This document shows positions 1 through 64,000 of a stretch of 64,000 nucleotides of DNA, one piece after another. The notes beneath the pieces are model-generated. The model ran no database searches, had not been told where the DNA came from, and saw only the letters and a program-made list of their open reading frames with translations. The stretch comes from Nitrospira sp. (GTDB lineage Bacteria; Nitrospirota; Nitrospiria; Nitrospirales; Nitrospiraceae), in assembly GCA_024331125.1 (NCBI GenBank), contig JANDJI010000001.1:590001-654000 (forward strand), read 5' to 3'. Both the position numbers and the translations under genes were made by a program. Each line of letters starts with the position of its first letter. The stretch's first letter is position 1.

Positions 1-1402
1 GATGTTCCGTGAACGATCGTCTGCGTTCATCCCACGCTTCCTTCAGAATCGCCTGTCTGATCTCCTCCGCCGTGGCTCGCCATCCGTCGACAGGACCGGG
101 CAGTCCAAACCGCTCCGCCATTCGCACGGCGCGATCCACCGCCACCTGACACAGGGCCGCCGAGTAGGTGAAGGGACGCCCACTCGTGCGTACTTCCCAA
201 ATCCCGTGGTCCGGTGTTCGCCATTCCTTCCCAGCGGCATCCGCCAATTTTCGGAGCCGATCCCAGAGCGGGGCGGGAATGGTGCCATGATGAGCGGCCC
301 ATTGATAGGCGCAGTCCAGGATTTCGCCATAGACGTCGTGTTGATGTTGCGCGGCCGCCGCGTTGCCCCACCGCACCGGCGCGGAACGTCGATAGCCTTC
401 CAACTCGTCGTCCTCCCGTTCCTCCGGCGGCTTCCGCCCATCGAGGTCATACATCACGCTGGGCCTTCCGTCTCGATCCACCGCGTCCAGCACCCACCCG
501 AGAAATCCGGCCGCTTCATGCGACAGGCCGATGCGATGAAGCGCATAGACGGAGAAGGCCGCGTCTCGCACCCAGGCGTAACGATAATCCCAGTTACGGG
601 TTCCGCCGATCAGTTCCGGCAGCGAAGACGTCGGAGCCGCCACGATGGCGCCGTTCTCGAAATGGTCCAGCAACTTGATCGTGATGGCCGAGCGGCGGAC
701 CAATGGTTCCTGAGGCCCGTCATAGTTCAAATGGGCGAGCCATCGCCGCCAGACCGATTTGGTATCTTCGCGCAAGCGTTCCGGGTCGAACGTTGAGGCC
801 GATGAGCAGGACTGTCTCCAATTGAGCAACAGGTGCGCCGACTGGCCGGCCTTGAGCGTGATCACGGTGCGGAGCCCGGCGAGGGAAACGGTGGACGAGA
901 GGTGCAGACAGAGATCGGGCCTGCCATGGCATCGAATCCGCAGCCCCCCGACCCTGGGCTCCGCCTCCGCTCCGCCACGGGGCGCAATCTCAACGGTCAC
1001 CCGAACCGTACCTTCCGTCACCGTCACACTGCGCAACAGTTCGCGGCGGGTGACCGAAATATCCTCCGTGAGGTCGGCGCCGGCGATCAACGGACAACAA
1101 TCCGTCACCCGCAACGTCCCTCCCGTGCAGCGCATCTCCGTCACCAGGATGGGACTGTCCGGCTCGTACCACTGGCCTGCTTCGCGCAGCCCGGCCGGCA
1201 CGATTCGAAACGCTCCTCCGTGCGCGCGATCGAGCAGACCGCAAAAGATCGGCGGTGAATCAAACCGAGGCGCACACAGCCACGCCACCGTCCCGTCGCG
1301 GCCGACGAGCGCGGCGGTCGCGCCGTCTCCAATCAATCCATGGTCTTCGATGGGCAAATAGCCGTCGGTTCGATGGAGTGGTTTGAACAGCGGTTTAACC
1401 AT
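1..1402 (-). CDS. Glycoside hydrolase family 15 protein (glucoamylase/trehalase-like), C-terminus cut by window edge
   Basis: The minus strand is open from an ATG at 1402 to the left edge (467 codons, no stop). The N-terminus reads YLPIEDHGLIGDGATAALV, and residues about 268-286 read RNWDYRYAWVRDAAFSVYA; both are hallmarks of bacterial GH15 proteins (N-terminal beta-sandwich, then the alpha/alpha toroid). The family hydrolyses terminal alpha-glucosidic bonds of glucans or trehalose; which substrate applies cannot be told from this. The ATG overlaps the stop of the upstream AI-2E gene by 8 bp (ATGGTTAA), supporting this start and translational coupling. No signal peptide is evident, so it is probably cytoplasmic and may act on stored glycogen or trehalose. 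Confidence 0.9.
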   Translation of the reverse strand, partial: MVKPLFKPLHRTDGYLPIEDHGLIGDGATAALVGRDGTVAWLCAPRFDSPPIFCGLLDRAHGGAFRIVPAGLREAGQWYEPDSPILVTEMRCTGGTLRVTDCCPLIAGADLTEDISVTRRELLRSVTVTEGTVRVTVEIAPRGGAEAEPRVGGLRIRCHGRPDLCLHLSSTVSLAGLRTVITLKAGQSAHLLLNWRQSCSSASTFDPERLREDTKSVWRRWLAHLNYDGPQEPLVRRSAITIKLLDHFENGAIVAAPTSSLPELIGGTRNWDYRYAWVRDAAFSVYALHRIGLSHEAAGFLGWVLDAVDRDGRPSVMYDLDGRKPPEEREDDELEGYRRSAPVRWGNAAAAQHQHDVYGEILDCAYQWAAHHGTIPAPLWDRLRKLADAAGKEWRTPDHGIWEVRTSGRPFTYSAALCQVAVDRAVRMAERFGLPGPVDGWRATAEEIRQAILKEAWDERRRSFTEH

Positions 1403-2495
1403 CGCCGGCCTCCTGTGGTTTTCCACGTTCCAGCTCCATTTTCCACATCTCAACGACCGTGATCCCCACTGCAACCACCATGGGCCCGACCACGATGCCG
1501 ATCAATCCAAACAGTTGCAACCCCCCCAACACGGAAAAGAACACCAGCAACGTGTGGAGGTGCGAACGGCCGCCGACCACGATCGTGCGAATGAGATAAT
1601 CCATGACCGCGATCACCATCCCGAATCCAATGAGGACGAGGGCTTTGCCGTATGTTCCCTGCCATACTAAATACGCCGCGGCCGGCATCCAGACCAGTCC
1701 GGCGCCCACCAGCGGCAGATAGGCCAGAACGGCCATGATCGTGCCCCAGAGGACGGCCGACGGCAGACCGACCGACCAAAAGGCGATCCCGCCCACCAGC
1801 CCTTCCAAGAGCGCAATGACGGTGTTGCCGTAGACGGTCCCCTTGACCACATCGTCGAATCGTTTGGCCAACACCTGTTGGCGCTCCGACTCGATGAGGT
1901 TGGTCGATCGCAACCATTCCATCAGCTTGTCTCCGTCGCGGAAGAAATAAAAGGCGCACAGCAAAACGACGGCCAGTTGCACCAGCGCATGGAGCGCATG
2001 GGTGACCAGGCTGGTCACCTGCCCCACCAGCATTTTCCCCAGCTCCGCCAAATTCTCCGCGAGACTTGCCCGCAGATTCGTTCCGGTCAACCGCTCCAGA
2101 TTGGCTACCGCGTCAAGCGGCGCCGACAACAACGGATAGTCCCGCCATCCTTCCAGCAACGGTCGTTCCCCCTCGCGCAAGGAAACCACCAGGGTTCGAT
2201 AGGTTTTGGTTACATCCTCGGCCACCACCAGCGAGAGATGGACGAGAGGAACGATGATTCCCACAGTGAGCACCGCGCACATGACCAATGCGCTCAAGGC
2301 ACGGCGGCCGCCGCTGATCCTGACCACCCACTTGTAGGCGGGGTTCAACGTGTAACAGAGCACGCCCGCCCACAGGATCGGAGAAAGAAAGGGACTCAGC
2401 AGGGCCAGGCTCAACGCCAAGATACCGATCGTTAATCCGATGCGAACAGCTTGGGCCGTCCGATCGTCCTTGGATTCCCGAACCGGTTCCGTCAT
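1395..2495 (-). CDS. AI-2E family transporter (PerM/YhhT-like permease)
   Basis: 366 aa. It has hydrophobic helices at about residues 20-60 and 65-85, a cytoplasmic-looking middle, then a run of helices from about 150 to the end, including the PLVGAGLVWMPAAAYL region typical of the AI-2E/PerM superfamily. Family members export diverse solutes or act as Na+/H+ antiporters, so the substrate is not predictable. Its stop overlaps the start of the GH15 gene by 8 bp, so the two are probably co-transcribed. Confidence 0.85.
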   Translation of the reverse strand: MTEPVRESKDDRTAQAVRIGLTIGILALSLALLSPFLSPILWAGVLCYTLNPAYKWVVRISGGRRALSALVMCAVLTVGIIVPLVHLSLVVAEDVTKTYRTLVVSLREGERPLLEGWRDYPLLSAPLDAVANLERLTGTNLRASLAENLAELGKMLVGQVTSLVTHALHALVQLAVVLLCAFYFFRDGDKLMEWLRSTNLIESERQQVLAKRFDDVVKGTVYGNTVIALLEGLVGGIAFWSVGLPSAVLWGTIMAVLAYLPLVGAGLVWMPAAAYLVWQGTYGKALVLIGFGMVIAVMDYLIRTIVVGGRSHLHTLLVFFSVLGGLQLFGLIGIVVGPMVVAVGITVVEMWKMELERGKPQEAGDG

Positions 2496-2544
2496 CCCCG
2501 TTCATCCATCGGCGAGGCCCTGGGCTAGACTTCCATCCGTCGCC

Positions 2545-3726
2545 TCATGCCGTCGAGGACGTTCGAGGGCGATGAGACCATCCCGTGACGTCCCGTTCGA
2601 TCTTGCCCGGCAACTCAAGCTCCATCTTGGCGGCCAGCACCCGCAACAGATGATCGCGCGTGATCATCCCCACCAGCCGCCCCCCCTCCACAACCGGCAC
2701 CTGGTTGATGTCCTGCCCTTCCAGAAGCTGCAACACCTCCAAGATCGGGCGATCCGGCGACACAACCTGGACCTGGGAGACCGGTGTCATGGCCTCTCCC
2801 ACCGAAACCGAGGGCCAACGGTCCTGCGGCACCGCTTTGATCTGGTGCAGCGTGACCAACCCCCTGAGCCGCTCCCCGTCCGTTACGACGAAACACCGTT
2901 GCCCGGTTCTCAGCACATGCTCTCCGACCAACTCGGCCAGGCTCATCCGCTCGGACACGATCGGACAATCGCGGCTCATCACATCCTCGGCCGCCAAGCC
3001 GCTCAACACGGACCGGACACTGACTTGCACGACACTCTCTTGCGCCGCATTCACGAGGAACCAGCCGATGAACGCCAGCCAGAGGCCGCTGAACCAATTG
3101 GCGGTGAAGCCGGTCCAGATGCCGAAGAAGATGAACAGGTACCCGATTCCCTGTCCTGCTCCCGCCGCAATCCTGGTGGCCCTGGTGAGGCTGCCGGTCA
3201 CGTGCCACATGAGCGCGCGGAAAATCCGCCCCCCATCGAGCGGAAAGCCCGGCACCAGGTTGAATACCGCCAGCATCACGTTGATCGACGAGAGCCAGTC
3301 GGCCAGCGCCGCGAGGCGCTCAAACTGATCGCCCGCGAGGGCGGCGACGACTCCAAATCCAACCGCCAACAGACCGCTCGCGATCGGCCCGGCAATCGCG
3401 ATGTGAAACTCCGTCATCGGCCGGTCCGGTTCCCGCCCGATCTGCGCGACGCCGCCGAATACGAAGAGCGTGATCGACCGAACCGGAATCCCCTTCGCCA
3501 GCGCGACAAAACTATGGGCCATTTCATGGAGAAGAATCGAGACGAAGAACAACAGGCTCGTGGCGACACCGACCGCGTACTGTTCGGTTATCGTCCAGTG
3601 AGGGTGCTGCACCGAGAATCGAGCGGTCAGCGAAAAGGTGATCAGCGCAAAGATGATGAACCACGAGTAATGAATGCCGACGTCGATGCCGCGAATCCTG
3701 GTCAGCTTGACCGACTGGCCGATCAT
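2545..3726 (-). CDS. Site-2 protease family (M50) membrane metalloprotease with C-terminal CBS pair
   Basis: 393 aa. A zinc-binding HEMAH motif lies at residues 67-71 inside a transmembrane helix, and the second metal motif NLVPGFPLDGGR lies near 157-168; these define intramembrane zinc proteases of the Rip3/SpoIVFB-like group. After six or so membrane segments, residues about 245-375 form two CBS domains, which usually bind adenosyl nucleotides and could tune the protease to energy state. The substrate is unknown. It sits between cydB and the AI-2E transporter on the same strand, but the 53 bp gap to cydB carries no cydX-like small gene. Confidence 0.9.
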   Translation of the reverse strand: MIGQSVKLTRIRGIDVGIHYSWFIIFALITFSLTARFSVQHPHWTITEQYAVGVATSLLFFVSILLHEMAHSFVALAKGIPVRSITLFVFGGVAQIGREPDRPMTEFHIAIAGPIASGLLAVGFGVVAALAGDQFERLAALADWLSSINVMLAVFNLVPGFPLDGGRIFRALMWHVTGSLTRATRIAAGAGQGIGYLFIFFGIWTGFTANWFSGLWLAFIGWFLVNAAQESVVQVSVRSVLSGLAAEDVMSRDCPIVSERMSLAELVGEHVLRTGQRCFVVTDGERLRGLVTLHQIKAVPQDRWPSVSVGEAMTPVSQVQVVSPDRPILEVLQLLEGQDINQVPVVEGGRLVGMITRDHLLRVLAAKMELELPGKIERDVTGWSHRPRTSSTA

Positions 3727-3779
3727 ATCCCACCTCCTTCACTTCTCCGCTTCGGCTCGTTCCAGACCGACGAACCGAA

Positions 3780-4832
3780 TCAGTAGTGTTCTTCAAGAGG
3801 CAACTGTTCCACTTTCCCCGCGAAGCTCGTGTACACCCACGTCGTGTAGGCGATGACCAACGTCATCCCGACAGTGAACCAGACGAGACCGATTTGCAAC
3901 CCATAGGGCGAGGCCGCGCTGTTGAGAATCGTCAAACTGTGTGCCGGATCTCCTGTCGCAATGAGCAGATTGGGGAAGAGGCCCCAGGCCAAACTCAGCA
4001 AGCCCACCAGGATGAACAGACTCCAGCTCACAAAGACCATGAAATTTCGCCCGGAGCGGCGGCCGTACCATGCGGTCAAGAGCACGGAGGCGGCGATCAG
4101 CGGCAAGACAGTACCAAACGGATGGGCGACGTAGCTCTCCCACAGGGCCGGCTGGACGAAGGGGAGCGCCGCGGTCGCCGCGATCCCCAGCAACAGCACG
4201 ACCCACTGCCCGATCTCGGCGAACCGGCGCGCCCGAATGTTGACGGGGCCGTCCGTCTTGGTCGCCAGGTAATTCGCCCCGTGAACCATGAGAATCGCGA
4301 CGGAGAGCAATCCCATCAGCACCGTGAACCAATCTAAAATGCCGGGGCTGTCATCTGGCAAAAACGTCGTCCAGAAGGCGGCGAAGAAATATCCATCCGG
4401 ACCAAGCGGCACGCCGCGAACAAGATTGCCCAAGGCGACGCCGAAAACCAAGGCCAAGAGAAAGCCCGTGACCGCGAAGATCGCGTCCCACAGCGATCGC
4501 CACAGGGGATTCTCCAGATGCGACCGCAATCCGATCGCCAAGCCCCGCATGATCAAGCACCAGAGGACCAGATTGAGCGCCAAATAAAACCCGCTGAACG
4601 CCGCCGAAAAGGCCTTGGGGAAGGCAAGGAACAAGAGGCCTCCCCCCGACACCAACCAGACCTCATTGCCTTTCCAAACAGGCCCGATGGCCTTCATCAC
4701 CAACCGCCGTTCCTCGTCCGTCCGGGCGACGAACAAGTAGAGCGCGCCCACGCCGAAATCGAACCCGTCCAAGGCCGCGTAGACGGCGAAGACCAGGGCG
4801 ATGATCGCAAACCACAGCTCATCGAGCGACAT
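3780..4832 (-). CDS. cydB: Cytochrome bd ubiquinol oxidase subunit II
   Basis: 350 aa from the ATG at 4832 (MSLDELWFAI). The CydB signature ALDGFDFGVGAL is followed by about eight to nine membrane helices. CydB pairs with CydA to form the quinol oxidase of the inner membrane, reducing O2 to water with high affinity. The start lies 14 bp inside the end of cydA, so the two are translationally coupled. An open frame extends 19 codons further upstream, but it lies within cydA and lacks homology, so the internal ATG is preferred. Confidence 0.95.
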   Translation of the reverse strand: MSLDELWFAIIALVFAVYAALDGFDFGVGALYLFVARTDEERRLVMKAIGPVWKGNEVWLVSGGGLLFLAFPKAFSAAFSGFYLALNLVLWCLIMRGLAIGLRSHLENPLWRSLWDAIFAVTGFLLALVFGVALGNLVRGVPLGPDGYFFAAFWTTFLPDDSPGILDWFTVLMGLLSVAILMVHGANYLATKTDGPVNIRARRFAEIGQWVVLLLGIAATAALPFVQPALWESYVAHPFGTVLPLIAASVLLTAWYGRRSGRNFMVFVSWSLFILVGLLSLAWGLFPNLLIATGDPAHSLTILNSAASPYGLQIGLVWFTVGMTLVIAYTTWVYTSFAGKVEQLPLEEHY

Positions 4833-6222
4833 ACGTCCCCTCTTCGTGTAAACCGGCCTTCCAGGAAGAGGTCCCTGAGGCGCCGACACCGCTGGGACCG
4901 CGAGAGACCGTCTCGAAGAACAAAAACAGGAACAGGAGGCCGATCAACAGATACAAGCCGAGATACCCGAGCAACGTAAACAGCACGTTGCCCGACCCCA
5001 CCAGTGGCGAGTTGCCTTCGGCCGTTTGCAACAGGCCGTACACCAGCCAGGGTTGCCGTCCCAATTCGGCGGTCATCCAGCCGGCGGTCGTCGCAATATA
5101 GGGAAATGGCGCGAACAACATGAGCGTCCATAACATCCACCTCGCCTCAAACAGGCGCCCCCGCAGAAGCAGCACCAGCGCCGTCGCCATCACCGGAATG
5201 AAGATCGTCCCCAGCCCGACCATGATGTGATAGGTGTAGTAGAGCAACGGCATGGTGTCCGGCCACTCGTCACGGGGAAAATCAGTCAGCCCTTTGATCT
5301 CCGCGCCGAAGTGCTTATGGATGATGAAGCTGAGCATCTTGGGAAGCACGAGCGGGTTGTCGATTGTGAGCGTATCCATGTTGGGCTGGCCCATCAGCAC
5401 AAGATCGGCTCCGGCTTCCGTATGGAAGTGACCTTCAAACGCGGCCCCCTTGATCGGCTGATGCTCGAACACCTGAAGCGCCGCATGGTGGCCGGTTGGA
5501 AACAACATCAGACTCGTGGTGATCGCCCCGGCGACGACTCCGGTTTTGAGAAACGTCTTCGCCGCCTCGACATGGATCCCCGACAACAGATAATAGGCGC
5601 CGACCGCCGCCATCACGAACGACCCGGTCACCACCGCGGCCGTCATCGTGTGGGCATATTGCCAGACGATCCAGGGATTGGTCAGGAGGCCCCACAAGCT
5701 CGTGACATGCACCGACCCGTCCGGATCGACGACATAGGCCACCGGATGTTGCATCCAGGCATTCGTCGCAATGATGAAGTAGCCCGAGAGCCACGAGCCT
5801 ATGAACAACATCAGCGTCGTCAACCAGAGCACAAACGGGGTGAACATCTTGCGCCCATACAACAGAATCCCCAGGAACGTCGATTCCAGGAAAAACGCGA
5901 AGAGCCCCTCCATCGCCAACGTCTGACCGATGACACCGCCGGCGAACCGGGAGAACTTGGCCCAGTTCATGCCGAATTGAAACTCCAGCGGAATGCCGGT
6001 GACGACGCCGAACGCGAAGCTTAAGGCGAAGATCTTCGTCCAGAAATGGGCGGCTTGATCGTAGTGGACGTCACGGAACCAATAGGCGCGGCTCTTGAGG
6101 TACAGAATCAAGGCCGCCAACCCCATCGTCAGTTGCGGAAAGAGGTAGTGGAACGTCGCCGTGACGGCGAACTGCAACCGATCGTAGAACAACGCGCTGT
6201 TTATGATAACCGCTTCGTCCAT
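4819..6222 (-). CDS. cydA: Cytochrome bd ubiquinol oxidase subunit I
   Basis: 467 aa, close to short-Q-loop CydA proteins (E. coli CydA is 522 aa). Visible heme ligands are H25 in FHYLFPQLTMG (heme b595), H191 in the HTMTAAVVTG helix and M334 in YHIMVGLG (heme b558). E105 and E113 and the GRQPW motif near the C-terminus are also present. This is therefore a catalytically complete bd quinol oxidase rather than one of the heme-poor bd-like proteins. It acts in the cytoplasmic membrane. A 7-bp inverted repeat lies about 80 bp upstream. Confidence 0.96.
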   Translation of the reverse strand: MDEAVIINSALFYDRLQFAVTATFHYLFPQLTMGLAALILYLKSRAYWFRDVHYDQAAHFWTKIFALSFAFGVVTGIPLEFQFGMNWAKFSRFAGGVIGQTLAMEGLFAFFLESTFLGILLYGRKMFTPFVLWLTTLMLFIGSWLSGYFIIATNAWMQHPVAYVVDPDGSVHVTSLWGLLTNPWIVWQYAHTMTAAVVTGSFVMAAVGAYYLLSGIHVEAAKTFLKTGVVAGAITTSLMLFPTGHHAALQVFEHQPIKGAAFEGHFHTEAGADLVLMGQPNMDTLTIDNPLVLPKMLSFIIHKHFGAEIKGLTDFPRDEWPDTMPLLYYTYHIMVGLGTIFIPVMATALVLLLRGRLFEARWMLWTLMLFAPFPYIATTAGWMTAELGRQPWLVYGLLQTAEGNSPLVGSGNVLFTLLGYLGLYLLIGLLFLFLFFETVSRGPSGVGASGTSSWKAGLHEEGTYVAR

Positions 6223-6299
6223 TGAGCATCACTCGTGATTCACGTGACGTGGCTCCCCGCCTTCCGCAAGGTACGGCCCTGCGGCAACCACCACAACCT

Positions 6300-6317
6300 C
6301 TTGGCTGAAGAGCCAAG
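6300..6317. promoter_or_regulatory. Inverted repeat upstream of cydAB
   Basis: Perfect 7-bp arms CTTGGCT/AGCCAAG around a GAAG loop, in the 131-bp gap between the ppsA remnant and cydA. On the plus strand a T5 run follows 8 nt later, so it could end plus-strand transcription, but no plus-strand gene precedes it. It may instead be an operator or leader hairpin for cydAB. The role is unproven. Confidence 0.3.
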
Positions 6318-6353
6318 TTGCGACCTTTTTGTCACTATATGGTGAAGAGTGCT

Positions 6354-8823
6354 TCACTGCAACCCCGATTCCGTCCAATCAGGTCCAGCGGTTTGCTTTC
6401 GAGCCACGAGCATCCGCTCAATATCCAACACGGTGACCGTCGTCCGAATCACGGCGTCCGGATTGAGCGAGAGCCTGTCGATACCCGGTTCAACGAGAAA
6501 CCGGGCGAACTCCGGATAGTCGCTCGGCGCCTGCCCACAGATCCCGATCCTCCGCCCCCGCACGCTTCGCCGCCTGAATCGCCATCGAGATGATTCGCGC
6601 CACGGCGGGATTTCGCTCGTCGAACAACAGCGCGACCAAGTCGGATCCCGGTCCACCCCCAATGTCAATTGCGTAAGATCGTTCGAGCCGATGGAGAAGC
6701 CGTCGCAGATGGCGGGAATTCTTCGGCGAGCAAGACGTTGCTGGGGATTTCACACATGAGAGACACCTCCAACCCTCGCTCGCCGCGACGCAATCCGTAT
6801 CGTGCCATTTCATCTAACACTCGACGTCCCTCCTCCGCGGTTCGGCAGAAGGGGATCATAATTTTCACGTTGCCCAAGCCCATGTCGGACTCGACGAAGA
6901 GCGAGGCATTCGATCTCGAACGCCGCCGGTAACGCGGATCATCGTAGCGCGACGCTCCCCGGAACCCGAGCGTGGGGTTCTCCTCCTTCGGTTCGTACCG
7001 GCGGCCGCCGATCAGATTGGCGTACTCGTTCGACTTGAAGTCGCTCAGGCGCACGATCATGTCCTTGGGGTAGAAGGCCGCGGCGATCATGCCGATCCCT
7101 TGAGCCAACTTATCCACGAAGAACTCGGTTCTGTCGACATACCCTGTAGCAAGTCGGTCAATCTGGGCCTTCAACTGGGGATCATCCAGTCGCTCATACT
7201 CGACCAACGCCAGGGGGTGAACCTCGATGGCGTTGGCGATGATGAATTCCTCACGAGCCAGCCCCACCCCCTCGTTCGGAAGAAACGACAGGCGGAAAGC
7301 TTCTTCTGGATTGCCGATATTCATCATGATGGCGGTCTTGGGGCGTTGCAGATCCTTGACGCTGACGCGCTCGACCTCGATCGTCAATCGGCCTTCGTAG
7401 ACGTGCTCCGTCTCGCCCTCCGCGCATGAGACCGTCACAACCTGACCGTCTTTCAACAATTCCGTTGCGGCCTCCGCCCTCGCGATCGCGGGCAGCCCTA
7501 ATTCGCGGCTGACGATCGCGGCATGACACGTCCGGCCCCCTCGATTTGGTCACGATCGCCGACGCCCGTTTCATGATCGGCACCCAATCTGGGTCGGTCT
7601 TGTCGGTTACCAACACCTCTCCCTCGCGAAAATCCTGCATTCACTGGACCTGCTCGATGACCCGAACCGTTCCTTGACCAATTTTGCCACCGACGCTGCG
7701 CCCGCTCACCAGCACGCGGCCTCGTTCCGCAAGCCGATCGGTTTCGAACACATCGACGTCCCGCCGCGACTGCACCGTCTCGGGCCTTGCCTGGACGATG
7801 AACAGCTCGCCGGTGCGTCCATCCGTCGCCCATTCCATGTCCATCGGACTGGCGACGCCCAGTTTGGTCCAATACAATAATGGTCCTCGATTACACAGGC
7901 CCAACGGGCGATCGTCAGGATTTCGTCGTCTGTCACGGCGAACCTGTTCCGATCGTCCGGCGGCACCGGCACGTTTTTGACCATCTTGCTTCCGCCGACG
8001 TCGTAGATCAGCTTGAACTCCTTACGCCCATGCGCTTATGGAGAATCGGGCGATGCCCGTCTTTGAGCGTCGGCTTGAAGACGTAAAATTCATCCGGATT
8101 CACCGCCCCCTGCACCACGTTCTCTCCGAGGCCGTAGGAGGCATTGATCAGGACAACATGTTGAAACCCCGTCTCCGTATCGATGGAAAACATGACTCCG
8201 GCGCTCGCCAAATCGGAGCGCACCATCCGCTGCACCCCAATGGAAAGCGCGATTTTCCGATGATTGAATCCCTTTTCAATCCGGTACGCGATCGCGCGAT
8301 CGGCGAACAACGACGCGACGCACCGCTTGCAGGACTCGATCAGCGCCGATGCTCCTTGGACATTCAAATAGGTCTCCTGCTGCCCCGCAAAACTCGCGTC
8401 CGGCAAATCTTCCGCCGTGGCGCTGCTCCGCACAGCGACGTCGATCGGTTCCGGGGCCCCCTCGCTCAGCCGAGCATACGCATCGAGGATGGTTTGCTCC
8501 ACCGCCGACGGCAAGTCCGCCGAGAGCATGGCTCGACGGATGCGGCCGCCCTGCCGTTGCAAATCGCCGAGGTTGCGCACCTCCACGTCTTTCAATATGT
8601 CCGTGATCATCGCTTCAAGGCCGGCTCCTTTCAGAAATTTCCGGCAGGCCTGTGCGGTGACGGCGAACCCATTCGGGACCCTGACGCCGGGGTGGCCAGC
8701 TCCCGATACATTTCGCCCAAGGAGGCGTTCTTTCCGCCAACCAGCGGCACATCCTCCAGACCTATCTCCTGAAACCAACGGATAACGGATATATGACGTG
8801 CCTGCACCTTGTCGTACCTTCAT
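6354..8823 (-). pseudogene. ppsA: Phosphoenolpyruvate synthase remnant with multiple frameshifts and a stop
   Basis: The 2.47-kb span carries a near full-length PpsA (about 800 aa), but no frame reads through. Recognisable pieces in order: WFQEIGLEDVPLVGGKNASL (out of frame), the ATP-binding part with [42 protein letters not shown], the phospho-histidine segment [14 protein letters not shown], the C-terminal TIM-barrel (GFRGASRY, KIMIPFC, SIGSNDLTQLTLGVDRD) and the ICGQAPSDYPEFA end. Lesions: a 7-bp tandem duplication at 8777-8790; single-base shifts near 8700, 8022, 7878, 7545, 6713, 6645 and 6560; an in-frame TGA at 7641-7643; and a scrambled stretch near 6900. ATG 8823 keeps a GGAG-type ribosome site. 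PpsA makes PEP from pyruvate and ATP; this copy cannot. Long-read sequencing error is the alternative, but the neighbours are intact. Confidence 0.92.
8777..8790. repeat. 7-bp tandem duplication breaking ppsA
   Basis: AACGGAT occurs twice in direct succession (8777-8783 and 8784-8790). Removing one copy restores the expected PpsA N-terminus (SYIRWFQEIGL) in frame with ATG 8823, so the duplication is a readable cause of one frameshift. Confidence 0.85.
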
Positions 8824-8930
8824 AGCTCCATCCTCTCTTTTTTATGTCGGCAAACGACGGCCAACGACTGGTACCGGCGCCAATGCTCCGTGACGCCGCG
8901 TGATTGGTTCTACGGGCACCGGGCCCTCGT

Positions 8931-10877
8931 TTAGAAAGTCGAAGACTGGGTTTTGCGGTTTGCGATCAATGTTTCGATGACGGATGGATCGGCCAGCGTC
9001 GAAGTATCTCCCAGATCATTCAGGTCGTTCGCCGCGATCTTGCGCAGAATACGGCGCATGACCTTGCCGGATCGAGTTTTGGGGAGGGCCTCGGCCCATT
9101 GAATGTGGTCGGGGGTGGCAATCGGCCCGATTTCCCCGCGCACCTGCTCGATGAGCGCCGCACGCAATGCCTCTGATGGGGCGATCTCTTTCTGCAAGAC
9201 AACGTAGGCATAGATCCCTTGCCCCTTGATCTCGTGTGGAATTCCGACGACGGAGGCTTCGGCGACGTCCGGATGTTTGGCCAATGCATTTTCCAGCTCG
9301 GCGGTTCCGAGGCGATGACCCGATACATTCAACACGTCGTCAATCCGCCCCGTAATCCAGTAATAGCCGTCTTCGTCGCGGCGGGCGCCGTCTTCCGTGT
9401 CATAGAACCCGCGAAAGCGGCCGAAATAGGTCGTGAGATAGCGCTCATGATCGCCATGGATCGTGCGCGCCAAGCCTGGCCAGGGGCGCGTCATGACCAG
9501 TCGCCCCTGGGCCGCCCCCTCCAGAATCCGGCCCTTTTCATCCACCAAGGCCGGCGCAACACCGAAGAACGGCTTGGCTACCGATCCCGGTTTCAATGGC
9601 ATGGCTCCCGCCAAGGGGGTAAGGAGCAAGCCACCGGTTTCCGTCTGCCACCAGGTATCGGCAATGGGGCATCGACCTTCCCCGACGACACGATGGAACC
9701 ATTCCCAAGCCTTGGGATCGATCGGCTCGCCCACACTGCCCAGCACTCGAAGGCTCCGGCGATGGGTTTGCTTGACCGGTTCGTTACCTTGAGCCATCAA
9801 GGCTCGGATTGCCGTCGGCGCTGTATAAAAAATATTCACCCGATATTTGTCCACCACTCGCCAGAAGCGGGAGTAATCCGGATAATGGGGCACGCCTTCG
9901 AACAGCACCGTTGTGGCACCGTTAGCCAGCGGTCCGTAGACCAGATAGGTGTGGCCGGTCACCCAACCGATATCGGCGGTGCACCAATGGATCTCCCCAT
10001 CACGATAATCAAACGCGTAACGGTGGGACACGGCGGCATAGAGGAGGTACCCGCCGGTCGTGTGGACCAAGCCCTTGGGCTTGCCGGTCGACCCGGAGGT
10101 GTACAGAATGAACAGCGGCGATTCCGCATCCATCTCCGCCGCCGGACAATCCGGCGAACTCTCGGCGACAGCCTCGTGGTACCAGACATCGCGCCTTTCG
10201 TTCCACGGAATATTTCCGCCAAGGTGCTTGACGACCAGCACCGTTTTTACATCCGGGCATTCCGCCAATGCCTGATCCGCCTTCCTTTTGTGATCGATCG
10301 TTTTGCTTCCATGCCGATAGCCGTCGGCGGTGACCACCAACTTGCACCGACTGTCCTGCACCCGATGTTTGAAGGCCTCCGATGAAAATCCGGCGAACAC
10401 CACCGAATGAATCGCGCCGATGCGAGCACAGGCCAGCATGGCAAACACAGCCTCTGGAATCATCGGCATATAGAGGCACACCCGGTCCCCCGGATTGACG
10501 CCCTGTTCCTTGAGCACGTTGGCCAAGCGGCAGACCTGTTCGTGCAGTTCGCGGTATGAAATCTTGCGACTTTGATCCGGATCATTGCCTTCCCAGATGA
10601 TCGCGACCTGGTCGGGGCGCGTCACCGTATGGCGATCGACGCAGTTGTAGCAGGCATTCAGCCGTCCGCCCTCGAACCAACGGGCAGTTCCTTCCGCAAA
10701 ATCTCCATTGAGTACCTTCTTCCACCGCCCTGTCCAACTCAGGAACGAATCGGCCTGTTCGCCCCAGAATCCTTCAGGGTCTTCGATCGAACGTTGATAC
10801 ATGTCTCGATAGCGTTGTTCGGTGATATGGGCGCGTCGGCGAAATTCCTCAGGGATAGAATAGACGATTTGGCTCAT
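8931..10877 (-). CDS. acs: Acetyl-CoA synthetase (AMP-forming)
   Basis: 648 aa from ATG 10877, with a strong GAGGAGG ribosome site just upstream; the frame is open 9 codons further but without support. The ACAS N-terminal segment is followed by the AMP-binding core with YTSGSTGKPKGLVH and the TGG...WQTETGG motif. The C-terminal lid carries KTRSGKVMRRILRK, whose first Gly-Lys context is the usual acetylation site. It converts acetate, ATP and CoA to acetyl-CoA in the cytoplasm. The acetate kinase and phosphoketolases in this window could supply the acetate. Confidence 0.96.
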   Translation of the reverse strand: MSQIVYSIPEEFRRRAHITEQRYRDMYQRSIEDPEGFWGEQADSFLSWTGRWKKVLNGDFAEGTARWFEGGRLNACYNCVDRHTVTRPDQVAIIWEGNDPDQSRKISYRELHEQVCRLANVLKEQGVNPGDRVCLYMPMIPEAVFAMLACARIGAIHSVVFAGFSSEAFKHRVQDSRCKLVVTADGYRHGSKTIDHKRKADQALAECPDVKTVLVVKHLGGNIPWNERRDVWYHEAVAESSPDCPAAEMDAESPLFILYTSGSTGKPKGLVHTTGGYLLYAAVSHRYAFDYRDGEIHWCTADIGWVTGHTYLVYGPLANGATTVLFEGVPHYPDYSRFWRVVDKYRVNIFYTAPTAIRALMAQGNEPVKQTHRRSLRVLGSVGEPIDPKAWEWFHRVVGEGRCPIADTWWQTETGGLLLTPLAGAMPLKPGSVAKPFFGVAPALVDEKGRILEGAAQGRLVMTRPWPGLARTIHGDHERYLTTYFGRFRGFYDTEDGARRDEDGYYWITGRIDDVLNVSGHRLGTAELENALAKHPDVAEASVVGIPHEIKGQGIYAYVVLQKEIAPSEALRAALIEQVRGEIGPIATPDHIQWAEALPKTRSGKVMRRILRKIAANDLNDLGDTSTLADPSVIETLIANRKTQSSTF

Positions 10878-11005
10878 GCGTCTCCTCCTCAATAGCCCGG
10901 ACATCCTTCGTTATGACAGCTGTGAAACAGCGACCACCGCCGCGCTCCTTCCGTCCAGTTTTTCGTCTCATGAACGGCAGCAGAAAGTTCCCTTGTCCCA
11001 GTGGC

Positions 11006-11242
11006 TTACTCGATTCCGCCGAGCCTGGCCCGCCAGGCCGCCCACAGCAAGTAGAGAAACCCCATCGCGCCCAACAGTTCCAGGAGATGAATCAGGTGCC
11101 ACCCCTCCGTGAGTTCGATCTCCAGAACAACCAGCACCACCGTCGCCACAAGAAACACGACGACGTGGCGTCTAGGCATGTCGACCATTTCACGGAGCAA
11201 AGCGCCCATCCACCTCTGCTTGTGCCCCAACTGTTCAGCCAT
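11006..11242 (-). CDS. Small two-helix membrane protein, unknown function
   Basis: 78 aa with an ATG at 11242 preceded by an AGGGG ribosome site. A basic N-terminus (about 25 residues) is followed by two hydrophobic helices, residues about 27-42 and 50-68, and a short basic tail. I do not recognise the family. It lies 128 bp upstream of acs on the same strand and may be co-transcribed with it. Confidence 0.6.
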   Translation of the reverse strand: MAEQLGHKQRWMGALLREMVDMPRRHVVVFLVATVVLVVLEIELTEGWHLIHLLELLGAMGFLYLLWAAWRARLGGIE

Positions 11243-11773
11243 CGGCGTGTCCCCTCTCCGTCATGTTTCCCAACAAGCCCGGTCCCTTGTTCTTTCGACA
11301 CAGGCAAACACCTCCCCTTTCTCCTGTGCCGCACGAGACGCTCTTTTCTCCGGCAAACACCGCAAACCTGATACCAGAGAGGTACGAGGCAATTCTTCCT
11401 CAAAGTACTTGTAATCTGTATCGCAGCCATAGATTTCTTATAGATTTCTTCGGACATTGACGATCAAACAGGGGAAGACGTTCGCTGTCGCATTCTGGGA
11501 CGATGTGACGATTTCCGCTGTCGCCGGACGCCACAATATCGCCAGCCCGTTTGGATTCGTCCGTGGCAGCTTCATAGTTGCCGATACAGTAACTATTCCT
11601 TGGTTCATTTTGGCTTCGATAGGTCGAATGACGAAGACCACTCCGGAACTCAAATGCTCGAGTCATGCAATTCCCGGCAATGGCCGAGAAATGGCGTTGG
11701 GGATTCGTTGATTGAATAGACCCCTTGTTTGTGGCATAAGCCCCTGGGGATCGAACGACCGGATCTCTTGCTC
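11243..11773. other. Divergent intergenic region without a supported gene
   Basis: 531 bp between the small membrane protein (minus) and the first porin (plus). Short open frames occur on both strands (for example 11457-11711 plus and 11438-11653 minus), but none has a good ribosome site or recognisable protein. It presumably holds promoters for both flanking units. A tandem 11-bp repeat lies inside. Confidence 0.6.
11429..11450. repeat. Tandem 11-bp direct repeat
   Basis: ATAGATTTCTT is present twice back to back (11429-11439, 11440-11450), i.e. one helical turn apart in a divergent promoter region. It could be a regulator binding site or chance slippage. Confidence 0.5.
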
Positions 11774-13558
11774 ATGAGAATCGCACGCCTCTCCTCACTC
11801 GGACCCTGCTTCTCGAAAGCCGGACTGTTGGCCGGGCTCGTCCTTGCGTGCCCATGGGATGGCCCCTCGCCCGTGGCCGGACAATCGTTATCGGATCCTC
11901 CGACTGAGGACACGACGATCGAGCAACCCGCTCAACGCACCGACGAAGTCATTCGACGGCTGGAACAAGAGGAGCCTGGGAGGGTTGAGAATGCTGAGTC
12001 CGTCGCTCCGCTGCCGAGGCAGAAGCAAAAGGCAAAGGACCAGCTTCACCGGCTTGAAGAGCAGCGGGCGCGAGAACGGGAGATGGAACGAGAGGTCCAA
12101 GGTCCCAAAGAACGGGCCCGTGAACAGGTGAGAGAGTTCGAGCAACTGGCGCCGCCGGACGAGCCGCCACCCGAACCGTCGATCTGGGATCGATGGTTCG
12201 GAGGGCGGTTCAAAACGGCCGGCTCGTCGAGTGAGGAAGGAATCTCTTCTCGGCCGGAAGCGACGACGCGCGTCAAGTATCTCCTGGGCGTCTACGAAAC
12301 CCAGATCGGCATTTACGACGAAATTCTGGACAAAACCAAGGTCGGACCCGGGTTGTTGCATCGTGCGCTGGGCTCGCCAAGTTGGCTGGTTCTGGGAGGA
12401 GAACACCGCACCCGTTATGAAGGGCTGAACAGCTCATGGCGAACGAACGACCCGAACGGCGGCCAGGTGCTCTCTCTGCGGACCAGACTGCAGGTCGGCA
12501 TCCAAAAAATCGTTGATCCTCTGCGGTTCCTGATTGAAATCCAGGATTCACGCCTGCCGCTAAGCTCAACTGACGCCTACACGAACGCCAACAATGCCAA
12601 CCACTTCGACATTCAGCAACTCCACGCGGATCTCTACACCAACAACCTTCTCGGCATCGGCGTTCCCTCGGTGCTTAAGGTAGGGCGGATCAACATGGAC
12701 TTAGGGCGAGGGCGGTGGGTGGCCCGCAATCAGTTCCGCAACGCGACGAATGCCTTCGACGGCGTGGAGTGGCAATTGGGCGATGAACGGCGATGGCAAC
12801 TCCGTTCGTTTCTCGTCCGGCCGGTCCGGCGATTCGTGCAGCGGCTTGATCCCTGGCTGGCAACCGAAAACGGCACGTTCTGGGGCCTTTATCTTGAGTC
12901 GCGAACCCTTCCATGGTTCGAGACGACCTTCCATTACTTCGGACATGCCGATGAGGGGCCGGGACGCGATTTCAACATGGTAGGGGGACGGATCCGAAGA
13001 CAACCGGCGGTCGGCTCATTCGACTATGAGATCGAGTCATCCTATCAATTCGGCAACATCAATCAACAAACCAGATTGGCCCAGTTCTACCACGGCGAGT
13101 TGGGCTACACGTTCGATTTCCCTTGGAAGCCTCAGGTATTGGTCAAGTTCGACTATGCCAGCAACGGGTTCGACATCTTGTATGGACGACGGTCTTTCGA
13201 GCTGACTCCGACGGGAATTTTCGGACCGTTCCAGCGCAGCAACATGACTTCTCCTGGCGCCAGACTTCTCGTCAAACCGTTCGACCGGGGCTACGTCTTT
13301 CTCCAATACCGGGCCTGGTGGCTGGTCGATAGTGCGGGATCCTGGGTGGGGACGGGACTGCGCGATTCGACCGGCCGTTCAGGAACCTTTGTCGGGCACA
13401 CGTTTGAAGTGCGGGCCCGCTGGGGACTGAACGAACGGACATACCTCCAAGCTGGCTACGCCCATTTCGCGTTCGGTCCATTCGCCGAACGTGCGCCTGG
13501 CAGTCCGGTCACCCGCGACGCTCATTACGGATACCTATGGACTGAGTTCATGTTCTAA
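11774..13558 (+). CDS. Outer-membrane beta-barrel porin, alginate-export-like, first of tandem pair
   Basis: 594 aa from ATG 11774. An N-terminal signal peptide (hydrophobic core about residues 18-30) is followed by a charged, glutamate/arginine-rich coiled-coil segment (about 40-130), then a beta-barrel-like domain of about 400 aa ending in aromatic FMF, as outer-membrane proteins usually do. The barrel motifs (LGGEHRTRYEGL, RLQVGIQKI, FDIQQLHADLYTN, VGRINMDLGRGRWVARN, FDGVEWQLG) resemble the alginate-export family (AlgE-like porins). The substrate is unknown. It shares most barrel motifs with the next gene 25 bp downstream, so the pair arose by tandem duplication. Confidence 0.8.
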   Translation: MRIARLSSLGPCFSKAGLLAGLVLACPWDGPSPVAGQSLSDPPTEDTTIEQPAQRTDEVIRRLEQEEPGRVENAESVAPLPRQKQKAKDQLHRLEEQRAREREMEREVQGPKERAREQVREFEQLAPPDEPPPEPSIWDRWFGGRFKTAGSSSEEGISSRPEATTRVKYLLGVYETQIGIYDEILDKTKVGPGLLHRALGSPSWLVLGGEHRTRYEGLNSSWRTNDPNGGQVLSLRTRLQVGIQKIVDPLRFLIEIQDSRLPLSSTDAYTNANNANHFDIQQLHADLYTNNLLGIGVPSVLKVGRINMDLGRGRWVARNQFRNATNAFDGVEWQLGDERRWQLRSFLVRPVRRFVQRLDPWLATENGTFWGLYLESRTLPWFETTFHYFGHADEGPGRDFNMVGGRIRRQPAVGSFDYEIESSYQFGNINQQTRLAQFYHGELGYTFDFPWKPQVLVKFDYASNGFDILYGRRSFELTPTGIFGPFQRSNMTSPGARLLVKPFDRGYVFLQYRAWWLVDSAGSWVGTGLRDSTGRSGTFVGHTFEVRARWGLNERTYLQAGYAHFAFGPFAERAPGSPVTRDAHYGYLWTEFMF

Positions 13559-13583
13559 TCGGCGAACGGGCGTTTACCATTCC

Positions 13584-15269
13584 ATGCTGCTTCTTCGAAC
13601 AGGGCTGACGGAACGACAAACGAGTTTTGCCTCGTGCTCCGTCGTTTTCGCCATCCTCCTCCTTGCCCCCTTTGCCATCACTCCGTCCCAGGCATCGGCG
13701 GCACAGGATGACCCGAGCGAGGCCATCAGAAGGTTGGAGCGGCAACATGAAACGATTAGAGGGGAACCGGTCTCTCCGGGGGAGGAACAGGAACAGGAGC
13801 ATGACTCGCCCGATCAACAGAAGAGTCCTCGCGAGAAGGCGCTTGACCGAATCAAACGGCTCGAGGAACGCACGAAAGAGCGAGTCGCCCCCCCTCCTGA
13901 AGAGCCGGCCGTCGAACAACACCTTCCGACCATTCCTCGAGAACGCACTCGGTTTTTTTTGAATCTGTTCGGCGCCATCGCCCGCATCTACGACGAGATT
14001 CTCGTCCAGACGGGAAGGGTGGGACAGTATTACGATGATCTCTTGGACACAGCCGTCGCCGCCCCGCGCCTATTGCACCGTCTGTTGAACCAGCCGGAAG
14101 GATTTCGGTTCGGCGGGGAGTATCGGATCCGCTATGAAACGCTGGAGGGGCGATGGCGAAGGGGCGAAACAGGCAGCGACCAACAAGTGGCCCAACGCAC
14201 CAGATTCTACTTCAGCATCAAAGACATCGCAGACCCGTTGCGAGCGGTGCTGGAATTTCAGGACTCCAGAACCTGGTTGACCGACCAGGGGTCGTTCATC
14301 AACAACACCCATGTCAATCATACCGACATCCAGCAGTTGCACGTGGATCTGGTCTCCTCGAATTTCTTTGGTTCCGGTCTTTATACCGAGCTCAACGTCG
14401 GACGGCTCAACATGGATCTGGGACGACGCCGATGGGTGGCGAGAAACAGCTTCCGTAACACGACCAATGCGTTTGACGGAATTAGTTGGCTGCTGGGAAA
14501 AACCGACGTCTGGAGCCTTCGCGCTTTCGCCGTCGCCCCGGTCGGCCGATTTTTGCGCCGCCTCGACGAACCGGATATGGAACGCCGGTTCTGGGGTCTG
14601 TACTACGAATCCCACCATGTCTCCTGGATGAGGACAGACCTCTACTACTTCGGCCACAGGGATCGCGGTCCCTCTCGAGATTTCGACATGGTGGGGACAA
14701 GGATTCGGAAACGACCGGCGGCGGGAACATTCAACTATGAAATCGAATCGGCCTATCAGTTCGGCGACGTGAGCGAGCAGGGGCGATTTCAGCATTTTCA
14801 GCACGCCGAGGGAGGATTCACGTTCGACGCGCCGTGGACTCCTCAGATCGTGCTCCAATTCGATTATGCCAGCCGGGGATTCGATCCGCTCTACGGGGCC
14901 CGCGTCTTCGAGTTCGCCCCCACCGGCATCTTCGGGCCGGTGGTCCGCAGCAACCTTCTCTCCCCAGGGCTGCGCCTCCTGGCCAGCCCCACCGACAAAC
15001 TGTCACTGTATCTCCAACAACGGGCCTTGTGGCTGGCAGATGGCCGGAGTCCCTGGGCCGGCAGTGGTCGTCACGACCCCACCGGCGCAGCCGGCACCTT
15101 CCTGGGCCATACGTCCGACCTCCGCGCCGGCTACAGAGTCACCGACAACCTGTTTCTTCAGGTAGGATTCGTCCACTTCGCGTTTGGAGGCGTTCCCAAA
15201 CGGGCGCCCGACTCCACCGGAGATCGACGCGCCATCTATGCCTACACGTCGATGGACGTTATTTTTTAA
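13584..15269 (+). CDS. Outer-membrane beta-barrel porin, alginate-export-like, second of tandem pair
   Basis: 561 aa from ATG 13584; the frame is open upstream but overlaps the previous gene. A signal peptide (hydrophobic FAILLLAPFAI) leads to AQDDPSEAIRRLERQ, then a charged coiled coil to about residue 120 and the barrel. Motifs matching the upstream copy include GGEYRIRYE, TDIQQLHVDLVS, NVGRLNMDLGRRRWVARNSF, NAFDGISWLLG and the final VIF. Its stop lies 24 bp from the stop of the convergent repeat protein. Signal peptide and loop regions have diverged much more than the barrel strands. Confidence 0.8.
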   Translation: MLLLRTGLTERQTSFASCSVVFAILLLAPFAITPSQASAAQDDPSEAIRRLERQHETIRGEPVSPGEEQEQEHDSPDQQKSPREKALDRIKRLEERTKERVAPPPEEPAVEQHLPTIPRERTRFFLNLFGAIARIYDEILVQTGRVGQYYDDLLDTAVAAPRLLHRLLNQPEGFRFGGEYRIRYETLEGRWRRGETGSDQQVAQRTRFYFSIKDIADPLRAVLEFQDSRTWLTDQGSFINNTHVNHTDIQQLHVDLVSSNFFGSGLYTELNVGRLNMDLGRRRWVARNSFRNTTNAFDGISWLLGKTDVWSLRAFAVAPVGRFLRRLDEPDMERRFWGLYYESHHVSWMRTDLYYFGHRDRGPSRDFDMVGTRIRKRPAAGTFNYEIESAYQFGDVSEQGRFQHFQHAEGGFTFDAPWTPQIVLQFDYASRGFDPLYGARVFEFAPTGIFGPVVRSNLLSPGLRLLASPTDKLSLYLQQRALWLADGRSPWAGSGRHDPTGAAGTFLGHTSDLRAGYRVTDNLFLQVGFVHFAFGGVPKRAPDSTGDRRAIYAYTSMDVIF

Positions 15270-15293
15270 GAGAATGGTCGAGCCAGAGGATCG

Positions 15294-16415
15294 CTACCGG
15301 GTCGCCGCCTCTTTCGTGACCGACCAAATCACCCGTCCCGTTTTATCGCGCAGCCTCATTGAGGGTTCACCCTCCGGATCCAGGGAGATACTAGCCCGCT
15401 GTTTGTTGGACTCATCAAGTAAATCGAGGGCCATTTCATTGTTCTCGCGCAGGCCGAGAAAGGCGCTGTGCTTTCCTTTCTTGCTGCTCAGAAGCAAACT
15501 TGGTCGATTCTCCCCCTCAATACTCAGGAAGACGCCGTCGTCGCCGGTCCGGTCGATCAAGGAAAGAAGCGGTCGATCTCGAAGAATCAGGTTGGGACGC
15601 CCGGCCTCATCGAGATTCAAGCCGGCCCGCAGGGCATCCTTGTCGTCGTACATCGCCAACAACGGTCCCTCTTTCTTGGGCAAGGCTTCGACGGAGAGGC
15701 TGACCAATCGACGGCCTTCTTTATCCTTCATGGTCAACCGCGGCTCGCCGGTGTCCAGAATTTCGAGCCGGGCGCGAGATTGGCCTTCGCCGTTGATCAG
15801 CTCGAGCCCCTCCATGGTCAGACCGGCCCGTGGTTTTCCTCCTTGGTACAACACCAACCCCGCCTTCTCCTCAACCGCCGATAAGACGGCGTTCACGTGA
15901 CCTTTTTTGTCCTCGAGAAAGACGCGCGGCGCGCCATCCACAAACATAAGTGTGGCCTCGGCGGTCCCTTCCTTGCCCTTGAGACGCAACTCCGGCCAGC
16001 CTTCCGGCGAAAGACCGAGGCTCGCCAACACTCTCCCGTCCCGCTCCATGGTCAAATCCAGTCTCGGCTCGCCCTTGCTCAACACCGCGAGCCTCACTCG
16101 CGGATCGCCGTCCTTGCTATTCAGACGTACTTCGGCCCCGTCTTCCTTGGTCAGCGCGAGTGTCAGCCGTGACTTGCCGGACTTGTCCGCAAGATCAAGC
16201 CGCGGTTCTCCCTCTTCCGAGACGGCAAGTTGCGCGCGAGCCTTGCCGTCCCTGTCCGTCACGATCAACCTTTCAGTCGCGATCATCCTCCTGTCCGGCG
16301 CGGCTTCCTGCGCAACGACCGGATCGGTCAAGAGGATCCGATTCCCGATCACACCCCCGATCAAACCGGCCACCAACGCCCACACCACGACGCTTCCGGC
16401 CCCCTGTTGTGCCAT
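15294..16415 (-). CDS. Membrane-anchored protein of about a dozen 22-24-residue beta-type repeats
   Basis: 373 aa. One N-terminal hydrophobic segment (residues about 9-27, signal or anchor) is followed by roughly twelve degenerate repeats to residue 365. Each has the form GEPRLDLxDKxGKxRLxLxL with period 22-24 (for example GEPRLDLADKSGKSRLTL, GEPRLDLTMERDGRVLASL, GEPRLTMKDKEGRRLVSL, GEPSMRLRDKTGRVIWSV). Alternating hydrophobic residues and turn-forming GEP/DKxGK suggest a beta-solenoid or stacked hairpins in the periplasm. No catalytic motif or cysteine was seen. It is convergent with the porins. Function unknown. Confidence 0.75.
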   Translation of the reverse strand: MAQQGAGSVVVWALVAGLIGGVIGNRILLTDPVVAQEAAPDRRMIATERLIVTDRDGKARAQLAVSEEGEPRLDLADKSGKSRLTLALTKEDGAEVRLNSKDGDPRVRLAVLSKGEPRLDLTMERDGRVLASLGLSPEGWPELRLKGKEGTAEATLMFVDGAPRVFLEDKKGHVNAVLSAVEEKAGLVLYQGGKPRAGLTMEGLELINGEGQSRARLEILDTGEPRLTMKDKEGRRLVSLSVEALPKKEGPLLAMYDDKDALRAGLNLDEAGRPNLILRDRPLLSLIDRTGDDGVFLSIEGENRPSLLLSSKKGKHSAFLGLRENNEMALDLLDESNKQRASISLDPEGEPSMRLRDKTGRVIWSVTKEAATR

Positions 16416-16733
16416 GCCGAACCTCCTTGATGTTTATTGCCTCGGGAACGTGGCAAGGTTCCCTCTCCCACCGTGTCGGCCATGACCGGTCGGGAGTGTG
16501 GTCATCCCCGGAGACCCCGCGCAGGTGCGATTGTCTCCCATGAGACCCTGGCGCGGCAAGAACGTTTTCCGGCGCCGGCCGGCACGATGTTGTTCGGAAC
16601 CTCTGTTTCGGAAATGTTTCAGATCAAAGGGAAGGGTGACCTGCTCGATTTCAAAGTGAAGGTCCACATCGGCATCGGCATGAGGCGTGCTGCTCCCCGC
16701 GGCGGAGCGGCAGGGCAAACTGATTCCTACACC
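16416..16733. other. Intergenic region between nrfA and the repeat protein, with one inverted repeat
   Basis: 318 bp. Open frames on both strands (16437-16739 plus, 16434-16718 minus) lack a convincing ribosome site or recognisable protein. A perfect 6-bp inverted repeat GGGAAC/GTTCCC with an 8-nt spacer lies at 16444-16463, about 30 bp upstream of the repeat-protein start, and could be an operator. Confidence 0.45.
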
Positions 16734-18095
16734 TCATGACGATTCGCCGCGAAGAGCCAATTGGCCTTGTCTGGCGTAGTCGATCGCCTCGCCCAGAATG
16801 CGCGCCGCCTCCTGCGGCGCGTGGAATCCCATCGAATTTTCCGCCTCGACGAAGTCCACCATGAACTGGGCTTTCCGCTGGAGCGCCTGGGCGGTGCTCA
16901 CCCCCTGGTCGCTTCGGCCCGCCGTTCGGGCCGCGGCCAGATCACGGATCAGCGCAATCAGCGCGTCCATGGCGCGATTGCGCAGCTCGAAGGTCCGCTG
17001 CTGAATCGTTTCCGCGCGATCTTTCAATTCGGCCTCCGACCATTTATGGCAGGTTTGGCAGGCCCGGTTGATGTTGAGCAGGGGACTGCGGACATGGTGA
17101 TCGCTGATCTTCATCGCGCCTTCGCGCTTGTACGGCATGTGACAATCGGCGCAGGCGACGCCCGAGCGAGCATGGATACCCTGATTCCACATTTCAAATT
17201 CCGGATGCTGCGCTTTCAGCACGGGGGCGCCGGTTTCGGCGTGCGTCCAATCGGAAAACCGCGTCTCATCATAATAGGCGAGCATATCGTCGACGCGCAG
17301 ACCTTTGGCCCAGGGAAAGACCAATCGTTTCTCCGGTCCCTGAAAATAATATTCGACGTGGCATTGGCCGCAGACGAACGAGCGCATCTCCTGTCTGGTC
17401 GCCATCCGGTTGACGTCGTAATTCTTGGCACCCTCGTGGGCCTTCAAAGCCCGCAATCCTTCGATAAAGGCCGGGCGCGTCACACGGAGCTGCATGGTGT
17501 CGGGATGGTGGCAATCGATGCAGGTGACGGGATGGCTCACGTGCGGCCGCGCCTCGGCGTAGGGCATGGCATTGAGCTTAGCAAACCCGGCAAAGATATC
17601 TCCGTCACCCAGTCGCTTCATCGCCGTATAGACGGACGAGTGGCACTGGAGACAGGTCCCAGGCTGCGGAGTGACGACCTGGCGCTCGGTGTACGTCTGA
17701 TCCTCCAGCATATAGGCGTGGCCCCGCTCCTCCCGAAAATCATGGGCGAAGGCGTAGCCGGCCCACATGGTTTTCAGCCTGGGGTCTTCTTCGAGTCTCG
17801 ATTGCGCGACCACGGAGCGTGGATCGGCCTCGGTCGGGGTCCGTGGAATCGCCTCGCTGCCTCCGAACCGAGTCCGCACTTGATCCACGGTTCTGGTGTA
17901 GGCGTCGTACTGGAACGGGAAATTCTTCCCCCACAGGGCCGGGTCGTCGGTGTCGTCGGTCAATTCGACGACACGGAAGAACAGGGTCTTCTCTTCCTGC
18001 TTGCGCTGAAAGATCGTCACGAGCAAGGCGGTCGCCGCCACGGTCGCGATCGTCGCCAGCAGAAGCGCCACGATGAGTTTCCCTGTCACATTCAT
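16734..18095 (-). CDS. nrfA: Ammonia-forming cytochrome c nitrite reductase, catalytic pentaheme subunit
   Basis: 453 aa from ATG 18095. An N-terminal signal/anchor helix (about 7-28) is followed by five heme-binding motifs: CLQCH 148-152, CIDCH 192-196, CGQCH 242-246, CADCH 315-319, CQTCH 346-350. NrfA-specific residues are present: R124 in ERGHAY, CGQCHVEYYF with the catalytic tyrosine, and KAQHPEFEMW with the catalytic histidine H297 and calcium-site K/Q. The active-site heme motif is CxxCH, not the CxxCK (lysine-ligated) of E. coli. The enzyme reduces nitrite to ammonium with six electrons in the periplasm. It follows nrfH by 28 bp. Confidence 0.93.
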   Translation of the reverse strand: MNVTGKLIVALLLATIATVAATALLVTIFQRKQEEKTLFFRVVELTDDTDDPALWGKNFPFQYDAYTRTVDQVRTRFGGSEAIPRTPTEADPRSVVAQSRLEEDPRLKTMWAGYAFAHDFREERGHAYMLEDQTYTERQVVTPQPGTCLQCHSSVYTAMKRLGDGDIFAGFAKLNAMPYAEARPHVSHPVTCIDCHHPDTMQLRVTRPAFIEGLRALKAHEGAKNYDVNRMATRQEMRSFVCGQCHVEYYFQGPEKRLVFPWAKGLRVDDMLAYYDETRFSDWTHAETGAPVLKAQHPEFEMWNQGIHARSGVACADCHMPYKREGAMKISDHHVRSPLLNINRACQTCHKWSEAELKDRAETIQQRTFELRNRAMDALIALIRDLAAARTAGRSDQGVSTAQALQRKAQFMVDFVEAENSMGFHAPQEAARILGEAIDYARQGQLALRGESS

Positions 18096-18123
18096 TGTTC
18101 CCTCTTCATTGTTCCCTCGCAAG

Positions 18124-18600
18124 TTACTGATGCCCGACGTCCCCATGACATCGAAGACAGGGCAAGTCTTCCCGACCGACACCGGTCACGGTCATTGCCT
18201 GCACGATGGCTGCATGACATTTCAGACAAGCCCGTTCAGTCAATTGGTGCATGGGCGGTGTAATTTGGATTTCATCGGGGAAATAGCCGGTCGTAAAGGC
18301 GTAGGCGTGCAGAAAGCCGTACTTCGCCTTGGCGACGTATTTTTCAACGGGGCCGTCCGGCGTATGACAATCGTTGCACACGGCCACCGACCGATGACTG
18401 CCCTTCACCCAACCGGCGTATTGCTCACGCATCACGTGACAGTTCACGCAGGCTTCCGGCTTGTCGGTCAAATACGACCCGCCGCGGGCATAGACGAACG
18501 TATAGACGCCGATACCGGTGAATACGCCGAGCGTGAGGACCACTGCCCAGGGCAACAGCGGCAACGATGGCCTCCGAGCCGGCCACCCGTTACGGATCAC
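18124..18600 (-). CDS. nrfH: Cytochrome c nitrite reductase small subunit, tetraheme quinol dehydrogenase
   Basis: 158 aa. It starts at GTG 18600, which overlaps the phosphoketolase stop by 4 bp (GTGA) and has a GGAGG ribosome site 7 nt upstream. One N-terminal transmembrane helix (about 14-36) anchors a NapC/NirT-type domain with four hemes: CVNCH 51-55, CNDCH 75-79, CLKCH 125-129, CLRCH 148-152. The CVNCHVM arrangement supplies the methionine typical of NrfH heme 1. It takes electrons from membrane quinol and passes them to NrfA. Confidence 0.93.
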   Translation of the reverse strand: MIRNGWPARRPSLPLLPWAVVLTLGVFTGIGVYTFVYARGGSYLTDKPEACVNCHVMREQYAGWVKGSHRSVAVCNDCHTPDGPVEKYVAKAKYGFLHAYAFTTGYFPDEIQITPPMHQLTERACLKCHAAIVQAMTVTGVGREDLPCLRCHGDVGHQ

Positions 18601-21080
18601 ACCACGACCTCCGGGAGAATGACACCGTGCGGACTGCGTGTGCCGTCGAGCGCCTGCCGTTCCTCGGCGCTCAACAGGTCCGCCTCGGAGAGTTGCAAAA
18701 GCCGCGCAACCTCGCGAATGCAATGGGCCCAGCTTGAACGGTTGACGAACAACATGCCCGGCGTGCTAAGCGTGCCACCGTGATTGATGTAGCCCAATCC
18801 CACTGTTGCAGGGCCCGTGTGCAGGGGACCAAGAACGCCGAGGATCGTTTCCGGTCTGGTATGGGTCACAAAGAGCCGAGCCGGCACATCGGTCGGGAAG
18901 AGACGGGCCATCACTTCCGCCGAGGCACCATATGCCCGTTCGTGCTCGGAGCGAGGCGCCCGGAATCGTCCCGGCTCGAGCACATAGACGACGGTATGAG
19001 GGATCATTCCTTCCGCCAACCGGCGGGACGCCTGGAGCACCTCCATCAACTGGTATGAACCGATGGCGGCCAGGATGATGCGCGCCCGCTCATGCTGATA
19101 GCCGGTCCAATCCAGCCGTAGGCCCCCGTCCTTGACCAACGTTCGCGCTTCGCTTGGCGTGAACAGATCAGGGATGACGTCCGCCTTGGGCACGACCAAC
19201 GTCCAGATCTGGCCGTGCGTCTTGTAGAGCCGCTCCATGACGGCGGCCGCGCCGTTGAAATCAGGAGGAAACAGGACCCGGGACACGTGCGACGGTTCGC
19301 CGAGCATCGCTTCCGCCATACTGGGATCTTGATGCGACTGTTCGTTCTTGCCGTTCTCCCACGTATGGGAGGTCAAAATCAGCGGCATGGAGAGCCACCG
19401 TTGCGGGCGGCCCGCTTCCAGACAGTGGTTGGCGAAGATGATCTCCTGCCGCACCGCGCCATGCATCTTGCTCCCGAAAGCCTCGTAGGTATGTACCAGA
19501 TTGATGCCGCCCTTGTTGGCCAGTGCGGCGGACACCACCGCCTCTTCGTTCAGCGCGGTGATAACCGCCCCGTCCACGGATTCCGGCACCGCCGGCTCCG
19601 GATCCGTGACGCGAAACTTGAGCCGCGCCAACGTCGAAACCAGTCGGTTCGACAACATTTCGTCAGGGTTGCCGACACGCGGGCGCAGGCGGGGATTGGC
19701 ATCCAAAATGGCGACGAACGTGCGATCGATCGCCGTCATCGGAGAGGCCGTGGCCCAGTCTTCCAAGTTGCGTCGCGCGTCCTCGGAGACCTGCCGGAAC
19801 GGCGGCTCCGGGATGGCAGGCTCCGGCACGTCACGGTGAGCCAACACGTGATCCCGTTCGCGCGCGCGGCCGGATGCCTCGTGTCGTTGAAAATGCGGGA
19901 TCGCCTCGACCAGTTCGTTCGACGACACCCAGAGACGTCTCGCCCCTTCGTTGAACAGATCCGCTGCGCGGTTCTCGACGCGCGGATTGGCCATCAAAGG
20001 GAGATTGTGAGCCAAGTTGGTCCCCTCGCCGGGGAAACCGGCGCCTTTCGGCGCAATGGCGATTCCATAGGGGAGTGGAACAGGGTACCGGCCTTTCCCT
20101 TCCTTGACCGATTCGGCGGCGGCTTCGAGCCGATGTTCCATCTCGATGATCGCCCACAGAAAGGCGGCGGGATCGCGGCCGTCGAAGATGATCGGATCGA
20201 ATCCGTTTAATCTGAGATGCTCGCTGAACCAAGCCGCTCCCCCCTGCTGCGACATCGTCGTCCGCTGATCGATCCGCCGGCCGTTCTTGATCATGATCGG
20301 TGTCACCAAGCCGCAATCCTCGACCCGCCACCAGCGAGGGGCCCAATCACTGCCTCGCTGTTCTTCAAAGGCTCCATCGGAGAGAAACGCCACCAGCCGC
20401 TCGCCGGGTAGCGGCATGTGGACATACTGCAACTCGGCGAACCCCAGATAGCCTCCTTCCGACAGCCCGCCGGCCGTATGGACGTTGACATGGCTTCCCA
20501 AGGGCGAATCCTGCCTCCCATCGTCGCGCAGTCGATACGAGTAAAAGTCGCGCACGTACCGGCTCAGCCCTTCGTCCGTGACGGAATACCGTGCCGCATG
20601 GGCCTCTGTCATGTTGCCGACGAGCAGATTCAACGAGTCGATCGCGGCGACACAGTGTCCTTGTCCCATCAGCCATCCGCGCGTGTGGCCGGTGACCACG
20701 TTGGCGGCAAGATAGCCGGCATAGGCCGGCACCATGTTCAGCGCGCCGCCGGTGTGGCCTTCAGGACGGACCTTGAAGTCCTCGGTATCGAGCGGCCTTC
20801 CGTCGAGATAGACATTTCGAGCATACGTCTGATGAACGACCAACCACAGACCGGCACTGGTCAGCCGATCAAGCGCCATCAGGAGATCATAGAACGCGAC
20901 CGCATCTCCCGTCGTGCCGCGACTTGCCAGGCGGCGCGCCAACTCATGGACACGGACCTGCGTCTCATCACTGTGCTGGATGACTCCATAGCCCTCGGCC
21001 CAACGGGCGAACGACGGGTCATCGTTACGACATTGCGCGGCGCGCTCCGTCTCAGACTGTGCGGCTTTCATTTCCTTCAC
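18597..21080 (-). CDS. Divergent phosphoketolase-family (TPP-dependent) enzyme
   Basis: 827 aa from GTG 21080, which has a GGAGG ribosome site and overlaps the ackA stop by GTGA. Homology to Xfp runs along the whole length: EGHTGGALNMVPAYAGYL, a degenerate TPP/metal motif SDGAFEEQRGSDWAP, HTWENGKNEQSHQDPSM (compare [17 protein letters not shown] in the canonical copy at 42757) and the C-terminal GYINHGGTLSTPGM. It clearly differs from the canonical phosphoketolase in this window. Coupling to acetate kinase supports cleavage of a sugar phosphate to acetyl phosphate, but substrate and even reaction need testing; some relatives carry misleading names such as xylulose 5-phosphate 3-epimerase. Confidence 0.85.
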   Translation of the reverse strand: MKEMKAAQSETERAAQCRNDDPSFARWAEGYGVIQHSDETQVRVHELARRLASRGTTGDAVAFYDLLMALDRLTSAGLWLVVHQTYARNVYLDGRPLDTEDFKVRPEGHTGGALNMVPAYAGYLAANVVTGHTRGWLMGQGHCVAAIDSLNLLVGNMTEAHAARYSVTDEGLSRYVRDFYSYRLRDDGRQDSPLGSHVNVHTAGGLSEGGYLGFAELQYVHMPLPGERLVAFLSDGAFEEQRGSDWAPRWWRVEDCGLVTPIMIKNGRRIDQRTTMSQQGGAAWFSEHLRLNGFDPIIFDGRDPAAFLWAIIEMEHRLEAAAESVKEGKGRYPVPLPYGIAIAPKGAGFPGEGTNLAHNLPLMANPRVENRAADLFNEGARRLWVSSNELVEAIPHFQRHEASGRARERDHVLAHRDVPEPAIPEPPFRQVSEDARRNLEDWATASPMTAIDRTFVAILDANPRLRPRVGNPDEMLSNRLVSTLARLKFRVTDPEPAVPESVDGAVITALNEEAVVSAALANKGGINLVHTYEAFGSKMHGAVRQEIIFANHCLEAGRPQRWLSMPLILTSHTWENGKNEQSHQDPSMAEAMLGEPSHVSRVLFPPDFNGAAAVMERLYKTHGQIWTLVVPKADVIPDLFTPSEARTLVKDGGLRLDWTGYQHERARIILAAIGSYQLMEVLQASRRLAEGMIPHTVVYVLEPGRFRAPRSEHERAYGASAEVMARLFPTDVPARLFVTHTRPETILGVLGPLHTGPATVGLGYINHGGTLSTPGMLFVNRSSWAHCIREVARLLQLSEADLLSAEERQALDGTRSPHGVILPEVVV

Positions 21081-22333
21081 GGTTGTCCTCCTTTCCAGTG
21101 TTGCAGACAGCGCAGGGCTTCCCGCGCAATCCAAGTTTCTTCGTCAACGGCCGTGACGTAGGCTGGCAACGTCGCCTCATCCGGGCTGATACAGACGGCG
21201 GAGCCGGCCTGGAGTGTGACCGCGGCGCTGTTTTTTTGTTCGTCAAGCCGGAGGCCGCACCAGTCCATCCCTCCGCAGATTCGAGCGCGGATCAGCGGCG
21301 ATCGCTCGCCGATCCCTCCGCTGAACAGAACGGCGTCGGCGCCTCCCAGCACCGCCAAATAGGCGCCGAGATATTTGCGGACCCGGTAGCAGAAGACGGC
21401 GACCGCCAGTTCGGCGCGCTGATCGCCCAGCTCCCTGGCGTTTAAGATCTCCCGCATGTCCGACCACCGGCCGGACAAACCCAACAGCCCGGACCGTTCA
21501 TTCAACAGGCGATCGATCTGCTCCACCGTGAGCTCCGTATGGCGTGCCAGGTACCCCACCAGCCCCGTGTCGCAGTCGCCGGCTCTGGTTCCCATCACCA
21601 ATCCTTCCATCGGGGTAAATCCCATGGACGTATCGATCGAACACCCGTCTCGGATAGCCGTCGCCGAACACCCGCTCCCCAGGTGCACCGTGATCAGCCT
21701 GGTTCCCTCGAGCGACCGTCCCACGGTCTCGGCGTAGGCGGCGGCGGACGAGGCATGTGCGATGCCGTGGAACCCATAGCGCCGCACACCATATTTCGTC
21801 GCCCATTCCTCCGGAATCGCGTACGTCGCCGCCTGGTCCGGAATCGTCCGATGAAAGGCGGTGTCGAAGACCGCGACCATCGGCACGTCCGTCCCGGAGA
21901 CGGCGCGAGCCGCTTCGTGCGCCGCGTTGATCGTCGCGAGGCACGCCCCGTTGTGCAGCGGTGCCAAGTCCGTCACGAGCGCGATTTTTTTTAAGACTGT
22001 CTCGTCAATCACGACCGATTCTCGAAACCACGCCCCGCCGTGCACGACACGGTGTCCCATGGCATCCACCGATTGCGGACCCAGCGATTCGAAGATCCAC
22101 TCGACAGCACGCCGATGATCGGAGACATCCCGTTTGCGAATCGGTTCTCGGGTTCCGTCACCGGTCATCATCAGGGTCGCCGCGCCGCCGATCCGCTCGA
22201 CCATCCCGCGGAACAGGGGAATTCCTTTGCCTGCTGCACCTGGCTGACCACTCGCCCCCCTCTTTTCGGCCGGATACCGGATCAACAGAAACTTAAGCGA
22301 CGAGCTTCCGCTGTTGAACACCAGGATGTTCAT
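21077..22333 (-). CDS. ackA: Acetate kinase
   Basis: 418 aa from ATG 22333. The ASKHA-fold signatures are intact: N-terminal VFNSGSSSLK, GHRVVHGG, YGFHGIAHAS, HLGSGCSATA, DTSMGFTPMEG and the C-terminal GGIGERSPLIRARIC. It interconverts acetyl phosphate + ADP and acetate + ATP in the cytoplasm. Its stop overlaps the GTG of the divergent phosphoketolase by 4 bp, so the acetyl-phosphate maker and user are co-translated. The gap to atpG upstream is only 93 bp, so readthrough from the ATPase operon is possible. Confidence 0.97.
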   Translation of the reverse strand: MNILVFNSGSSSLKFLLIRYPAEKRGASGQPGAAGKGIPLFRGMVERIGGAATLMMTGDGTREPIRKRDVSDHRRAVEWIFESLGPQSVDAMGHRVVHGGAWFRESVVIDETVLKKIALVTDLAPLHNGACLATINAAHEAARAVSGTDVPMVAVFDTAFHRTIPDQAATYAIPEEWATKYGVRRYGFHGIAHASSAAAYAETVGRSLEGTRLITVHLGSGCSATAIRDGCSIDTSMGFTPMEGLVMGTRAGDCDTGLVGYLARHTELTVEQIDRLLNERSGLLGLSGRWSDMREILNARELGDQRAELAVAVFCYRVRKYLGAYLAVLGGADAVLFSGGIGERSPLIRARICGGMDWCGLRLDEQKNSAAVTLQAGSAVCISPDEATLPAYVTAVDEETWIAREALRCLQHWKGGQP

Positions 22334-22426
22334 GCCAGCACCCTCATCTTTTGCAACCGCGCATGACCCCGTAGTCTTCCCCCCCTCGTCAACTCTGCTC
22401 GTCGATTCTGGGGAACAACGTTTCCC

Positions 22427-23332
22427 TCATGCGCCCGCACCGGCTTGCGCCGAGCCGGCCCCGTTCTCCCCCACAACCTCGGCGCTCAGCATGATGACGG
22501 CGATTTCCTGCGTGATCTCTTCTTGCCGAAGCACGAAGTACTTCCGTGTCAGCTCTCCGGTCTCCTTCTCCAATCGCTGGAGCGCCTGGTCCATGTGTTG
22601 AAACCGCCTGCGATTTTCCGCCATGAGCGAGGTATAGAACATCTCGTGCAGCACCGCAAAGAGATATTGATCGAGCAACTTGGTTGCTATCTCGATCGGC
22701 GGCATGGTGAGGAGAGGGGGGTGAGCAGACAGGGTCCGAAGCCGGCCGAATTCGCGAAAGGGACGCCGGACGATGACGGCACGGCCATTGTTGGCGTTTC
22801 CGTCGTCGTTTCCGTGCGAGAGCACGACCAAATCGAGTCGCGTCCCGGCAGGACGACGGCGTTGCAACTCGTGCAGCGCCTCCACCACGTGAACCAAAAC
22901 CGACGGCACCTCCTCCGTCACACTGGGGCCGGCTAACGCCACATCCGGTTTGAGGCTGCCGATCTTCATGGCCAGCTTATGGCCGACCGTCACGATCAAC
23001 GGGAGCGGATCGCCCTTCCCCGTCGTTTCCTTCGCTCGACACCGATCGAATTCGGCGAGCAAGGATTCGTTGAAGTCCCCGCAAAACCCCCGTTCTGATC
23101 CGATCAAGAGAAAAACCGGGAAGGCCCCCTCCATCGACGGAAGCAGCGCAGGATGGAAACGGAAGAAATCCGCGGCGGCTTCTTCGATGCCGCCGACGAC
23201 CCGCTGCTGTGCCGAAAGGAAGCGGCCCAGTTTATGGACCTCCATCAGCGCCAGGTTTTTCATGGCATTGAGAATTCCCTTGATGTCGCTTAAGGCTTGA
23301 ATCCGCCCGGAGAGCTCGTGGCGTTTGCTCAT
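22427..23332 (-). CDS. atpG: N-type F1Fo ATPase gamma subunit
   Basis: 301 aa from ATG 23332, overlapping the alpha stop by ATGA. The N-terminal [25 protein letters not shown] coiled coil and the middle segment [16 protein letters not shown] match F-type gamma; the C-terminal helix ([17 protein letters not shown]...) forms the rotor shaft. Sequence and gene order point to the alternative N-ATPase rather than the housekeeping enzyme. A weak hairpin follows the stop, with ackA 93 bp beyond. Confidence 0.92.
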
Positions 23333-24822
23333 GATGATGCGGCCTCTCGACCGATCCAGCTCTTGACGGCCTCTGCCCATCGTTCGTTCGAGTCTTCAAG
23401 CGTGAGGCCGCTTTCGCTCGCAGCAGTCATCAGCCGGTCGAACACTCCTTTCACCTCCGGAATCGGCACGCGATCAAAGTGTCCGCGGTTGAACGCCGCC
23501 AGCCAAGCCATGTGCGCCTCGATAGGAAGGGGAGCCAAGCGTGGCTGTTTCAAGATCTCGCGCAGAATGCGGCCTCGGTTGATCTTGGCTTCGATCGAGG
23601 CTTCAAGCTTGGCGCCGAATCGCGTAAACACCTCCAGTTCGAGAAACTGGAGGTAGTCCAGCTTCATTCGCCCCGCCTGTTCTTTGATGCGAGGGTGCTG
23701 GCCCTTCCCGCCGATTCGCGAGACGGATCGCGTCACGTCGATGGCGGGCAGGATCCCGCCGGCGAAGAGGTTCGCGTCCAAATAGACTTGGCCGTCGGTG
23801 ATCGAGATCAGATTCGTCGGGATGTACGAGGCAATCTCGCCCTGCGCGGTCTCGACGATCGGCAACGCCGTCATGCTGCCGCCCCCGGAGGAGGCGGCCA
23901 GACAGGTCGACCGTTCCAGCAGGCGCGAATGGAGATAAAAGATATCGGCCGGATAGGCCTCACGTCCCGGCGGGCGGCGCAGGAGAAGCGACAGCTCTCG
24001 GTAGGCCTGTGCGTGGGTGGTCAGGTCGTCGAAGACCACCAACGTGTCCTTCCCCTGCCACATCCAAGCCTCGGCCAGGGCGCAGCCGGCGAACGGGGCC
24101 AGATACTTGAGACCGGGCAACGCCGTGGCGTCGGCGACGACGACCGTCGTGTGGGCCATCGCGTCATGGGCACGGAGCGTCTCGATGACCTGCACCGCCG
24201 TCGATCGTTTCTGGCCGATCAACACATACACGCAGAGCACGTTTTTCCCCCGCTGATGGATCACCGTGTCCAACGCGAGCGATGTTTTCCCCACGCCGTT
24301 GTCGCCGATGATGAGTTGCCGTTGCCCCTTCCCGATCGGAATCAACGTGTCCACCACCTTGTTGCCTGTATAGAGGGGCTTATGCACAAAATCCCGCGCG
24401 ATGATCGGCGGAGCGGGAGTGAAGAGGGGCCGGCGCCCCATCGATTGGAGAATCGGTTGTCCGTCCAGCGGGCGTCCGAGCGGATCGACCACTCGCCCGA
24501 GCCATGCGTCTCCAACGGGAATGCTGAGCGGCCGGCCAAGTCGATAGGCGGTGGTCTCCGACGTCAGGTTGTCCGCCCGTTCCAATAAGATCGCGCCCAC
24601 AAGCTGTCGCCCCAAGTGAAATGTCAGTGCCAGACTCCCACCATCGAACACCAGCAGTTCGTCCATCGCGACGGAAGGAAGCCCGTCCACCCAGACGATC
24701 CCATCCCCGACCGAGCGCACGACGCCACGCTCCGCCACGCGCAGAGCGAATCGGTACTGCTCCAGCCAGGCGGCCTGCCGAGCGATCGGCGAGGCGGCTT
24801 CAGAACGTAGCGTCGGCTGCAT
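23329..24822 (-). CDS. atpA: N-type F1Fo ATPase alpha subunit
   Basis: 497 aa from ATG 24822 (an in-frame TTG at 24837 is an alternative). Walker A GDNGVGKT at 173-180 and the alpha-type [18 protein letters not shown] signature are present. Non-catalytic nucleotide-binding subunit of F1. The start lies 23 bp inside the end of the b-subunit gene and the stop overlaps gamma by 4 bp, showing tight coupling. Confidence 0.95.
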
Positions 24823-25558
24823 GGGCTGACTCGGCAAATCCCTTCAGTTCTTCCCGAAGATTGGCTGCGAACACCCACGGACCCAAACTCACCTGCACCC
24901 CCGCGAGCAGCGAAACATCCTCCGTCCATAGACAGGTCACCGTTCGCCCCGCCAGCTCTCCCAACGCGGCCGACAAGGCTTCCCGCTGAGACTCATCCAA
25001 TTGATGGGCGGAGGACACGGAGGCGACCACGTCTCCGTTCCGGCAAATGGCACGGATTGCGTGACGTCGCTCCTCCGGCAAGGCCCGCAGCTCTTCGACG
25101 GCCAGGGCGGCCAGTTGCCTCGTCAGGTTTGACTGAGCCAATCGTTCCAACAGGCGCGCGGCAAACCGAGCCCCCAGCGCCAGCCCCGCCTCTTCCGTCA
25201 GGCGCTGGAGTTCTTGGCGTCGCCGTTCCTCCAACGTCTTGGCTTTTTCCCGTTCCTGTGCCACTGAACGGTGTACCTCTTCCATCAGGCGCGTCCGTTC
25301 ACCATTGATCTCTTCGATGAGGCGAGATCGGGCTTCCTGTTTTTCCTGCTCCCATTCGGCCAAACGCCCCTCATACCGTTGTTTGAGCGTTTCTCCTTCG
25401 GCTCGCAACCGTTCCGCCTCGGTTCGTAATCGCTCCATGGCCGCCCGGCGGTCGGCGATGACCGTGAAGACCGGTTTGTACAAAAACCGCTTGAGCAGCC
25501 AGACGAGGACCAGGAAGTTCAACACCTGAAGGCCGAACGTCGACCAATCAAGCTCCAT
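24800..25558 (-). CDS. atpF: N-type ATPase stator subunit b with delta-like C-terminal part
   Basis: 252 aa from ATG 25558 with AGGAG 7 nt upstream. One N-terminal helix (about 8-26, [20 protein letters not shown]) is followed by a long charged coiled coil (about 30-130) and a C-terminal domain (about 140-250) resembling the delta/OSCP end ([18 protein letters not shown]). No separate delta gene exists in this operon, as usual for N-ATPases, where the extended b subunit does both jobs. It forms the peripheral stalk between Fo and F1. Confidence 0.88.
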
Positions 25559-25677
25559 GAGCGTCTCCTCTTGAATGTCTCCGCCCGCCAAGGAATGGAA
25601 TCCGTCCGGGGCTCATTCAGCCGCTTGTCGCTCCTTGCAGCCGCTTGCCATTCCTTGCCGGCCGTCGTTGCCGTGTC

Positions 25678-25944
25678 TTATTTCAACAGATATTCCAGCA
25701 GCGGATTGCGGAACAGGATGATCAACACCACGACCAAACAATAAATCGCCAACGACTCGATCATCGCCAGGCCGATGAGCAGGGTCCTCAGGATGGACCG
25801 TTCGGCCTCCGGCTGCCGCGCGATGGCCTCGAGCGCCTGGCTGATCGCCCGTCCCATCGCCACGGCCGGCAACATCGTCCCCAGCGCAATGGCCAGGGCG
25901 GCGACCACGGTGGAGCCGAGAGTGAAGAGTGTCAGATCTTGCAT
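25678..25944 (-). CDS. atpE: N-type ATPase c subunit (rotor ring proteolipid)
   Basis: 88 aa, ATG 25944 with a GGAGG site. Two helices flank the conserved loop ARQPEA. The ion-carrying glutamate is E63, followed by S64 (IESLAIY), the ES pair seen in Na+-binding rings. The helix-1 position that is glutamine in Na+ rings such as Ilyobacter (GVGQGYAAG) is methionine M30 here (AVAMGRAIS), and the residue after ES is leucine. The Na+ ligand set is thus only partial, so Na+ or H+ specificity is open. Confidence 0.93.
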
Positions 25945-25946
25945 GG

Positions 25947-26630
25947 TCAGGCAGCCTCCTTTTGCTGCGATTGTCTCCTGTGCTCTTGAGTCTGAATGGC
26001 GCTCCCGATGTAGATCAGCGCCAGCATGCCGAAGATGAACGCTTGGAGCAGCCCCTCGATGATGTGAAGCGCCAGCAAAGGAATCGGCACCAAGAAGCCG
26101 GCGACGACGAGCACCAGCACCAACGCCATCTCCAGGCTCATGACGTTGCCGAACAGGCGCATGGCCAAGGCGACGGTGCGCGTGAACTCGCTGATCAAAT
26201 GAAACGGCAACATCACCGGCGTCGGACGCAGGTAATGGCGCAGATAGCCCTTGAGCCCTTCAATCCGGACCCCGAACCAAGGCACGGACAGGAACACGAG
26301 CATGGCCAGCGCGGCGGTCGCGGAGAGGTCGGCTGTCGGGGAATGGAGCCCCGGCACGATCCCGGCCAGATTGGCGACAGCCAGAAAGATCCATAGTGTG
26401 GCGATGAGCGGAAACACCCGATCCGCATGAACCGGTATCACCGACCGGACCGTGCGATCGATGGCGCCGATGATCCCTTCGACGGCCACTTGCAACAATC
26501 CCGGCTCCTGATTGAGGCGACGAGAAAGAAACCAGGCAAACCCCACCAGGGCGGCCATGATGAGCCACGTCATCGTCACGGTTTCCGTGAGGCGGAACGG
26601 CCCGATTTCGATGATCGTTTTAATCGGCAT
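25947..26630 (-). CDS. atpB: N-type ATPase subunit a
   Basis: 227 aa, about five to six helices. The essential stator arginine is R158 in [12 protein letters not shown], opposite the c ring. It forms the ion half-channels of Fo in the membrane. The gap to c is 2 bp and the gap to the upstream atpQ is 16 bp, so no gene fits between Q and a. Confidence 0.94.
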
Positions 26631-26646
26631 CGCGCTCTTCTCTTTT

Positions 26647-26925
26647 CTATTCTTTCACCAGCAACAGATAGACGTTGACGGCGCCGACCCCGACGCCGAG
26701 CAGGATCAGACTGATGGTCCAGCGGATGGAGTATCCCTCGACCATCCCGTCGATCCAGCGGCCGATGTAGGCGCCGGCCACAATCGGCACGGCGAACAGC
26801 AGCCCGACGGTCCCCAGGTACACGGTCTGGGCCAGCAGCGTCCGCTTGCTGCGCTCGGCGTCGCGGAGACGTTCGACGTCCCGCTCGACTTCGTGTTTCA
26901 GCCGCTCCTCGTCCTTCACCGTCAT
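26647..26925 (-). CDS. atpQ: N-ATPase accessory subunit AtpQ (AtpI-like)
   Basis: 92 aa from ATG 26925, overlapping the epsilon stop by ATGA. A charged cytoplasmic N-terminus (about 30 residues) is followed by two transmembrane helices (about 31-51 and 64-90) with GAYIGRWID between them, as in AtpQ/AtpI-type proteins proposed to help c-ring assembly or Mg/Ca handling. The three-helix AtpR that normally follows AtpQ in N-ATPase operons is missing. Confidence 0.82.
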   Translation of the reverse strand: MTVKDEERLKHEVERDVERLRDAERSKRTLLAQTVYLGTVGLLFAVPIVAGAYIGRWIDGMVEGYSIRWTISLILLGVGVGAVNVYLLLVKE

Positions 26926-27337
26926 GCCCCCGGGATCCCGCTCTTCCGACGCCCCAGTTGCCATAACCGTCTGAGCAGTTCCTCTTGAAGCCGATGGACA
27001 CTGTCTTTGATGCCCCGCAGCTCGACCTCTTCGACGCGCAGGCGCTCGTCCAAGTCGCGGGAGATTCGTTCGTAGTCATCGTCGCGGAGAAACCGCCTCG
27101 TGCAGATCATCACGTCGTCGCCCGTGGCGTACAGCACGGCCTCGGGGAGCGCCAGATATTCCCACGGCCGATCGACCTGCCGAAACCGAGCGAGGCCGAA
27201 CTCCAACACCGTCAACAACCGCTCATGTCCCGCCAGAATACCGAACGACCCGGACGAATCCCGGCCGACGAAGCTGACCACTTCCTCGATCCGCTCCATC
27301 CGCACGGCATCCTGCACATGAAGCGTGAAGGTCCTCA

Positions 27338-27338
<1 letters not shown>
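26922..27338 (-). CDS. atpC: N-type ATPase epsilon subunit
   Basis: 138 aa. ATG 27338 shares one base with the beta stop (TGATG); a GTG one codon earlier gives a GTGA overlap. The N-terminal beta-sandwich (FTLHVQD..., GSFGILAGHERLLTVLEFGLARF) is the F-type epsilon fold. The C-terminal helices (DDYERISRDLDERLR...) are present. It is a central-stalk and regulatory subunit. Confidence 0.92.
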
Positions 27339-29066
<1,728 letters not shown>

Positions 29067-29426
29067 CTAATTTGTGTGCTCCCTGGTTTTTGTTCGCTTC
29101 CGCTTCGGTTTCTCCTGTTCCTCCTCGACGTCGATCACGGCTCCGGTTTCGGCGTCAATGTGGACCTCCATGATTTTATTCTCGGCCGTCACGATTTCGA
29201 CTTCCCATATCACCTTGTCATGTTTCCATTCCAACTCGGCTTCAATGATCTTGCCCGCAAGTTTCTCGGACGCCGTTTTGATCGCCTCATCGATTGAGAT
29301 CTTGGCCGCGCCCGCCATCTCAATCTTCTTCTTTTCCGCGCCGTATGCGGCGTCGGCCCCCACGACCAATGCCACGGCCAATGCCAATCCCGTCACGAGA
29401 TATCCTTTGCGCCTGATTGATCGCAT
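29067..29426 (-). CDS. Exported PepSY-domain protein
   Basis: 119 aa, ATG 29426 with a GGAGG ribosome site. A signal peptide (hydrophobic GLALAVALVVGA, cleavage after about AYGA) is followed by one PepSY domain (ISIDEAIKTASEKLAGKIIEAELE... VEIVTAENKIMEVHIDAETGAVI) and a lysine-rich tail. PepSY proteins are periplasmic and often inhibit peptidases or act as redox/metal partners. It is upstream of the ATPase operon, on the same strand, 349 bp away. Confidence 0.85.
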   Translation of the reverse strand: MRSIRRKGYLVTGLALAVALVVGADAAYGAEKKKIEMAGAAKISIDEAIKTASEKLAGKIIEAELEWKHDKVIWEVEIVTAENKIMEVHIDAETGAVIDVEEEQEKPKRKRTKTREHTN

Positions 29427-29654
29427 CGCTCCCTCCTTCTGTTAACACCGCCGAATGATCGTTCGGCGATCTTCGCGCCGCCGTCTTCCATCTGATTCCA
29501 GGAAGCACGCAAACCGCGTGCCTCGATGACGCCGCTCGATCCATCCGGGCCAGAATACGATCCACTTTCTCGCCCCCGTCGCAAAATTTGTGTGCGTGCG
29601 CGGCCATCCGAAATGGATCGCTCCGGCCGTCGTCGCCCTTGTGTATTTCCCGCT

Positions 29655-30638
29655 TCACGTTCCCGACGCAGGCAGGGCAGTCGCGCGCGGGGAGAACGGC
29701 CTGTCCAAACAGTGGGAAGGAAACGTCGGCTGCCTGTTGATGCGCCGTAGCGTTTCGGCGATTCGTTCAGGCCTTCCCCAATCGCTCCAGAGCACGTGTC
29801 GGAGTTCCATGACGGCGACGGCGTCCGGCTTGCGTTGAAGCAAGTCCGAAGAGAAGTTCTCTTTTGGCATGTCCGTGTAGATCTCCTCCAGCACCTTGGT
29901 TTCCCGAGGCCCGTCGATCTCGTCCGCCCATCGTTCGAACTTTGCGAGGAGCCTCGCAAAACAGCGTCGCCCCAATTCCCACAACACCTCGGCCCTTGCC
30001 GCCAACACCAGCGTGTTCCACAGGGCGCCGTTACGCATGGCCTCGTCGGCTCGAATGGTATCCGGTTTTTCAAGGAACGCCCGCACGCTCCACGCCGGCT
30101 TGTCCCGGCACACGCCCGCAAGATCGGATTCCGGCTCGATCCAACCGTATTCCAATTCCAATCGATCCGGCCGCACGCCGAGCAGCACAAGCCTGTCCCC
30201 TTGCTCCGCCGCTTCGATGGCTTGCCGCACCTGATCCAGAAATCGCTTTTCCGGATAGACAAAATGATCCGACGGGAACAGCACCACGGAGGCGTCAGGA
30301 TCGTGGGCGCGCACGTACGTCAGTGGAAGGAAGACCCCGGCCGCCGTATCGGCGTTCGCCGGCTGCCACAAAACCTTTTTGACCGGCCGGCCGCCCAGTT
30401 GCGCCCGTACCTCCTGCCGATGGGTCCGGGCTGCCACCACGACCGTCCTCTGAAAGCCCGTGACGTCGGCCGCCCGATCGACGGTATGTTGAAACATCGA
30501 GCGTGTCCCCACGAAGGTGCAATACTGTTTCGGTCGATGCCGACCCAACCACCGTTGCACCAGAGGTTTCAATCGTTCGCCTTCGCCACCGGCCAAGATG
30601 ATGGACCATGTTTTTCCTCTCTGGCTCCAATTAGTCAT
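29655..30638 (-). CDS. Mannose-1-phosphate guanylyltransferase-like nucleotidyltransferase
   Basis: 327 aa from ATG 30638 with GGAGGG upstream. The nucleotidyltransferase signature is ILAGGEGERLKPLVQRWLG...RPKQY, with FPSDHFV and the FLEKPD motif. The family makes GDP-mannose (or a similar NDP-sugar) for polysaccharide and glycan synthesis in the cytoplasm. The length fits the guanylyltransferase domain only; there is no C-terminal isomerase cupin. No other glycan genes are adjacent, so the sugar substrate is a family-level guess. Confidence 0.8.
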   Translation of the reverse strand: MTNWSQRGKTWSIILAGGEGERLKPLVQRWLGRHRPKQYCTFVGTRSMFQHTVDRAADVTGFQRTVVVAARTHRQEVRAQLGGRPVKKVLWQPANADTAAGVFLPLTYVRAHDPDASVVLFPSDHFVYPEKRFLDQVRQAIEAAEQGDRLVLLGVRPDRLELEYGWIEPESDLAGVCRDKPAWSVRAFLEKPDTIRADEAMRNGALWNTLVLAARAEVLWELGRRCFARLLAKFERWADEIDGPRETKVLEEIYTDMPKENFSSDLLQRKPDAVAVMELRHVLWSDWGRPERIAETLRRINRQPTFPSHCLDRPFSPRATALPASGT

Positions 30639-30797
30639 GAGCGTCCCTCCTTTTCTCCGATGTTCGCCCGCTTCCATGCGGTTGCTCGTTTGAATCGACC
30701 ATGAATTTCCGGAAGGAGCCCCGGCCGGCATCACCATCCGTCACGGAAGACCGACCCGTTCTCGATCATCAATCTTGCTTGCGTCTTTCCTGCGTTT

Positions 30798-31025
30798 TCA
30801 GAAGCCCGGCAGGGAGGCTCGACGGTTTTCCAGAATCAGCGGATCGATCCGCTCGCCGCAATTGACGCAACGCCAGCCCGATAGGCCGAGCCAGGGCCCT
30901 GTGGCTTCATCGGAACCATCAAGGCTGATCGGCACCATGAATCCTCGACAACGGGGACAACCCCCGCTGTGTTCTTCCATCACTGCTTTCAAGCGTCGGA
31001 CTTCGTATCCGATGTCATCCGTCAC
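30798..31025 (-). CDS. Small zinc-ribbon protein, unknown function
   Basis: 75 aa from GTG 31025. Two cysteine pairs, CPRC and CVNC, are spaced about 30 residues apart and frame a central strand region, consistent with a zinc ribbon. The frame is open 45 codons further upstream, but that part is low-complexity and lies in a region without coding character. No family is recognised. It is 159 bp upstream of the nucleotidyltransferase. Confidence 0.6.
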   Translation of the reverse strand: MTDDIGYEVRRLKAVMEEHSGGCPRCRGFMVPISLDGSDEATGPWLGLSGWRCVNCGERIDPLILENRRASLPGF

Positions 31026-31130
31026 AGCTCTGCCTCGCCTCTCCTGAACGCTCCATGGACGAACATTGGGCGAACACTCCGCACTCCACCCTGGCGGTAA
31101 CAAAGGGCACCGTACCCGACGTTTGCGATC

Positions 31131-31328
31131 AGGACTACTGGGGGATACCCCAGAACACAATCAAGATGTTCCCGGCGCATCTTCAGGCAAGGAGAGTCCG
31201 GCCTTTCTCCCAGGAAAGTCATCGAACTCGCTCGCGATGTCCTCGCTTGTGATGTCGCGGTTGCTCACCGGCTAGGGATTGACCCGGAACAGGCTGAAAA
31301 AATTACCGGAGGAGTGCTCTTGCAATGA
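31131..31328 (+). other. Open coding-like stretch without a start codon, coupled to the next short ORF
   Basis: A frame open from about 31131 to TGA 31326-31328 contains no ATG, GTG or TTG before its last codons. Its end (SPRKVIELARDVLACDVAV, then AHRLGIDPEQAEKITGG) looks protein-like, with amphipathic helices. Its TGA overlaps the ATG at 31325 by ATGA. It may be the tail of a decayed or frameshifted small gene. No family is recognised. Confidence 0.35.
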
Positions 31329-31450
31329 CCGGAACCGTCTCAGCTCTTGCGAGGGCCGAGACTGAAGCCTATGATCGCCTCTCGTGGAATCCCGCGCCGG
31401 AGATCACGGAGGTCGGAGAGATGCGAGAGCGACGGAACAGTCCTCGATGA
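31325..31450 (+). CDS. Possible 41-codon leader ORF overlapping the sensor kinase start
   Basis: ATG 31325 has a GGAGGAG ribosome site at 31308-31314 (10 nt spacing). The 41-aa product begins MTGTVSALARAETEAYDRLS and has no membrane segment or known motif. Its TGA (31448-31450) overlaps the kinase ATG (31447) by 4 bp. The kinase itself has a poor ribosome site, so this ORF could serve mainly to couple its translation. Confidence 0.4.
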   Translation: MTGTVSALARAETEAYDRLSWNPAPEITEVGEMRERRNSPR

Positions 31451-33048
31451 TGGCGGGGCTCGGCCTTCTGGCGCCGATTCTGTTGTATCTTGCCGCCGCC
31501 GCGGTCTTCGCTCTTGACTGGATCATCCCGCTCGGCTTCTCCGTCTCGATGTTTTACATTCCGATTTGTTTGGCAAGCCTCTGGCTCAGAGGATGGCTAT
31601 TTGCATCCATCATGGCCGGTCTGTGCTCCGGCCTGATGGTGGTTGGCCTCTTCTTCTCTCCGCCCGGCGGTCCCGTTTCGTGGTCGATCGTGAACCGCAC
31701 CATCGGCTTTGTGGCGCTCTGGTCGGCGCTATGGGGCGGGAAACTCTTCGCTCAACGCACAGCCGAGTTGGAACGGACGAAAGCGACACTTCAACGGGAG
31801 ATCGCCCAACGCGAGCAAGCGGAACAGGCCTTGCTCGCCATCAATGAACAATTGGAGTCCCGTATCGCCCGACGAACCCAACAGCTCCAAGCCGCCCTCG
31901 ACCGGTGGGAACTTGTCACGCAGGCGACACATGACGGCGTGTACGACTGGGATTTGACGACCGATCGAGTCGTCTATACGTCGCACTGGAAAGCGATGCA
32001 TGGGTTTTCTAATCAAGACGATGATGAGTCGCCCGCACAGTGGTCGGAACGGGTTCATCCGGACGACCGACCCCGCGTTTTGAGTCACCTAGATGACTAT
32101 CTCGCGGGTACCCGGCGCGAGTTCAGCGAGGAATATCGCATCCGACGGCGAGACGGACGCTGGATCTGGGTCTTGGACCGAGGCATCGCACTCCGTGATG
32201 AGACCGGCAAAGCCATCCGACTGGTCGGATCGGAAAAGGACATCACCGAACGGAAGCAGGTGGAGGAAACGGTACGCCGGCATGAAACCCAGCTCGAGGA
32301 ATTGACGGCGAAATTGCTTACCGCTCAAGAGTACGAACGGCAACGGATCGCCCGCGAGCTGCACGACGATGTGACGCAGCGACTGGCCGCGCTGGCCGTC
32401 GATCTTGGATCGCTCGTGCGAGCCAGCGCCTCCGATCCTACCCTTCAGGCCCGCTTGCAGGCGATCCACGACGTAGCTGGACAACTCGCGGACGACGTCC
32501 ATAACTTTGCCTACCGCTTGCATCCTTCCCTGCTCGACCATCTGGGATTAGAAGCAGCAATCCGGGATCACGTCGATGAATTCCGTCGGCGCACCGGGTT
32601 GGCGATCCGGTACGTGCAACGAGGGGTTCCGAGGAGCATTCCCATCGAAACAGCAACGTGTCTCTACCGCGTGACACAGGAGAGTTTGCAGAACGTTCAG
32701 AAGCATGCGTCGGCATCGAATGTCTTGGTGAGGCTGCTCGGCACGGCCAGGGGCGTCGGCGTCTGTGTTCGAGACAACGGGAAGGGGTTTGTGTACGGCC
32801 CGGGAAACGTTTGTTCTACGGGGTTGGGACTCATCAGCATGGAAGAGCGGATTCGCCTCATGAAGGGCACGTTCCGCCTCCGCACGCAACCGGGAAAGGG
32901 AACGGAAATCCATGCCTGGGTGCCGCTGCCCGACTCGGTCCATCAGACAGCCAGACAGCCCGCGATGGGGGAACGACCGGCAAGCCGATCACGCCAATTC
33001 TTCCCTGACGCCCCGCTGGGCCAGACGCCAAGGAGGATCATTCAATGA
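31447..33048 (+). CDS. Membrane-bound PAS sensor histidine kinase (NarX/HisKA_3 type)
   Basis: 533 aa from ATG 31447 (a second ATG follows at 31450). Three or four N-terminal membrane helices (about 3-100) without a large periplasmic loop lead to a coiled coil (105-150), a PAS/PAC domain (about 153-270, ending GSEKDITERK) and a HisKA_3 dimerisation helix with phospho-acceptor H306 (ARELHDDVTQRLAALA). The ATPase domain has TQESLQNVQKHA, DNGKGF and GLGLISMEER. The sensed signal is unknown; a membrane-embedded sensor of redox or envelope state is plausible. The stop overlaps the response regulator ATG by 4 bp. Confidence 0.93.
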   Translation: MMAGLGLLAPILLYLAAAAVFALDWIIPLGFSVSMFYIPICLASLWLRGWLFASIMAGLCSGLMVVGLFFSPPGGPVSWSIVNRTIGFVALWSALWGGKLFAQRTAELERTKATLQREIAQREQAEQALLAINEQLESRIARRTQQLQAALDRWELVTQATHDGVYDWDLTTDRVVYTSHWKAMHGFSNQDDDESPAQWSERVHPDDRPRVLSHLDDYLAGTRREFSEEYRIRRRDGRWIWVLDRGIALRDETGKAIRLVGSEKDITERKQVEETVRRHETQLEELTAKLLTAQEYERQRIARELHDDVTQRLAALAVDLGSLVRASASDPTLQARLQAIHDVAGQLADDVHNFAYRLHPSLLDHLGLEAAIRDHVDEFRRRTGLAIRYVQRGVPRSIPIETATCLYRVTQESLQNVQKHASASNVLVRLLGTARGVGVCVRDNGKGFVYGPGNVCSTGLGLISMEERIRLMKGTFRLRTQPGKGTEIHAWVPLPDSVHQTARQPAMGERPASRSRQFFPDAPLGQTPRRIIQ

Positions 33049-33704
33049 ACAAACCGAGAGTGCTGTTGGCCGATGATCACGGCTTGGTGCTGGCCGGCTT
33101 GCGCCGACTGGTCGAGGAATCCTGCGAGGTGGTGGGAACCGCGGAAGACGGCCGTTCGCTCATTGAGGCGGCTCAACGTCTCGAACCGGACTTGATTCTG
33201 TTGGACATCGCCATGCCGTTGTTGAATGGTATCGATGCCGCACGCCAGATTCGGAAACTGTGCCCCAACACCAAACTCATCTTTCTGACCATGCAGACCA
33301 GCCCCACCTACGCGACCGAGGCCTTTCAAGCCGGCGCAAGCGGCTACCTGCTCAAACGCTCTGCTCCGATGGAGCTGCCGCTGGCGATCGAGGCCGCCCT
33401 GCAGGGCCAGCACTATCTCACTCCCGCGATCGCCAAACCGGTGCTGGAGAAGGCGATCAACCCAGACGGTTCTTCACCGCCTCCCGTCAAAGGCTCCCTT
33501 TCGACCTTGACTCTCCGGCAACGCGAAGTGTTGCAGTTGATCGGGGAGGGAAAGGCGACCAAAGAGATCGCCGCCCTGCTCAACATCTCGGTCAAGACGG
33601 TCGAGTTTCACAAGGCCCGCCTGATGGAGGAACTGGGCTTTCACTCCACTGCGGAATTGATGCGCTACGCCATCGCGCAAGGGCTGGCCAATTCCGAGCT
33701 GTGA
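33045..33704 (+). CDS. NarL/FixJ-family response regulator
   Basis: 219 aa. The receiver domain has ADDH at the N-terminus, phospho-acceptor D54 (LILLDIAMPLLNG) and the conserved lysine in YLLKRSA. A LuxR-type helix-turn-helix occupies about 155-212 (LTLRQREVLQLIGEGKATKEIA...VKTVEFHKARLMEELG). It is the partner of the kinase just upstream (ATGA overlap). Targets are unknown; the nearest divergent or neighbouring units are candidates. Confidence 0.95.
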   Translation: MNKPRVLLADDHGLVLAGLRRLVEESCEVVGTAEDGRSLIEAAQRLEPDLILLDIAMPLLNGIDAARQIRKLCPNTKLIFLTMQTSPTYATEAFQAGASGYLLKRSAPMELPLAIEAALQGQHYLTPAIAKPVLEKAINPDGSSPPPVKGSLSTLTLRQREVLQLIGEGKATKEIAALLNISVKTVEFHKARLMEELGFHSTAELMRYAIAQGLANSEL

Positions 33705-33762
33705 CGCGCGCTCCCTCGCCCGCCGATGCGCGATGGATCGAGCTCTGAATCTTCCGCGACGA

Positions 33763-34650
33763 CTAGGCCCCCGTCTGAACGATCGCCGGCGGCGCCTGTC
33801 CCTCTCCCCAGTACAGAGTCCGATGTGGGAACGGAATCTCGATTCCCTTGGCATCGAACGTCTTCTTGATCCGTCGATTCATCTCGCGCCCGACCCGCCA
33901 TTGTTTGATGGGCATGGTCTTGATCCGACACCTGATGATCACGGCGGAATCGTCGAAGCGATCGACGCCGAGCATTTCCAGCGGTTCCAGAATGTCCTCC
34001 GCATACGAGGGGTCGGCCCGCAGCTCGTCCGCGATTTCAACCAGCACCGCCATCACGCGATCGACGTCTTCCTTGTAGGCGACTCCGACATCAAACACGT
34101 AAAACGAAAAGCCCTTCGTCATGTTCTTGACCCGATCCACGATCCCGTTCGGAACCACGTGCACGCTTCCCGACACGTCGCGCAATCTGATCGATCGTAG
34201 TTTGACTTCCTCGACGAGGCCGCTGACGCCGGCGATCTCCACGACGTCGCCCACGGCGATGGAATCTTCCAGGAGGATAAAAAATCCCGAAATGACATCC
34301 TTCACCAAACTCTGGGCGCCGAACCCGATCGCCAACCCGCCCAAGCCGGCGGCGGCGAGAAGCGGTTTGAGATCGATGCCGATTTCCGAGAGGATCATCA
34401 TGGTCCCGACGGCGACGATGAACACACGGGCCACATCCCGAAGCACCTGGGTCAGGGTTTCGGCCCTCTGCCGCTGCGCCGGAGTCGGCAACGCCCCTTC
34501 GAGCAGTCGCCGGACGCGGGCCAAGGCCTGCCTGACAATTGTCAGCAACAGCACCATCCCGATACCGATGAGCACCACCCGAATTCCCGAGCCCATTCCC
34601 CATTGCATCGATCGTTCAACGAACTGTGCCAGCCAGGTTTCCTGTGTCAT
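33763..34650 (-). CDS. MscS-family mechanosensitive channel
   Basis: 295 aa. Three N-terminal membrane helices (to about residue 130) end in the pore-lining helix AAGLGGLAIGFGAQSLVKDVISG, followed by the MscS beta domain (DVVEIAGVSGLVEEVKLRSIRLRDVSGSVHVVPNG) and an alpha/beta C-terminus. It releases solutes on hypo-osmotic shock from the inner membrane. It is convergent with the response regulator and sits beside two cation antiporters. Confidence 0.93.
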   Translation of the reverse strand: MTQETWLAQFVERSMQWGMGSGIRVVLIGIGMVLLLTIVRQALARVRRLLEGALPTPAQRQRAETLTQVLRDVARVFIVAVGTMMILSEIGIDLKPLLAAAGLGGLAIGFGAQSLVKDVISGFFILLEDSIAVGDVVEIAGVSGLVEEVKLRSIRLRDVSGSVHVVPNGIVDRVKNMTKGFSFYVFDVGVAYKEDVDRVMAVLVEIADELRADPSYAEDILEPLEMLGVDRFDDSAVIIRCRIKTMPIKQWRVGREMNRRIKKTFDAKGIEIPFPHRTLYWGEGQAPPAIVQTGA

Positions 34651-34704
34651 AGTGATTCTCCTCTCTGTCCCCTGATCTCACCCTGCTCAAGCCTGCATCG
34701 ATGA

Positions 34705-35934
34705 CTATCCCTTTGGCCCTCCTACCACCCGACTGATGGTCAACCCCTGGACCAGGATGGAAAAGACCACCACGACATAGGTGATCGTCACGACGGCATC
34801 CCGCTCCGGACCGGAGGGCAAGGAGAGGGCCAGCGCGACGGAAATGCCGCCGCGCAATCCGCCCCAGGTCAAAATCTTCACCGTCTTGTCGCTGAACTCG
34901 CGGACTAGACTAAACCCTCCTACCTGGATGAGCACGGTGGCCCAACGCGCCGCCAGCACCAACGGCACGGCAACGAGTCCCGCAATCAGATAGGGCGGAT
35001 GAAAACTCAGCGCGAGCACCTCCAGGCCGATCAGCACGAACAAGACGGCGTTCAACAGCTCGTCCAACAACTCCCAAAAACTGTCGAGGCGTTCCCTTGT
35101 CGTCTCGGACATGGCCCACTGCCGCCCGTAGTTCCCAATCAGCAACCCCGCCACGACCACCGCGATCGGACCGGAAGTGTGCAGCAGATCAGCCAGCGCG
35201 AAACCGCCCATGACCAACGCCAAGGTAATAAGAATCTCCACCTGGTAATTGTCCACGGAACGGAGCATCCGATAGGCGACATAGCCCAGAGCCAGTCCCA
35301 ACGCCGCTCCGCCGATCGCCTCCTCCACGAACAACCACACAATGTCGGCGGCGTGAACCGTTTCTCTTGGCAGGAGATTCAAGAGAACCAGAAAGATCAC
35401 CACGCCGACGCCGTCGTTGAAGAGTGACTCTCCGACGATCTTCATCTCCAGCGCCTTCGGCAGGCGGGCCTGACGGAGCACCCCCATGACGGCGATCGGA
35501 TCGGTGGGCGAGATCAAGGCGCCGAACAACAGGCAATAGAGAAAGGGCAACGGCAGGCCGACCCAGTCGAACACCACGGAACCCAGTAGGCCGATGATCG
35601 CGCTCGAGAGCAGCGTCCCGACGGTCGCCAATGTGCCGATCACCCACTTGAGATCGAGCAGTTCCTCCAATTTGACGTGCAGCGCGCCGGCGAACAGCAA
35701 AAACCCCAACATCCCGTGCATCAACGTTTCGTTGAAATCAACGGCACCGATGAGCCGCTGCGCTTCGGTCCCGACGCCGAGCCCCAATTTTCCCAGTGCC
35801 AGCAGACTCAAGGAAAACACCAGCGCCACCGCCATCAGTCCGATGGTCATCGGCAGTTTGAGCAGCCGATGGTTCACATAGCCGAACAGCGCCGCCAGGC
35901 AAATCAGGATCGTGAGCGTGTAAATCAACGGCAC
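34705..35934 (-). CDS. CPA1 Na+/H+ antiporter (NhaP type)
   Basis: 409 aa, about 12 helices from residue 1. The family signature SPTDPIAVMGVLRQARLPKALEMKIVGESLFNDGVGVVIF includes the ion-binding aspartates (PTDP and FNDG). It exchanges Na+ (or K+) for H+ across the inner membrane. It has no long cytoplasmic tail, unlike the next antiporter. A Na+ exit route next to an N-type ATPase island is compatible with Na+ cycling, but the ion is inferred only from the family. Confidence 0.92.
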   Translation of the reverse strand: MPLIYTLTILICLAALFGYVNHRLLKLPMTIGLMAVALVFSLSLLALGKLGLGVGTEAQRLIGAVDFNETLMHGMLGFLLFAGALHVKLEELLDLKWVIGTLATVGTLLSSAIIGLLGSVVFDWVGLPLPFLYCLLFGALISPTDPIAVMGVLRQARLPKALEMKIVGESLFNDGVGVVIFLVLLNLLPRETVHAADIVWLFVEEAIGGAALGLALGYVAYRMLRSVDNYQVEILITLALVMGGFALADLLHTSGPIAVVVAGLLIGNYGRQWAMSETTRERLDSFWELLDELLNAVLFVLIGLEVLALSFHPPYLIAGLVAVPLVLAARWATVLIQVGGFSLVREFSDKTVKILTWGGLRGGISVALALSLPSGPERDAVVTITYVVVVFSILVQGLTISRVVGGPKG

Positions 35935-36354
35935 GGCTCATACCTCTTCTTCTGACAAGGGAACACTCTGTCGTTTATGACTTACGCCCTCGAGGCCGGC
36001 GCCGCCGCCAGTTTTCCATCGCGACGGGGACGCGCAAGATTCCCGATCCCGTTCTCTTTCCTCACAAGGGCCGTCCGAACCGGTGCCAACGCGCAAGTAC
36101 GAATCATAAGGCCTGCCGGATTCGAGACATGCAGTCGCTGTTCAATGTTGTGATGAGCGATCCGACTGACCGACTCTTCGTTGAGCGTCATCCGTACGGT
36201 TCTCATCCGTTTTCCGATGCACGAATGGCTCTGCCGGGAAACGTTCTTAGCGGCATCGTGTGGGGAATGCAAGCTCTCGGCTCAATCGGGCGCGATCAGA
36301 GCAAATTGGAACGATGCCTTGCGGTGCCAGGCGTGGATGCGTCGGGTGTTGGTC
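35935..36354. other. Intergenic region between two antiporters, no supported gene
   Basis: 420 bp. Open frames on both strands (35982-36272 minus, 36129-36380 plus) show no family match. The minus-strand frame from ATG 36206 begins MRTVRMTLNEESV, like ribbon-helix-helix antitoxins, but the resemblance stops there. It probably holds the promoter of the NhaP-type antiporter. Confidence 0.5.
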
Positions 36355-37827
36355 CTATCGGTCTTGCCCGGCGCCCTTGAGACTATCGCGAAGCCGGGCG
36401 GACGACTCGTGATCGGCGGACACCAAAAGCACATCACCGGCCTCCAGCACGGTGCCGCCGTCAGGAACAAAACACCGGCCTTTCCTTTCAATCATGATGA
36501 TTAACGCCTCCTTGGGGCAACCAAGATCAAGGAGCCGCTTGCCGACCGCAGCGGATGTGGGGACAATCGTCATCTCGATCAGCCCGTTTTTGAGATCGAT
36601 CGGCCTGTCGGAGACGGCGGCGGTCCCGACGGATCGTTCCATGGGCGCATCGACCTGGAGCCAGCGGGCGACCAGAGGAATGGATGTGCCTTGGAGCAGC
36701 ACGGAAGTCAAGACGATGAAGAACACGAGGTTGAACATCATCGGAGCCTGCGGAATGCCGGCCAAGAGCGGGAAGGTGGCGAGAATGATCGGCACGGCTC
36801 CCCGCAGGCCGACCCAGGCGATCATGGTCTTTTCCCTGACGGTGAGCTTCGAGAACGCCAAGGTGAAAAAGACGGCGACGGGCCTGGCGCACACCATCAA
36901 GAACAACGCGAAGAAGAGTCCGGTCCCCGCAACCGACAGGAGTTGCGAGGGAAAGACCTGCAGGCCGAGCACCAGAAACATCGCAATCTGCATCAACCAG
37001 GCCAGCCCGTCATGAAACCGCAACAGACTGCGTTTATGGAGAAAATCGCGGCTCCCCATGATCAGCCCGGCCAAATAGACCGCCAGAAATCCGTTTCCTC
37101 CCAGCCAGGCGCTGCCGCTGTAAGTGAGGAGGACCAAGGACAGGGTAAGCACCGGATAGAGCCCCTCATATTCCAATCGCAATCGATTGACCAGCTCCAC
37201 CATCAGTTTGCCGGTCCCATACCCGATTGCCGCGCCGACGACCATCTGTCGCGCGAACATGGGAATCAGATCGATCACCGACGTCGACGCCCCCGTCATC
37301 AAGCTGATCAGCCCGATCGTGAGAAACACCGCCATCGGATCGTTGCTGCCCGATTCGAGTTCGAGCAACGGCTTCAACGGATCGCGCAGCCTGACCAACC
37401 GCGATCGCATCACGGCGAACACGGCGGCGGCGTCGGTGGAGGAGACAATGGCGCCGATCAGCAACCCTTCCAACCATGAAAACCCGACGACCGTCGTGGC
37501 GAACAGACCGATCAGGCCGGCCGTGATCGCCACACCGACGGTGGACAGCGCCACGCCTCGCCCAAGCTGCGATCGAACGGACGCCCACTCGGTATCCAAT
37601 CCGCCGGCGAACAAAATGAACGCCAGCGCGACGACCCCGATCGATTGCGCCAGGAAGGGATTGTCAAAGTGAATGCCGCCGGGACCGTCGGAGCCGGCCA
37701 GCATGCCGATGGCCAAAAACAGCAACAGCGCCGGAACTCCCAATCGACCCGACGCCGTGCTGGACAGGACGCTCAGCAACAACAAGACGGACGCGCCGAG
37801 CAAAAGCTGTTCGATCGTGACGTCCAT
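36355..37827 (-). CDS. CPA1-type cation/proton antiporter with TrkA-C domain (NhaP2/CvrA-like)
   Basis: 490 aa. About 12 helices carry [16 protein letters not shown] and [17 protein letters not shown] (ion-site SSTDA and SND). Residues about 400-485 form a TrkA-C (RCK_C) domain ([24 protein letters not shown]...[12 protein letters not shown]), typical of K+/H+ antiporters gated by nucleotides or ions. It probably exports K+ or Na+ and helps volume and pH control together with the MscS channel nearby. Confidence 0.92.
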
Positions 37828-37859
37828 CGGCCGCTGCCCCCCGTCCTACTGAATTCTCC

Positions 37860-38753
37860 CTAGCAATCACTTTCGTCGAGCAGCGTTTCGGCGGACCTGA
37901 CCACCAGCACCGGGCACCCGGCCCGTCTCAAGACTCCTTCCGCGACACCGCCCAACATGAGGCGGGGCAGCCCCCGGCGACCCTGCGTGCCGACCACCAC
38001 GATGTCCGCTTCCCATCGGCCGGCCTCTTCCACGATCGCCTCGACCGGATGGCCCACTCTGCAGATCCCTTCTGCCTGAACACCTCGGCCTCGAAGAGCC
38101 TGAACCAGCCGATCCAATCGCCGGCGCCCATGCTGTCCGTCATCCTCCATCGAGTGGGCATGCACGACCAGGACCATGGCATTCGCAAGTTGAGCCAACC
38201 GTTCCGCAACCCGCTGGGCCTGCCGGGCGCAGGATGAGAAATCGGTGCCCAACACGATCCGGCTCAATTTCACGCGCGCAGTCTGCCGGGCGGCGTCCCC
38301 CGCCACCCCCCCGTGGACGGCCAACACCGGGCAATCCGCCCGGCGGACCAACGTCTGCGCGGTGCTGCCCAGACGCAACCGATCCCATCCGGTTCGCCCC
38401 TCGGTGCCCATGACCAGCAACTTGGCCCGCTCCTGCCGGAGACGGCGCAGGATACAGTCGTCCGGCACACCGAAATCGACGACCGGCTCGGCCTCGACGC
38501 CCGCTTCTCTTGCCAGCCGAGCCAAGCGTCCCAGTTCGAGCAGGGCCGATGTCCGCATCATGCGCGCGTAGCGAGTATCCGGAGGCAGGCCTTCGTCATC
38601 GGGCAGCAGTTTAATGACATGGAGCAGGTGCAGGCGAGTATTGAACAGCCGGGCCAACGCCAGTCCGTACGTGAAGGCCCGTCGCGCCGGCCGTTGGAAA
38701 TCCGTCGGGAGCAAAATGCAAGGGACGCTGTGTTTTGATCGCGGCATGGTCAA
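37860..38753 (-). CDS. Tandem-domain universal stress protein
   Basis: 297 aa with two UspA domains (about 8-145 and 155-290). Domain 1 has the ATP-binding GTEGRTGWDRLRLGSTA pattern (G-2x-G-9x-GS). Domain 2 has GTQGRRGLPRLMLGGVA, where GG replaces GS, so it may bind nucleotide less well. Such cytoplasmic proteins are induced in starvation or energy stress. It is 32 bp upstream of the K+/H+ antiporter on the same strand. Confidence 0.92.
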   Translation of the reverse strand: MTMPRSKHSVPCILLPTDFQRPARRAFTYGLALARLFNTRLHLLHVIKLLPDDEGLPPDTRYARMMRTSALLELGRLARLAREAGVEAEPVVDFGVPDDCILRRLRQERAKLLVMGTEGRTGWDRLRLGSTAQTLVRRADCPVLAVHGGVAGDAARQTARVKLSRIVLGTDFSSCARQAQRVAERLAQLANAMVLVVHAHSMEDDGQHGRRRLDRLVQALRGRGVQAEGICRVGHPVEAIVEEAGRWEADIVVVGTQGRRGLPRLMLGGVAEGVLRRAGCPVLVVRSAETLLDESDC

Positions 38754-38805
38754 AGAGAAAAGCCCTGAAATGGAACAGCAGGAGACTCTGGCTTCTTGAC
38801 CTCGC

Positions 38806-40194
38806 TCATACTTCCTTCAAAGCCTTCACGATTGCTTGTACCATGTCCCGCGCATCCCCGAACAGCATGATCGTCCTGTCGTTCGCAAATAGGGGGTTGG
38901 GAATCCCTGCAAAGCCCGGACTCAGGCTTCGCTTAATGACGACGACCGCCGCGGACTTGTCCACATCGAGGATCGGCATGCCGGCGATCGGGCTGGCTGC
39001 GTCGGCCCGCGCGATCGGATTCACCACGTCGTTGGCGCCGATCACCAAGGCGACATCCGTCCGATCGAACGACGCGTTGCTTTCATCGAGATCTTTCAGC
39101 AGCTCGTAGGGCACGTTGGCCTCCGCCAACAGGACGTTCATATGGCCCGGCATGCGGCCGGCGACCGGATGGACGGCGAATTCCACCTCGATACCGCGAG
39201 AGCGCAACAGGTCCGCGAGCTGCGCCACGGCATGTTGCGCCTGAGAAACGGCCATCCCGAATCCCGGCACGATCACAACCCGGCGCGCGGCGTCAAACAA
39301 GAGCGCGACTTCCTCCGGTGAGCCGGCCTTGACCCTCCCCTTGTAGACGTCCTCGGTCTTTCCGTCGCGGGGCTCGGACGGCGTGATCCCCGCCATCACG
39401 TCGATGAGCGACCGGTTCATGGCCCGGCACATGATTTGCGTGAGGATGAAGCCGGACGCGCCCACAAGCGAACCGGCGATGATGAGCACGTTGTTGTCCA
39501 GCACAAATCCCGTCGCCGACGCCGCCAGGCCGGAACAAGAATTGAGCAGCGCGATGACGACCGGCATGTCCGCCCCGCCCACCGGCAGGACGAGCAAGAG
39601 CCCAAGCAACGACGCGGCGGCGACAACGAGCCAATAGGCCGCATACGGCGCCGGCATAAACACCAGCCAGAGTCCGAGTCCTCCGGCCCCCGCCGCCAAG
39701 GCAAACGTAACGACACGCTGGCCGGGAACCCGAACCGACTCATCCGTGATCAGTTCCTGCAACTTGGCGAAAGCGATCACACTCCCCCAGAACGTCACGG
39801 CGCCGACGATCCCGGAAATCACCGCGGCCACGGTGAAATGATGGAGCGCGGAAACCTCCGTATTTCGGACCTCCAACAGGCCGACGCCTGCCACAAAGAC
39901 GGATGCGCCGCCGCCCAGCCCGTTGAGCAACGCCACCAACTGGGGCATGGCGGTCATGCGGATCTTCACCGCCAAGGTCGCGCCGATGATGGCTCCCAGA
40001 GCCAACACGACGGCAATGGACTGGACGTTCACGATGCGCCGGTCGAGCAACGTCAGCACCACCGCGATCAACATGCCCGTGGCGCCCATCACGTTGCCGC
40101 GCGGCGCACTCCTCGGATGCGCCAGCCCCTTCAGCCCGGCGATAAAGAGGGCCGAGGCTACCAGATAGCCCAGGTTGATCAAGGCCGAATTCAT
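38806..40194 (-). CDS. pntB: NAD(P) transhydrogenase beta subunit
   Basis: 462 aa. Eight to nine N-terminal helices lead to the NADP(H)-binding domain III with VIVPGFGMAVSQAQH and the LVIGANDVVNP motif. With PntA it couples hydride transfer from NADH to NADP+ to proton entry, supplying NADPH. Its start overlaps the stop of pntAb by 4 bp (ATGA). Confidence 0.95.
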   Translation of the reverse strand: MNSALINLGYLVASALFIAGLKGLAHPRSAPRGNVMGATGMLIAVVLTLLDRRIVNVQSIAVVLALGAIIGATLAVKIRMTAMPQLVALLNGLGGGASVFVAGVGLLEVRNTEVSALHHFTVAAVISGIVGAVTFWGSVIAFAKLQELITDESVRVPGQRVVTFALAAGAGGLGLWLVFMPAPYAAYWLVVAAASLLGLLLVLPVGGADMPVVIALLNSCSGLAASATGFVLDNNVLIIAGSLVGASGFILTQIMCRAMNRSLIDVMAGITPSEPRDGKTEDVYKGRVKAGSPEEVALLFDAARRVVIVPGFGMAVSQAQHAVAQLADLLRSRGIEVEFAVHPVAGRMPGHMNVLLAEANVPYELLKDLDESNASFDRTDVALVIGANDVVNPIARADAASPIAGMPILDVDKSAAVVVIKRSLSPGFAGIPNPLFANDRTIMLFGDARDMVQAIVKALKEV

Positions 40195-40484
40195 CGGTCG
40201 TGTCGCGATTGCCTTTGAAACATCCTCAGCATCCGATGGGTCACGAGAAAACCACCCACGACGTTGATCGTTGCGAAGAGCAGGGCGGCCAACCCCAACC
40301 AGTTCGAGACAGGGTCCCGCTCCGATCCGGCCGCCAAGAGGGCACCGACGATCGTAATACCAGAGATGGCATTGGCGCCCGACATGAGGGGTGTATGGAG
40401 CGTGGGCGGCACCTTGGTGATGATCTCAAAGCCGGCGAACAACGCCAGCACGAACACCGTCAAGCCCGCGATAAAGGTATCCAT
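40191..40484 (-). CDS. pntAb: NAD(P) transhydrogenase alpha-2 (membrane) subunit
   Basis: 97 aa, three to four helices. VPPTLHTPLMSGANAISGITIVG is the conserved PntA membrane segment. This is the separately encoded C-terminal part of the alpha subunit, as in three-gene pnt operons. It is 148 bp downstream of pntAa and overlaps pntB by 4 bp. Confidence 0.94.
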   Translation of the reverse strand: MDTFIAGLTVFVLALFAGFEIITKVPPTLHTPLMSGANAISGITIVGALLAAGSERDPVSNWLGLAALLFATINVVGGFLVTHRMLRMFQRQSRHDR

Positions 40485-40632
40485 CCTGTTCTCCTCCGGC
40501 TTCTCCTCTATTCAAGTCTCGCCGAATCTCACCGTCCCAATCTTCTCGCCGAATCTCACCGGACCTCAACAGACCGGAGACGGCGTTTGTCGGCGAACAG
40601 CGTTCCGCCAGACCGCGATTCGTCGTTTTTTC

Positions 40633-41808
40633 TCAGCCGGCTTCCAGCAACCTGTTCACCCGTTGATGCACGACGCCGCCGCTTCGCGCAACGAGGATCT
40701 CCTTCACGATTTCATCATCGACCGTCGGACCAATGTCGACTTCCTCGCCAAGCCGAGGCAGCAGATGCTGCAACAGATTGACGAGATTTTTCCCGTAGAG
40801 CCGGCTTGCGTGCGTGGGAACGAGAGCGGGCAAATTGGCGGGGCCCAGCACGGTCACGCCACGATAGACCACGGTCTTGTCCGGGCTGGTCACTTCGCAA
40901 TTCCCCCCTCGGTCCGCGGCGGCGTCCACGATCACGGCGCCTCGACTCATCCGCTTCATCATCTCTTCCGTGATCAGAATCGGTGCCCTACGACCCGGCA
41001 CCGAGGCCGTCGTAATGACCACGTCGCTGGCCTCGACCACCGGAGCCAATCCAATCCGTTGCCGCCTGTAGGTGTCCTCGTCCAACGCCTTGGCATAGCC
41101 GCTCGCCCCTTCCACGTCGCGCGCATCGATCGGAAACTCGACGACCTTGGCCCCGACGCTGCGAATGTCTTCCTTCGCGCTCGGCCGCACGTCGTACGCC
41201 GAAACGGCCGCCCCCAAGCGACGAGCCGTCGCGATGGCCTGCAGACCGGCCACCCCCGCGCCGATCACCAACACGCGGGCCGGCGGGATCGTTCCAGCCG
41301 CGGTCGTGAGCATTGGAAACAATTTGGACGACGCCCCGGCCGCCAGCAACGCCGCCTTGTATCCGGCCACCGTGGCCAGAGATGACAGCACGTCCATGCT
41401 CTGTGCGCGCGAGATCCTCGGCATCAGCTCCAATGCCAACAAGGTGGCTCCCGTCTCCGCTAACTCCCGTGAGGCGTGAGGACTTCCCCAAGGATCGGCC
41501 AATCCGACGACGATGTGATTAGGCCTGAGCAGGGCCAGATCATCACGGCCCTTCTCCCGATTGGCGCCGGGCGTTCTCACCTGAAGGAGAATGCGGGCCA
41601 TATCGTACAACTCCTCACGGCCCGCGACCACACGCGCTCCCACCGATCGATACGCGTCATCCTCGAACCCTGCCGCCTCCCCCGCGCCGGATTCGATCGA
41701 TACCTCACACCCCATCTTCACAAGCAGGGGAACATGTGCGGGCACCAGCGCGACCAGCGTCTCACCCGGAGCGGTTTCCTTCGGCACGCCGATCTGTATT
41801 GTGCTCAT
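40633..41808 (-). CDS. pntAa: NAD(P) transhydrogenase alpha-1 (NAD-binding) subunit
   Basis: 391 aa from ATG 41808 (MSTIQIGVPKETAPGE); 48 further open codons upstream have no homology. It is an alanine-dehydrogenase-like fold with the NAD site VLVIGAGVAGLQAIATARRLGAAVSAYDVRP and the RxxAPxL region. Soluble domain I, which binds NAD(H) on the cytoplasmic face. It ends GVVHQRVNRLLEAG without membrane helices, consistent with the split alpha subunit. Confidence 0.95.
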   Translation of the reverse strand: MSTIQIGVPKETAPGETLVALVPAHVPLLVKMGCEVSIESGAGEAAGFEDDAYRSVGARVVAGREELYDMARILLQVRTPGANREKGRDDLALLRPNHIVVGLADPWGSPHASRELAETGATLLALELMPRISRAQSMDVLSSLATVAGYKAALLAAGASSKLFPMLTTAAGTIPPARVLVIGAGVAGLQAIATARRLGAAVSAYDVRPSAKEDIRSVGAKVVEFPIDARDVEGASGYAKALDEDTYRRQRIGLAPVVEASDVVITTASVPGRRAPILITEEMMKRMSRGAVIVDAAADRGGNCEVTSPDKTVVYRGVTVLGPANLPALVPTHASRLYGKNLVNLLQHLLPRLGEEVDIGPTVDDEIVKEILVARSGGVVHQRVNRLLEAG

Positions 41809-42166
41809 CGTCTTCCCGGATTTCCCATGCATCATCACGACGTCGTGTCTTTCAATGCCGGCGAATAGCCTCCGCTCACCGCCTGAACTGACAGCGAAGC
41901 GATACAGCCAAGTGAACCATCTTGCGATTACTTGCAGATGGGATGCCATCACGAACGGTTTCTCTCATTCTATTGATAGCCTTGCCGAACAGCCCTGCCA
42001 TAGGGGCCGCCCCAGACGAACGACCTAGTAGCAAGAGATATTTTGGAACAGACCGATCAAGCGGTCTGTAGCCAATTACCACAGGTGAGAGGCTCTTTCG
42101 ACAGGCTCCTTGTCGGCGACCGGCCGAGCATGAGAATTGGGGACACAAAAGGTGTACACTGTGGGT
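41809..42166. promoter_or_regulatory. Divergent pntA/cupredoxin promoter region with a hairpin
   Basis: 358 bp without a supported gene. A perfect 8-bp inverted repeat ACAGACCG/CGGTCTGT with a 6-nt loop lies at 42048-42069, about 100 bp upstream of the cupredoxin gene. It has no T run, so it is more likely an operator or leader hairpin than a terminator. No clear -35/-10 pair could be picked with confidence. Confidence 0.4.
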
Positions 42167-42679
42167 ATGGGGTTGTTTGACTCGAACGTGCATCACACGG
42201 CCACACGGCTTGCCCTGAAAGGCAGAACAACGCTCCGGGTCGGAGTGGCGGCAGGGGTCCTGACCACATGGACGCTATTCAATTGGCACGTGGGGCATGC
42301 TGAAGCCATCCGCTTCATCGCCTATGATCTGGAGAATCAGCAGGCAGCATGGGCTCCGCAGGAGGTGACGGTCCATCGAAACGAAGGGGGGGAGGAACTG
42401 ATTTTTATTCTAAACAATCCGACCGAGAGGACCCACGCCTTTGAAGCTCCAGGCTTGCTCGAACAGATTAGCGATCAGGACGGCTCTCCCCTCACAAGAC
42501 CGCTCCGCGTGACGGTGGCGCCGGGGGAAACCATGGAGGTCATGATCCGTTTCGCGCCGGCCGAGAGCGATCGTGACCCCGAGCCATCCTGTCAGGCCGG
42601 CTCCACCTGTTACCGGTTCTATTGCCCTCTCCATCGTGGAGACAACGACCCGGGCGGCATCATCCATCTCGTCCATTGA
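42167..42679 (+). CDS. Membrane-anchored cupredoxin-like protein
   Basis: 170 aa from ATG 42167 (an upstream TTG frame is less likely). An N-terminal hydrophobic segment (about 25-40) suggests a signal or anchor. Residues about 48-170 form a cupredoxin-type beta-sandwich. Candidate copper ligands are H90 (ERTHAFEAPG), C153 and H156 (YRFYCPLHRG). No methionine follows, and H167 and H170 end the chain. An extra cysteine pair, C142 and C148, precedes. If it binds copper, the site is not a standard Met-ligated type 1 centre. It may carry periplasmic electrons or copper. Confidence 0.7.
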   Translation: MGLFDSNVHHTATRLALKGRTTLRVGVAAGVLTTWTLFNWHVGHAEAIRFIAYDLENQQAAWAPQEVTVHRNEGGEELIFILNNPTERTHAFEAPGLLEQISDQDGSPLTRPLRVTVAPGETMEVMIRFAPAESDRDPEPSCQAGSTCYRFYCPLHRGDNDPGGIIHLVH

Positions 42680-42756
42680 CGGGCCGCACGCTCTCTCTGA
42701 TTCGTTTGCCCATCCCTCCCACGATTCTTGGGCCCGGCATCGCGAGCCCGCCCACA

Positions 42757-45153
42757 CTATGTCGTACGGCGCCGTCCCGTTTGCTTTCGCCCTGTGCTCC
42801 ATCGCCAGTTTCTGATCTCCGGCATGTCTTCTCCATATTTGGTGATGTATTCCTTGTGCTCGATCCGCTTGTCCCGCAGGGCCTGTTTCACGTAGGCAGC
42901 CCGCGAGTCACGCAGCGGGATTCGGTCGATCACGTCGGCGACGAGATGGAACCGGTCCAGATCGTTCATGACCGTCATGTCGAACGGCGTCGTGGTCGTT
43001 CCTTCTTCCTTGTAGCCTCGCACGTGGAGGTTCTTGTGGTTGGTTCTCCGATAGGTCAAGCGATGAATCAGCCAGGGATACCCATGAAAAGCGAAGATGA
43101 TCGGCTTGTCTGTTGTAAACAAGGTATCAAACTCTTTGTCGGAGAGTCCGTTCGGATGTTCGCCGGGCGGCTGGAGCCTCATGAGATCCACGACATTGAT
43201 CACCCGGACTTTCACTTCCGGAAGATATGTTCTTAGCAACGACACCGCCGCCAACGTTTCCATTGTCGGAATATCCCCACAGCAGGCCATCACCACATCC
43301 GGCTCACTCTCTTGGTCGTTGCTCGCCCAGTCCCAGATGCCGATCCCCGCCGTGCCGTGTTTCACGGCAGCGTCCATGTCGAGCCACTGAGGGGCAAGCT
43401 GCTTTCCTACCACGATGACGTTGACAAGATTGCGGCTGCGCAAACACTTGTCGGTGACATAGAGCAACATATTGGCGTCCGGCGGAAGATACACCCGGAT
43501 CACCTCGGCCTTCTTGTTCACGACATGATCGATGAACCCGGGATCTTGATGGCTGAACCCATTGTGGTCCTGGCGCCAGACGTGGGAGGACAACAGGTAA
43601 TTGAGTGACGCGATTGGCCGTCTCCACGGAATGTGATTGCACACCTTCAACCATTTGGCATGTTGGTTGAACATCGAATCGACAATATGGATGAAGGCTT
43701 CATAGCACGAAAAGAACCCGTGCCGGCCCGTGAGCAGGTAGCCCTCCAGCCAGCCCTGACATTGGTGTTCGCTCAACATTTCCATCACCCGGCCATCGGG
43801 CGACAAACTGTCGTCATGGGGATACCGATCCGCCATCCAGGCGCGCCCCGTAACTTGCAAGACATCCTGCCACCGGTTGGAATTGTTTTCGTCCGGGCTG
43901 AAGAGCCGAAAGTTCCGCTGATCGAGATTGCGCTTCATGGTGTCCCGCAAAAACATGCCCATGACGCGGGTGGCCTCTGCATCGACAGCGCCCGGTTCCC
44001 TCACCGGCACGGCATAGTCTCGAAAATCAGGCAGACGGAGATCTTTCAGCAACAATCCCCCGTTCGCATGGGGATTGGCGCTCATGCGGCGATTCCCCTT
44101 GGGGGGAAGCTCAGCCAGCTCAGACCTCAATCGGCCGGTCTCATCGAACAATTCCTCCGGCTTGTAACTCTTCATCCACCGTTCCAGAATCTTGATGTGA
44201 GCGGCCTTGTCCATGTCTCCCATCGGAACTTGATGGGAACGCCAGTAATCCTCCACCTGCTTGCCGTCGATCTCAGCCGGACAGGTCCAGCCCTTGGGTG
44301 TGCGGAGTACGATCATGGGCCATACCGGCCGCTTAATGGCCCCATTTTCACTGGCCTGCGCGTCTCCTTTGATCTGTTTGATCTCCTCAAGCACGGCATC
44401 GAGCGTTTCGGCCATGAGCTGATGCATGGTCCGAGGATCGTGCCCTTCGACGAAATAAGGGCGATGGCCGTAGCCCCTGAGTAATTGTTCCAGCTCATCG
44501 CGGCCGATCCTCGCCAGAATCGCCGGGTTGGCGATCTTGTAGCCGTTGAGATGCAAGATCGGCAGCACCACGCCGTCCGTGACCGGGTTCAAAAATTTGT
44601 TCGAGTGCCAGCTTGTGGCCAATGGACCGGTCTCGGCCTCGCCGTCTCCCACGACACAGGCGACAATCAGATCCGGATTATCGAACGCGGCTCCATAGGC
44701 ATGGGAGAGGGCGTAACCCAATTCGCCCCCTTCATGAATGGAGCCTGGTGTCTCAGGCGCCACGTGACTGGGAATGCCGCCGGGAAACGAGAACTGCTTG
44801 AACAGCCGTTTCATGCCCTGCTCATCCTGCGAGACATTCGGATAGACCTCGCTGTAGGTTCCTTCCAAATAAGCATTGGCCACCAAGGCCGGCCCGCCGT
44901 GGCCCGGTCCCGTGACGTAGAGCATGTTCACATCGTGCTCTTTGATGATCCGGTTCAAATGAACATAGATGAAGTTGAGCCCCGGCGTCGTCCCCCAATG
45001 GCCAAGAAGGCGAGGTTTGATGTGAGCCCGCGTCAAGGGTTTCCGCAGCAGCGGATTGTCGTAGAGATAGATTTGTCCGACTGACAGATAATTGGCCGCT
45101 CGCCAGTAGGCGTCGAGTTTCTCAAGAAAGTCCGGTGACAGCGATTTGTTCAT
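42757..45153 (-). CDS. xfp: D-xylulose 5-phosphate/D-fructose 6-phosphate phosphoketolase
   Basis: 798 aa from ATG 45153 ([20 protein letters not shown]), the usual Xfp length. Canonical motifs are [39 protein letters not shown], the TPP/metal motif [35 protein letters not shown] and the end [11 protein letters not shown]. It cleaves xylulose 5-P or fructose 6-P with phosphate to acetyl phosphate plus glyceraldehyde 3-P or erythrose 4-P. It follows glycogen phosphorylase by 93 bp on the same strand, suggesting glycogen-derived sugar phosphate is its feed. Confidence 0.96.
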
Positions 45154-45246
45154 GGACGTTGCCGATCCTCCGTGTGAACAAGATTCCCATTCGATGTCTA
45201 TCGCCTCGTCCCTCGTTTCAGCGTTCCGGTGCGGTCTTTTCAACCG

Positions 45247-47001
45247 TCACCCTCGACGGATATAGTCGCCCGTCAGTCGATAGGCTTTATGGAGGTATTG
45301 TGAGACCATGCGCTGAGTATTGAAAAAGCCGCCGTTCAAGGCGATCGCATGGCGCATGATTTCAAGGAATCGCCCCCGATCCTTATAAAAGCAGGGAAGA
45401 ATTTTCTCCTCGAGTTTTCGATAAAGTTCCGCCGCATGGGAGGCGTCCGGATCCTGATTCGGTTCCTGTTCTGTTTCCATCCGATCGCCGACCGACCAGC
45501 CCGTCACGTCCTCCACGTGCCCTTCGATCCACCAGCCGTCGAGCACGCTCAGGCTGGGCACGCCGTTGATCGCCGCCTTCATGCCGCTGGTCCCCGACGC
45601 CTCCATGGGGGGGAGCGGCGTGTTCAACCAGACATCGGACCCGGCGCAGATCAGCCTCGCCAACGTCATATCGTAATTCGGCAGATAGACCACCGGGATC
45701 TTGCCGCGCAACGCCTGACGAATCTCGTGTATGCGGCGAATCAGGTGTTTGCCGTCGTGGTCGCGGGGATGGGCCTTGCCGCTGAAGACAATCTGGACCG
45801 GCCCCGCCCGCTCGACGATCGAGACCAGTCGCTCCACGTCGCGAAAGATCAAGGTGCTTCGTTTGTAGGCCGTCGCCCGCCTGGCGCATCCGATCGTCAG
45901 GACATCACGATCGAACCCGGCGTTCGCTTCGCGGTTCACGTAGTCGATCAACGTGCGCTTGGCTGCGACGTGAGCGTCCCAGATTTCCCGAACGGGAATA
46001 CCGATCGCATAACGTAGCGAGAGCTGATCGCGACGCCAATCGGGCAATCGGCGGTCGAACAGCGTTTGAAACGGAGGAGCGGCCCAGGTCACCGCATGCA
46101 CGCCGTTCGTAATCGAGTGGATCGGATAACCGGGGAACAGACTGTTGGACACCTCGCCGTGTTTCATCGCCACGCCGTTGACGAACCGCGACCCGCGCAG
46201 CGCCAACTGCGTCATGTTCAATCCATGATTCTGGTTGCAGGCTTCCAGCCACGTGCACCGTCGATCGCCGAGTACGTGACGCGCGAGTTCCGGGGAAAAC
46301 TGATCGTGACCGGCGGGGACCGGCGTATGGGTCGTGAACACGCATTGCTCGCGAACGGCATCGATGAGATCGGCGGGAACCGCGCGCTCGGACGAGCGGG
46401 AGGCCAACTTCTCCTCCAGCAACGCCAAGATCAGCAGCGCGGCATGGCCTTCATTGAGATGAAATCGCCGGATGTGGTTGTGCCCGAGCGCCCGCAACAG
46501 ACGATACCCGCCGAACCCCAGCACGACTTCCTGGCAGAGCCGGTACCGGTCATCGCCTCCGTAGAGCATGTCGGTCAGCGTACGATCCCAGGACTCGTTG
46601 TCGGGAAGATCCGTATCCAACAGATACACCGGCACTTCGCCGCCCGTTTCGCCCCGCACGCGGATTTGCCACGCCCCGACATGGACCGTGCGACCCTCGA
46701 CCTCGACCGTGACACGCTGGGGAATCGGATGGCAGAAATCATTGATCGGCCATGCCACCGGCTCTTCCCGTTGCCACCCCTGCTCATCCAATCGTTGGTA
46801 AAAATACCCCCGCCGATGCAGCAACGTCACGGCCACCATGGGGATTTCCAGATCGGCGGCGGACCGAATCGTATCCCCCGCCAGCACTCCCAAACCGCCC
46901 GCATAGGTCGGCATGCCCGGATCGATGCCGATCTCCATGGAGAAATAGGCGACCAGCGGCTGCTCATTGCCCGATGTTTTGAGAAATTGTCCGTCCGCCA
47001 T
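45247..47001 (-). CDS. glgP: Alpha-glucan (glycogen) phosphorylase, short form
   Basis: 584 aa, shorter than E. coli GlgP (about 815 aa) and typical of the short alpha-glucan phosphorylase group. The N-terminus [31 protein letters not shown] and the PLP-lysine motif [19 protein letters not shown] are clear; phosphate and PLP contacts lie in KRSTLIFRD and [11 protein letters not shown]. It releases glucose 1-phosphate from stored glucan in the cytoplasm. It pairs with xfp downstream. Confidence 0.95.
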
Positions 47002-47100
47002 AGCGACCTCCTGCCTTCAATGCGTCGAGAAACCTGCGGATGAATGTCATGTTTTCTCTGATGCGTAAACGGAGCGGTTCGCGCACTCGACTCCGATCCT

Positions 47101-48273
47101 TTACTCAAGTTGCTTGCGGAACCGCCACATGCCCAGACCGAACAATGTTCCTCCCAACAGGGTCATCGCCAAGATGGAATCCCACAGCACATCGACTCCC
47201 ACCCCCTTGAGCAAGATTCCGTACGTCACGTCGACGAAGTAACGGAGCGGAGACAGCGCCATGAGAGACTGCACCCACGAGGGCATCGCCTCAAACGGCG
47301 TCGCGATGCCCGACAACAGCAGCATCGGCGAGATCACCAGCAGCGAGACCATTCCTATCTGCGCCTGGTTTCTGGTCACCGTGGCGGCGAACAGACCCAG
47401 CCCGGCCGTTGTGAAACTATAGAGCCCCGTCAGGACGAAAAACAGCGCGAGGCTGCCCTTCACCGGCACGCCGAAGACCGGCTTCATGATGACCTGAAGG
47501 GCAAACATTGTAGACACCAGAATGACCAGCGTCATGGCCAACACCTTGGACAACATGATCTGGAGAGGAGTGACGGGCGCCACGAGCAACTGCTCCACGG
47601 TGCCGTGCTCTTTTTCTCGAACAAGGGCCGCCGCCGGCAGCAGAAACGCGAACAGCGTGATCATGCGCAGAATGTGGGAAATCGACTGGAACCATGTTTC
47701 ATCCTGATTCGGGTTATACCAGACCCGATGGGCGCTCTCGACGATCGGCGCGTCCATCCAGCCGCCCGATGCCCCGCTGAAACGAGACGACGTCAGGTCG
47801 GAGGAAAATTCGCCGACGATGCGGGCCGCATAGGAGGCCGCCGAAAGCCCTTGGGGTGCATTGGTCGTGTCGACCTGCAACTGGACCGCCACCGGCTCGC
47901 CCCCGCGGATGGACTCATGGAACCGCGGTGGAATGTCCAGCAGGAGCATCGCCGTCCCCCGGTCCAGCCGTTCCAATCCCATCTTTGGATCATGCACCTC
48001 GCCATTGAACAGAAAATACGGTTCGCGGAAGCGGTGGATCAGCTCGCGCGACGACTCGCTGCGGTCGCCGTCATGCACCACCAGGCTGGCATTGTTCAAT
48101 TGCATCGTCATTCCCGCGCCGCTGATGTAGACCGACAGGGAAAAAGAATAGACCAAAAACAGAAGCAAAGGCACATCGCGTCTCAGTTGCAGCAACTCCT
48201 TTCTCGTCATCACGAAGAGACGGAGCGCCCACACACGCGCGGCGTCGTTTCCCGCAAGGCCGTTTTTCTTCAC
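47101..48273 (-). CDS. ABC-2 type exporter permease (second)
   Basis: 390 aa from GTG 48273, which has GGAGGAGG just upstream. One N-terminal helix (about 25-45) is followed by a large extracytoplasmic domain (about 50-180) and five C-terminal helices including REKEHGTVEQLLVAPVTPLQIMLSK, the ABC-2 coupling motif. Like YbhR/YhhJ it should pair with the other permease and the tandem ATPase to export drugs or other compounds. It is the last gene of the efflux cluster. Confidence 0.9.
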   Translation of the reverse strand: MKKNGLAGNDAARVWALRLFVMTRKELLQLRRDVPLLLFLVYSFSLSVYISGAGMTMQLNNASLVVHDGDRSESSRELIHRFREPYFLFNGEVHDPKMGLERLDRGTAMLLLDIPPRFHESIRGGEPVAVQLQVDTTNAPQGLSAASYAARIVGEFSSDLTSSRFSGASGGWMDAPIVESAHRVWYNPNQDETWFQSISHILRMITLFAFLLPAAALVREKEHGTVEQLLVAPVTPLQIMLSKVLAMTLVILVSTMFALQVIMKPVFGVPVKGSLALFFVLTGLYSFTTAGLGLFAATVTRNQAQIGMVSLLVISPMLLLSGIATPFEAMPSWVQSLMALSPLRYFVDVTYGILLKGVGVDVLWDSILAMTLLGGTLFGLGMWRFRKQLE

Positions 48274-48309
48274 CGTTCCTCCTCCGTGTTTCCCCTCCAA
48301 CGAACCCGC

Positions 48310-49464
48310 TCAGACCTTCGGCCGCTTCGTCAAGAGGCCATAGGCGACGAGCCGGAGCGCCACGGCGAAGCCCGTCAGCGCAAGCATGTCCGTCCACATG
48401 GCATTCAGGTCCAGACCCTTGAGAAAACTGGTCCGGACCACATCGGTGTAGTACATGGCGGGAAACGCATGGGCCTGCAACCGCGCCCCCGGGCTCAACG
48501 ACGACACCGGTACCAGCAATCCCGAAAAGAGGATGGTGGGCACCATCGCAATGATGATGGTGATGATCAGCGCGGCCATCTGCGTGCGCACCAGCAGCGA
48601 AATGACGAGCCCGATCCCGGTGCTGCACAGGACAAAGAGCAGGGAGGCCGCGACGAACAATGTCGCGCTCCCCTTGAACGGCACTCGAAAGAGCCAGACG
48701 GCGATCGCCCACAGCACGGCGACATTGATCGCCGAGATGACGAAGTAGGGAGCGAGTTTGCCGGCCAGAAATTCGGCCTTGCTGACCGTGGAACTGTAGA
48801 TATTGTAGATCGAACCGGTTTCCCTCTCCCGGACTACGCCCAATGCCGTCAAGAGGGGCGACGCCACCATCAACGTGAACATGATCAGGGTCGGCACCAT
48901 CGACCACGTGCTGCGCACTTCTTCGTTGTAGAGGTACCGGGTCTCCAGCGACACCGGATCCGCGAGCCGGCGCGCCTCCGCCGGCGTCATCCCTCTTGTG
49001 CGGGCTAAAAAATCGGTGAGTAGCTCCTGCGAAAATGCACGGTTGAGGGCGATCACGTATCCCTTCGTCGTATCGGCGTGAAGAGGGAAGGTTCCGTCCA
49101 ACAGGGTTTGGACGGTCACGGCCCTTCCCGCCGACAGCCGTTCCTCAAACCGCTCGGGGATGACGATGGCCATACGGATCGCCGTGTCCCCCAACATCCG
49201 GTCGATCTCCCGTTCATCCTGGACGGAGCCTCGATAGTCGAAATAGCGCGACTCGATGAACCGGTAGACGTAATCGCGGCTCAACGATGACCGATCTTGA
49301 TCCAACACCGCAAAGGGAATATGCTCGACGTCCAGCACCAGCCCATACCCGAACACCACCATCCAGAGCGGCGGGAGCAGAAAAGCCATGAGCAGAAACA
49401 GCCGGTTGCGGACCGTCTCCTTCCATTCCTTCCCGGCCACCGCGGCGATGCGCCTTGGATTCAT
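48310..49464 (-). CDS. ABC-2 type exporter permease (first)
   Basis: 384 aa with the same layout: helix 1, an extracytoplasmic loop domain (about 45-175), then five helices with RERETGSIYNIYSSTVSKAEFLAGK as coupling motif. The start overlaps the ATPase stop by ATGA. It probably forms a heterodimer with the downstream permease. Confidence 0.9.
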   Translation of the reverse strand: MNPRRIAAVAGKEWKETVRNRLFLLMAFLLPPLWMVVFGYGLVLDVEHIPFAVLDQDRSSLSRDYVYRFIESRYFDYRGSVQDEREIDRMLGDTAIRMAIVIPERFEERLSAGRAVTVQTLLDGTFPLHADTTKGYVIALNRAFSQELLTDFLARTRGMTPAEARRLADPVSLETRYLYNEEVRSTWSMVPTLIMFTLMVASPLLTALGVVRERETGSIYNIYSSTVSKAEFLAGKLAPYFVISAINVAVLWAIAVWLFRVPFKGSATLFVAASLLFVLCSTGIGLVISLLVRTQMAALIITIIIAMVPTILFSGLLVPVSSLSPGARLQAHAFPAMYYTDVVRTSFLKGLDLNAMWTDMLALTGFAVALRLVAYGLLTKRPKV

Positions 49465-51440
49465 GCGCCCACCGTTTGCCCGGACGGCTCTTCCGTCCGC
49501 TCCAGCACCATGATCCGGTACACAAAGACGTCTTCCAGGCTCAACGGCCGTTCATTCACCGACAGAACGCTCACCCCGCTTTCTTCAAGCGTGTGGCGTG
49601 CACAGGCCTTGTCCCGATCGAGGTCTCGGCAAAAGAAATGTACTTTGGTCCCGTAGAGCGCCGTACCGAGAAAGCCAGCCCTCTGCAATCGCACCAATGC
49701 CCGTCCAGGCTGATCGACCACGACTTCGCACAGCGAGCCGGCTTCCCGCCTGACTTGACGCTTCATGTCCGCCGGGGACCCTTCCGCCACGATCCTGCCG
49801 GCATACATGAGCGCAAGCCTGTCGCAATGTTCGGCTTCGCTCATATGGTGGGTGGTGATCAGAATCGCCACGCCTTCCTCCCTGGCGAGTTTCGTCAACA
49901 TATCCCAAAACCGTCGGCGTCCGATCGGATCGACGCCGGAGGTCGGTTCATCCAGAAACAACACGCGAGGGCCGTGCACCAACGCGCAACCGAGCGCGAG
50001 CCGTTGGCGGACTCCCATCGGCAACCGGCCTGTCAAGCTGGATTCATATCCGGACAACCCCGCCATGGCAACGATCCACCGAAACCGTTCCCTCGCTGCG
50101 CGCGGATCAAGCCCATAAATTCCGGCGAAGAGCTTGATGTTTTCTTCCACGGTCAGATCAAGATAGAGTGAGAACGCCTGAGACATGTATCCGATTCGGT
50201 CCTTGATGGAGCGGGCCGCGGTCCGCATGTCCGCCCCCGCCACCAGGCCCGTCCCCGCGGTAGGCGGGAGAAGGCCTGTCAGCATCTTGATGACCGTCGT
50301 TTTGCCTGCTCCATTGGCGCCCAATAAGCCGAAGATCTCCCCCTGCCTCACCCGAAAGGACACTCCATCAACGGCGCGAAAGTTTCCAAAGTCCCTTGTC
50401 AAGCCGTTTGCCTGCATCGCCACTTCCTCACGATCATAGGGCGCGCTCCGGCCGGCCATCTCACCCGATCGCTGTTCTTTCTCCCCTGATCGAGTAAGCA
50501 GCGAGACGACGATGTCTTCCAATTCCGGCTCCTCAACGACGACCGCCGAACAGGCAAGACCACCGGCTACGGCCTCAACGTGCCGCTTCGCCTCGATCCG
50601 GTCGCTGATTCCGACAAAGACGCGAACCGACCGGCCGATAGTTTCGACGTGTTCGAATGACTGTTTCAATCGACCAATCGCATCGGCGTGCGTCATCGTT
50701 TCGAAGGTGGCCACCGATCCCGCCACCGACGTTCGCACAGCCGACGGTGTCCCGCAAATCAATACCTTACCGTTCGAGAGAAAGGACAGATGATGAAACC
50801 GCTCGGCCTCGTCCATGTAAGCCGTGGAGACCAACGCCGTCATCCCCTTCTCTTGCACCAGTTCGGACAGAATCGACCAGAAATCCCGGCGTGAGACGGG
50901 ATCAACGCCGGTGGTCGGCTCGTCAAGAACGGCCAGTTCCGGTTCATGAATGAGGGCGCAGATCAATCCGAGCTTCTGTTTCATCCCGCCGGACAGATGT
51001 TTCATGGGTCGGTCACGGAATCGGTCAAGTCTGGTCATCGCCAGCAGCTCGGCCTTTCGCTCGGCCAGCGCGTCGCGCGGGACCGCATGAAGGTCGGCGA
51101 AGAAATCGACGTTTTCCTCAACGGACAACTCCTGATACAGATTCAGACCGAGTCCCTGAGGCAAAAATCCGATCCTCGATTTGATGCGCTCCGCGGCCCG
51201 TTCCGAATCGACCGCGGTTCCGAACACTTCGACGACGCCCTCGTCATATGTCATCACGCTGGCGACGGCCTTCATCAGGCTGCTTTTGCCGGCGCCGTCT
51301 GGCCCGATCAAGCCGTAGATCTCGCCCTTGTTCACGGTGAGGTCGACCCCGTCGACGGCCACGTGCTTTTTGTAGCGTTTGCGAAGGCCCGCAACCCGGA
51401 CGACCGGTGAGCCCGACCCATGTGAGGCGCCTTTCGTCAT
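49461..51440 (-). CDS. Fused tandem ABC ATPase (YbhF/YhiH-like)
   Basis: 659 aa from ATG 51440; in-frame starts at 51461 (ATG) and 51479 (GTG) are possible. Two nucleotide-binding domains are joined. NBD1 has Walker A GPDGAGKSS and signature LSGGMKQKLGL with LAVLDEPTTGVDP. NBD2 has GANGAGKTT, a degenerate signature LPMGVRQRLAL and VLFLDEPTSGVDP. It powers the two ABC-2 permeases. The HlyD-like protein and TolC upstream complete a tripartite exporter like YbhFSR with an adaptor. Confidence 0.92.
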   Translation of the reverse strand: MTKGASHGSGSPVVRVAGLRKRYKKHVAVDGVDLTVNKGEIYGLIGPDGAGKSSLMKAVASVMTYDEGVVEVFGTAVDSERAAERIKSRIGFLPQGLGLNLYQELSVEENVDFFADLHAVPRDALAERKAELLAMTRLDRFRDRPMKHLSGGMKQKLGLICALIHEPELAVLDEPTTGVDPVSRRDFWSILSELVQEKGMTALVSTAYMDEAERFHHLSFLSNGKVLICGTPSAVRTSVAGSVATFETMTHADAIGRLKQSFEHVETIGRSVRVFVGISDRIEAKRHVEAVAGGLACSAVVVEEPELEDIVVSLLTRSGEKEQRSGEMAGRSAPYDREEVAMQANGLTRDFGNFRAVDGVSFRVRQGEIFGLLGANGAGKTTVIKMLTGLLPPTAGTGLVAGADMRTAARSIKDRIGYMSQAFSLYLDLTVEENIKLFAGIYGLDPRAARERFRWIVAMAGLSGYESSLTGRLPMGVRQRLALGCALVHGPRVLFLDEPTSGVDPIGRRRFWDMLTKLAREEGVAILITTHHMSEAEHCDRLALMYAGRIVAEGSPADMKRQVRREAGSLCEVVVDQPGRALVRLQRAGFLGTALYGTKVHFFCRDLDRDKACARHTLEESGVSVLSVNERPLSLEDVFVYRIMVLERTEEPSGQTVGA

Positions 51441-51482
51441 TCCACGTCTTTCCCTTGTCATCGACCGCGCGACCGTCACTCG

Positions 51483-52589
51483 CTATCGCGGTTTCACCCA
51501 TGCCACGTCGTCTTTCCATCGAATGACCGCGTCGGCCGGGAGGCCTGGCGTGAGGCGACGGTCCGGGTTCTCGTTCAGATAGAGCTTGACGGCGTAGACG
51601 AGCTTGACCCGCTCGTCCCGCGTCTGGACTTCCTTCGGCGTGAACTCGGCTTTGGAGGAAATATGGCGAACGCTGGCCTCAAACGGACGGTCTGGAAAGG
51701 CATCGATATAGATCCGGGCCGGCAAGTCCAGCCGAACCTTCCCGATCTGCGCTTCCGGCACGTACACTTTGAGATACAGGCGGTCAAGATCGACCAGCTC
51801 AAGCAGGGGCGAACCGGCCGCGACGACCTCGCCCACGTTGACCATCCTTGCCGTGATCGTTCCGCTCGCGGGAGCCGTAATGGTGAGATCTCCCAGCACG
51901 CTTTCGGCCTCGTCGAGGACCGCGTAGGCGTGGTCACGCTGCCGCTCGAGGGAGGCCACCTCTTCCTCCTTGGCCTTGATCCGATTCCATCCGAGTTCCG
52001 CCTGCGCCAACTCTTTCTTCGCCTGTGTCAGCCCCGAGAACGCCGCCGCCACTTCATTGTGCGCCACGTCCCAGCGCATCTGGGCTTGATCACGCTGTTG
52101 GAGAGAGGCCTGGTCTTTGTCGGCCAATTGCCGGAATCGTTCCGCGTCGCTTCTGGCCTCCCGCTCCACCGCGATCGCCTTGTCCCAGAGCGCCTGGGCG
52201 CGAACCACCTGCGCCTGGGCCGCTTCGATCATCAAGGGCACCTCGAGGTTCAACACGGCGAGCTGGGCATGCGCGGCCTCGACCTGCGCCTCCAACACCT
52301 CGACCGCACGTTTCGCCTGCCGAACGCGGGCGTCCGCCTGACTGTCGTCCAATCGAATCAGCACCTGGCCGGCCGCAACCGTCGCCCCCTCGCGCGCAAG
52401 CAACTCGCGGACGCGGCCCGGAAACTTGCTCGACACCGTGATATGGTCGCCTTCGATGCGACCGTTCGCCTGAATCAAACCATCCGGCAATCCGCCGTCT
52501 CCGATCCAGCGATCGAGCGCAAGATAAGCCCCGGTTGCCAAGCCCATCACGAGCACCGCCATCCCAAGCCGCTTCCAGCCGAGTGTCAT
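51483..52589 (-). CDS. HlyD-family membrane fusion protein for the ABC exporter
   Basis: 368 aa from ATG 52589; open codons upstream have no homology. An N-terminal membrane anchor (about 8-27) is followed by a biotinyl-lipoyl-like half (GRIEGDHITVSSKFPGRVRELLAREG), a long alpha-helical hairpin (about 85-225, alanine/glutamine-rich), then the second lipoyl half and a beta-barrel (APASGTITARMVNVGEVVAAGSPLLELVDLDRLYLKVYV). It is a periplasmic adaptor between ABC permeases and TolC. Confidence 0.92.
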   Translation of the reverse strand: MTLGWKRLGMAVLVMGLATGAYLALDRWIGDGGLPDGLIQANGRIEGDHITVSSKFPGRVRELLAREGATVAAGQVLIRLDDSQADARVRQAKRAVEVLEAQVEAAHAQLAVLNLEVPLMIEAAQAQVVRAQALWDKAIAVEREARSDAERFRQLADKDQASLQQRDQAQMRWDVAHNEVAAAFSGLTQAKKELAQAELGWNRIKAKEEEVASLERQRDHAYAVLDEAESVLGDLTITAPASGTITARMVNVGEVVAAGSPLLELVDLDRLYLKVYVPEAQIGKVRLDLPARIYIDAFPDRPFEASVRHISSKAEFTPKEVQTRDERVKLVYAVKLYLNENPDRRLTPGLPADAVIRWKDDVAWVKPR

Positions 52590-52725
52590 GAAGCCTGAGC
52601 CGCCTTGTTCGCCGCGCGTCGACCATCCACCGTGGGAAGTTTCTCTTTTGTCTGACGGATGGCGCTTGACAAGTGACGCCCCTTTCTCCCGCGAGTGACG
52701 ACCGACACCTGACGGTTGACCGTCT

Positions 52726-54129
52726 TCAGAAAAGCTTCTCAATCTCTCCCTTGGCCCTCGCGAGATTGATGCGCGAGGCGTTGAACCGGAAGAGCGCCTC
52801 GATCTGATTGTCCCGAGCCCGCGCCAGAGAGGTTTGCGCGTTCGTCACGTCGATATTGGTCCCCAGTCCGGCGGTAAACCGATCCCGTGCGAAGGCCAGT
52901 TCTTTCAACGCCAATTCCATGCCCTTTTCGGCGACGGCGACCTGCTGAATGGAAGATTCCAGGGTCAACAGCGCGTTGCGCACCTCCAACGTCACTTGAT
53001 CCGACACGTCCTTCATGCGGATCAGCTCCTGTCTCACCCGGCTTTTGGTTTCGGAAATGCGGGCCTCCCGCTGCCCTCCGTCGAAAATGGGAATCGAGAA
53101 GGTCAATCCAATCGAATGGGTCGCCATCGCGTCTTCCGGCTTGACCCCGATCCATCCATAATCCCCGTTAAGCGAGAGCGTCGGCACCCGTTCGCCCGCC
53201 ACGGAACTGAGGCTGAGCGACGCCAGCTTTTGCCGCGTTTCCTGCGCTTTTAATTCCAGCCGCTGCTCTCGCGCGGCGGCGAGCGCCTCCTCCGGCCGCT
53301 GGAATTCGACGGGCAGCAATTTCAATTCGTCGGTCAACGTCAACCGCACGTCGAAGGAAATGCCGAGGGCGCGAAGCAGGTTGAGCCGCGCGCTTTCCCG
53401 TTCATTCTGAGACACCAGCAGCCGCTGCTTGTGATTCTCCAATTGGACTTCCTCCCTGGTCACGTCCAACCCGGTCGCAATGCCGGCGGCCTTACGGTCT
53501 TGCGCCAACTTGAGCAGCTGCCGGCCTAGCTCGATGTCGGCCTCCCTTGCCTTCACGGCTTCGTCGGCCCGCAACGCCTCCATGTACAACAAGCCGACCG
53601 TCGCCATGACGTCGCGCTTGGTCACCTCCGCTTCCAGCGACGCCACGTCCACGCCCGTTTTGGCGGCGCGCCACCGTTGAATCAGGCTGAGACTGAACAG
53701 GTTTTGGACCAACGTCCCTCTCGCGTCATAGACTTGAAAGGGCTCGGTGACGCTCCGGGTCAATCCGAAGTTCGCGAATTGATCCATCGGAAGGCCGAAG
53801 GCGGCCAGGTTCACCGTCTGGCTTCGGCCGTTGACGTATCCGGACACATTCGGAAGCAGGGCTCCGAGGCTGGCGTCGGCCTGGGCCTGCGCGGCGGCGA
53901 TCCGTTCCTTGAGCAAACGGACGTTGACGTTGTTGTCGATCGCCGCTTCAATAGCGTCGCGCAAGCTGAGCCGGAGTTCCGGAGGCCCGGCCCCCGAAGG
54001 CTCCTCCGCGCCGGCGGACCGACCGCCGGAAGCGACGAGGCCGAAAAACACCAAGCACGTAACCGCCGCCATGCGAGCGACGCGACGGCCCGTCATGATT
54101 CTTGTTCGCTGAAGAAGTGCCATAGCCAT
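52726..54129 (-). CDS. TolC-family outer-membrane efflux channel
   Basis: 467 aa from ATG 54129 with TGGAG 6 nt upstream. A signal peptide (MAAVTCLVFFGLVASGG region) is followed by two homologous OEP repeats with long helices and the LSLRDAIEAAIDNNVNVRLLKERI start typical of the family. It could serve both the RND pump upstream and the ABC/HlyD exporter downstream, since it lies between them and is the only TolC in the window. Confidence 0.92.
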   Translation of the reverse strand: MAMALLQRTRIMTGRRVARMAAVTCLVFFGLVASGGRSAGAEEPSGAGPPELRLSLRDAIEAAIDNNVNVRLLKERIAAAQAQADASLGALLPNVSGYVNGRSQTVNLAAFGLPMDQFANFGLTRSVTEPFQVYDARGTLVQNLFSLSLIQRWRAAKTGVDVASLEAEVTKRDVMATVGLLYMEALRADEAVKAREADIELGRQLLKLAQDRKAAGIATGLDVTREEVQLENHKQRLLVSQNERESARLNLLRALGISFDVRLTLTDELKLLPVEFQRPEEALAAAREQRLELKAQETRQKLASLSLSSVAGERVPTLSLNGDYGWIGVKPEDAMATHSIGLTFSIPIFDGGQREARISETKSRVRQELIRMKDVSDQVTLEVRNALLTLESSIQQVAVAEKGMELALKELAFARDRFTAGLGTNIDVTNAQTSLARARDNQIEALFRFNASRINLARAKGEIEKLF

Positions 54130-54311
54130 AGGATGCTCCATCTCCCAACAAGCATGCCAGGTGCGCGGCGAGACGAGCCTCGCCGCCGACAGGGACATTC
54201 CAACGGGTTAACGGCCGGTCTGACCGTCGGGACGAGAAGACGATCTCTTCACACCGGGAATCCTGCGACAGGAGCAATGATGGTCTGTCGCGAAACGCCA
54301 CAGCCGTCGGT

Positions 54312-57300
54312 TCATACCGGCACGTTTTCTTCTCGCGGCTGATGAACGGCCGCGTCACCGCTTCCCACAACGGTTTCGGCCATCGGTTTCCCGGTTTGTG
54401 TCTCTCCCCTCCCTACCAGACGGTAGTACAGTACGGGGATCACAATCAGCGTGAGCAACGTGGACGCCCCGACGCCGAACAGTAACGAGACCGCCAACCC
54501 TTGAAAAATCGGATCGAGGATGATGACGAACGCGCCGACCATCAGCGCCGCCGCCGTCAGCAGGATCGGCCTGGTCCTGATGACGCCCGCCGTGATCACC
54601 GCCTCAAGCGGAGGGACCCCGCTCCGCTCTTGAAGCTGGATGAAATCGACCAGCAGAATCGAATTGCGGACGATGATGCCGGCCAGCGCGATGAACCCGA
54701 TCATCGACGTGGCCGTAAAATACGATCCCAGCAACCAATGGCCCGGCAGAATACCGATCAACGTGAGCGGGATCGGCGCCATAATGATCAACGGCGTGAG
54801 AAACGACTGGAACTGGCCTACGATCAACAGATAGATGAGCAACATCGCCACGGCGAACGCGACCCCCATGTCGCGAAACGTTTCATAGGTGATGTGCCAT
54901 TCACCATCCCATTTCATTGAGAGCCGTTCTTCGGACCAGGGTTGCGAGGCGTAGTATTGTTCGATCCGGTAGCCTTCGGCCGGTCGATAGTCTTCCAGCT
55001 TCTTTCCGACGCCCAATACTCCATAGACCGGGCTTTCGGCTTTTTCGGCCCCTGCTCCTCCCACGTCGGCCACCACGTAGACCACCGGCTTCTGATTCTT
55101 GTGATAAATGGCTTTCTCTTGCACCGTCTGCTCCACCGAGAGCAGCTCCGACAACTGCACGAGCCCGCCGCTCTTGGTTCGCAACGCGATCTCTCCCAGG
55201 TGCTCAAGCCCCGTCCGCTCTTCCAAAGGAAAGCGCAGGGTGATCGGTACCGGACGCTTTTCTTGCGGGATGTGAACCGATCCGACCGCCGTTCCTTCCA
55301 ACGCCATGCGCAAAGTGTGCACGATCTCCTCGGAAGGAATCCCGGCCAGCGCCGCCTTCGCCCGATCGACCGTCACGACATACTTCACCTGATCATCCTC
55401 GATCGAGTCATCCACGTCCACGACGCCGGGCGTGGATTCGAACAAGGCGCGGATCTCCTTGGCCACAGCCTGTTGCCGTTGATAATCCGGCCCGTAGATT
55501 TCCGCCACGAGGACGGACTGAACGGGAGGACCCGGCGGTACTTCGACGACCTTGACGTTCGCTCCATGCTGGCGCGCGATGTCCTGAATGGACGGGCGGA
55601 TCCGTCGCGCAATTTCATGGCTTTGGGCTTTGCGCTCATCTTTGGCAGCCAGGTTGATCTGAATGTCCGCTTCGTGCGGCTGTGACCGAAGAAAATAGTG
55701 GCGGACCAACCCGTTGAAGTTGAAGGGGGACGCCGTGCCGACGTAGGCTTGATAGTCGCGAACCTCCGGCACCGTGCGGATGTAGGACGTGAGCGCCTTC
55801 GCCACACGGGCGGTTTCCTCCAACGTCGTCCCCTCCGGCATATCGATCACGACCTGAATCTCGCTCTTGTTGTCGAACGGCAACATCTTCACGGCCACAT
55901 GGCGCGTATAGAACATGAAACAGGACCCGACCAGCAGGAGCGCCACCAGAGTCAAGAACGAGTAGGCCAAGAAGGGCCGTCGCAACAGCGGCGTCAGCGC
56001 CAGCCGATAGATCCGTGCCGTCAGGCCGGCTTCACCCCCCTCATGTTCGACCCCCTTGACGGTCACCCCCTCGCGGTAACAGGTGCGGCAGAACCACGGA
56101 ATCACGACAAAGGCGACGAGCAGAGAAAAAAACATCGCGATGGAGGCGTTGATCGGAATCGGCCTCATGTACGGACCCATCAAACCGGAGACGAAGGCCA
56201 TCGGCAGAAGCGCGGCGATGACGGTGAACGTGGCGAGGATCGTGGGATTGCCGACCTCATCGACGGCGTAGATCGACGCCTCGTCGTGGGGACGGAGGCG
56301 GAGCATCAGGTGCCGATAGGTGTTTTCGACGACGACGATGGCGTCATCGACCAAGATGCCGATGGAGAAGATCAACGCAAAGAGCGTGACGCGGTTGATC
56401 GTGTAACCGATCAACATGGAGGTAAAAAGCGTCAACGCCAGGGTCAGGGGAATGGCGATCGATACCACCAAGGCCGGGCGCGGCCCCAAAGCGACGCCGA
56501 GAAAGACGACCACCGCAACGACGGCGACGGCCAGATGCCACAGCAGCTCATTGGCCTTTTCCTGGGCCGTCTCTCCGTAGTCGCGCGTGACGGTGACGCG
56601 GACGTCGGCCGGAATCAGCATGCCTTTCATCTCCTCGACCTTGCGGATGACCTGCTCGGCGACGGTGACCGCGTTGATCCCGCCCTGCTTGGCGACGGCC
56701 ACGGTCACCGCCGACTCTTCCTCGAAGAGGGATTCCTGACCGTCGGCCCTTGACACCGTCTCCCGGGATACCGGCTCGGCGAACGATGAGCGTGCGGCGG
56801 CTTCCCCCTGTCCGAACCAGACATAACTGGTCACTTCGGCCGGCCCGTCGATCACATCAGCCACCTGCCGCAAATAGACCGGCCTCCGCTCGTTGACGCC
56901 GACAACCAGCCCCTCCAAATCTTCTCGCGAGCGAATGAACCGGCCGGCCTCCACCAGGAAACTCTGATTGCGGCTGTCGAATCGCCCGGTCGGGAGGGCC
57001 CGATTCTCACCCCGGATGATTCCCGCGATCTGAAGCGGGGTGATGCCATAGGCCTTCAGCCGAGCCGGATCGAGTTGCACTCGCAGTTCGCGAGGCCGAC
57101 CACCGACGAGGAACCCTCCGGCCGTTCCTCCGACTTTTTTGACCTCCTCCAGTACCTGCTCGCCCAATCGGGAGAGTTCGAATTCTCCATACCGCCGGCT
57201 CGACAGCGTAATCGTGACGATCGGCACGTCGTTCACGTCTTTGGGCTTGACCAGAAACGGTTCCGCGCCCGGCGGCAGGAGATCCTGATTCGACATCAGC

Positions 57301-57683
57301 TTGTCGTAGAGATCGACCAGGCTCTGCTCCATCGGCTGGCCCACGTAAAAGCGGACGATGATCAGCGCGCCGCCCGGGCGAGAAATCGAATAGACGTATT
57401 CGACCCCCTTGATCTCCGAAATCTTCCGCTCGAACGGCTTGGTCAATTGCTCTTCGACGATTTTGGCGGAGGCGCCGGGAAAGGGCAGCCAGACGTCGGC
57501 CATGGGCACGACGATCTGCGGTTCTTCCTCGCGGGGCGTGGCGATAACGGCGAACAGGCCGAGCAGCAAGGCCCCCACCATGATCAGCGGCGTCAGTTTG
57601 CTTCCGATGAAGAGGGCGGCGATGCGGCCTGACAGACCATATCGCGCGCGGGGATTAGTGGAAGGTGTCGAATGACCGGCCAT
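54312..57683 (-). CDS. RND efflux permease (HAE-type)
   Basis: 1123 aa, 12 helices and two large periplasmic domains. Helix 4 reads SIGILVDDAIVVVENTYRHL with the paired proton-relay aspartates, and RxSxLLVDFIQLQ lies near the C-terminus, as in hydrophobe/amphiphile pumps; the heavy-metal signature is not evident. It exports substrates from periplasm or inner membrane using proton influx. Partners are the adaptor 142 bp upstream and TolC 182 bp downstream. Confidence 0.94.
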   Translation of the reverse strand: MAGHSTPSTNPRARYGLSGRIAALFIGSKLTPLIMVGALLLGLFAVIATPREEEPQIVVPMADVWLPFPGASAKIVEEQLTKPFERKISEIKGVEYVYSISRPGGALIIVRFYVGQPMEQSLVDLYDKLMSNQDLLPPGAEPFLVKPKDVNDVPIVTITLSSRRYGEFELSRLGEQVLEEVKKVGGTAGGFLVGGRPRELRVQLDPARLKAYGITPLQIAGIIRGENRALPTGRFDSRNQSFLVEAGRFIRSREDLEGLVVGVNERRPVYLRQVADVIDGPAEVTSYVWFGQGEAAARSSFAEPVSRETVSRADGQESLFEEESAVTVAVAKQGGINAVTVAEQVIRKVEEMKGMLIPADVRVTVTRDYGETAQEKANELLWHLAVAVVAVVVFLGVALGPRPALVVSIAIPLTLALTLFTSMLIGYTINRVTLFALIFSIGILVDDAIVVVENTYRHLMLRLRPHDEASIYAVDEVGNPTILATFTVIAALLPMAFVSGLMGPYMRPIPINASIAMFFSLLVAFVVIPWFCRTCYREGVTVKGVEHEGGEAGLTARIYRLALTPLLRRPFLAYSFLTLVALLLVGSCFMFYTRHVAVKMLPFDNKSEIQVVIDMPEGTTLEETARVAKALTSYIRTVPEVRDYQAYVGTASPFNFNGLVRHYFLRSQPHEADIQINLAAKDERKAQSHEIARRIRPSIQDIARQHGANVKVVEVPPGPPVQSVLVAEIYGPDYQRQQAVAKEIRALFESTPGVVDVDDSIEDDQVKYVVTVDRAKAALAGIPSEEIVHTLRMALEGTAVGSVHIPQEKRPVPITLRFPLEERTGLEHLGEIALRTKSGGLVQLSELLSVEQTVQEKAIYHKNQKPVVYVVADVGGAGAEKAESPVYGVLGVGKKLEDYRPAEGYRIEQYYASQPWSEERLSMKWDGEWHITYETFRDMGVAFAVAMLLIYLLIVGQFQSFLTPLIIMAPIPLTLIGILPGHWLLGSYFTATSMIGFIALAGIIVRNSILLVDFIQLQERSGVPPLEAVITAGVIRTRPILLTAAALMVGAFVIILDPIFQGLAVSLLFGVGASTLLTLIVIPVLYYRLVGRGETQTGKPMAETVVGSGDAAVHQPREENVPV

Positions 57684-57825
57684 GGATGTCCTGCCTGCCT
57701 TTCAACATGTCACGACTTGGGTTCCCGGTGTCACGTCCACGGCCCGGTGCATGAGCAACACCCCCATCACCCAACCACACGACGCACATGACGACATTCC
57801 AGCCTCCGAGCCGGAACGGTGCGAG

Positions 57826-58878
57826 CTACGATGCGACAGGACCGGCGCCCTCGGCCGGATTGACCAACGCTCCGTCGATGCCGAGGGCCGCCTCGCGCAG
57901 CACCGATTCTCCGACATTGACGCCCGAGAGAATCTCCACCTGGTTGCCGAAGCGGCGGCCGGTCTTGACCCAGCGGAGTCTGGCGATACCATCTTGGCCG
58001 ACGACGAAAACGCTCACAAGTTGCCCTCGTTCGGCAACGGCGGTATCCGGCAACAGGACGGTGGGATGCGTCCCCCTTTCCAATTGCAATCGCCCGAACA
58101 TGCCGCTCTTCAATCCCGGCGTCGAAGGCAAGTCCACCTTGACGGTGAACGTGTGGGTCTGCGGATCACCGGCGGGAAGGATCCGCGCGACGGTTCCGGT
58201 CAACACTGACTCGCCCAGAGCATCGATGGCCACCGAGATCTTCTCTCCCGGAGACAGGGCTTTGATGTCGCCCTCCGCGACGGTCGCCTCAAGCCGCAAT
58301 TGCCGCGTATTTTCCATCCGCAGCAGCGGCTGTCCCGGCGAGGCCAACTCCCCGGCCTCGACGAATTTTTCGGTGATCACGCCGTCGAACGGCGCCCTGA
58401 CGACCGTATAGCTGAGCTGGGCCTCGATCGCCTTTCGATTGGCCTCGGCCACTTTGTAGGCGCGAACGGCATTTTCCATTTCCTGCTTTGAAACGGCATC
58501 TCTCTCAAAGAGCTGATTCATGCGATCGAGGTGTGCTCGCGCATTCTCGACCTCGGCGACGGCTCGGGCCAATTCCGCTTCCACATCGCGACTGTCGAGC
58601 CGGATCACGGGCCGGCCCTTCGAGACCGCCGTCCCTTCCCGCACCAATAATGTGTCGATCGTCCCCTGAATGCGACTGGAGAGCGTGGCCTGATAGACGG
58701 CGGCGACCTGCCCGGTCACCTCGACAAGGACCGGCACGGGAGTCTGTGCCACCTCGATCACCTCGGCGCGGATCGTCTTTCTGGGCTCGGATGAGTTCGG
58801 AACGGTGGGTGATTCTTCCCTTGTTCCGCATCCGGCCACCAGCAAGGCAGCCATGACTATGATGACACCTGGTTTCAC
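57826..58878 (-). CDS. RND periplasmic adaptor lipoprotein
   Basis: 350 aa from GTG 58878, which has AGGAG 7 nt upstream (a GTG at 58893 is the alternative). The lipobox LVAGC marks lipid attachment at the early cysteine. The lipoyl half QVAAVYQATLSSRIQGTIDTLLVREGTAV, helical hairpin, second lipoyl half APFDGVITEKFVEAGELASPGQPLL and membrane-proximal barrel follow. It is an AcrA/MexA-type link between the RND permease and TolC. Confidence 0.93.
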   Translation of the reverse strand: MKPGVIIVMAALLVAGCGTREESPTVPNSSEPRKTIRAEVIEVAQTPVPVLVEVTGQVAAVYQATLSSRIQGTIDTLLVREGTAVSKGRPVIRLDSRDVEAELARAVAEVENARAHLDRMNQLFERDAVSKQEMENAVRAYKVAEANRKAIEAQLSYTVVRAPFDGVITEKFVEAGELASPGQPLLRMENTRQLRLEATVAEGDIKALSPGEKISVAIDALGESVLTGTVARILPAGDPQTHTFTVKVDLPSTPGLKSGMFGRLQLERGTHPTVLLPDTAVAERGQLVSVFVVGQDGIARLRWVKTGRRFGNQVEILSGVNVGESVLREAALGIDGALVNPAEGAGPVAS

Positions 58879-58949
58879 TCCGCGTCTCCTCACGGTGTCC
58901 TATTCCGCCTTTGATGTCTAACCTATCAGCCCGTCTCAGCCCCGCCCGC

Positions 58950-59138
58950 TTACTCCTGCACGCCCAGCTTCCGCAGCAAGGCCATCATCGGGCACCAGCC
59001 GGTAAAGGCCGACTGGATCAGGTTCGCCGCCACGAAGGCCGCGAAATAATTCCAATAGGGATGGACCGTTGCACCCAAAATCACGGCGACGAGAACAAAC
59101 ACACCGGCGATCAATCGCAACATTTCATTGAGGTTCAT
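58950..59138 (-). CDS. DUF2892 (YgaP transmembrane-like) small membrane protein
   Basis: 62 aa. It begins MNLNEMLRLIAGVFVLVAVILG, has two helices, and contains the FTGWCPMMALLRKLG signature of the DUF2892 family, often found fused or next to rhodanese and sulfide-handling enzymes. It is 50 bp downstream of the SQR gene, on the same strand, which supports a shared sulfur role. Confidence 0.88.
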   Translation of the reverse strand: MNLNEMLRLIAGVFVLVAVILGATVHPYWNYFAAFVAANLIQSAFTGWCPMMALLRKLGVQE

Positions 59139-59188
59139 GGACGCCTCCTTTCTGTTTGCTTATGTGAGGCGCCGTCCGCCCAAAGGAT

Positions 59189-60448
59189 TCACGTCTTCCC
59201 CGGCCCGGACTTGTCGAGTTTATCGATGCCCATGGTTCTCAGGATGGCCTTCTCGAAGAACGGTTCGCTCACGCCCCTTTTCATTTTCATGAGGAAATAC
59301 TTTTCCAGCCCGATTTTGGCCAGATGCACCCATTTGCCCTTCTTGGCCCAGGTGACGTTGCGCGGCGCCATTTGGGGCAACGCGACGAACGCCATGCCGG
59401 TGTCGCCCATGTCGGCCAGACAGACGGCGTTCCAGGTCGCCGTTTCTTTCTTATTGTCGTTCTCGATGTCCGCTTTGATGTTGTGCACGGCGGCGGATAC
59501 CATGGACTCGATCATGTAGCCGGTTTTGGGCGCGCCGGTCGGAACCGGCGTCTGCTCCACCGGAGGAATCGCCACGCAGACCCCGACGGCGTAGATATTC
59601 CGATACTTGGGATTCGCCTGATAGGCGTCAATGTTGACGAAGCCCTTCGGGTTGCAGAGCCCCGGCGTGCTCGCCACGGCGTCGACGCCGACGAACGGTG
59701 GAATCATCATGGAGTAACGGAACGGCACTTCCTGTCCGTCTTCCAGAATCATTGTTCCGGGCCGCACTTCTTTAATCGAGGCGTTGGGAATCGTTTTGAT
59801 CGCGTGCTCGGCGCATTCATCTTCCATCAGCCGGCGAGACCTGCCCACCCCGGCCAACCCCATGTGGCCGATATAGGGTTCCGGGGTCACGAAATACATG
59901 GGAACTTTCTTGCGCAGTTTTTTCTTCCGGAGGTCGGCGTCCAAGATGAAGGCCATCTCATAGGCGGGGCCGAAACAAGACGCGCCTTGCGCGGCGCCGA
60001 TCACGATAGGGCCGGGATCCTTGAGGAAACTTTGGTACGCCCCCCAAGCCTGTTCGGCGTGGTCCACGGTGCACACCGATTGGGTGAACCCGCTGGGGCC
60101 GAGGCCCGGCACGGCGCCGAAGTTCAACTTGGGGCCGGTGGCGATGATGAGATAATCGTAGGGCACCTCGCCTTTCGACGTGATGACCCGATTCTGCTCC
60201 GGTTCGATCCGTTCGGCCGCCGCATTGACGAATTCAATACCTTTCTTTTCCAGCACCGGCCCCAACAGGAAACTGATGTCTTTTCTTGTCCGCCAGCCGA
60301 CCGCCACCCAGGGGTTGGAGGGAACAAAATGAAAGAAATCCACGTTGGAAATGACCGTGACCTTGTGTTTCTTGTCCAACAATGCCCGTGCTTCATAAGC
60401 GGCCGGCAGTCCTCCGATGGATGCGCCGATAATCACGACTCGTGCCAT
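59189..60448 (-). CDS. sqr: Sulfide:quinone oxidoreductase
   Basis: 419 aa. The N-terminal FAD site is VVIIGASIGGLPAAYEAR. The three redox cysteines expected for SQR sit at C126 (SVCTVDH), C158 (GASCFGP) and C343 (AVCLADMGDTG), matching the spacing of the Acidithiobacillus enzyme. The C-terminal WAKKGKWVHLAKIGLEKYF amphipathic region binds the membrane. It oxidises sulfide to polysulfide and reduces quinone, either for energy or detoxification. An FCSD-like flavoprotein is less likely because no heme partner is adjacent in the FCSD style. Confidence 0.92.
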   Translation of the reverse strand: MARVVIIGASIGGLPAAYEARALLDKKHKVTVISNVDFFHFVPSNPWVAVGWRTRKDISFLLGPVLEKKGIEFVNAAAERIEPEQNRVITSKGEVPYDYLIIATGPKLNFGAVPGLGPSGFTQSVCTVDHAEQAWGAYQSFLKDPGPIVIGAAQGASCFGPAYEMAFILDADLRKKKLRKKVPMYFVTPEPYIGHMGLAGVGRSRRLMEDECAEHAIKTIPNASIKEVRPGTMILEDGQEVPFRYSMMIPPFVGVDAVASTPGLCNPKGFVNIDAYQANPKYRNIYAVGVCVAIPPVEQTPVPTGAPKTGYMIESMVSAAVHNIKADIENDNKKETATWNAVCLADMGDTGMAFVALPQMAPRNVTWAKKGKWVHLAKIGLEKYFLMKMKRGVSEPFFEKAILRTMGIDKLDKSGPGKT

Positions 60449-60653
60449 GCTGCACCTCCTGGTTGAATGTGCTCATTGAATGCGAGACGCTGCGATCTTG
60501 GATCATTCCTTTCGCCGCCGCTTCTCTCTTGATTCGTGACATCGGGCGGCCCGGCTTGATGGCGGAAGAGACATTGTAATTTGAGGCGATTTCTGCCGAA
60601 ACGATTCGCGTGGATCGGCGCTTGGATCATCGACTCTCGGGACAGAAAGCGCC

Positions 60654-61121
60654 CTATCGCGATTCGCCCAAACGGTACATCTCATGACAGGCCGTGCATC
60701 GGGCCGTTATATCCGAGAGGCGCCGCACGATCTCCTGCGTGGTCGCTCCCTCGGCGATCGCATCCGCCAGCGCATCCATGTCTTTGTGGATCGACATGCC
60801 CAGTTGTTTGAACGGCAACGGCAGTTTGGCCATGATCGTCGGTTCAACTTCGGCCGCCATGCCCATGCCCGCTTCCCTTGCGATCATGGCCATGGCGTGC
60901 CAGTCAATCTCCGGCTCTCCGAGGCCGCGGAGCATGCCGTCGACTGTTTTCAGCAGGAGTCTCATCTCAGCCAAGATCTGATCCCGCTCCGCCTGCGCCA
61001 GGAGAATCTCCGTCCGGCCGTCCGTTCCCGGTCTCGTCCATCCCTGTACAAAGAGCCAGGTGCTAACGGCCGACGTTATCAGCCACAGCAGCAGCGCAAT
61101 GAGGCAGATATTTCGTTTCAT
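60654..61121 (-). CDS. Cytochrome with C-terminal heme motif (c'-like four-helix type)
   Basis: 155 aa from ATG 61121 (a much longer upstream frame is non-coding in character). An N-terminal signal or anchor helix (about 5-25) precedes an all-helical domain with a single CTACH motif at 142-146, near the C-terminus, the arrangement of class II cytochromes c. Such proteins transfer electrons or bind NO. It is upstream of SQR on the same strand with a 205-bp gap. Confidence 0.8.
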   Translation of the reverse strand: MKRNICLIALLLWLITSAVSTWLFVQGWTRPGTDGRTEILLAQAERDQILAEMRLLLKTVDGMLRGLGEPEIDWHAMAMIAREAGMGMAAEVEPTIMAKLPLPFKQLGMSIHKDMDALADAIAEGATTQEIVRRLSDITARCTACHEMYRLGESR

Positions 61122-61300
61122 GGCGCCTCTTGACTCGACCGAGACGAAATGCTGGGCGCACGGCGGATCATGGATGACCTCCTTTGGAGAAGGAACCTTA
61201 CTAATGTCACCCCGTGATCTCAAGAGGCGACCGAGACGTGGTCTTTTGAAGGGAGAGCCTCGCTCAGGGTACATCCCCTGAGATGCACCGAGGAGAAAGG

Positions 61301-61777
61301 CTAGGAACGTGCCAGGATGACCGCCACCACGATGACGATCAGCGACAGTAACAGGGAACACCGCGGCAGCCAACGGGCCGTGCTCACCGCCAGTTTTTCC
61401 CACGCTGTTCGTGAAGAAGGGGGAATCGACGAGGCACGACCGACTTGAGGGCCCAAGACCAAATCGTGGAGCGCGGTGACGGCAAGGAGCAACAGCACGA
61501 GTCCTATTTTGATCGTGGCGACGGACGACCATGATGCGGGGCTCGTCAACATCATGCCTCGCCTTGCTAAAAGAACGGGGCCGGTCGTCAGCAACACGAC
61601 GATGGCCGTCCACACGACGACGCGAAACCTGAGCGCCGCGGAGCGGAACAGCGCCATAAATTCCGGCGCCGCTTTCCTGTTTTTGACAAGAGGCGCAAGC
61701 ACCAGACTTAAAAAAAGCATGCCGCCGATCCAGGCCACGGCGGCCAAGAGATGAAGCGCGACGAGCGCGTGGTACAT
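61301..61777 (-). CDS. CopD-like integral membrane protein
   Basis: 158 aa from ATG 61777. Four helices (about 3-30, 52-72, 85-108, 137-156); the start ALVALHLLAAVAWIGGMLFLSLVLAPL matches the CopD/YphA-like membrane families (possible heme or copper handling; H9 lies in helix 1). The frame continues upstream without membrane character. It is divergent from the SUMF1-like gene with 117 bp between. Confidence 0.75.
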   Translation of the reverse strand: MYHALVALHLLAAVAWIGGMLFLSLVLAPLVKNRKAAPEFMALFRSAALRFRVVVWTAIVVLLTTGPVLLARRGMMLTSPASWSSVATIKIGLVLLLLAVTALHDLVLGPQVGRASSIPPSSRTAWEKLAVSTARWLPRCSLLLSLIVIVVAVILARS

Positions 61778-61894
61778 GGCGCTATCATAGTCGATTTCAT
61801 CTCCAAATTGTGACCATTGGATTCGATGCGTCATCGATGCGTGGTTGACACCGACCTCCTTGACTCCGGATCCCGCGTCCCGGTAGAGACTGGT

Positions 61895-62776
61895 ATGCGC
61901 TGTGCGTTCCCTTCTTGGGTCAATGTCATTCTTATCGGCGCAGTTGTGGGGCTGCCGTGGTGGAGCCAGGGAGCATCGGCGGTTTCTCTCGACCTCAAAC
62001 AGCCGGAGCACATCGCACACTTTGCCGTGAGCTCTCCTATGGAAGCCGTGCCGGAGGGATTTTTTTTGATGGGGACCCCCCGTCAGGAGGAATTGTACGG
62101 CCTTGCGATCCAATACGACGACACGGAGCAGCCTCAGCGGCGCATTTGGCTCGGCGCCTTTCTGATCGACCGATACGAGGTCAGCCTTGGCGAATTTCTG
62201 GATTGGCTCCAACAGGAGCACCGTCCGCTTCCGGCAGAATTGCGCAAACTCATTGAACACATGACAACCGTGCACTTCGTGCAGCCCGAGACCTTGGCCC
62301 GTTGGCCTGCGCTGTACGTCACATGGCGGGAAGCTTCAGAGTTTTGTCATGCGCGGGGGAAACGTCTCCCCACGGAGGCCGAGTGGGAGAAGGCGGCCCG
62401 CGGGGAAGCCGGCAATCTGTTCCCTTGGGGAAGTCGGCGTCCCTCTCCGGATCTTGCGAAGTTCGGCCAGTACCATGTTCATGAGATCCCTCTTGTGGGA
62501 GCGGTGGACGACGGCAAGGAGGGACAAAGCCCCTATGGTCTGCACCACATGGCGGGAAACGCGGCGGAATGGGTCGCCGATTGGTTTGGGATTGATTACT
62601 ACGCCACGATGCCGACTCGGAATCCGCCCGGCCCTACGACCGGCCGCTATAAAGTGGTTCGGGGGGGGTCGTGGAAGAGCTCGCCGGAGATGTTACGAGC
62701 GGCGACCAGAAGCGGGGCATTGCCCAATCAGCGGGCAGCCACCATTGGATTTCGGTGCGCCAGATCGCTTGAGTAG
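61895..62776 (+). CDS. Exported SUMF1/formylglycine-generating-enzyme-fold protein, probably not an FGE
   Basis: 293 aa from ATG 61895. A signal peptide (about 1-29, ending QGASA) is followed by the FGE-sulfatase fold: PEGFFLMGT, FLIDRYEVSLGEF, YVTWREASEFCHARGKRLPTEAEWEKAARG, MAGNAAEWVADWF, VVRGGSWKSSPEMLRAATRSG and the end IGFRCARS. Only one cysteine remains near the usual active-site pair, so formylglycine formation is unlikely. Such proteins often act as ligand-binding or electron-chain-associated modules in the periplasm. Confidence 0.85.
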   Translation: MRCAFPSWVNVILIGAVVGLPWWSQGASAVSLDLKQPEHIAHFAVSSPMEAVPEGFFLMGTPRQEELYGLAIQYDDTEQPQRRIWLGAFLIDRYEVSLGEFLDWLQQEHRPLPAELRKLIEHMTTVHFVQPETLARWPALYVTWREASEFCHARGKRLPTEAEWEKAARGEAGNLFPWGSRRPSPDLAKFGQYHVHEIPLVGAVDDGKEGQSPYGLHHMAGNAAEWVADWFGIDYYATMPTRNPPGPTTGRYKVVRGGSWKSSPEMLRAATRSGALPNQRAATIGFRCARSLE

Positions 62777-62879
62777 TAGAGGAACCGTTCTTGATCAGCC
62801 AGGTGAGTGCGCGACTGAGCGAACCGCTCGGAGAATAACACATCTTGATCTTTTGGACAGAGGGAATACAGAGGGTCCT

Positions 62880-63488
62880 ATGAGACGGCTCTTGCTAGGA
62901 ATTCTATTGGGAATCATGCTGTCGACGCTGGGAGCTATTGCTCCTCCATCGGCGACATGTCTCGACGCCCCAGCAGGATGGAAACTTTATACAAACGCCC
63001 GCTTCGGCTTCTCCGTTCGCTATCCCGAAGACTGGCGTCTTGGCAACCCCATGCCGGACGGCGCCGGTGTCATTCTTTATCCGCCCATCGAACACAGCTT
63101 GGTGGCGTTATCCGGACATTTGAATTTGATAGAAGGCAAGAGCCAGGATGGGCGGCAGACGCTTGATGAGTTCTCCGCCTCCCATCGCCGGATTATCACG
63201 GACCTGTACAAAAAGCGATCGATCACGGTGACGTGGGGAAAAGATCGCGACCTGGAGCTGGCCGGGCTGCCTGCCAAGGAATTGACGTTCGACTATGTGG
63301 ATGAAAAGCAAGTGCCGATCATTGAGCATCACGTTTTCACGCTGGGTCGCAATGAAGGTCGAGGAATTCGCATCAAGGTCCCTCGTTCGGAAGAAGCGAG
63401 CGTCATGTCGAAGGTGAGAATCATGCTGGAGAGTTATCAGCCCGGACGCGACCAGAACGCAATCAGTCCATTGGCTCCCGCCCCTTGA
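62880..63488 (+). CDS. Exported PsbP-like/unknown protein
   Basis: 202 aa from ATG 62880 with a GAGGG ribosome site. The signal peptide (about 1-25) is followed by a domain starting GWKLYTNARFGFSVRYPEDW, the pattern of PsbP-related exported proteins in many bacteria, then alternating strands and helices to about residue 185. No catalytic motif. It is 103 bp downstream of the SUMF1-like gene and may share its transcript. Confidence 0.75.
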   Translation: MRRLLLGILLGIMLSTLGAIAPPSATCLDAPAGWKLYTNARFGFSVRYPEDWRLGNPMPDGAGVILYPPIEHSLVALSGHLNLIEGKSQDGRQTLDEFSASHRRIITDLYKKRSITVTWGKDRDLELAGLPAKELTFDYVDEKQVPIIEHHVFTLGRNEGRGIRIKVPRSEEASVMSKVRIMLESYQPGRDQNAISPLAPAP

Positions 63489-63573
63489 GCGTGATGTTTC
63501 GCCGCGGCTTCCCCTTTAAACGCGCTTCAGCGCGTGCTTTTGAAGCTTGGTCTCCGCCTGGCAGGGTGCGTAT

Positions 63574-64000
63574 TTAGTACGGTCTCAGGTGGCGTCCCTT
63601 GATTTCCAGTGGCACGGATGTCAGGTCCCGGTATAGACGGTGGAACGATTCCGTCGTCAGCGTCGGGTCCTGCAACTTGGCAAGCTGGGTCTGATCGATG
63701 GGATACTCGACCGTATCGTCATAGTTGGACGAAGCGATCGTGATGAAGCGCGGAGGGAAAAGTCGTTCCGGCAAAAGGATCTCGATTCCGCCGTTGTACT
63801 TAATGGCGAGACGAATGGCCTCTCTTGCCTTGTCCGCCGGCACATCACGGCCTAACCCGATGTTTTTCGGCGGGCGCCCCATTCTGGCATATTGGAAATG
63901 AACGTTGGTCAATCCAGCCTGGGCAAACTCCTCTTTGATCTCGTTCTCTCGACTTTGGTGCTCCTTGGCGAGTACGGCTTCAACGCGGCTCACTGGCGGC
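63574..64000 (-). CDS. Unrecognised protein, N-terminus probably beyond the window
   Basis: At least 139 aa from GTG 63993, but the frame stays open to the right edge, so the true start may lie outside. The visible part has a charged helical beginning (VEAVLAKEHQSRENEIKEEF) and an alpha/beta-like body with GRDVPADKAREAIRLAIKYNGGIEILLPERL. I do not recognise a family. It is convergent with the PsbP-like gene. Confidence 0.55.
   Translation of the reverse strand, partial: PPVSRVEAVLAKEHQSRENEIKEEFAQAGLTNVHFQYARMGRPPKNIGLGRDVPADKAREAIRLAIKYNGGIEILLPERLFPPRFITIASSNYDDTVEYPIDQTQLAKLQDPTLTTESFHRLYRDLTSVPLEIKGRHLRPY

Follow-up and report, generated by a model that had tools for sequence, protein, structure and literature searches.

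An acetate kinase, divergent phosphoketolase and NrfHA gene string in a hot-spring comammox Nitrospira

The gene string and its surroundings

The window, the whole 64,000-nucleotide stretch analysed here, contains four intact genes encoding acetate kinase (ackA), a divergent phosphoketolase-family protein (xfpD) and the two components of an ammonia-forming nitrite reductase, nrfH and nrfA (Table 1). Their layout is operon-like: all lie on the same strand, 4-nt GTGA overlaps join ackA to xfpD and xfpD to nrfH, and 28 bp separate nrfH from nrfA. The coordinates and junctions given in a first-pass annotation proved exact to the base, and Pfam and NCBIfam matches bear out its naming of ackA, the phosphoketolase family, nrfH and nrfA. 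Such an overlap is in itself ordinary, occurring at 3 of the 11 junctions of the 12-gene run. Promoter and terminator scans of the run stayed at chance level; terminator-like sites show no excess inside it, and none lies in the atpG–ackA gap. The gaps that precede ackA and the N-type ATPase genes contain no FNR-type box (at least 8 of 10 positions), and FNR/FixK-like matches of at least 8 of 10 positions are scattered at many places through the window. A common transcript from ackA to nrfA, or from atpD to nrfA, is suggested by the shared strand, the overlaps and the lack of terminator excess.

Table 1. Features of the window (positions of the 64,000-nucleotide stretch)
Feature	Position	Strand	Details
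Acetyl-CoA synthetase	8931-10904	minus	TIGR02188 972 bits, over cut-off
373-aa ORF	15294-16415	minus	downstream of nrfA; many 'RLxLxDKxGKxR'-type repeats
nrfA (pentaheme ammonia-forming nitrite reductase, 453 aa)	18095-16734	minus	PF02335 462 bits
nrfH (tetraheme quinol dehydrogenase of nitrite reductase, 158 aa)	18600-18124	minus	GTG start; TIGR03153
xfpD stop / nrfH start, 4-nt GTGA overlap	18597-18600	minus	GGAGG 7 nt upstream
xfpD (divergent phosphoketolase-family, 827 aa)	21080-18597	minus	GTG start; XFP/XFP_N/XFP_C
ackA stop / xfpD start, 4-nt GTGA overlap	21077-21080	minus	TGA stop; GGAGG just upstream
ackA (acetate kinase, 418 aa)	22333-21077	minus	Pfam PF00871 386 bits; TIGR00016
Probable N-type (alternate F1Fo) ATPase operon, complete	28843-22427	minus	ends 93 bp before ackA
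ATPase gamma	23380-22427	minus	
ATPase alpha	24837-23329	minus	
ATPase b/delta	25591-24800	minus	
ATPase c	25944-25678	minus	
ATPase a	26630-25947	minus	
ATPase small subunits	27341-26576	minus	
ATPase beta	28843-27338	minus	
xfp2 (canonical phosphoketolase, 828 aa)	45243-42757	minus	XFP_N 604, XFP 289, XFP_C 325 bits
Alpha-glucan (glycogen) phosphorylase	45247-47001	minus	PF00343 105 bits; 3 bp upstream of xfp2

The genome carrying the window is a Nitrospira MAG of 2.95 Mb in 9 contigs with 88.9% completeness, so absences from it are soft. It contains amoA and is therefore a comammox genome; the host is a thermophilic hot-spring Nitrospira that takes ammonia all the way to nitrate. The nearest named relative among the matches listed is the hot-spring MAG JZ-4_Bin198 (99%).

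AckA scores 391.7 bits against TIGR00016 (cut-off 293.4), which identifies it as an acetate kinase, and it is the only acetate kinase match in the genome. A true phosphotransacetylase (Pta) was not found in the genome, which yielded a 29-bit partial match only; since Pta is the only other route to acetyl phosphate, a phosphoketolase is the likely source of the AckA substrate. Recapture of acetate could possibly be performed by the acetyl-CoA synthetase encoded in the window.

NrfH (TIGR03153, 154.6 bits against a cut-off of 134.2) carries four CxxCH motifs at 51, 75, 125 and 148. NrfA is a pentaheme protein with five CxxCH motifs, matched by Cytochrom_C552 and by solved NrfA structures (2vr0/2j7a, 1e-68). 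Its heme-1 motif is CLQCH, of the CXXCH type and not CXXCK; NrfAs of the CXXCH type are known, so its membership in the family stands. The occurrence of NrfAH and DNRA in hot-spring comammox bacteria is already published: one study reports nrfAH with DNRA inferred, and weak expression of nrfA in one or more hot-spring comammox MAGs (PMC10284858). The genes and the type of organism are the same as here and DNRA has been proposed for them, and the available parts of the reports on comammox NrfHA (N. inopinata, hot-spring MAGs; PMC10284858, PMC12342949) contain no mention of a link to ackA-xfpD and an N-type ATPase operon. The repeat-bearing ORF downstream of nrfA has no match in Pfam or NCBIfam.

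Upstream of ackA lies the probable N-type ATPase operon. For beta, b and gamma the top or nearly top matches are to alternate F1F0 ATPase models (TIGR03305/03321/03323), yet these matches remain below the 'exception' cut-offs of the models. The c-subunit reads ESLAIY and lacks the Gln/Glu32 ligand, with Met at the Gln32 place. Such a pattern is read as proton-moving in a Nitrospirales genome survey, which describes a matching c-subunit for the Nitrospiraceae N-type ATPase (ES-L..Y, no E32 ligand, predicted H+) (PMC12342949); the window operon differs in being continued on the same strand by ackA-xfpD-nrfHA. By the ligand rule of that survey, a Na+ role is unlikely (PMC12342949).

The window holds a second phosphoketolase, the canonical xfp2, next to a glycogen phosphorylase gene and without its own ackA; neither this gene nor the ATPase operon was remarked on in the first-pass annotation. 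Canonical xfp and ackA are neighbours in most Nitrospira; in contrast to these pairs, the sole ackA of the present genome is paired with the divergent gene. The bioenergetics-rich stretch between the two phosphoketolases (34705-41952) encodes two Na+/H+ antiporters and NAD(P) transhydrogenase subunits, together with a mechanosensitive channel (33763-34650), all on the strand of the string.

The divergent phosphoketolase and its clade

XfpD is the most unusual part of the string. It exceeds the Pfam gathering scores of all three phosphoketolase domains (XFP_N 51.5/23.7, XFP 134.4/22, XFP_C 28.1/23.4 bits) and falls below all NCBIfam phosphoketolase cut-offs (best 142.8 bits versus 962). Phosphoketolases of the PDB are matched at 1e-28, and at 6e-43 in a profile search. 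The AlphaFold model (pLDDT 84) finds solved phosphoketolases as its best Foldseek matches (TM about 0.7, E about 1e-33), followed by transketolases. In the tree and the alignment, XfpD falls with full support into a separate clade, designated clade D, and the canonical window copy into clade C; the branch separating the clades has reached saturation and a quick method was used for the tree, so only the split between the two clades is claimed.

Comparison with known phosphoketolases (B. longum 3ai7, L. lactis 6gua, cyanobacterial 8io8) demonstrates three Pfam domains and a fold in common with XfpD at about 21% identity. Catalytic residues H109, H142, H197, H358, H583 and E512 correspond to His64, His97, His142, His320, His553 and Glu479 of the B. 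longum enzyme. The five histidines are kept in 86/86 clade D sequences, single gaps aside, as are the equivalents of the ThDP glutamate Glu479, Ser440, Asn549, Lys300 and Lys605. The RQDHN motif, invariant in phosphoketolases, reads EN(G/A/S)KN in all 86 clade D sequences. N576, K578, E575 and R268 replace Q546, H548, R545 and Y217 throughout the clade, and Tyr217-Lys218 of phosphoketolases reads Arg-Arg (Q546N, H548K, R545E, Y217R and K218R in XfpD). Q546 and H548 are present in 24/24 canonical phosphoketolases, and XfpD lacks the QDHN motif. The first-pass annotation had called this protein divergent, a term that the analysis supports.

The kept fold and catalytic residues suggest that XfpD likely acts on a ketose phosphate, and its donor pocket probably differs from the canonical one. 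With Gln546 and His548 lost, the donor may be neither xylulose-5-P nor fructose-6-P. Decay of a canonical copy as the origin of xfpD is ruled out by its separate clade and by purifying selection; the kept catalytic residues and the presence of both copies in the window also speak against it. In RefSeq, proteins of clade D go under the name 'xylulose 5-phosphate 3-epimerase' (14/15 plasmid matches). The fold and the residues indicate a phosphoketolase instead, and the name is probably a propagated misannotation; a literature search with this phrase returned no title or abstract bearing on the clade D family.

Distribution within and outside Nitrospira

The first-pass annotation named absence of the gene order from all relatives as grounds for abandoning its reading. 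The order N-ATPase gamma-ackA-xfpD-nrfH-nrfA, with both GTGA junctions, occurs in the window and in two other hot-spring comammox MAGs, JZ-4_Bin198 and SRBZ-2_Bin184, the latter having two copies of the string on two contigs (relatives' loci L037, L038, L041). dN/dS of 0.10-0.27 per gene compared (Nei-Gojobori) points to purifying selection on all four genes. The kept order and junctions in these loci, taken with this selection, indicate that the string is more than a chance arrangement.

In N. moscoviensis (L043:10001-13000), xfpD is followed, after a GTGA overlap, by an nrfH that breaks off behind its second heme motif and passes into stress-protein-like sequence; the genome has no nrfA. The truncated gene is a relic of nrfHA lost at the xfpD joint. 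Other Nitrospira genomes carry the parts in different combinations. The atpG-ackA joint, the same in L037, L038, L041 and G009, is kept in G009 without xfpD or nrfHA; in G030 xfpD is followed 12 kb on by a PEP-synthase-like gene, nrfH and nrfA; in G027 xfpD is followed by a PEP-synthase-like gene. G009 and G030 thus indicate that the parts recombine within Nitrospira, as modules that tend to occur together. Among 79 Nitrospira genomes xfpD is found in 7 and nrfA in 4, all of the latter being among the 7 (Fisher p 2e-5; 0.003 when the three hot-spring relatives count as one).

Scanning of GTDB genomes for xfpD relatives confirmed at least 477 loci. Neighbourhoods were counted for the best 80 of these, 74 of them outside Nitrospira, with kinship unweighted and ORF calls at distant loci mechanical. 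Searching for the four-gene order succeeded in close Nitrospira relatives but not beyond the genus: nrfA, nrfH and N-ATPase genes lie near xfpD in 0/74 non-Nitrospira loci (best 80 of at least 477), which rules out a widespread four-gene order. In contrast, the association of ackA with xfpD is widespread outside Nitrospira (best 80 of at least 477 loci), ackA lying within the retrieved flanks at 43/74 loci. Genes near xfpD in the same 74 loci (best 80 of at least 477) also encode PRPP-synthase-like (41), AMP-phosphorylase-like (39) and beta-CASP nuclease (36) proteins, and 42 of the 46 full-flank loci among the best 80 of at least 477 carry either ackA or the phosphorylase/PRPP-synthase cluster.

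The nuclease, phosphorylase, PRPP-synthase-like and xfpD genes are consecutive, with many 4-nt overlaps, in Lysobacteraceae, Paracoccus and others, plasmid records included. This Pseudomonadota run of beta-CASP nuclease, AMP-phosphorylase-like, PRPP-synthase-like and clade D genes is seen, for example, in L110:6140-12409, L094, L080, L088 and L149, and its AMP-phosphorylase-like protein matches TIGR02645 over the cut-off. By its gene content the run looks like a route from RNA to acetyl phosphate for energy; no published description of such a run was found.

A different, near-identical island comprises genes for DUF3141, ackA, cyclopropane synthase, xfpD, type II GAPDH and a UbiB-like kinase (L065, L066, L067, L068, L070, L073, L084, L101). 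Its hosts are Aquabacterium, Hydrogenophaga, Pigmentiphaga, Achromobacter and Pseudomonas rhodesiae, and a similar set is carried by the Acidovorax plasmid p1-T1 (L151). It is probably a mobile stress island.

Possible function at low oxygen

AckA and XfpD likely make ATP from sugar phosphate without oxygen, judging from the families to which they belong. XfpD, a ThDP enzyme of the phosphoketolase fold, would cleave a ketose phosphate to acetyl phosphate, which AckA converts into acetate and ATP. The ATP could be spent by the N-type ATPase, presumed to act in the pumping direction, to keep up the proton gradient. NrfHA would oxidise quinol with nitrite and so recycle quinone, the nitrite being supplied by reversed nitrite oxidoreductase or by the environment, and acetate may be taken back by acetyl-CoA synthetase.

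The first-pass annotation went further and held ATP formation to be stoichiometrically tied to nitrite. Phosphoketolase and acetate kinase together are redox-neutral, with no NADH or quinol made, NrfHA draws its electrons from the quinol pool, and translational coupling governs expression, not flux. The ATP-forming branch can therefore run without an electron sink and does not depend on nitrite; stoichiometric coupling is rejected on redox grounds. A link between ATP and nitrite by shared expression fits these facts. The run can thus be viewed, with roughly even confidence, as a set of co-expressed low-oxygen maintenance functions in thermophilic comammox Nitrospira.

A low-oxygen role, also put forward in the first-pass annotation, is the likeliest theme in view of the Bradyrhizobium data, the distribution of clade D in denitrifiers and the earlier publication inferring DNRA in hot-spring comammox bacteria. 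In Bradyrhizobium the operon bll2518-bll2517, where a phosphoketolase gene adjoins an acetate kinase gene as in the window, is FixK2-dependent and has a FixK2 box, and its phosphoketolase is induced by microoxia; a separate phosphorylase/PRPP-synthase/MBL operon is also FixK2-dependent, and genes of both operons are up under microoxia (PMC9104804, PMC6515984).

It is possible, though on the whole unlikely, that XfpD cleaves another, perhaps bis-phosphorylated, ketose, that clade D serves ribose salvage from RNA or NMP under energy stress, and that Nitrospira carries a transplanted terminal part of that pathway. The invariance of N576, K578, R268 and E575 in the clade would suit this reading, as would the frequent coupling by 4-nt overlaps to the nuclease, phosphorylase and PRPP-synthase-like genes in Pseudomonadota and the PRPP-synthase-like gene within 300 bp of xfpD at 24/74 non-Nitrospira loci (best 80 of at least 477). 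However, xfpD of the window is paired with ackA only, and a relative of NMP phosphorylase was not found in the window genome, 34 other Nitrospira genomes having weak partial matches at most. Only the ackA-xfpD end of the route is therefore present in Nitrospira, and operation of the RNA/NMP branch in the window organism was rejected.

Alternatively, NrfHA could serve nitrite assimilation or detoxification, its place behind ackA-xfpD being due to an accidental insertion that one thermophilic lineage has retained. The restriction of the four-gene order to close relatives (74 non-Nitrospira loci among the best 80 of at least 477) and the position of nrfHA behind a PEP-synthase-like gene in G030 agree with this explanation, and a role of NrfAH in N assimilation has been put forward for N. 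inopinata (cited in PMC12342949). The explanation is nevertheless rather improbable, as nrfA and xfpD co-occur in two separate Nitrospira lineages, N. moscoviensis retains the nrfH relic behind xfpD, and a siroheme NIR_SIR protein, which could be a sulfite reductase, is encoded elsewhere in the genome.

Conversion of glycogen-derived sugar phosphate into ATP by XfpD and AckA with nitrite as an obligate electron sink, the reading of the first-pass annotation, is very improbable given the textbook redox neutrality of the branch; a stored-sugar source for the window xfpD is not supported, since glycogen phosphorylase there adjoins xfp2, although glycogen phosphorylase or glucoamylase-type genes do lie near xfpD in G030 and N. 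moscoviensis.

A broader and quite speculative picture is doubtful as a whole. Clade D may be a separate ThDP family that produces acetyl phosphate, its substrate being an unusual and perhaps bisphosphorylated pentose. Denitrifying Pseudomonadota would then run a route from RNA through NMP, ribose bisphosphate and acetyl phosphate to ATP when oxygen runs out; comammox Nitrospira would have acquired the final two steps of this route and combined them with nitrite ammonification and a proton pump driven by ATP.

The locus draws attention to a large group of phosphoketolase-like proteins, with at least 477 loci, whose active site is altered and whose database name is apparently incorrect; their genes often neighbour those of enzymes that might degrade RNA to yield energy. 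For the organism itself, it offers an account of how a nitrifier regarded as a strict aerobe could maintain its energy charge when hot-spring sediment is anoxic.
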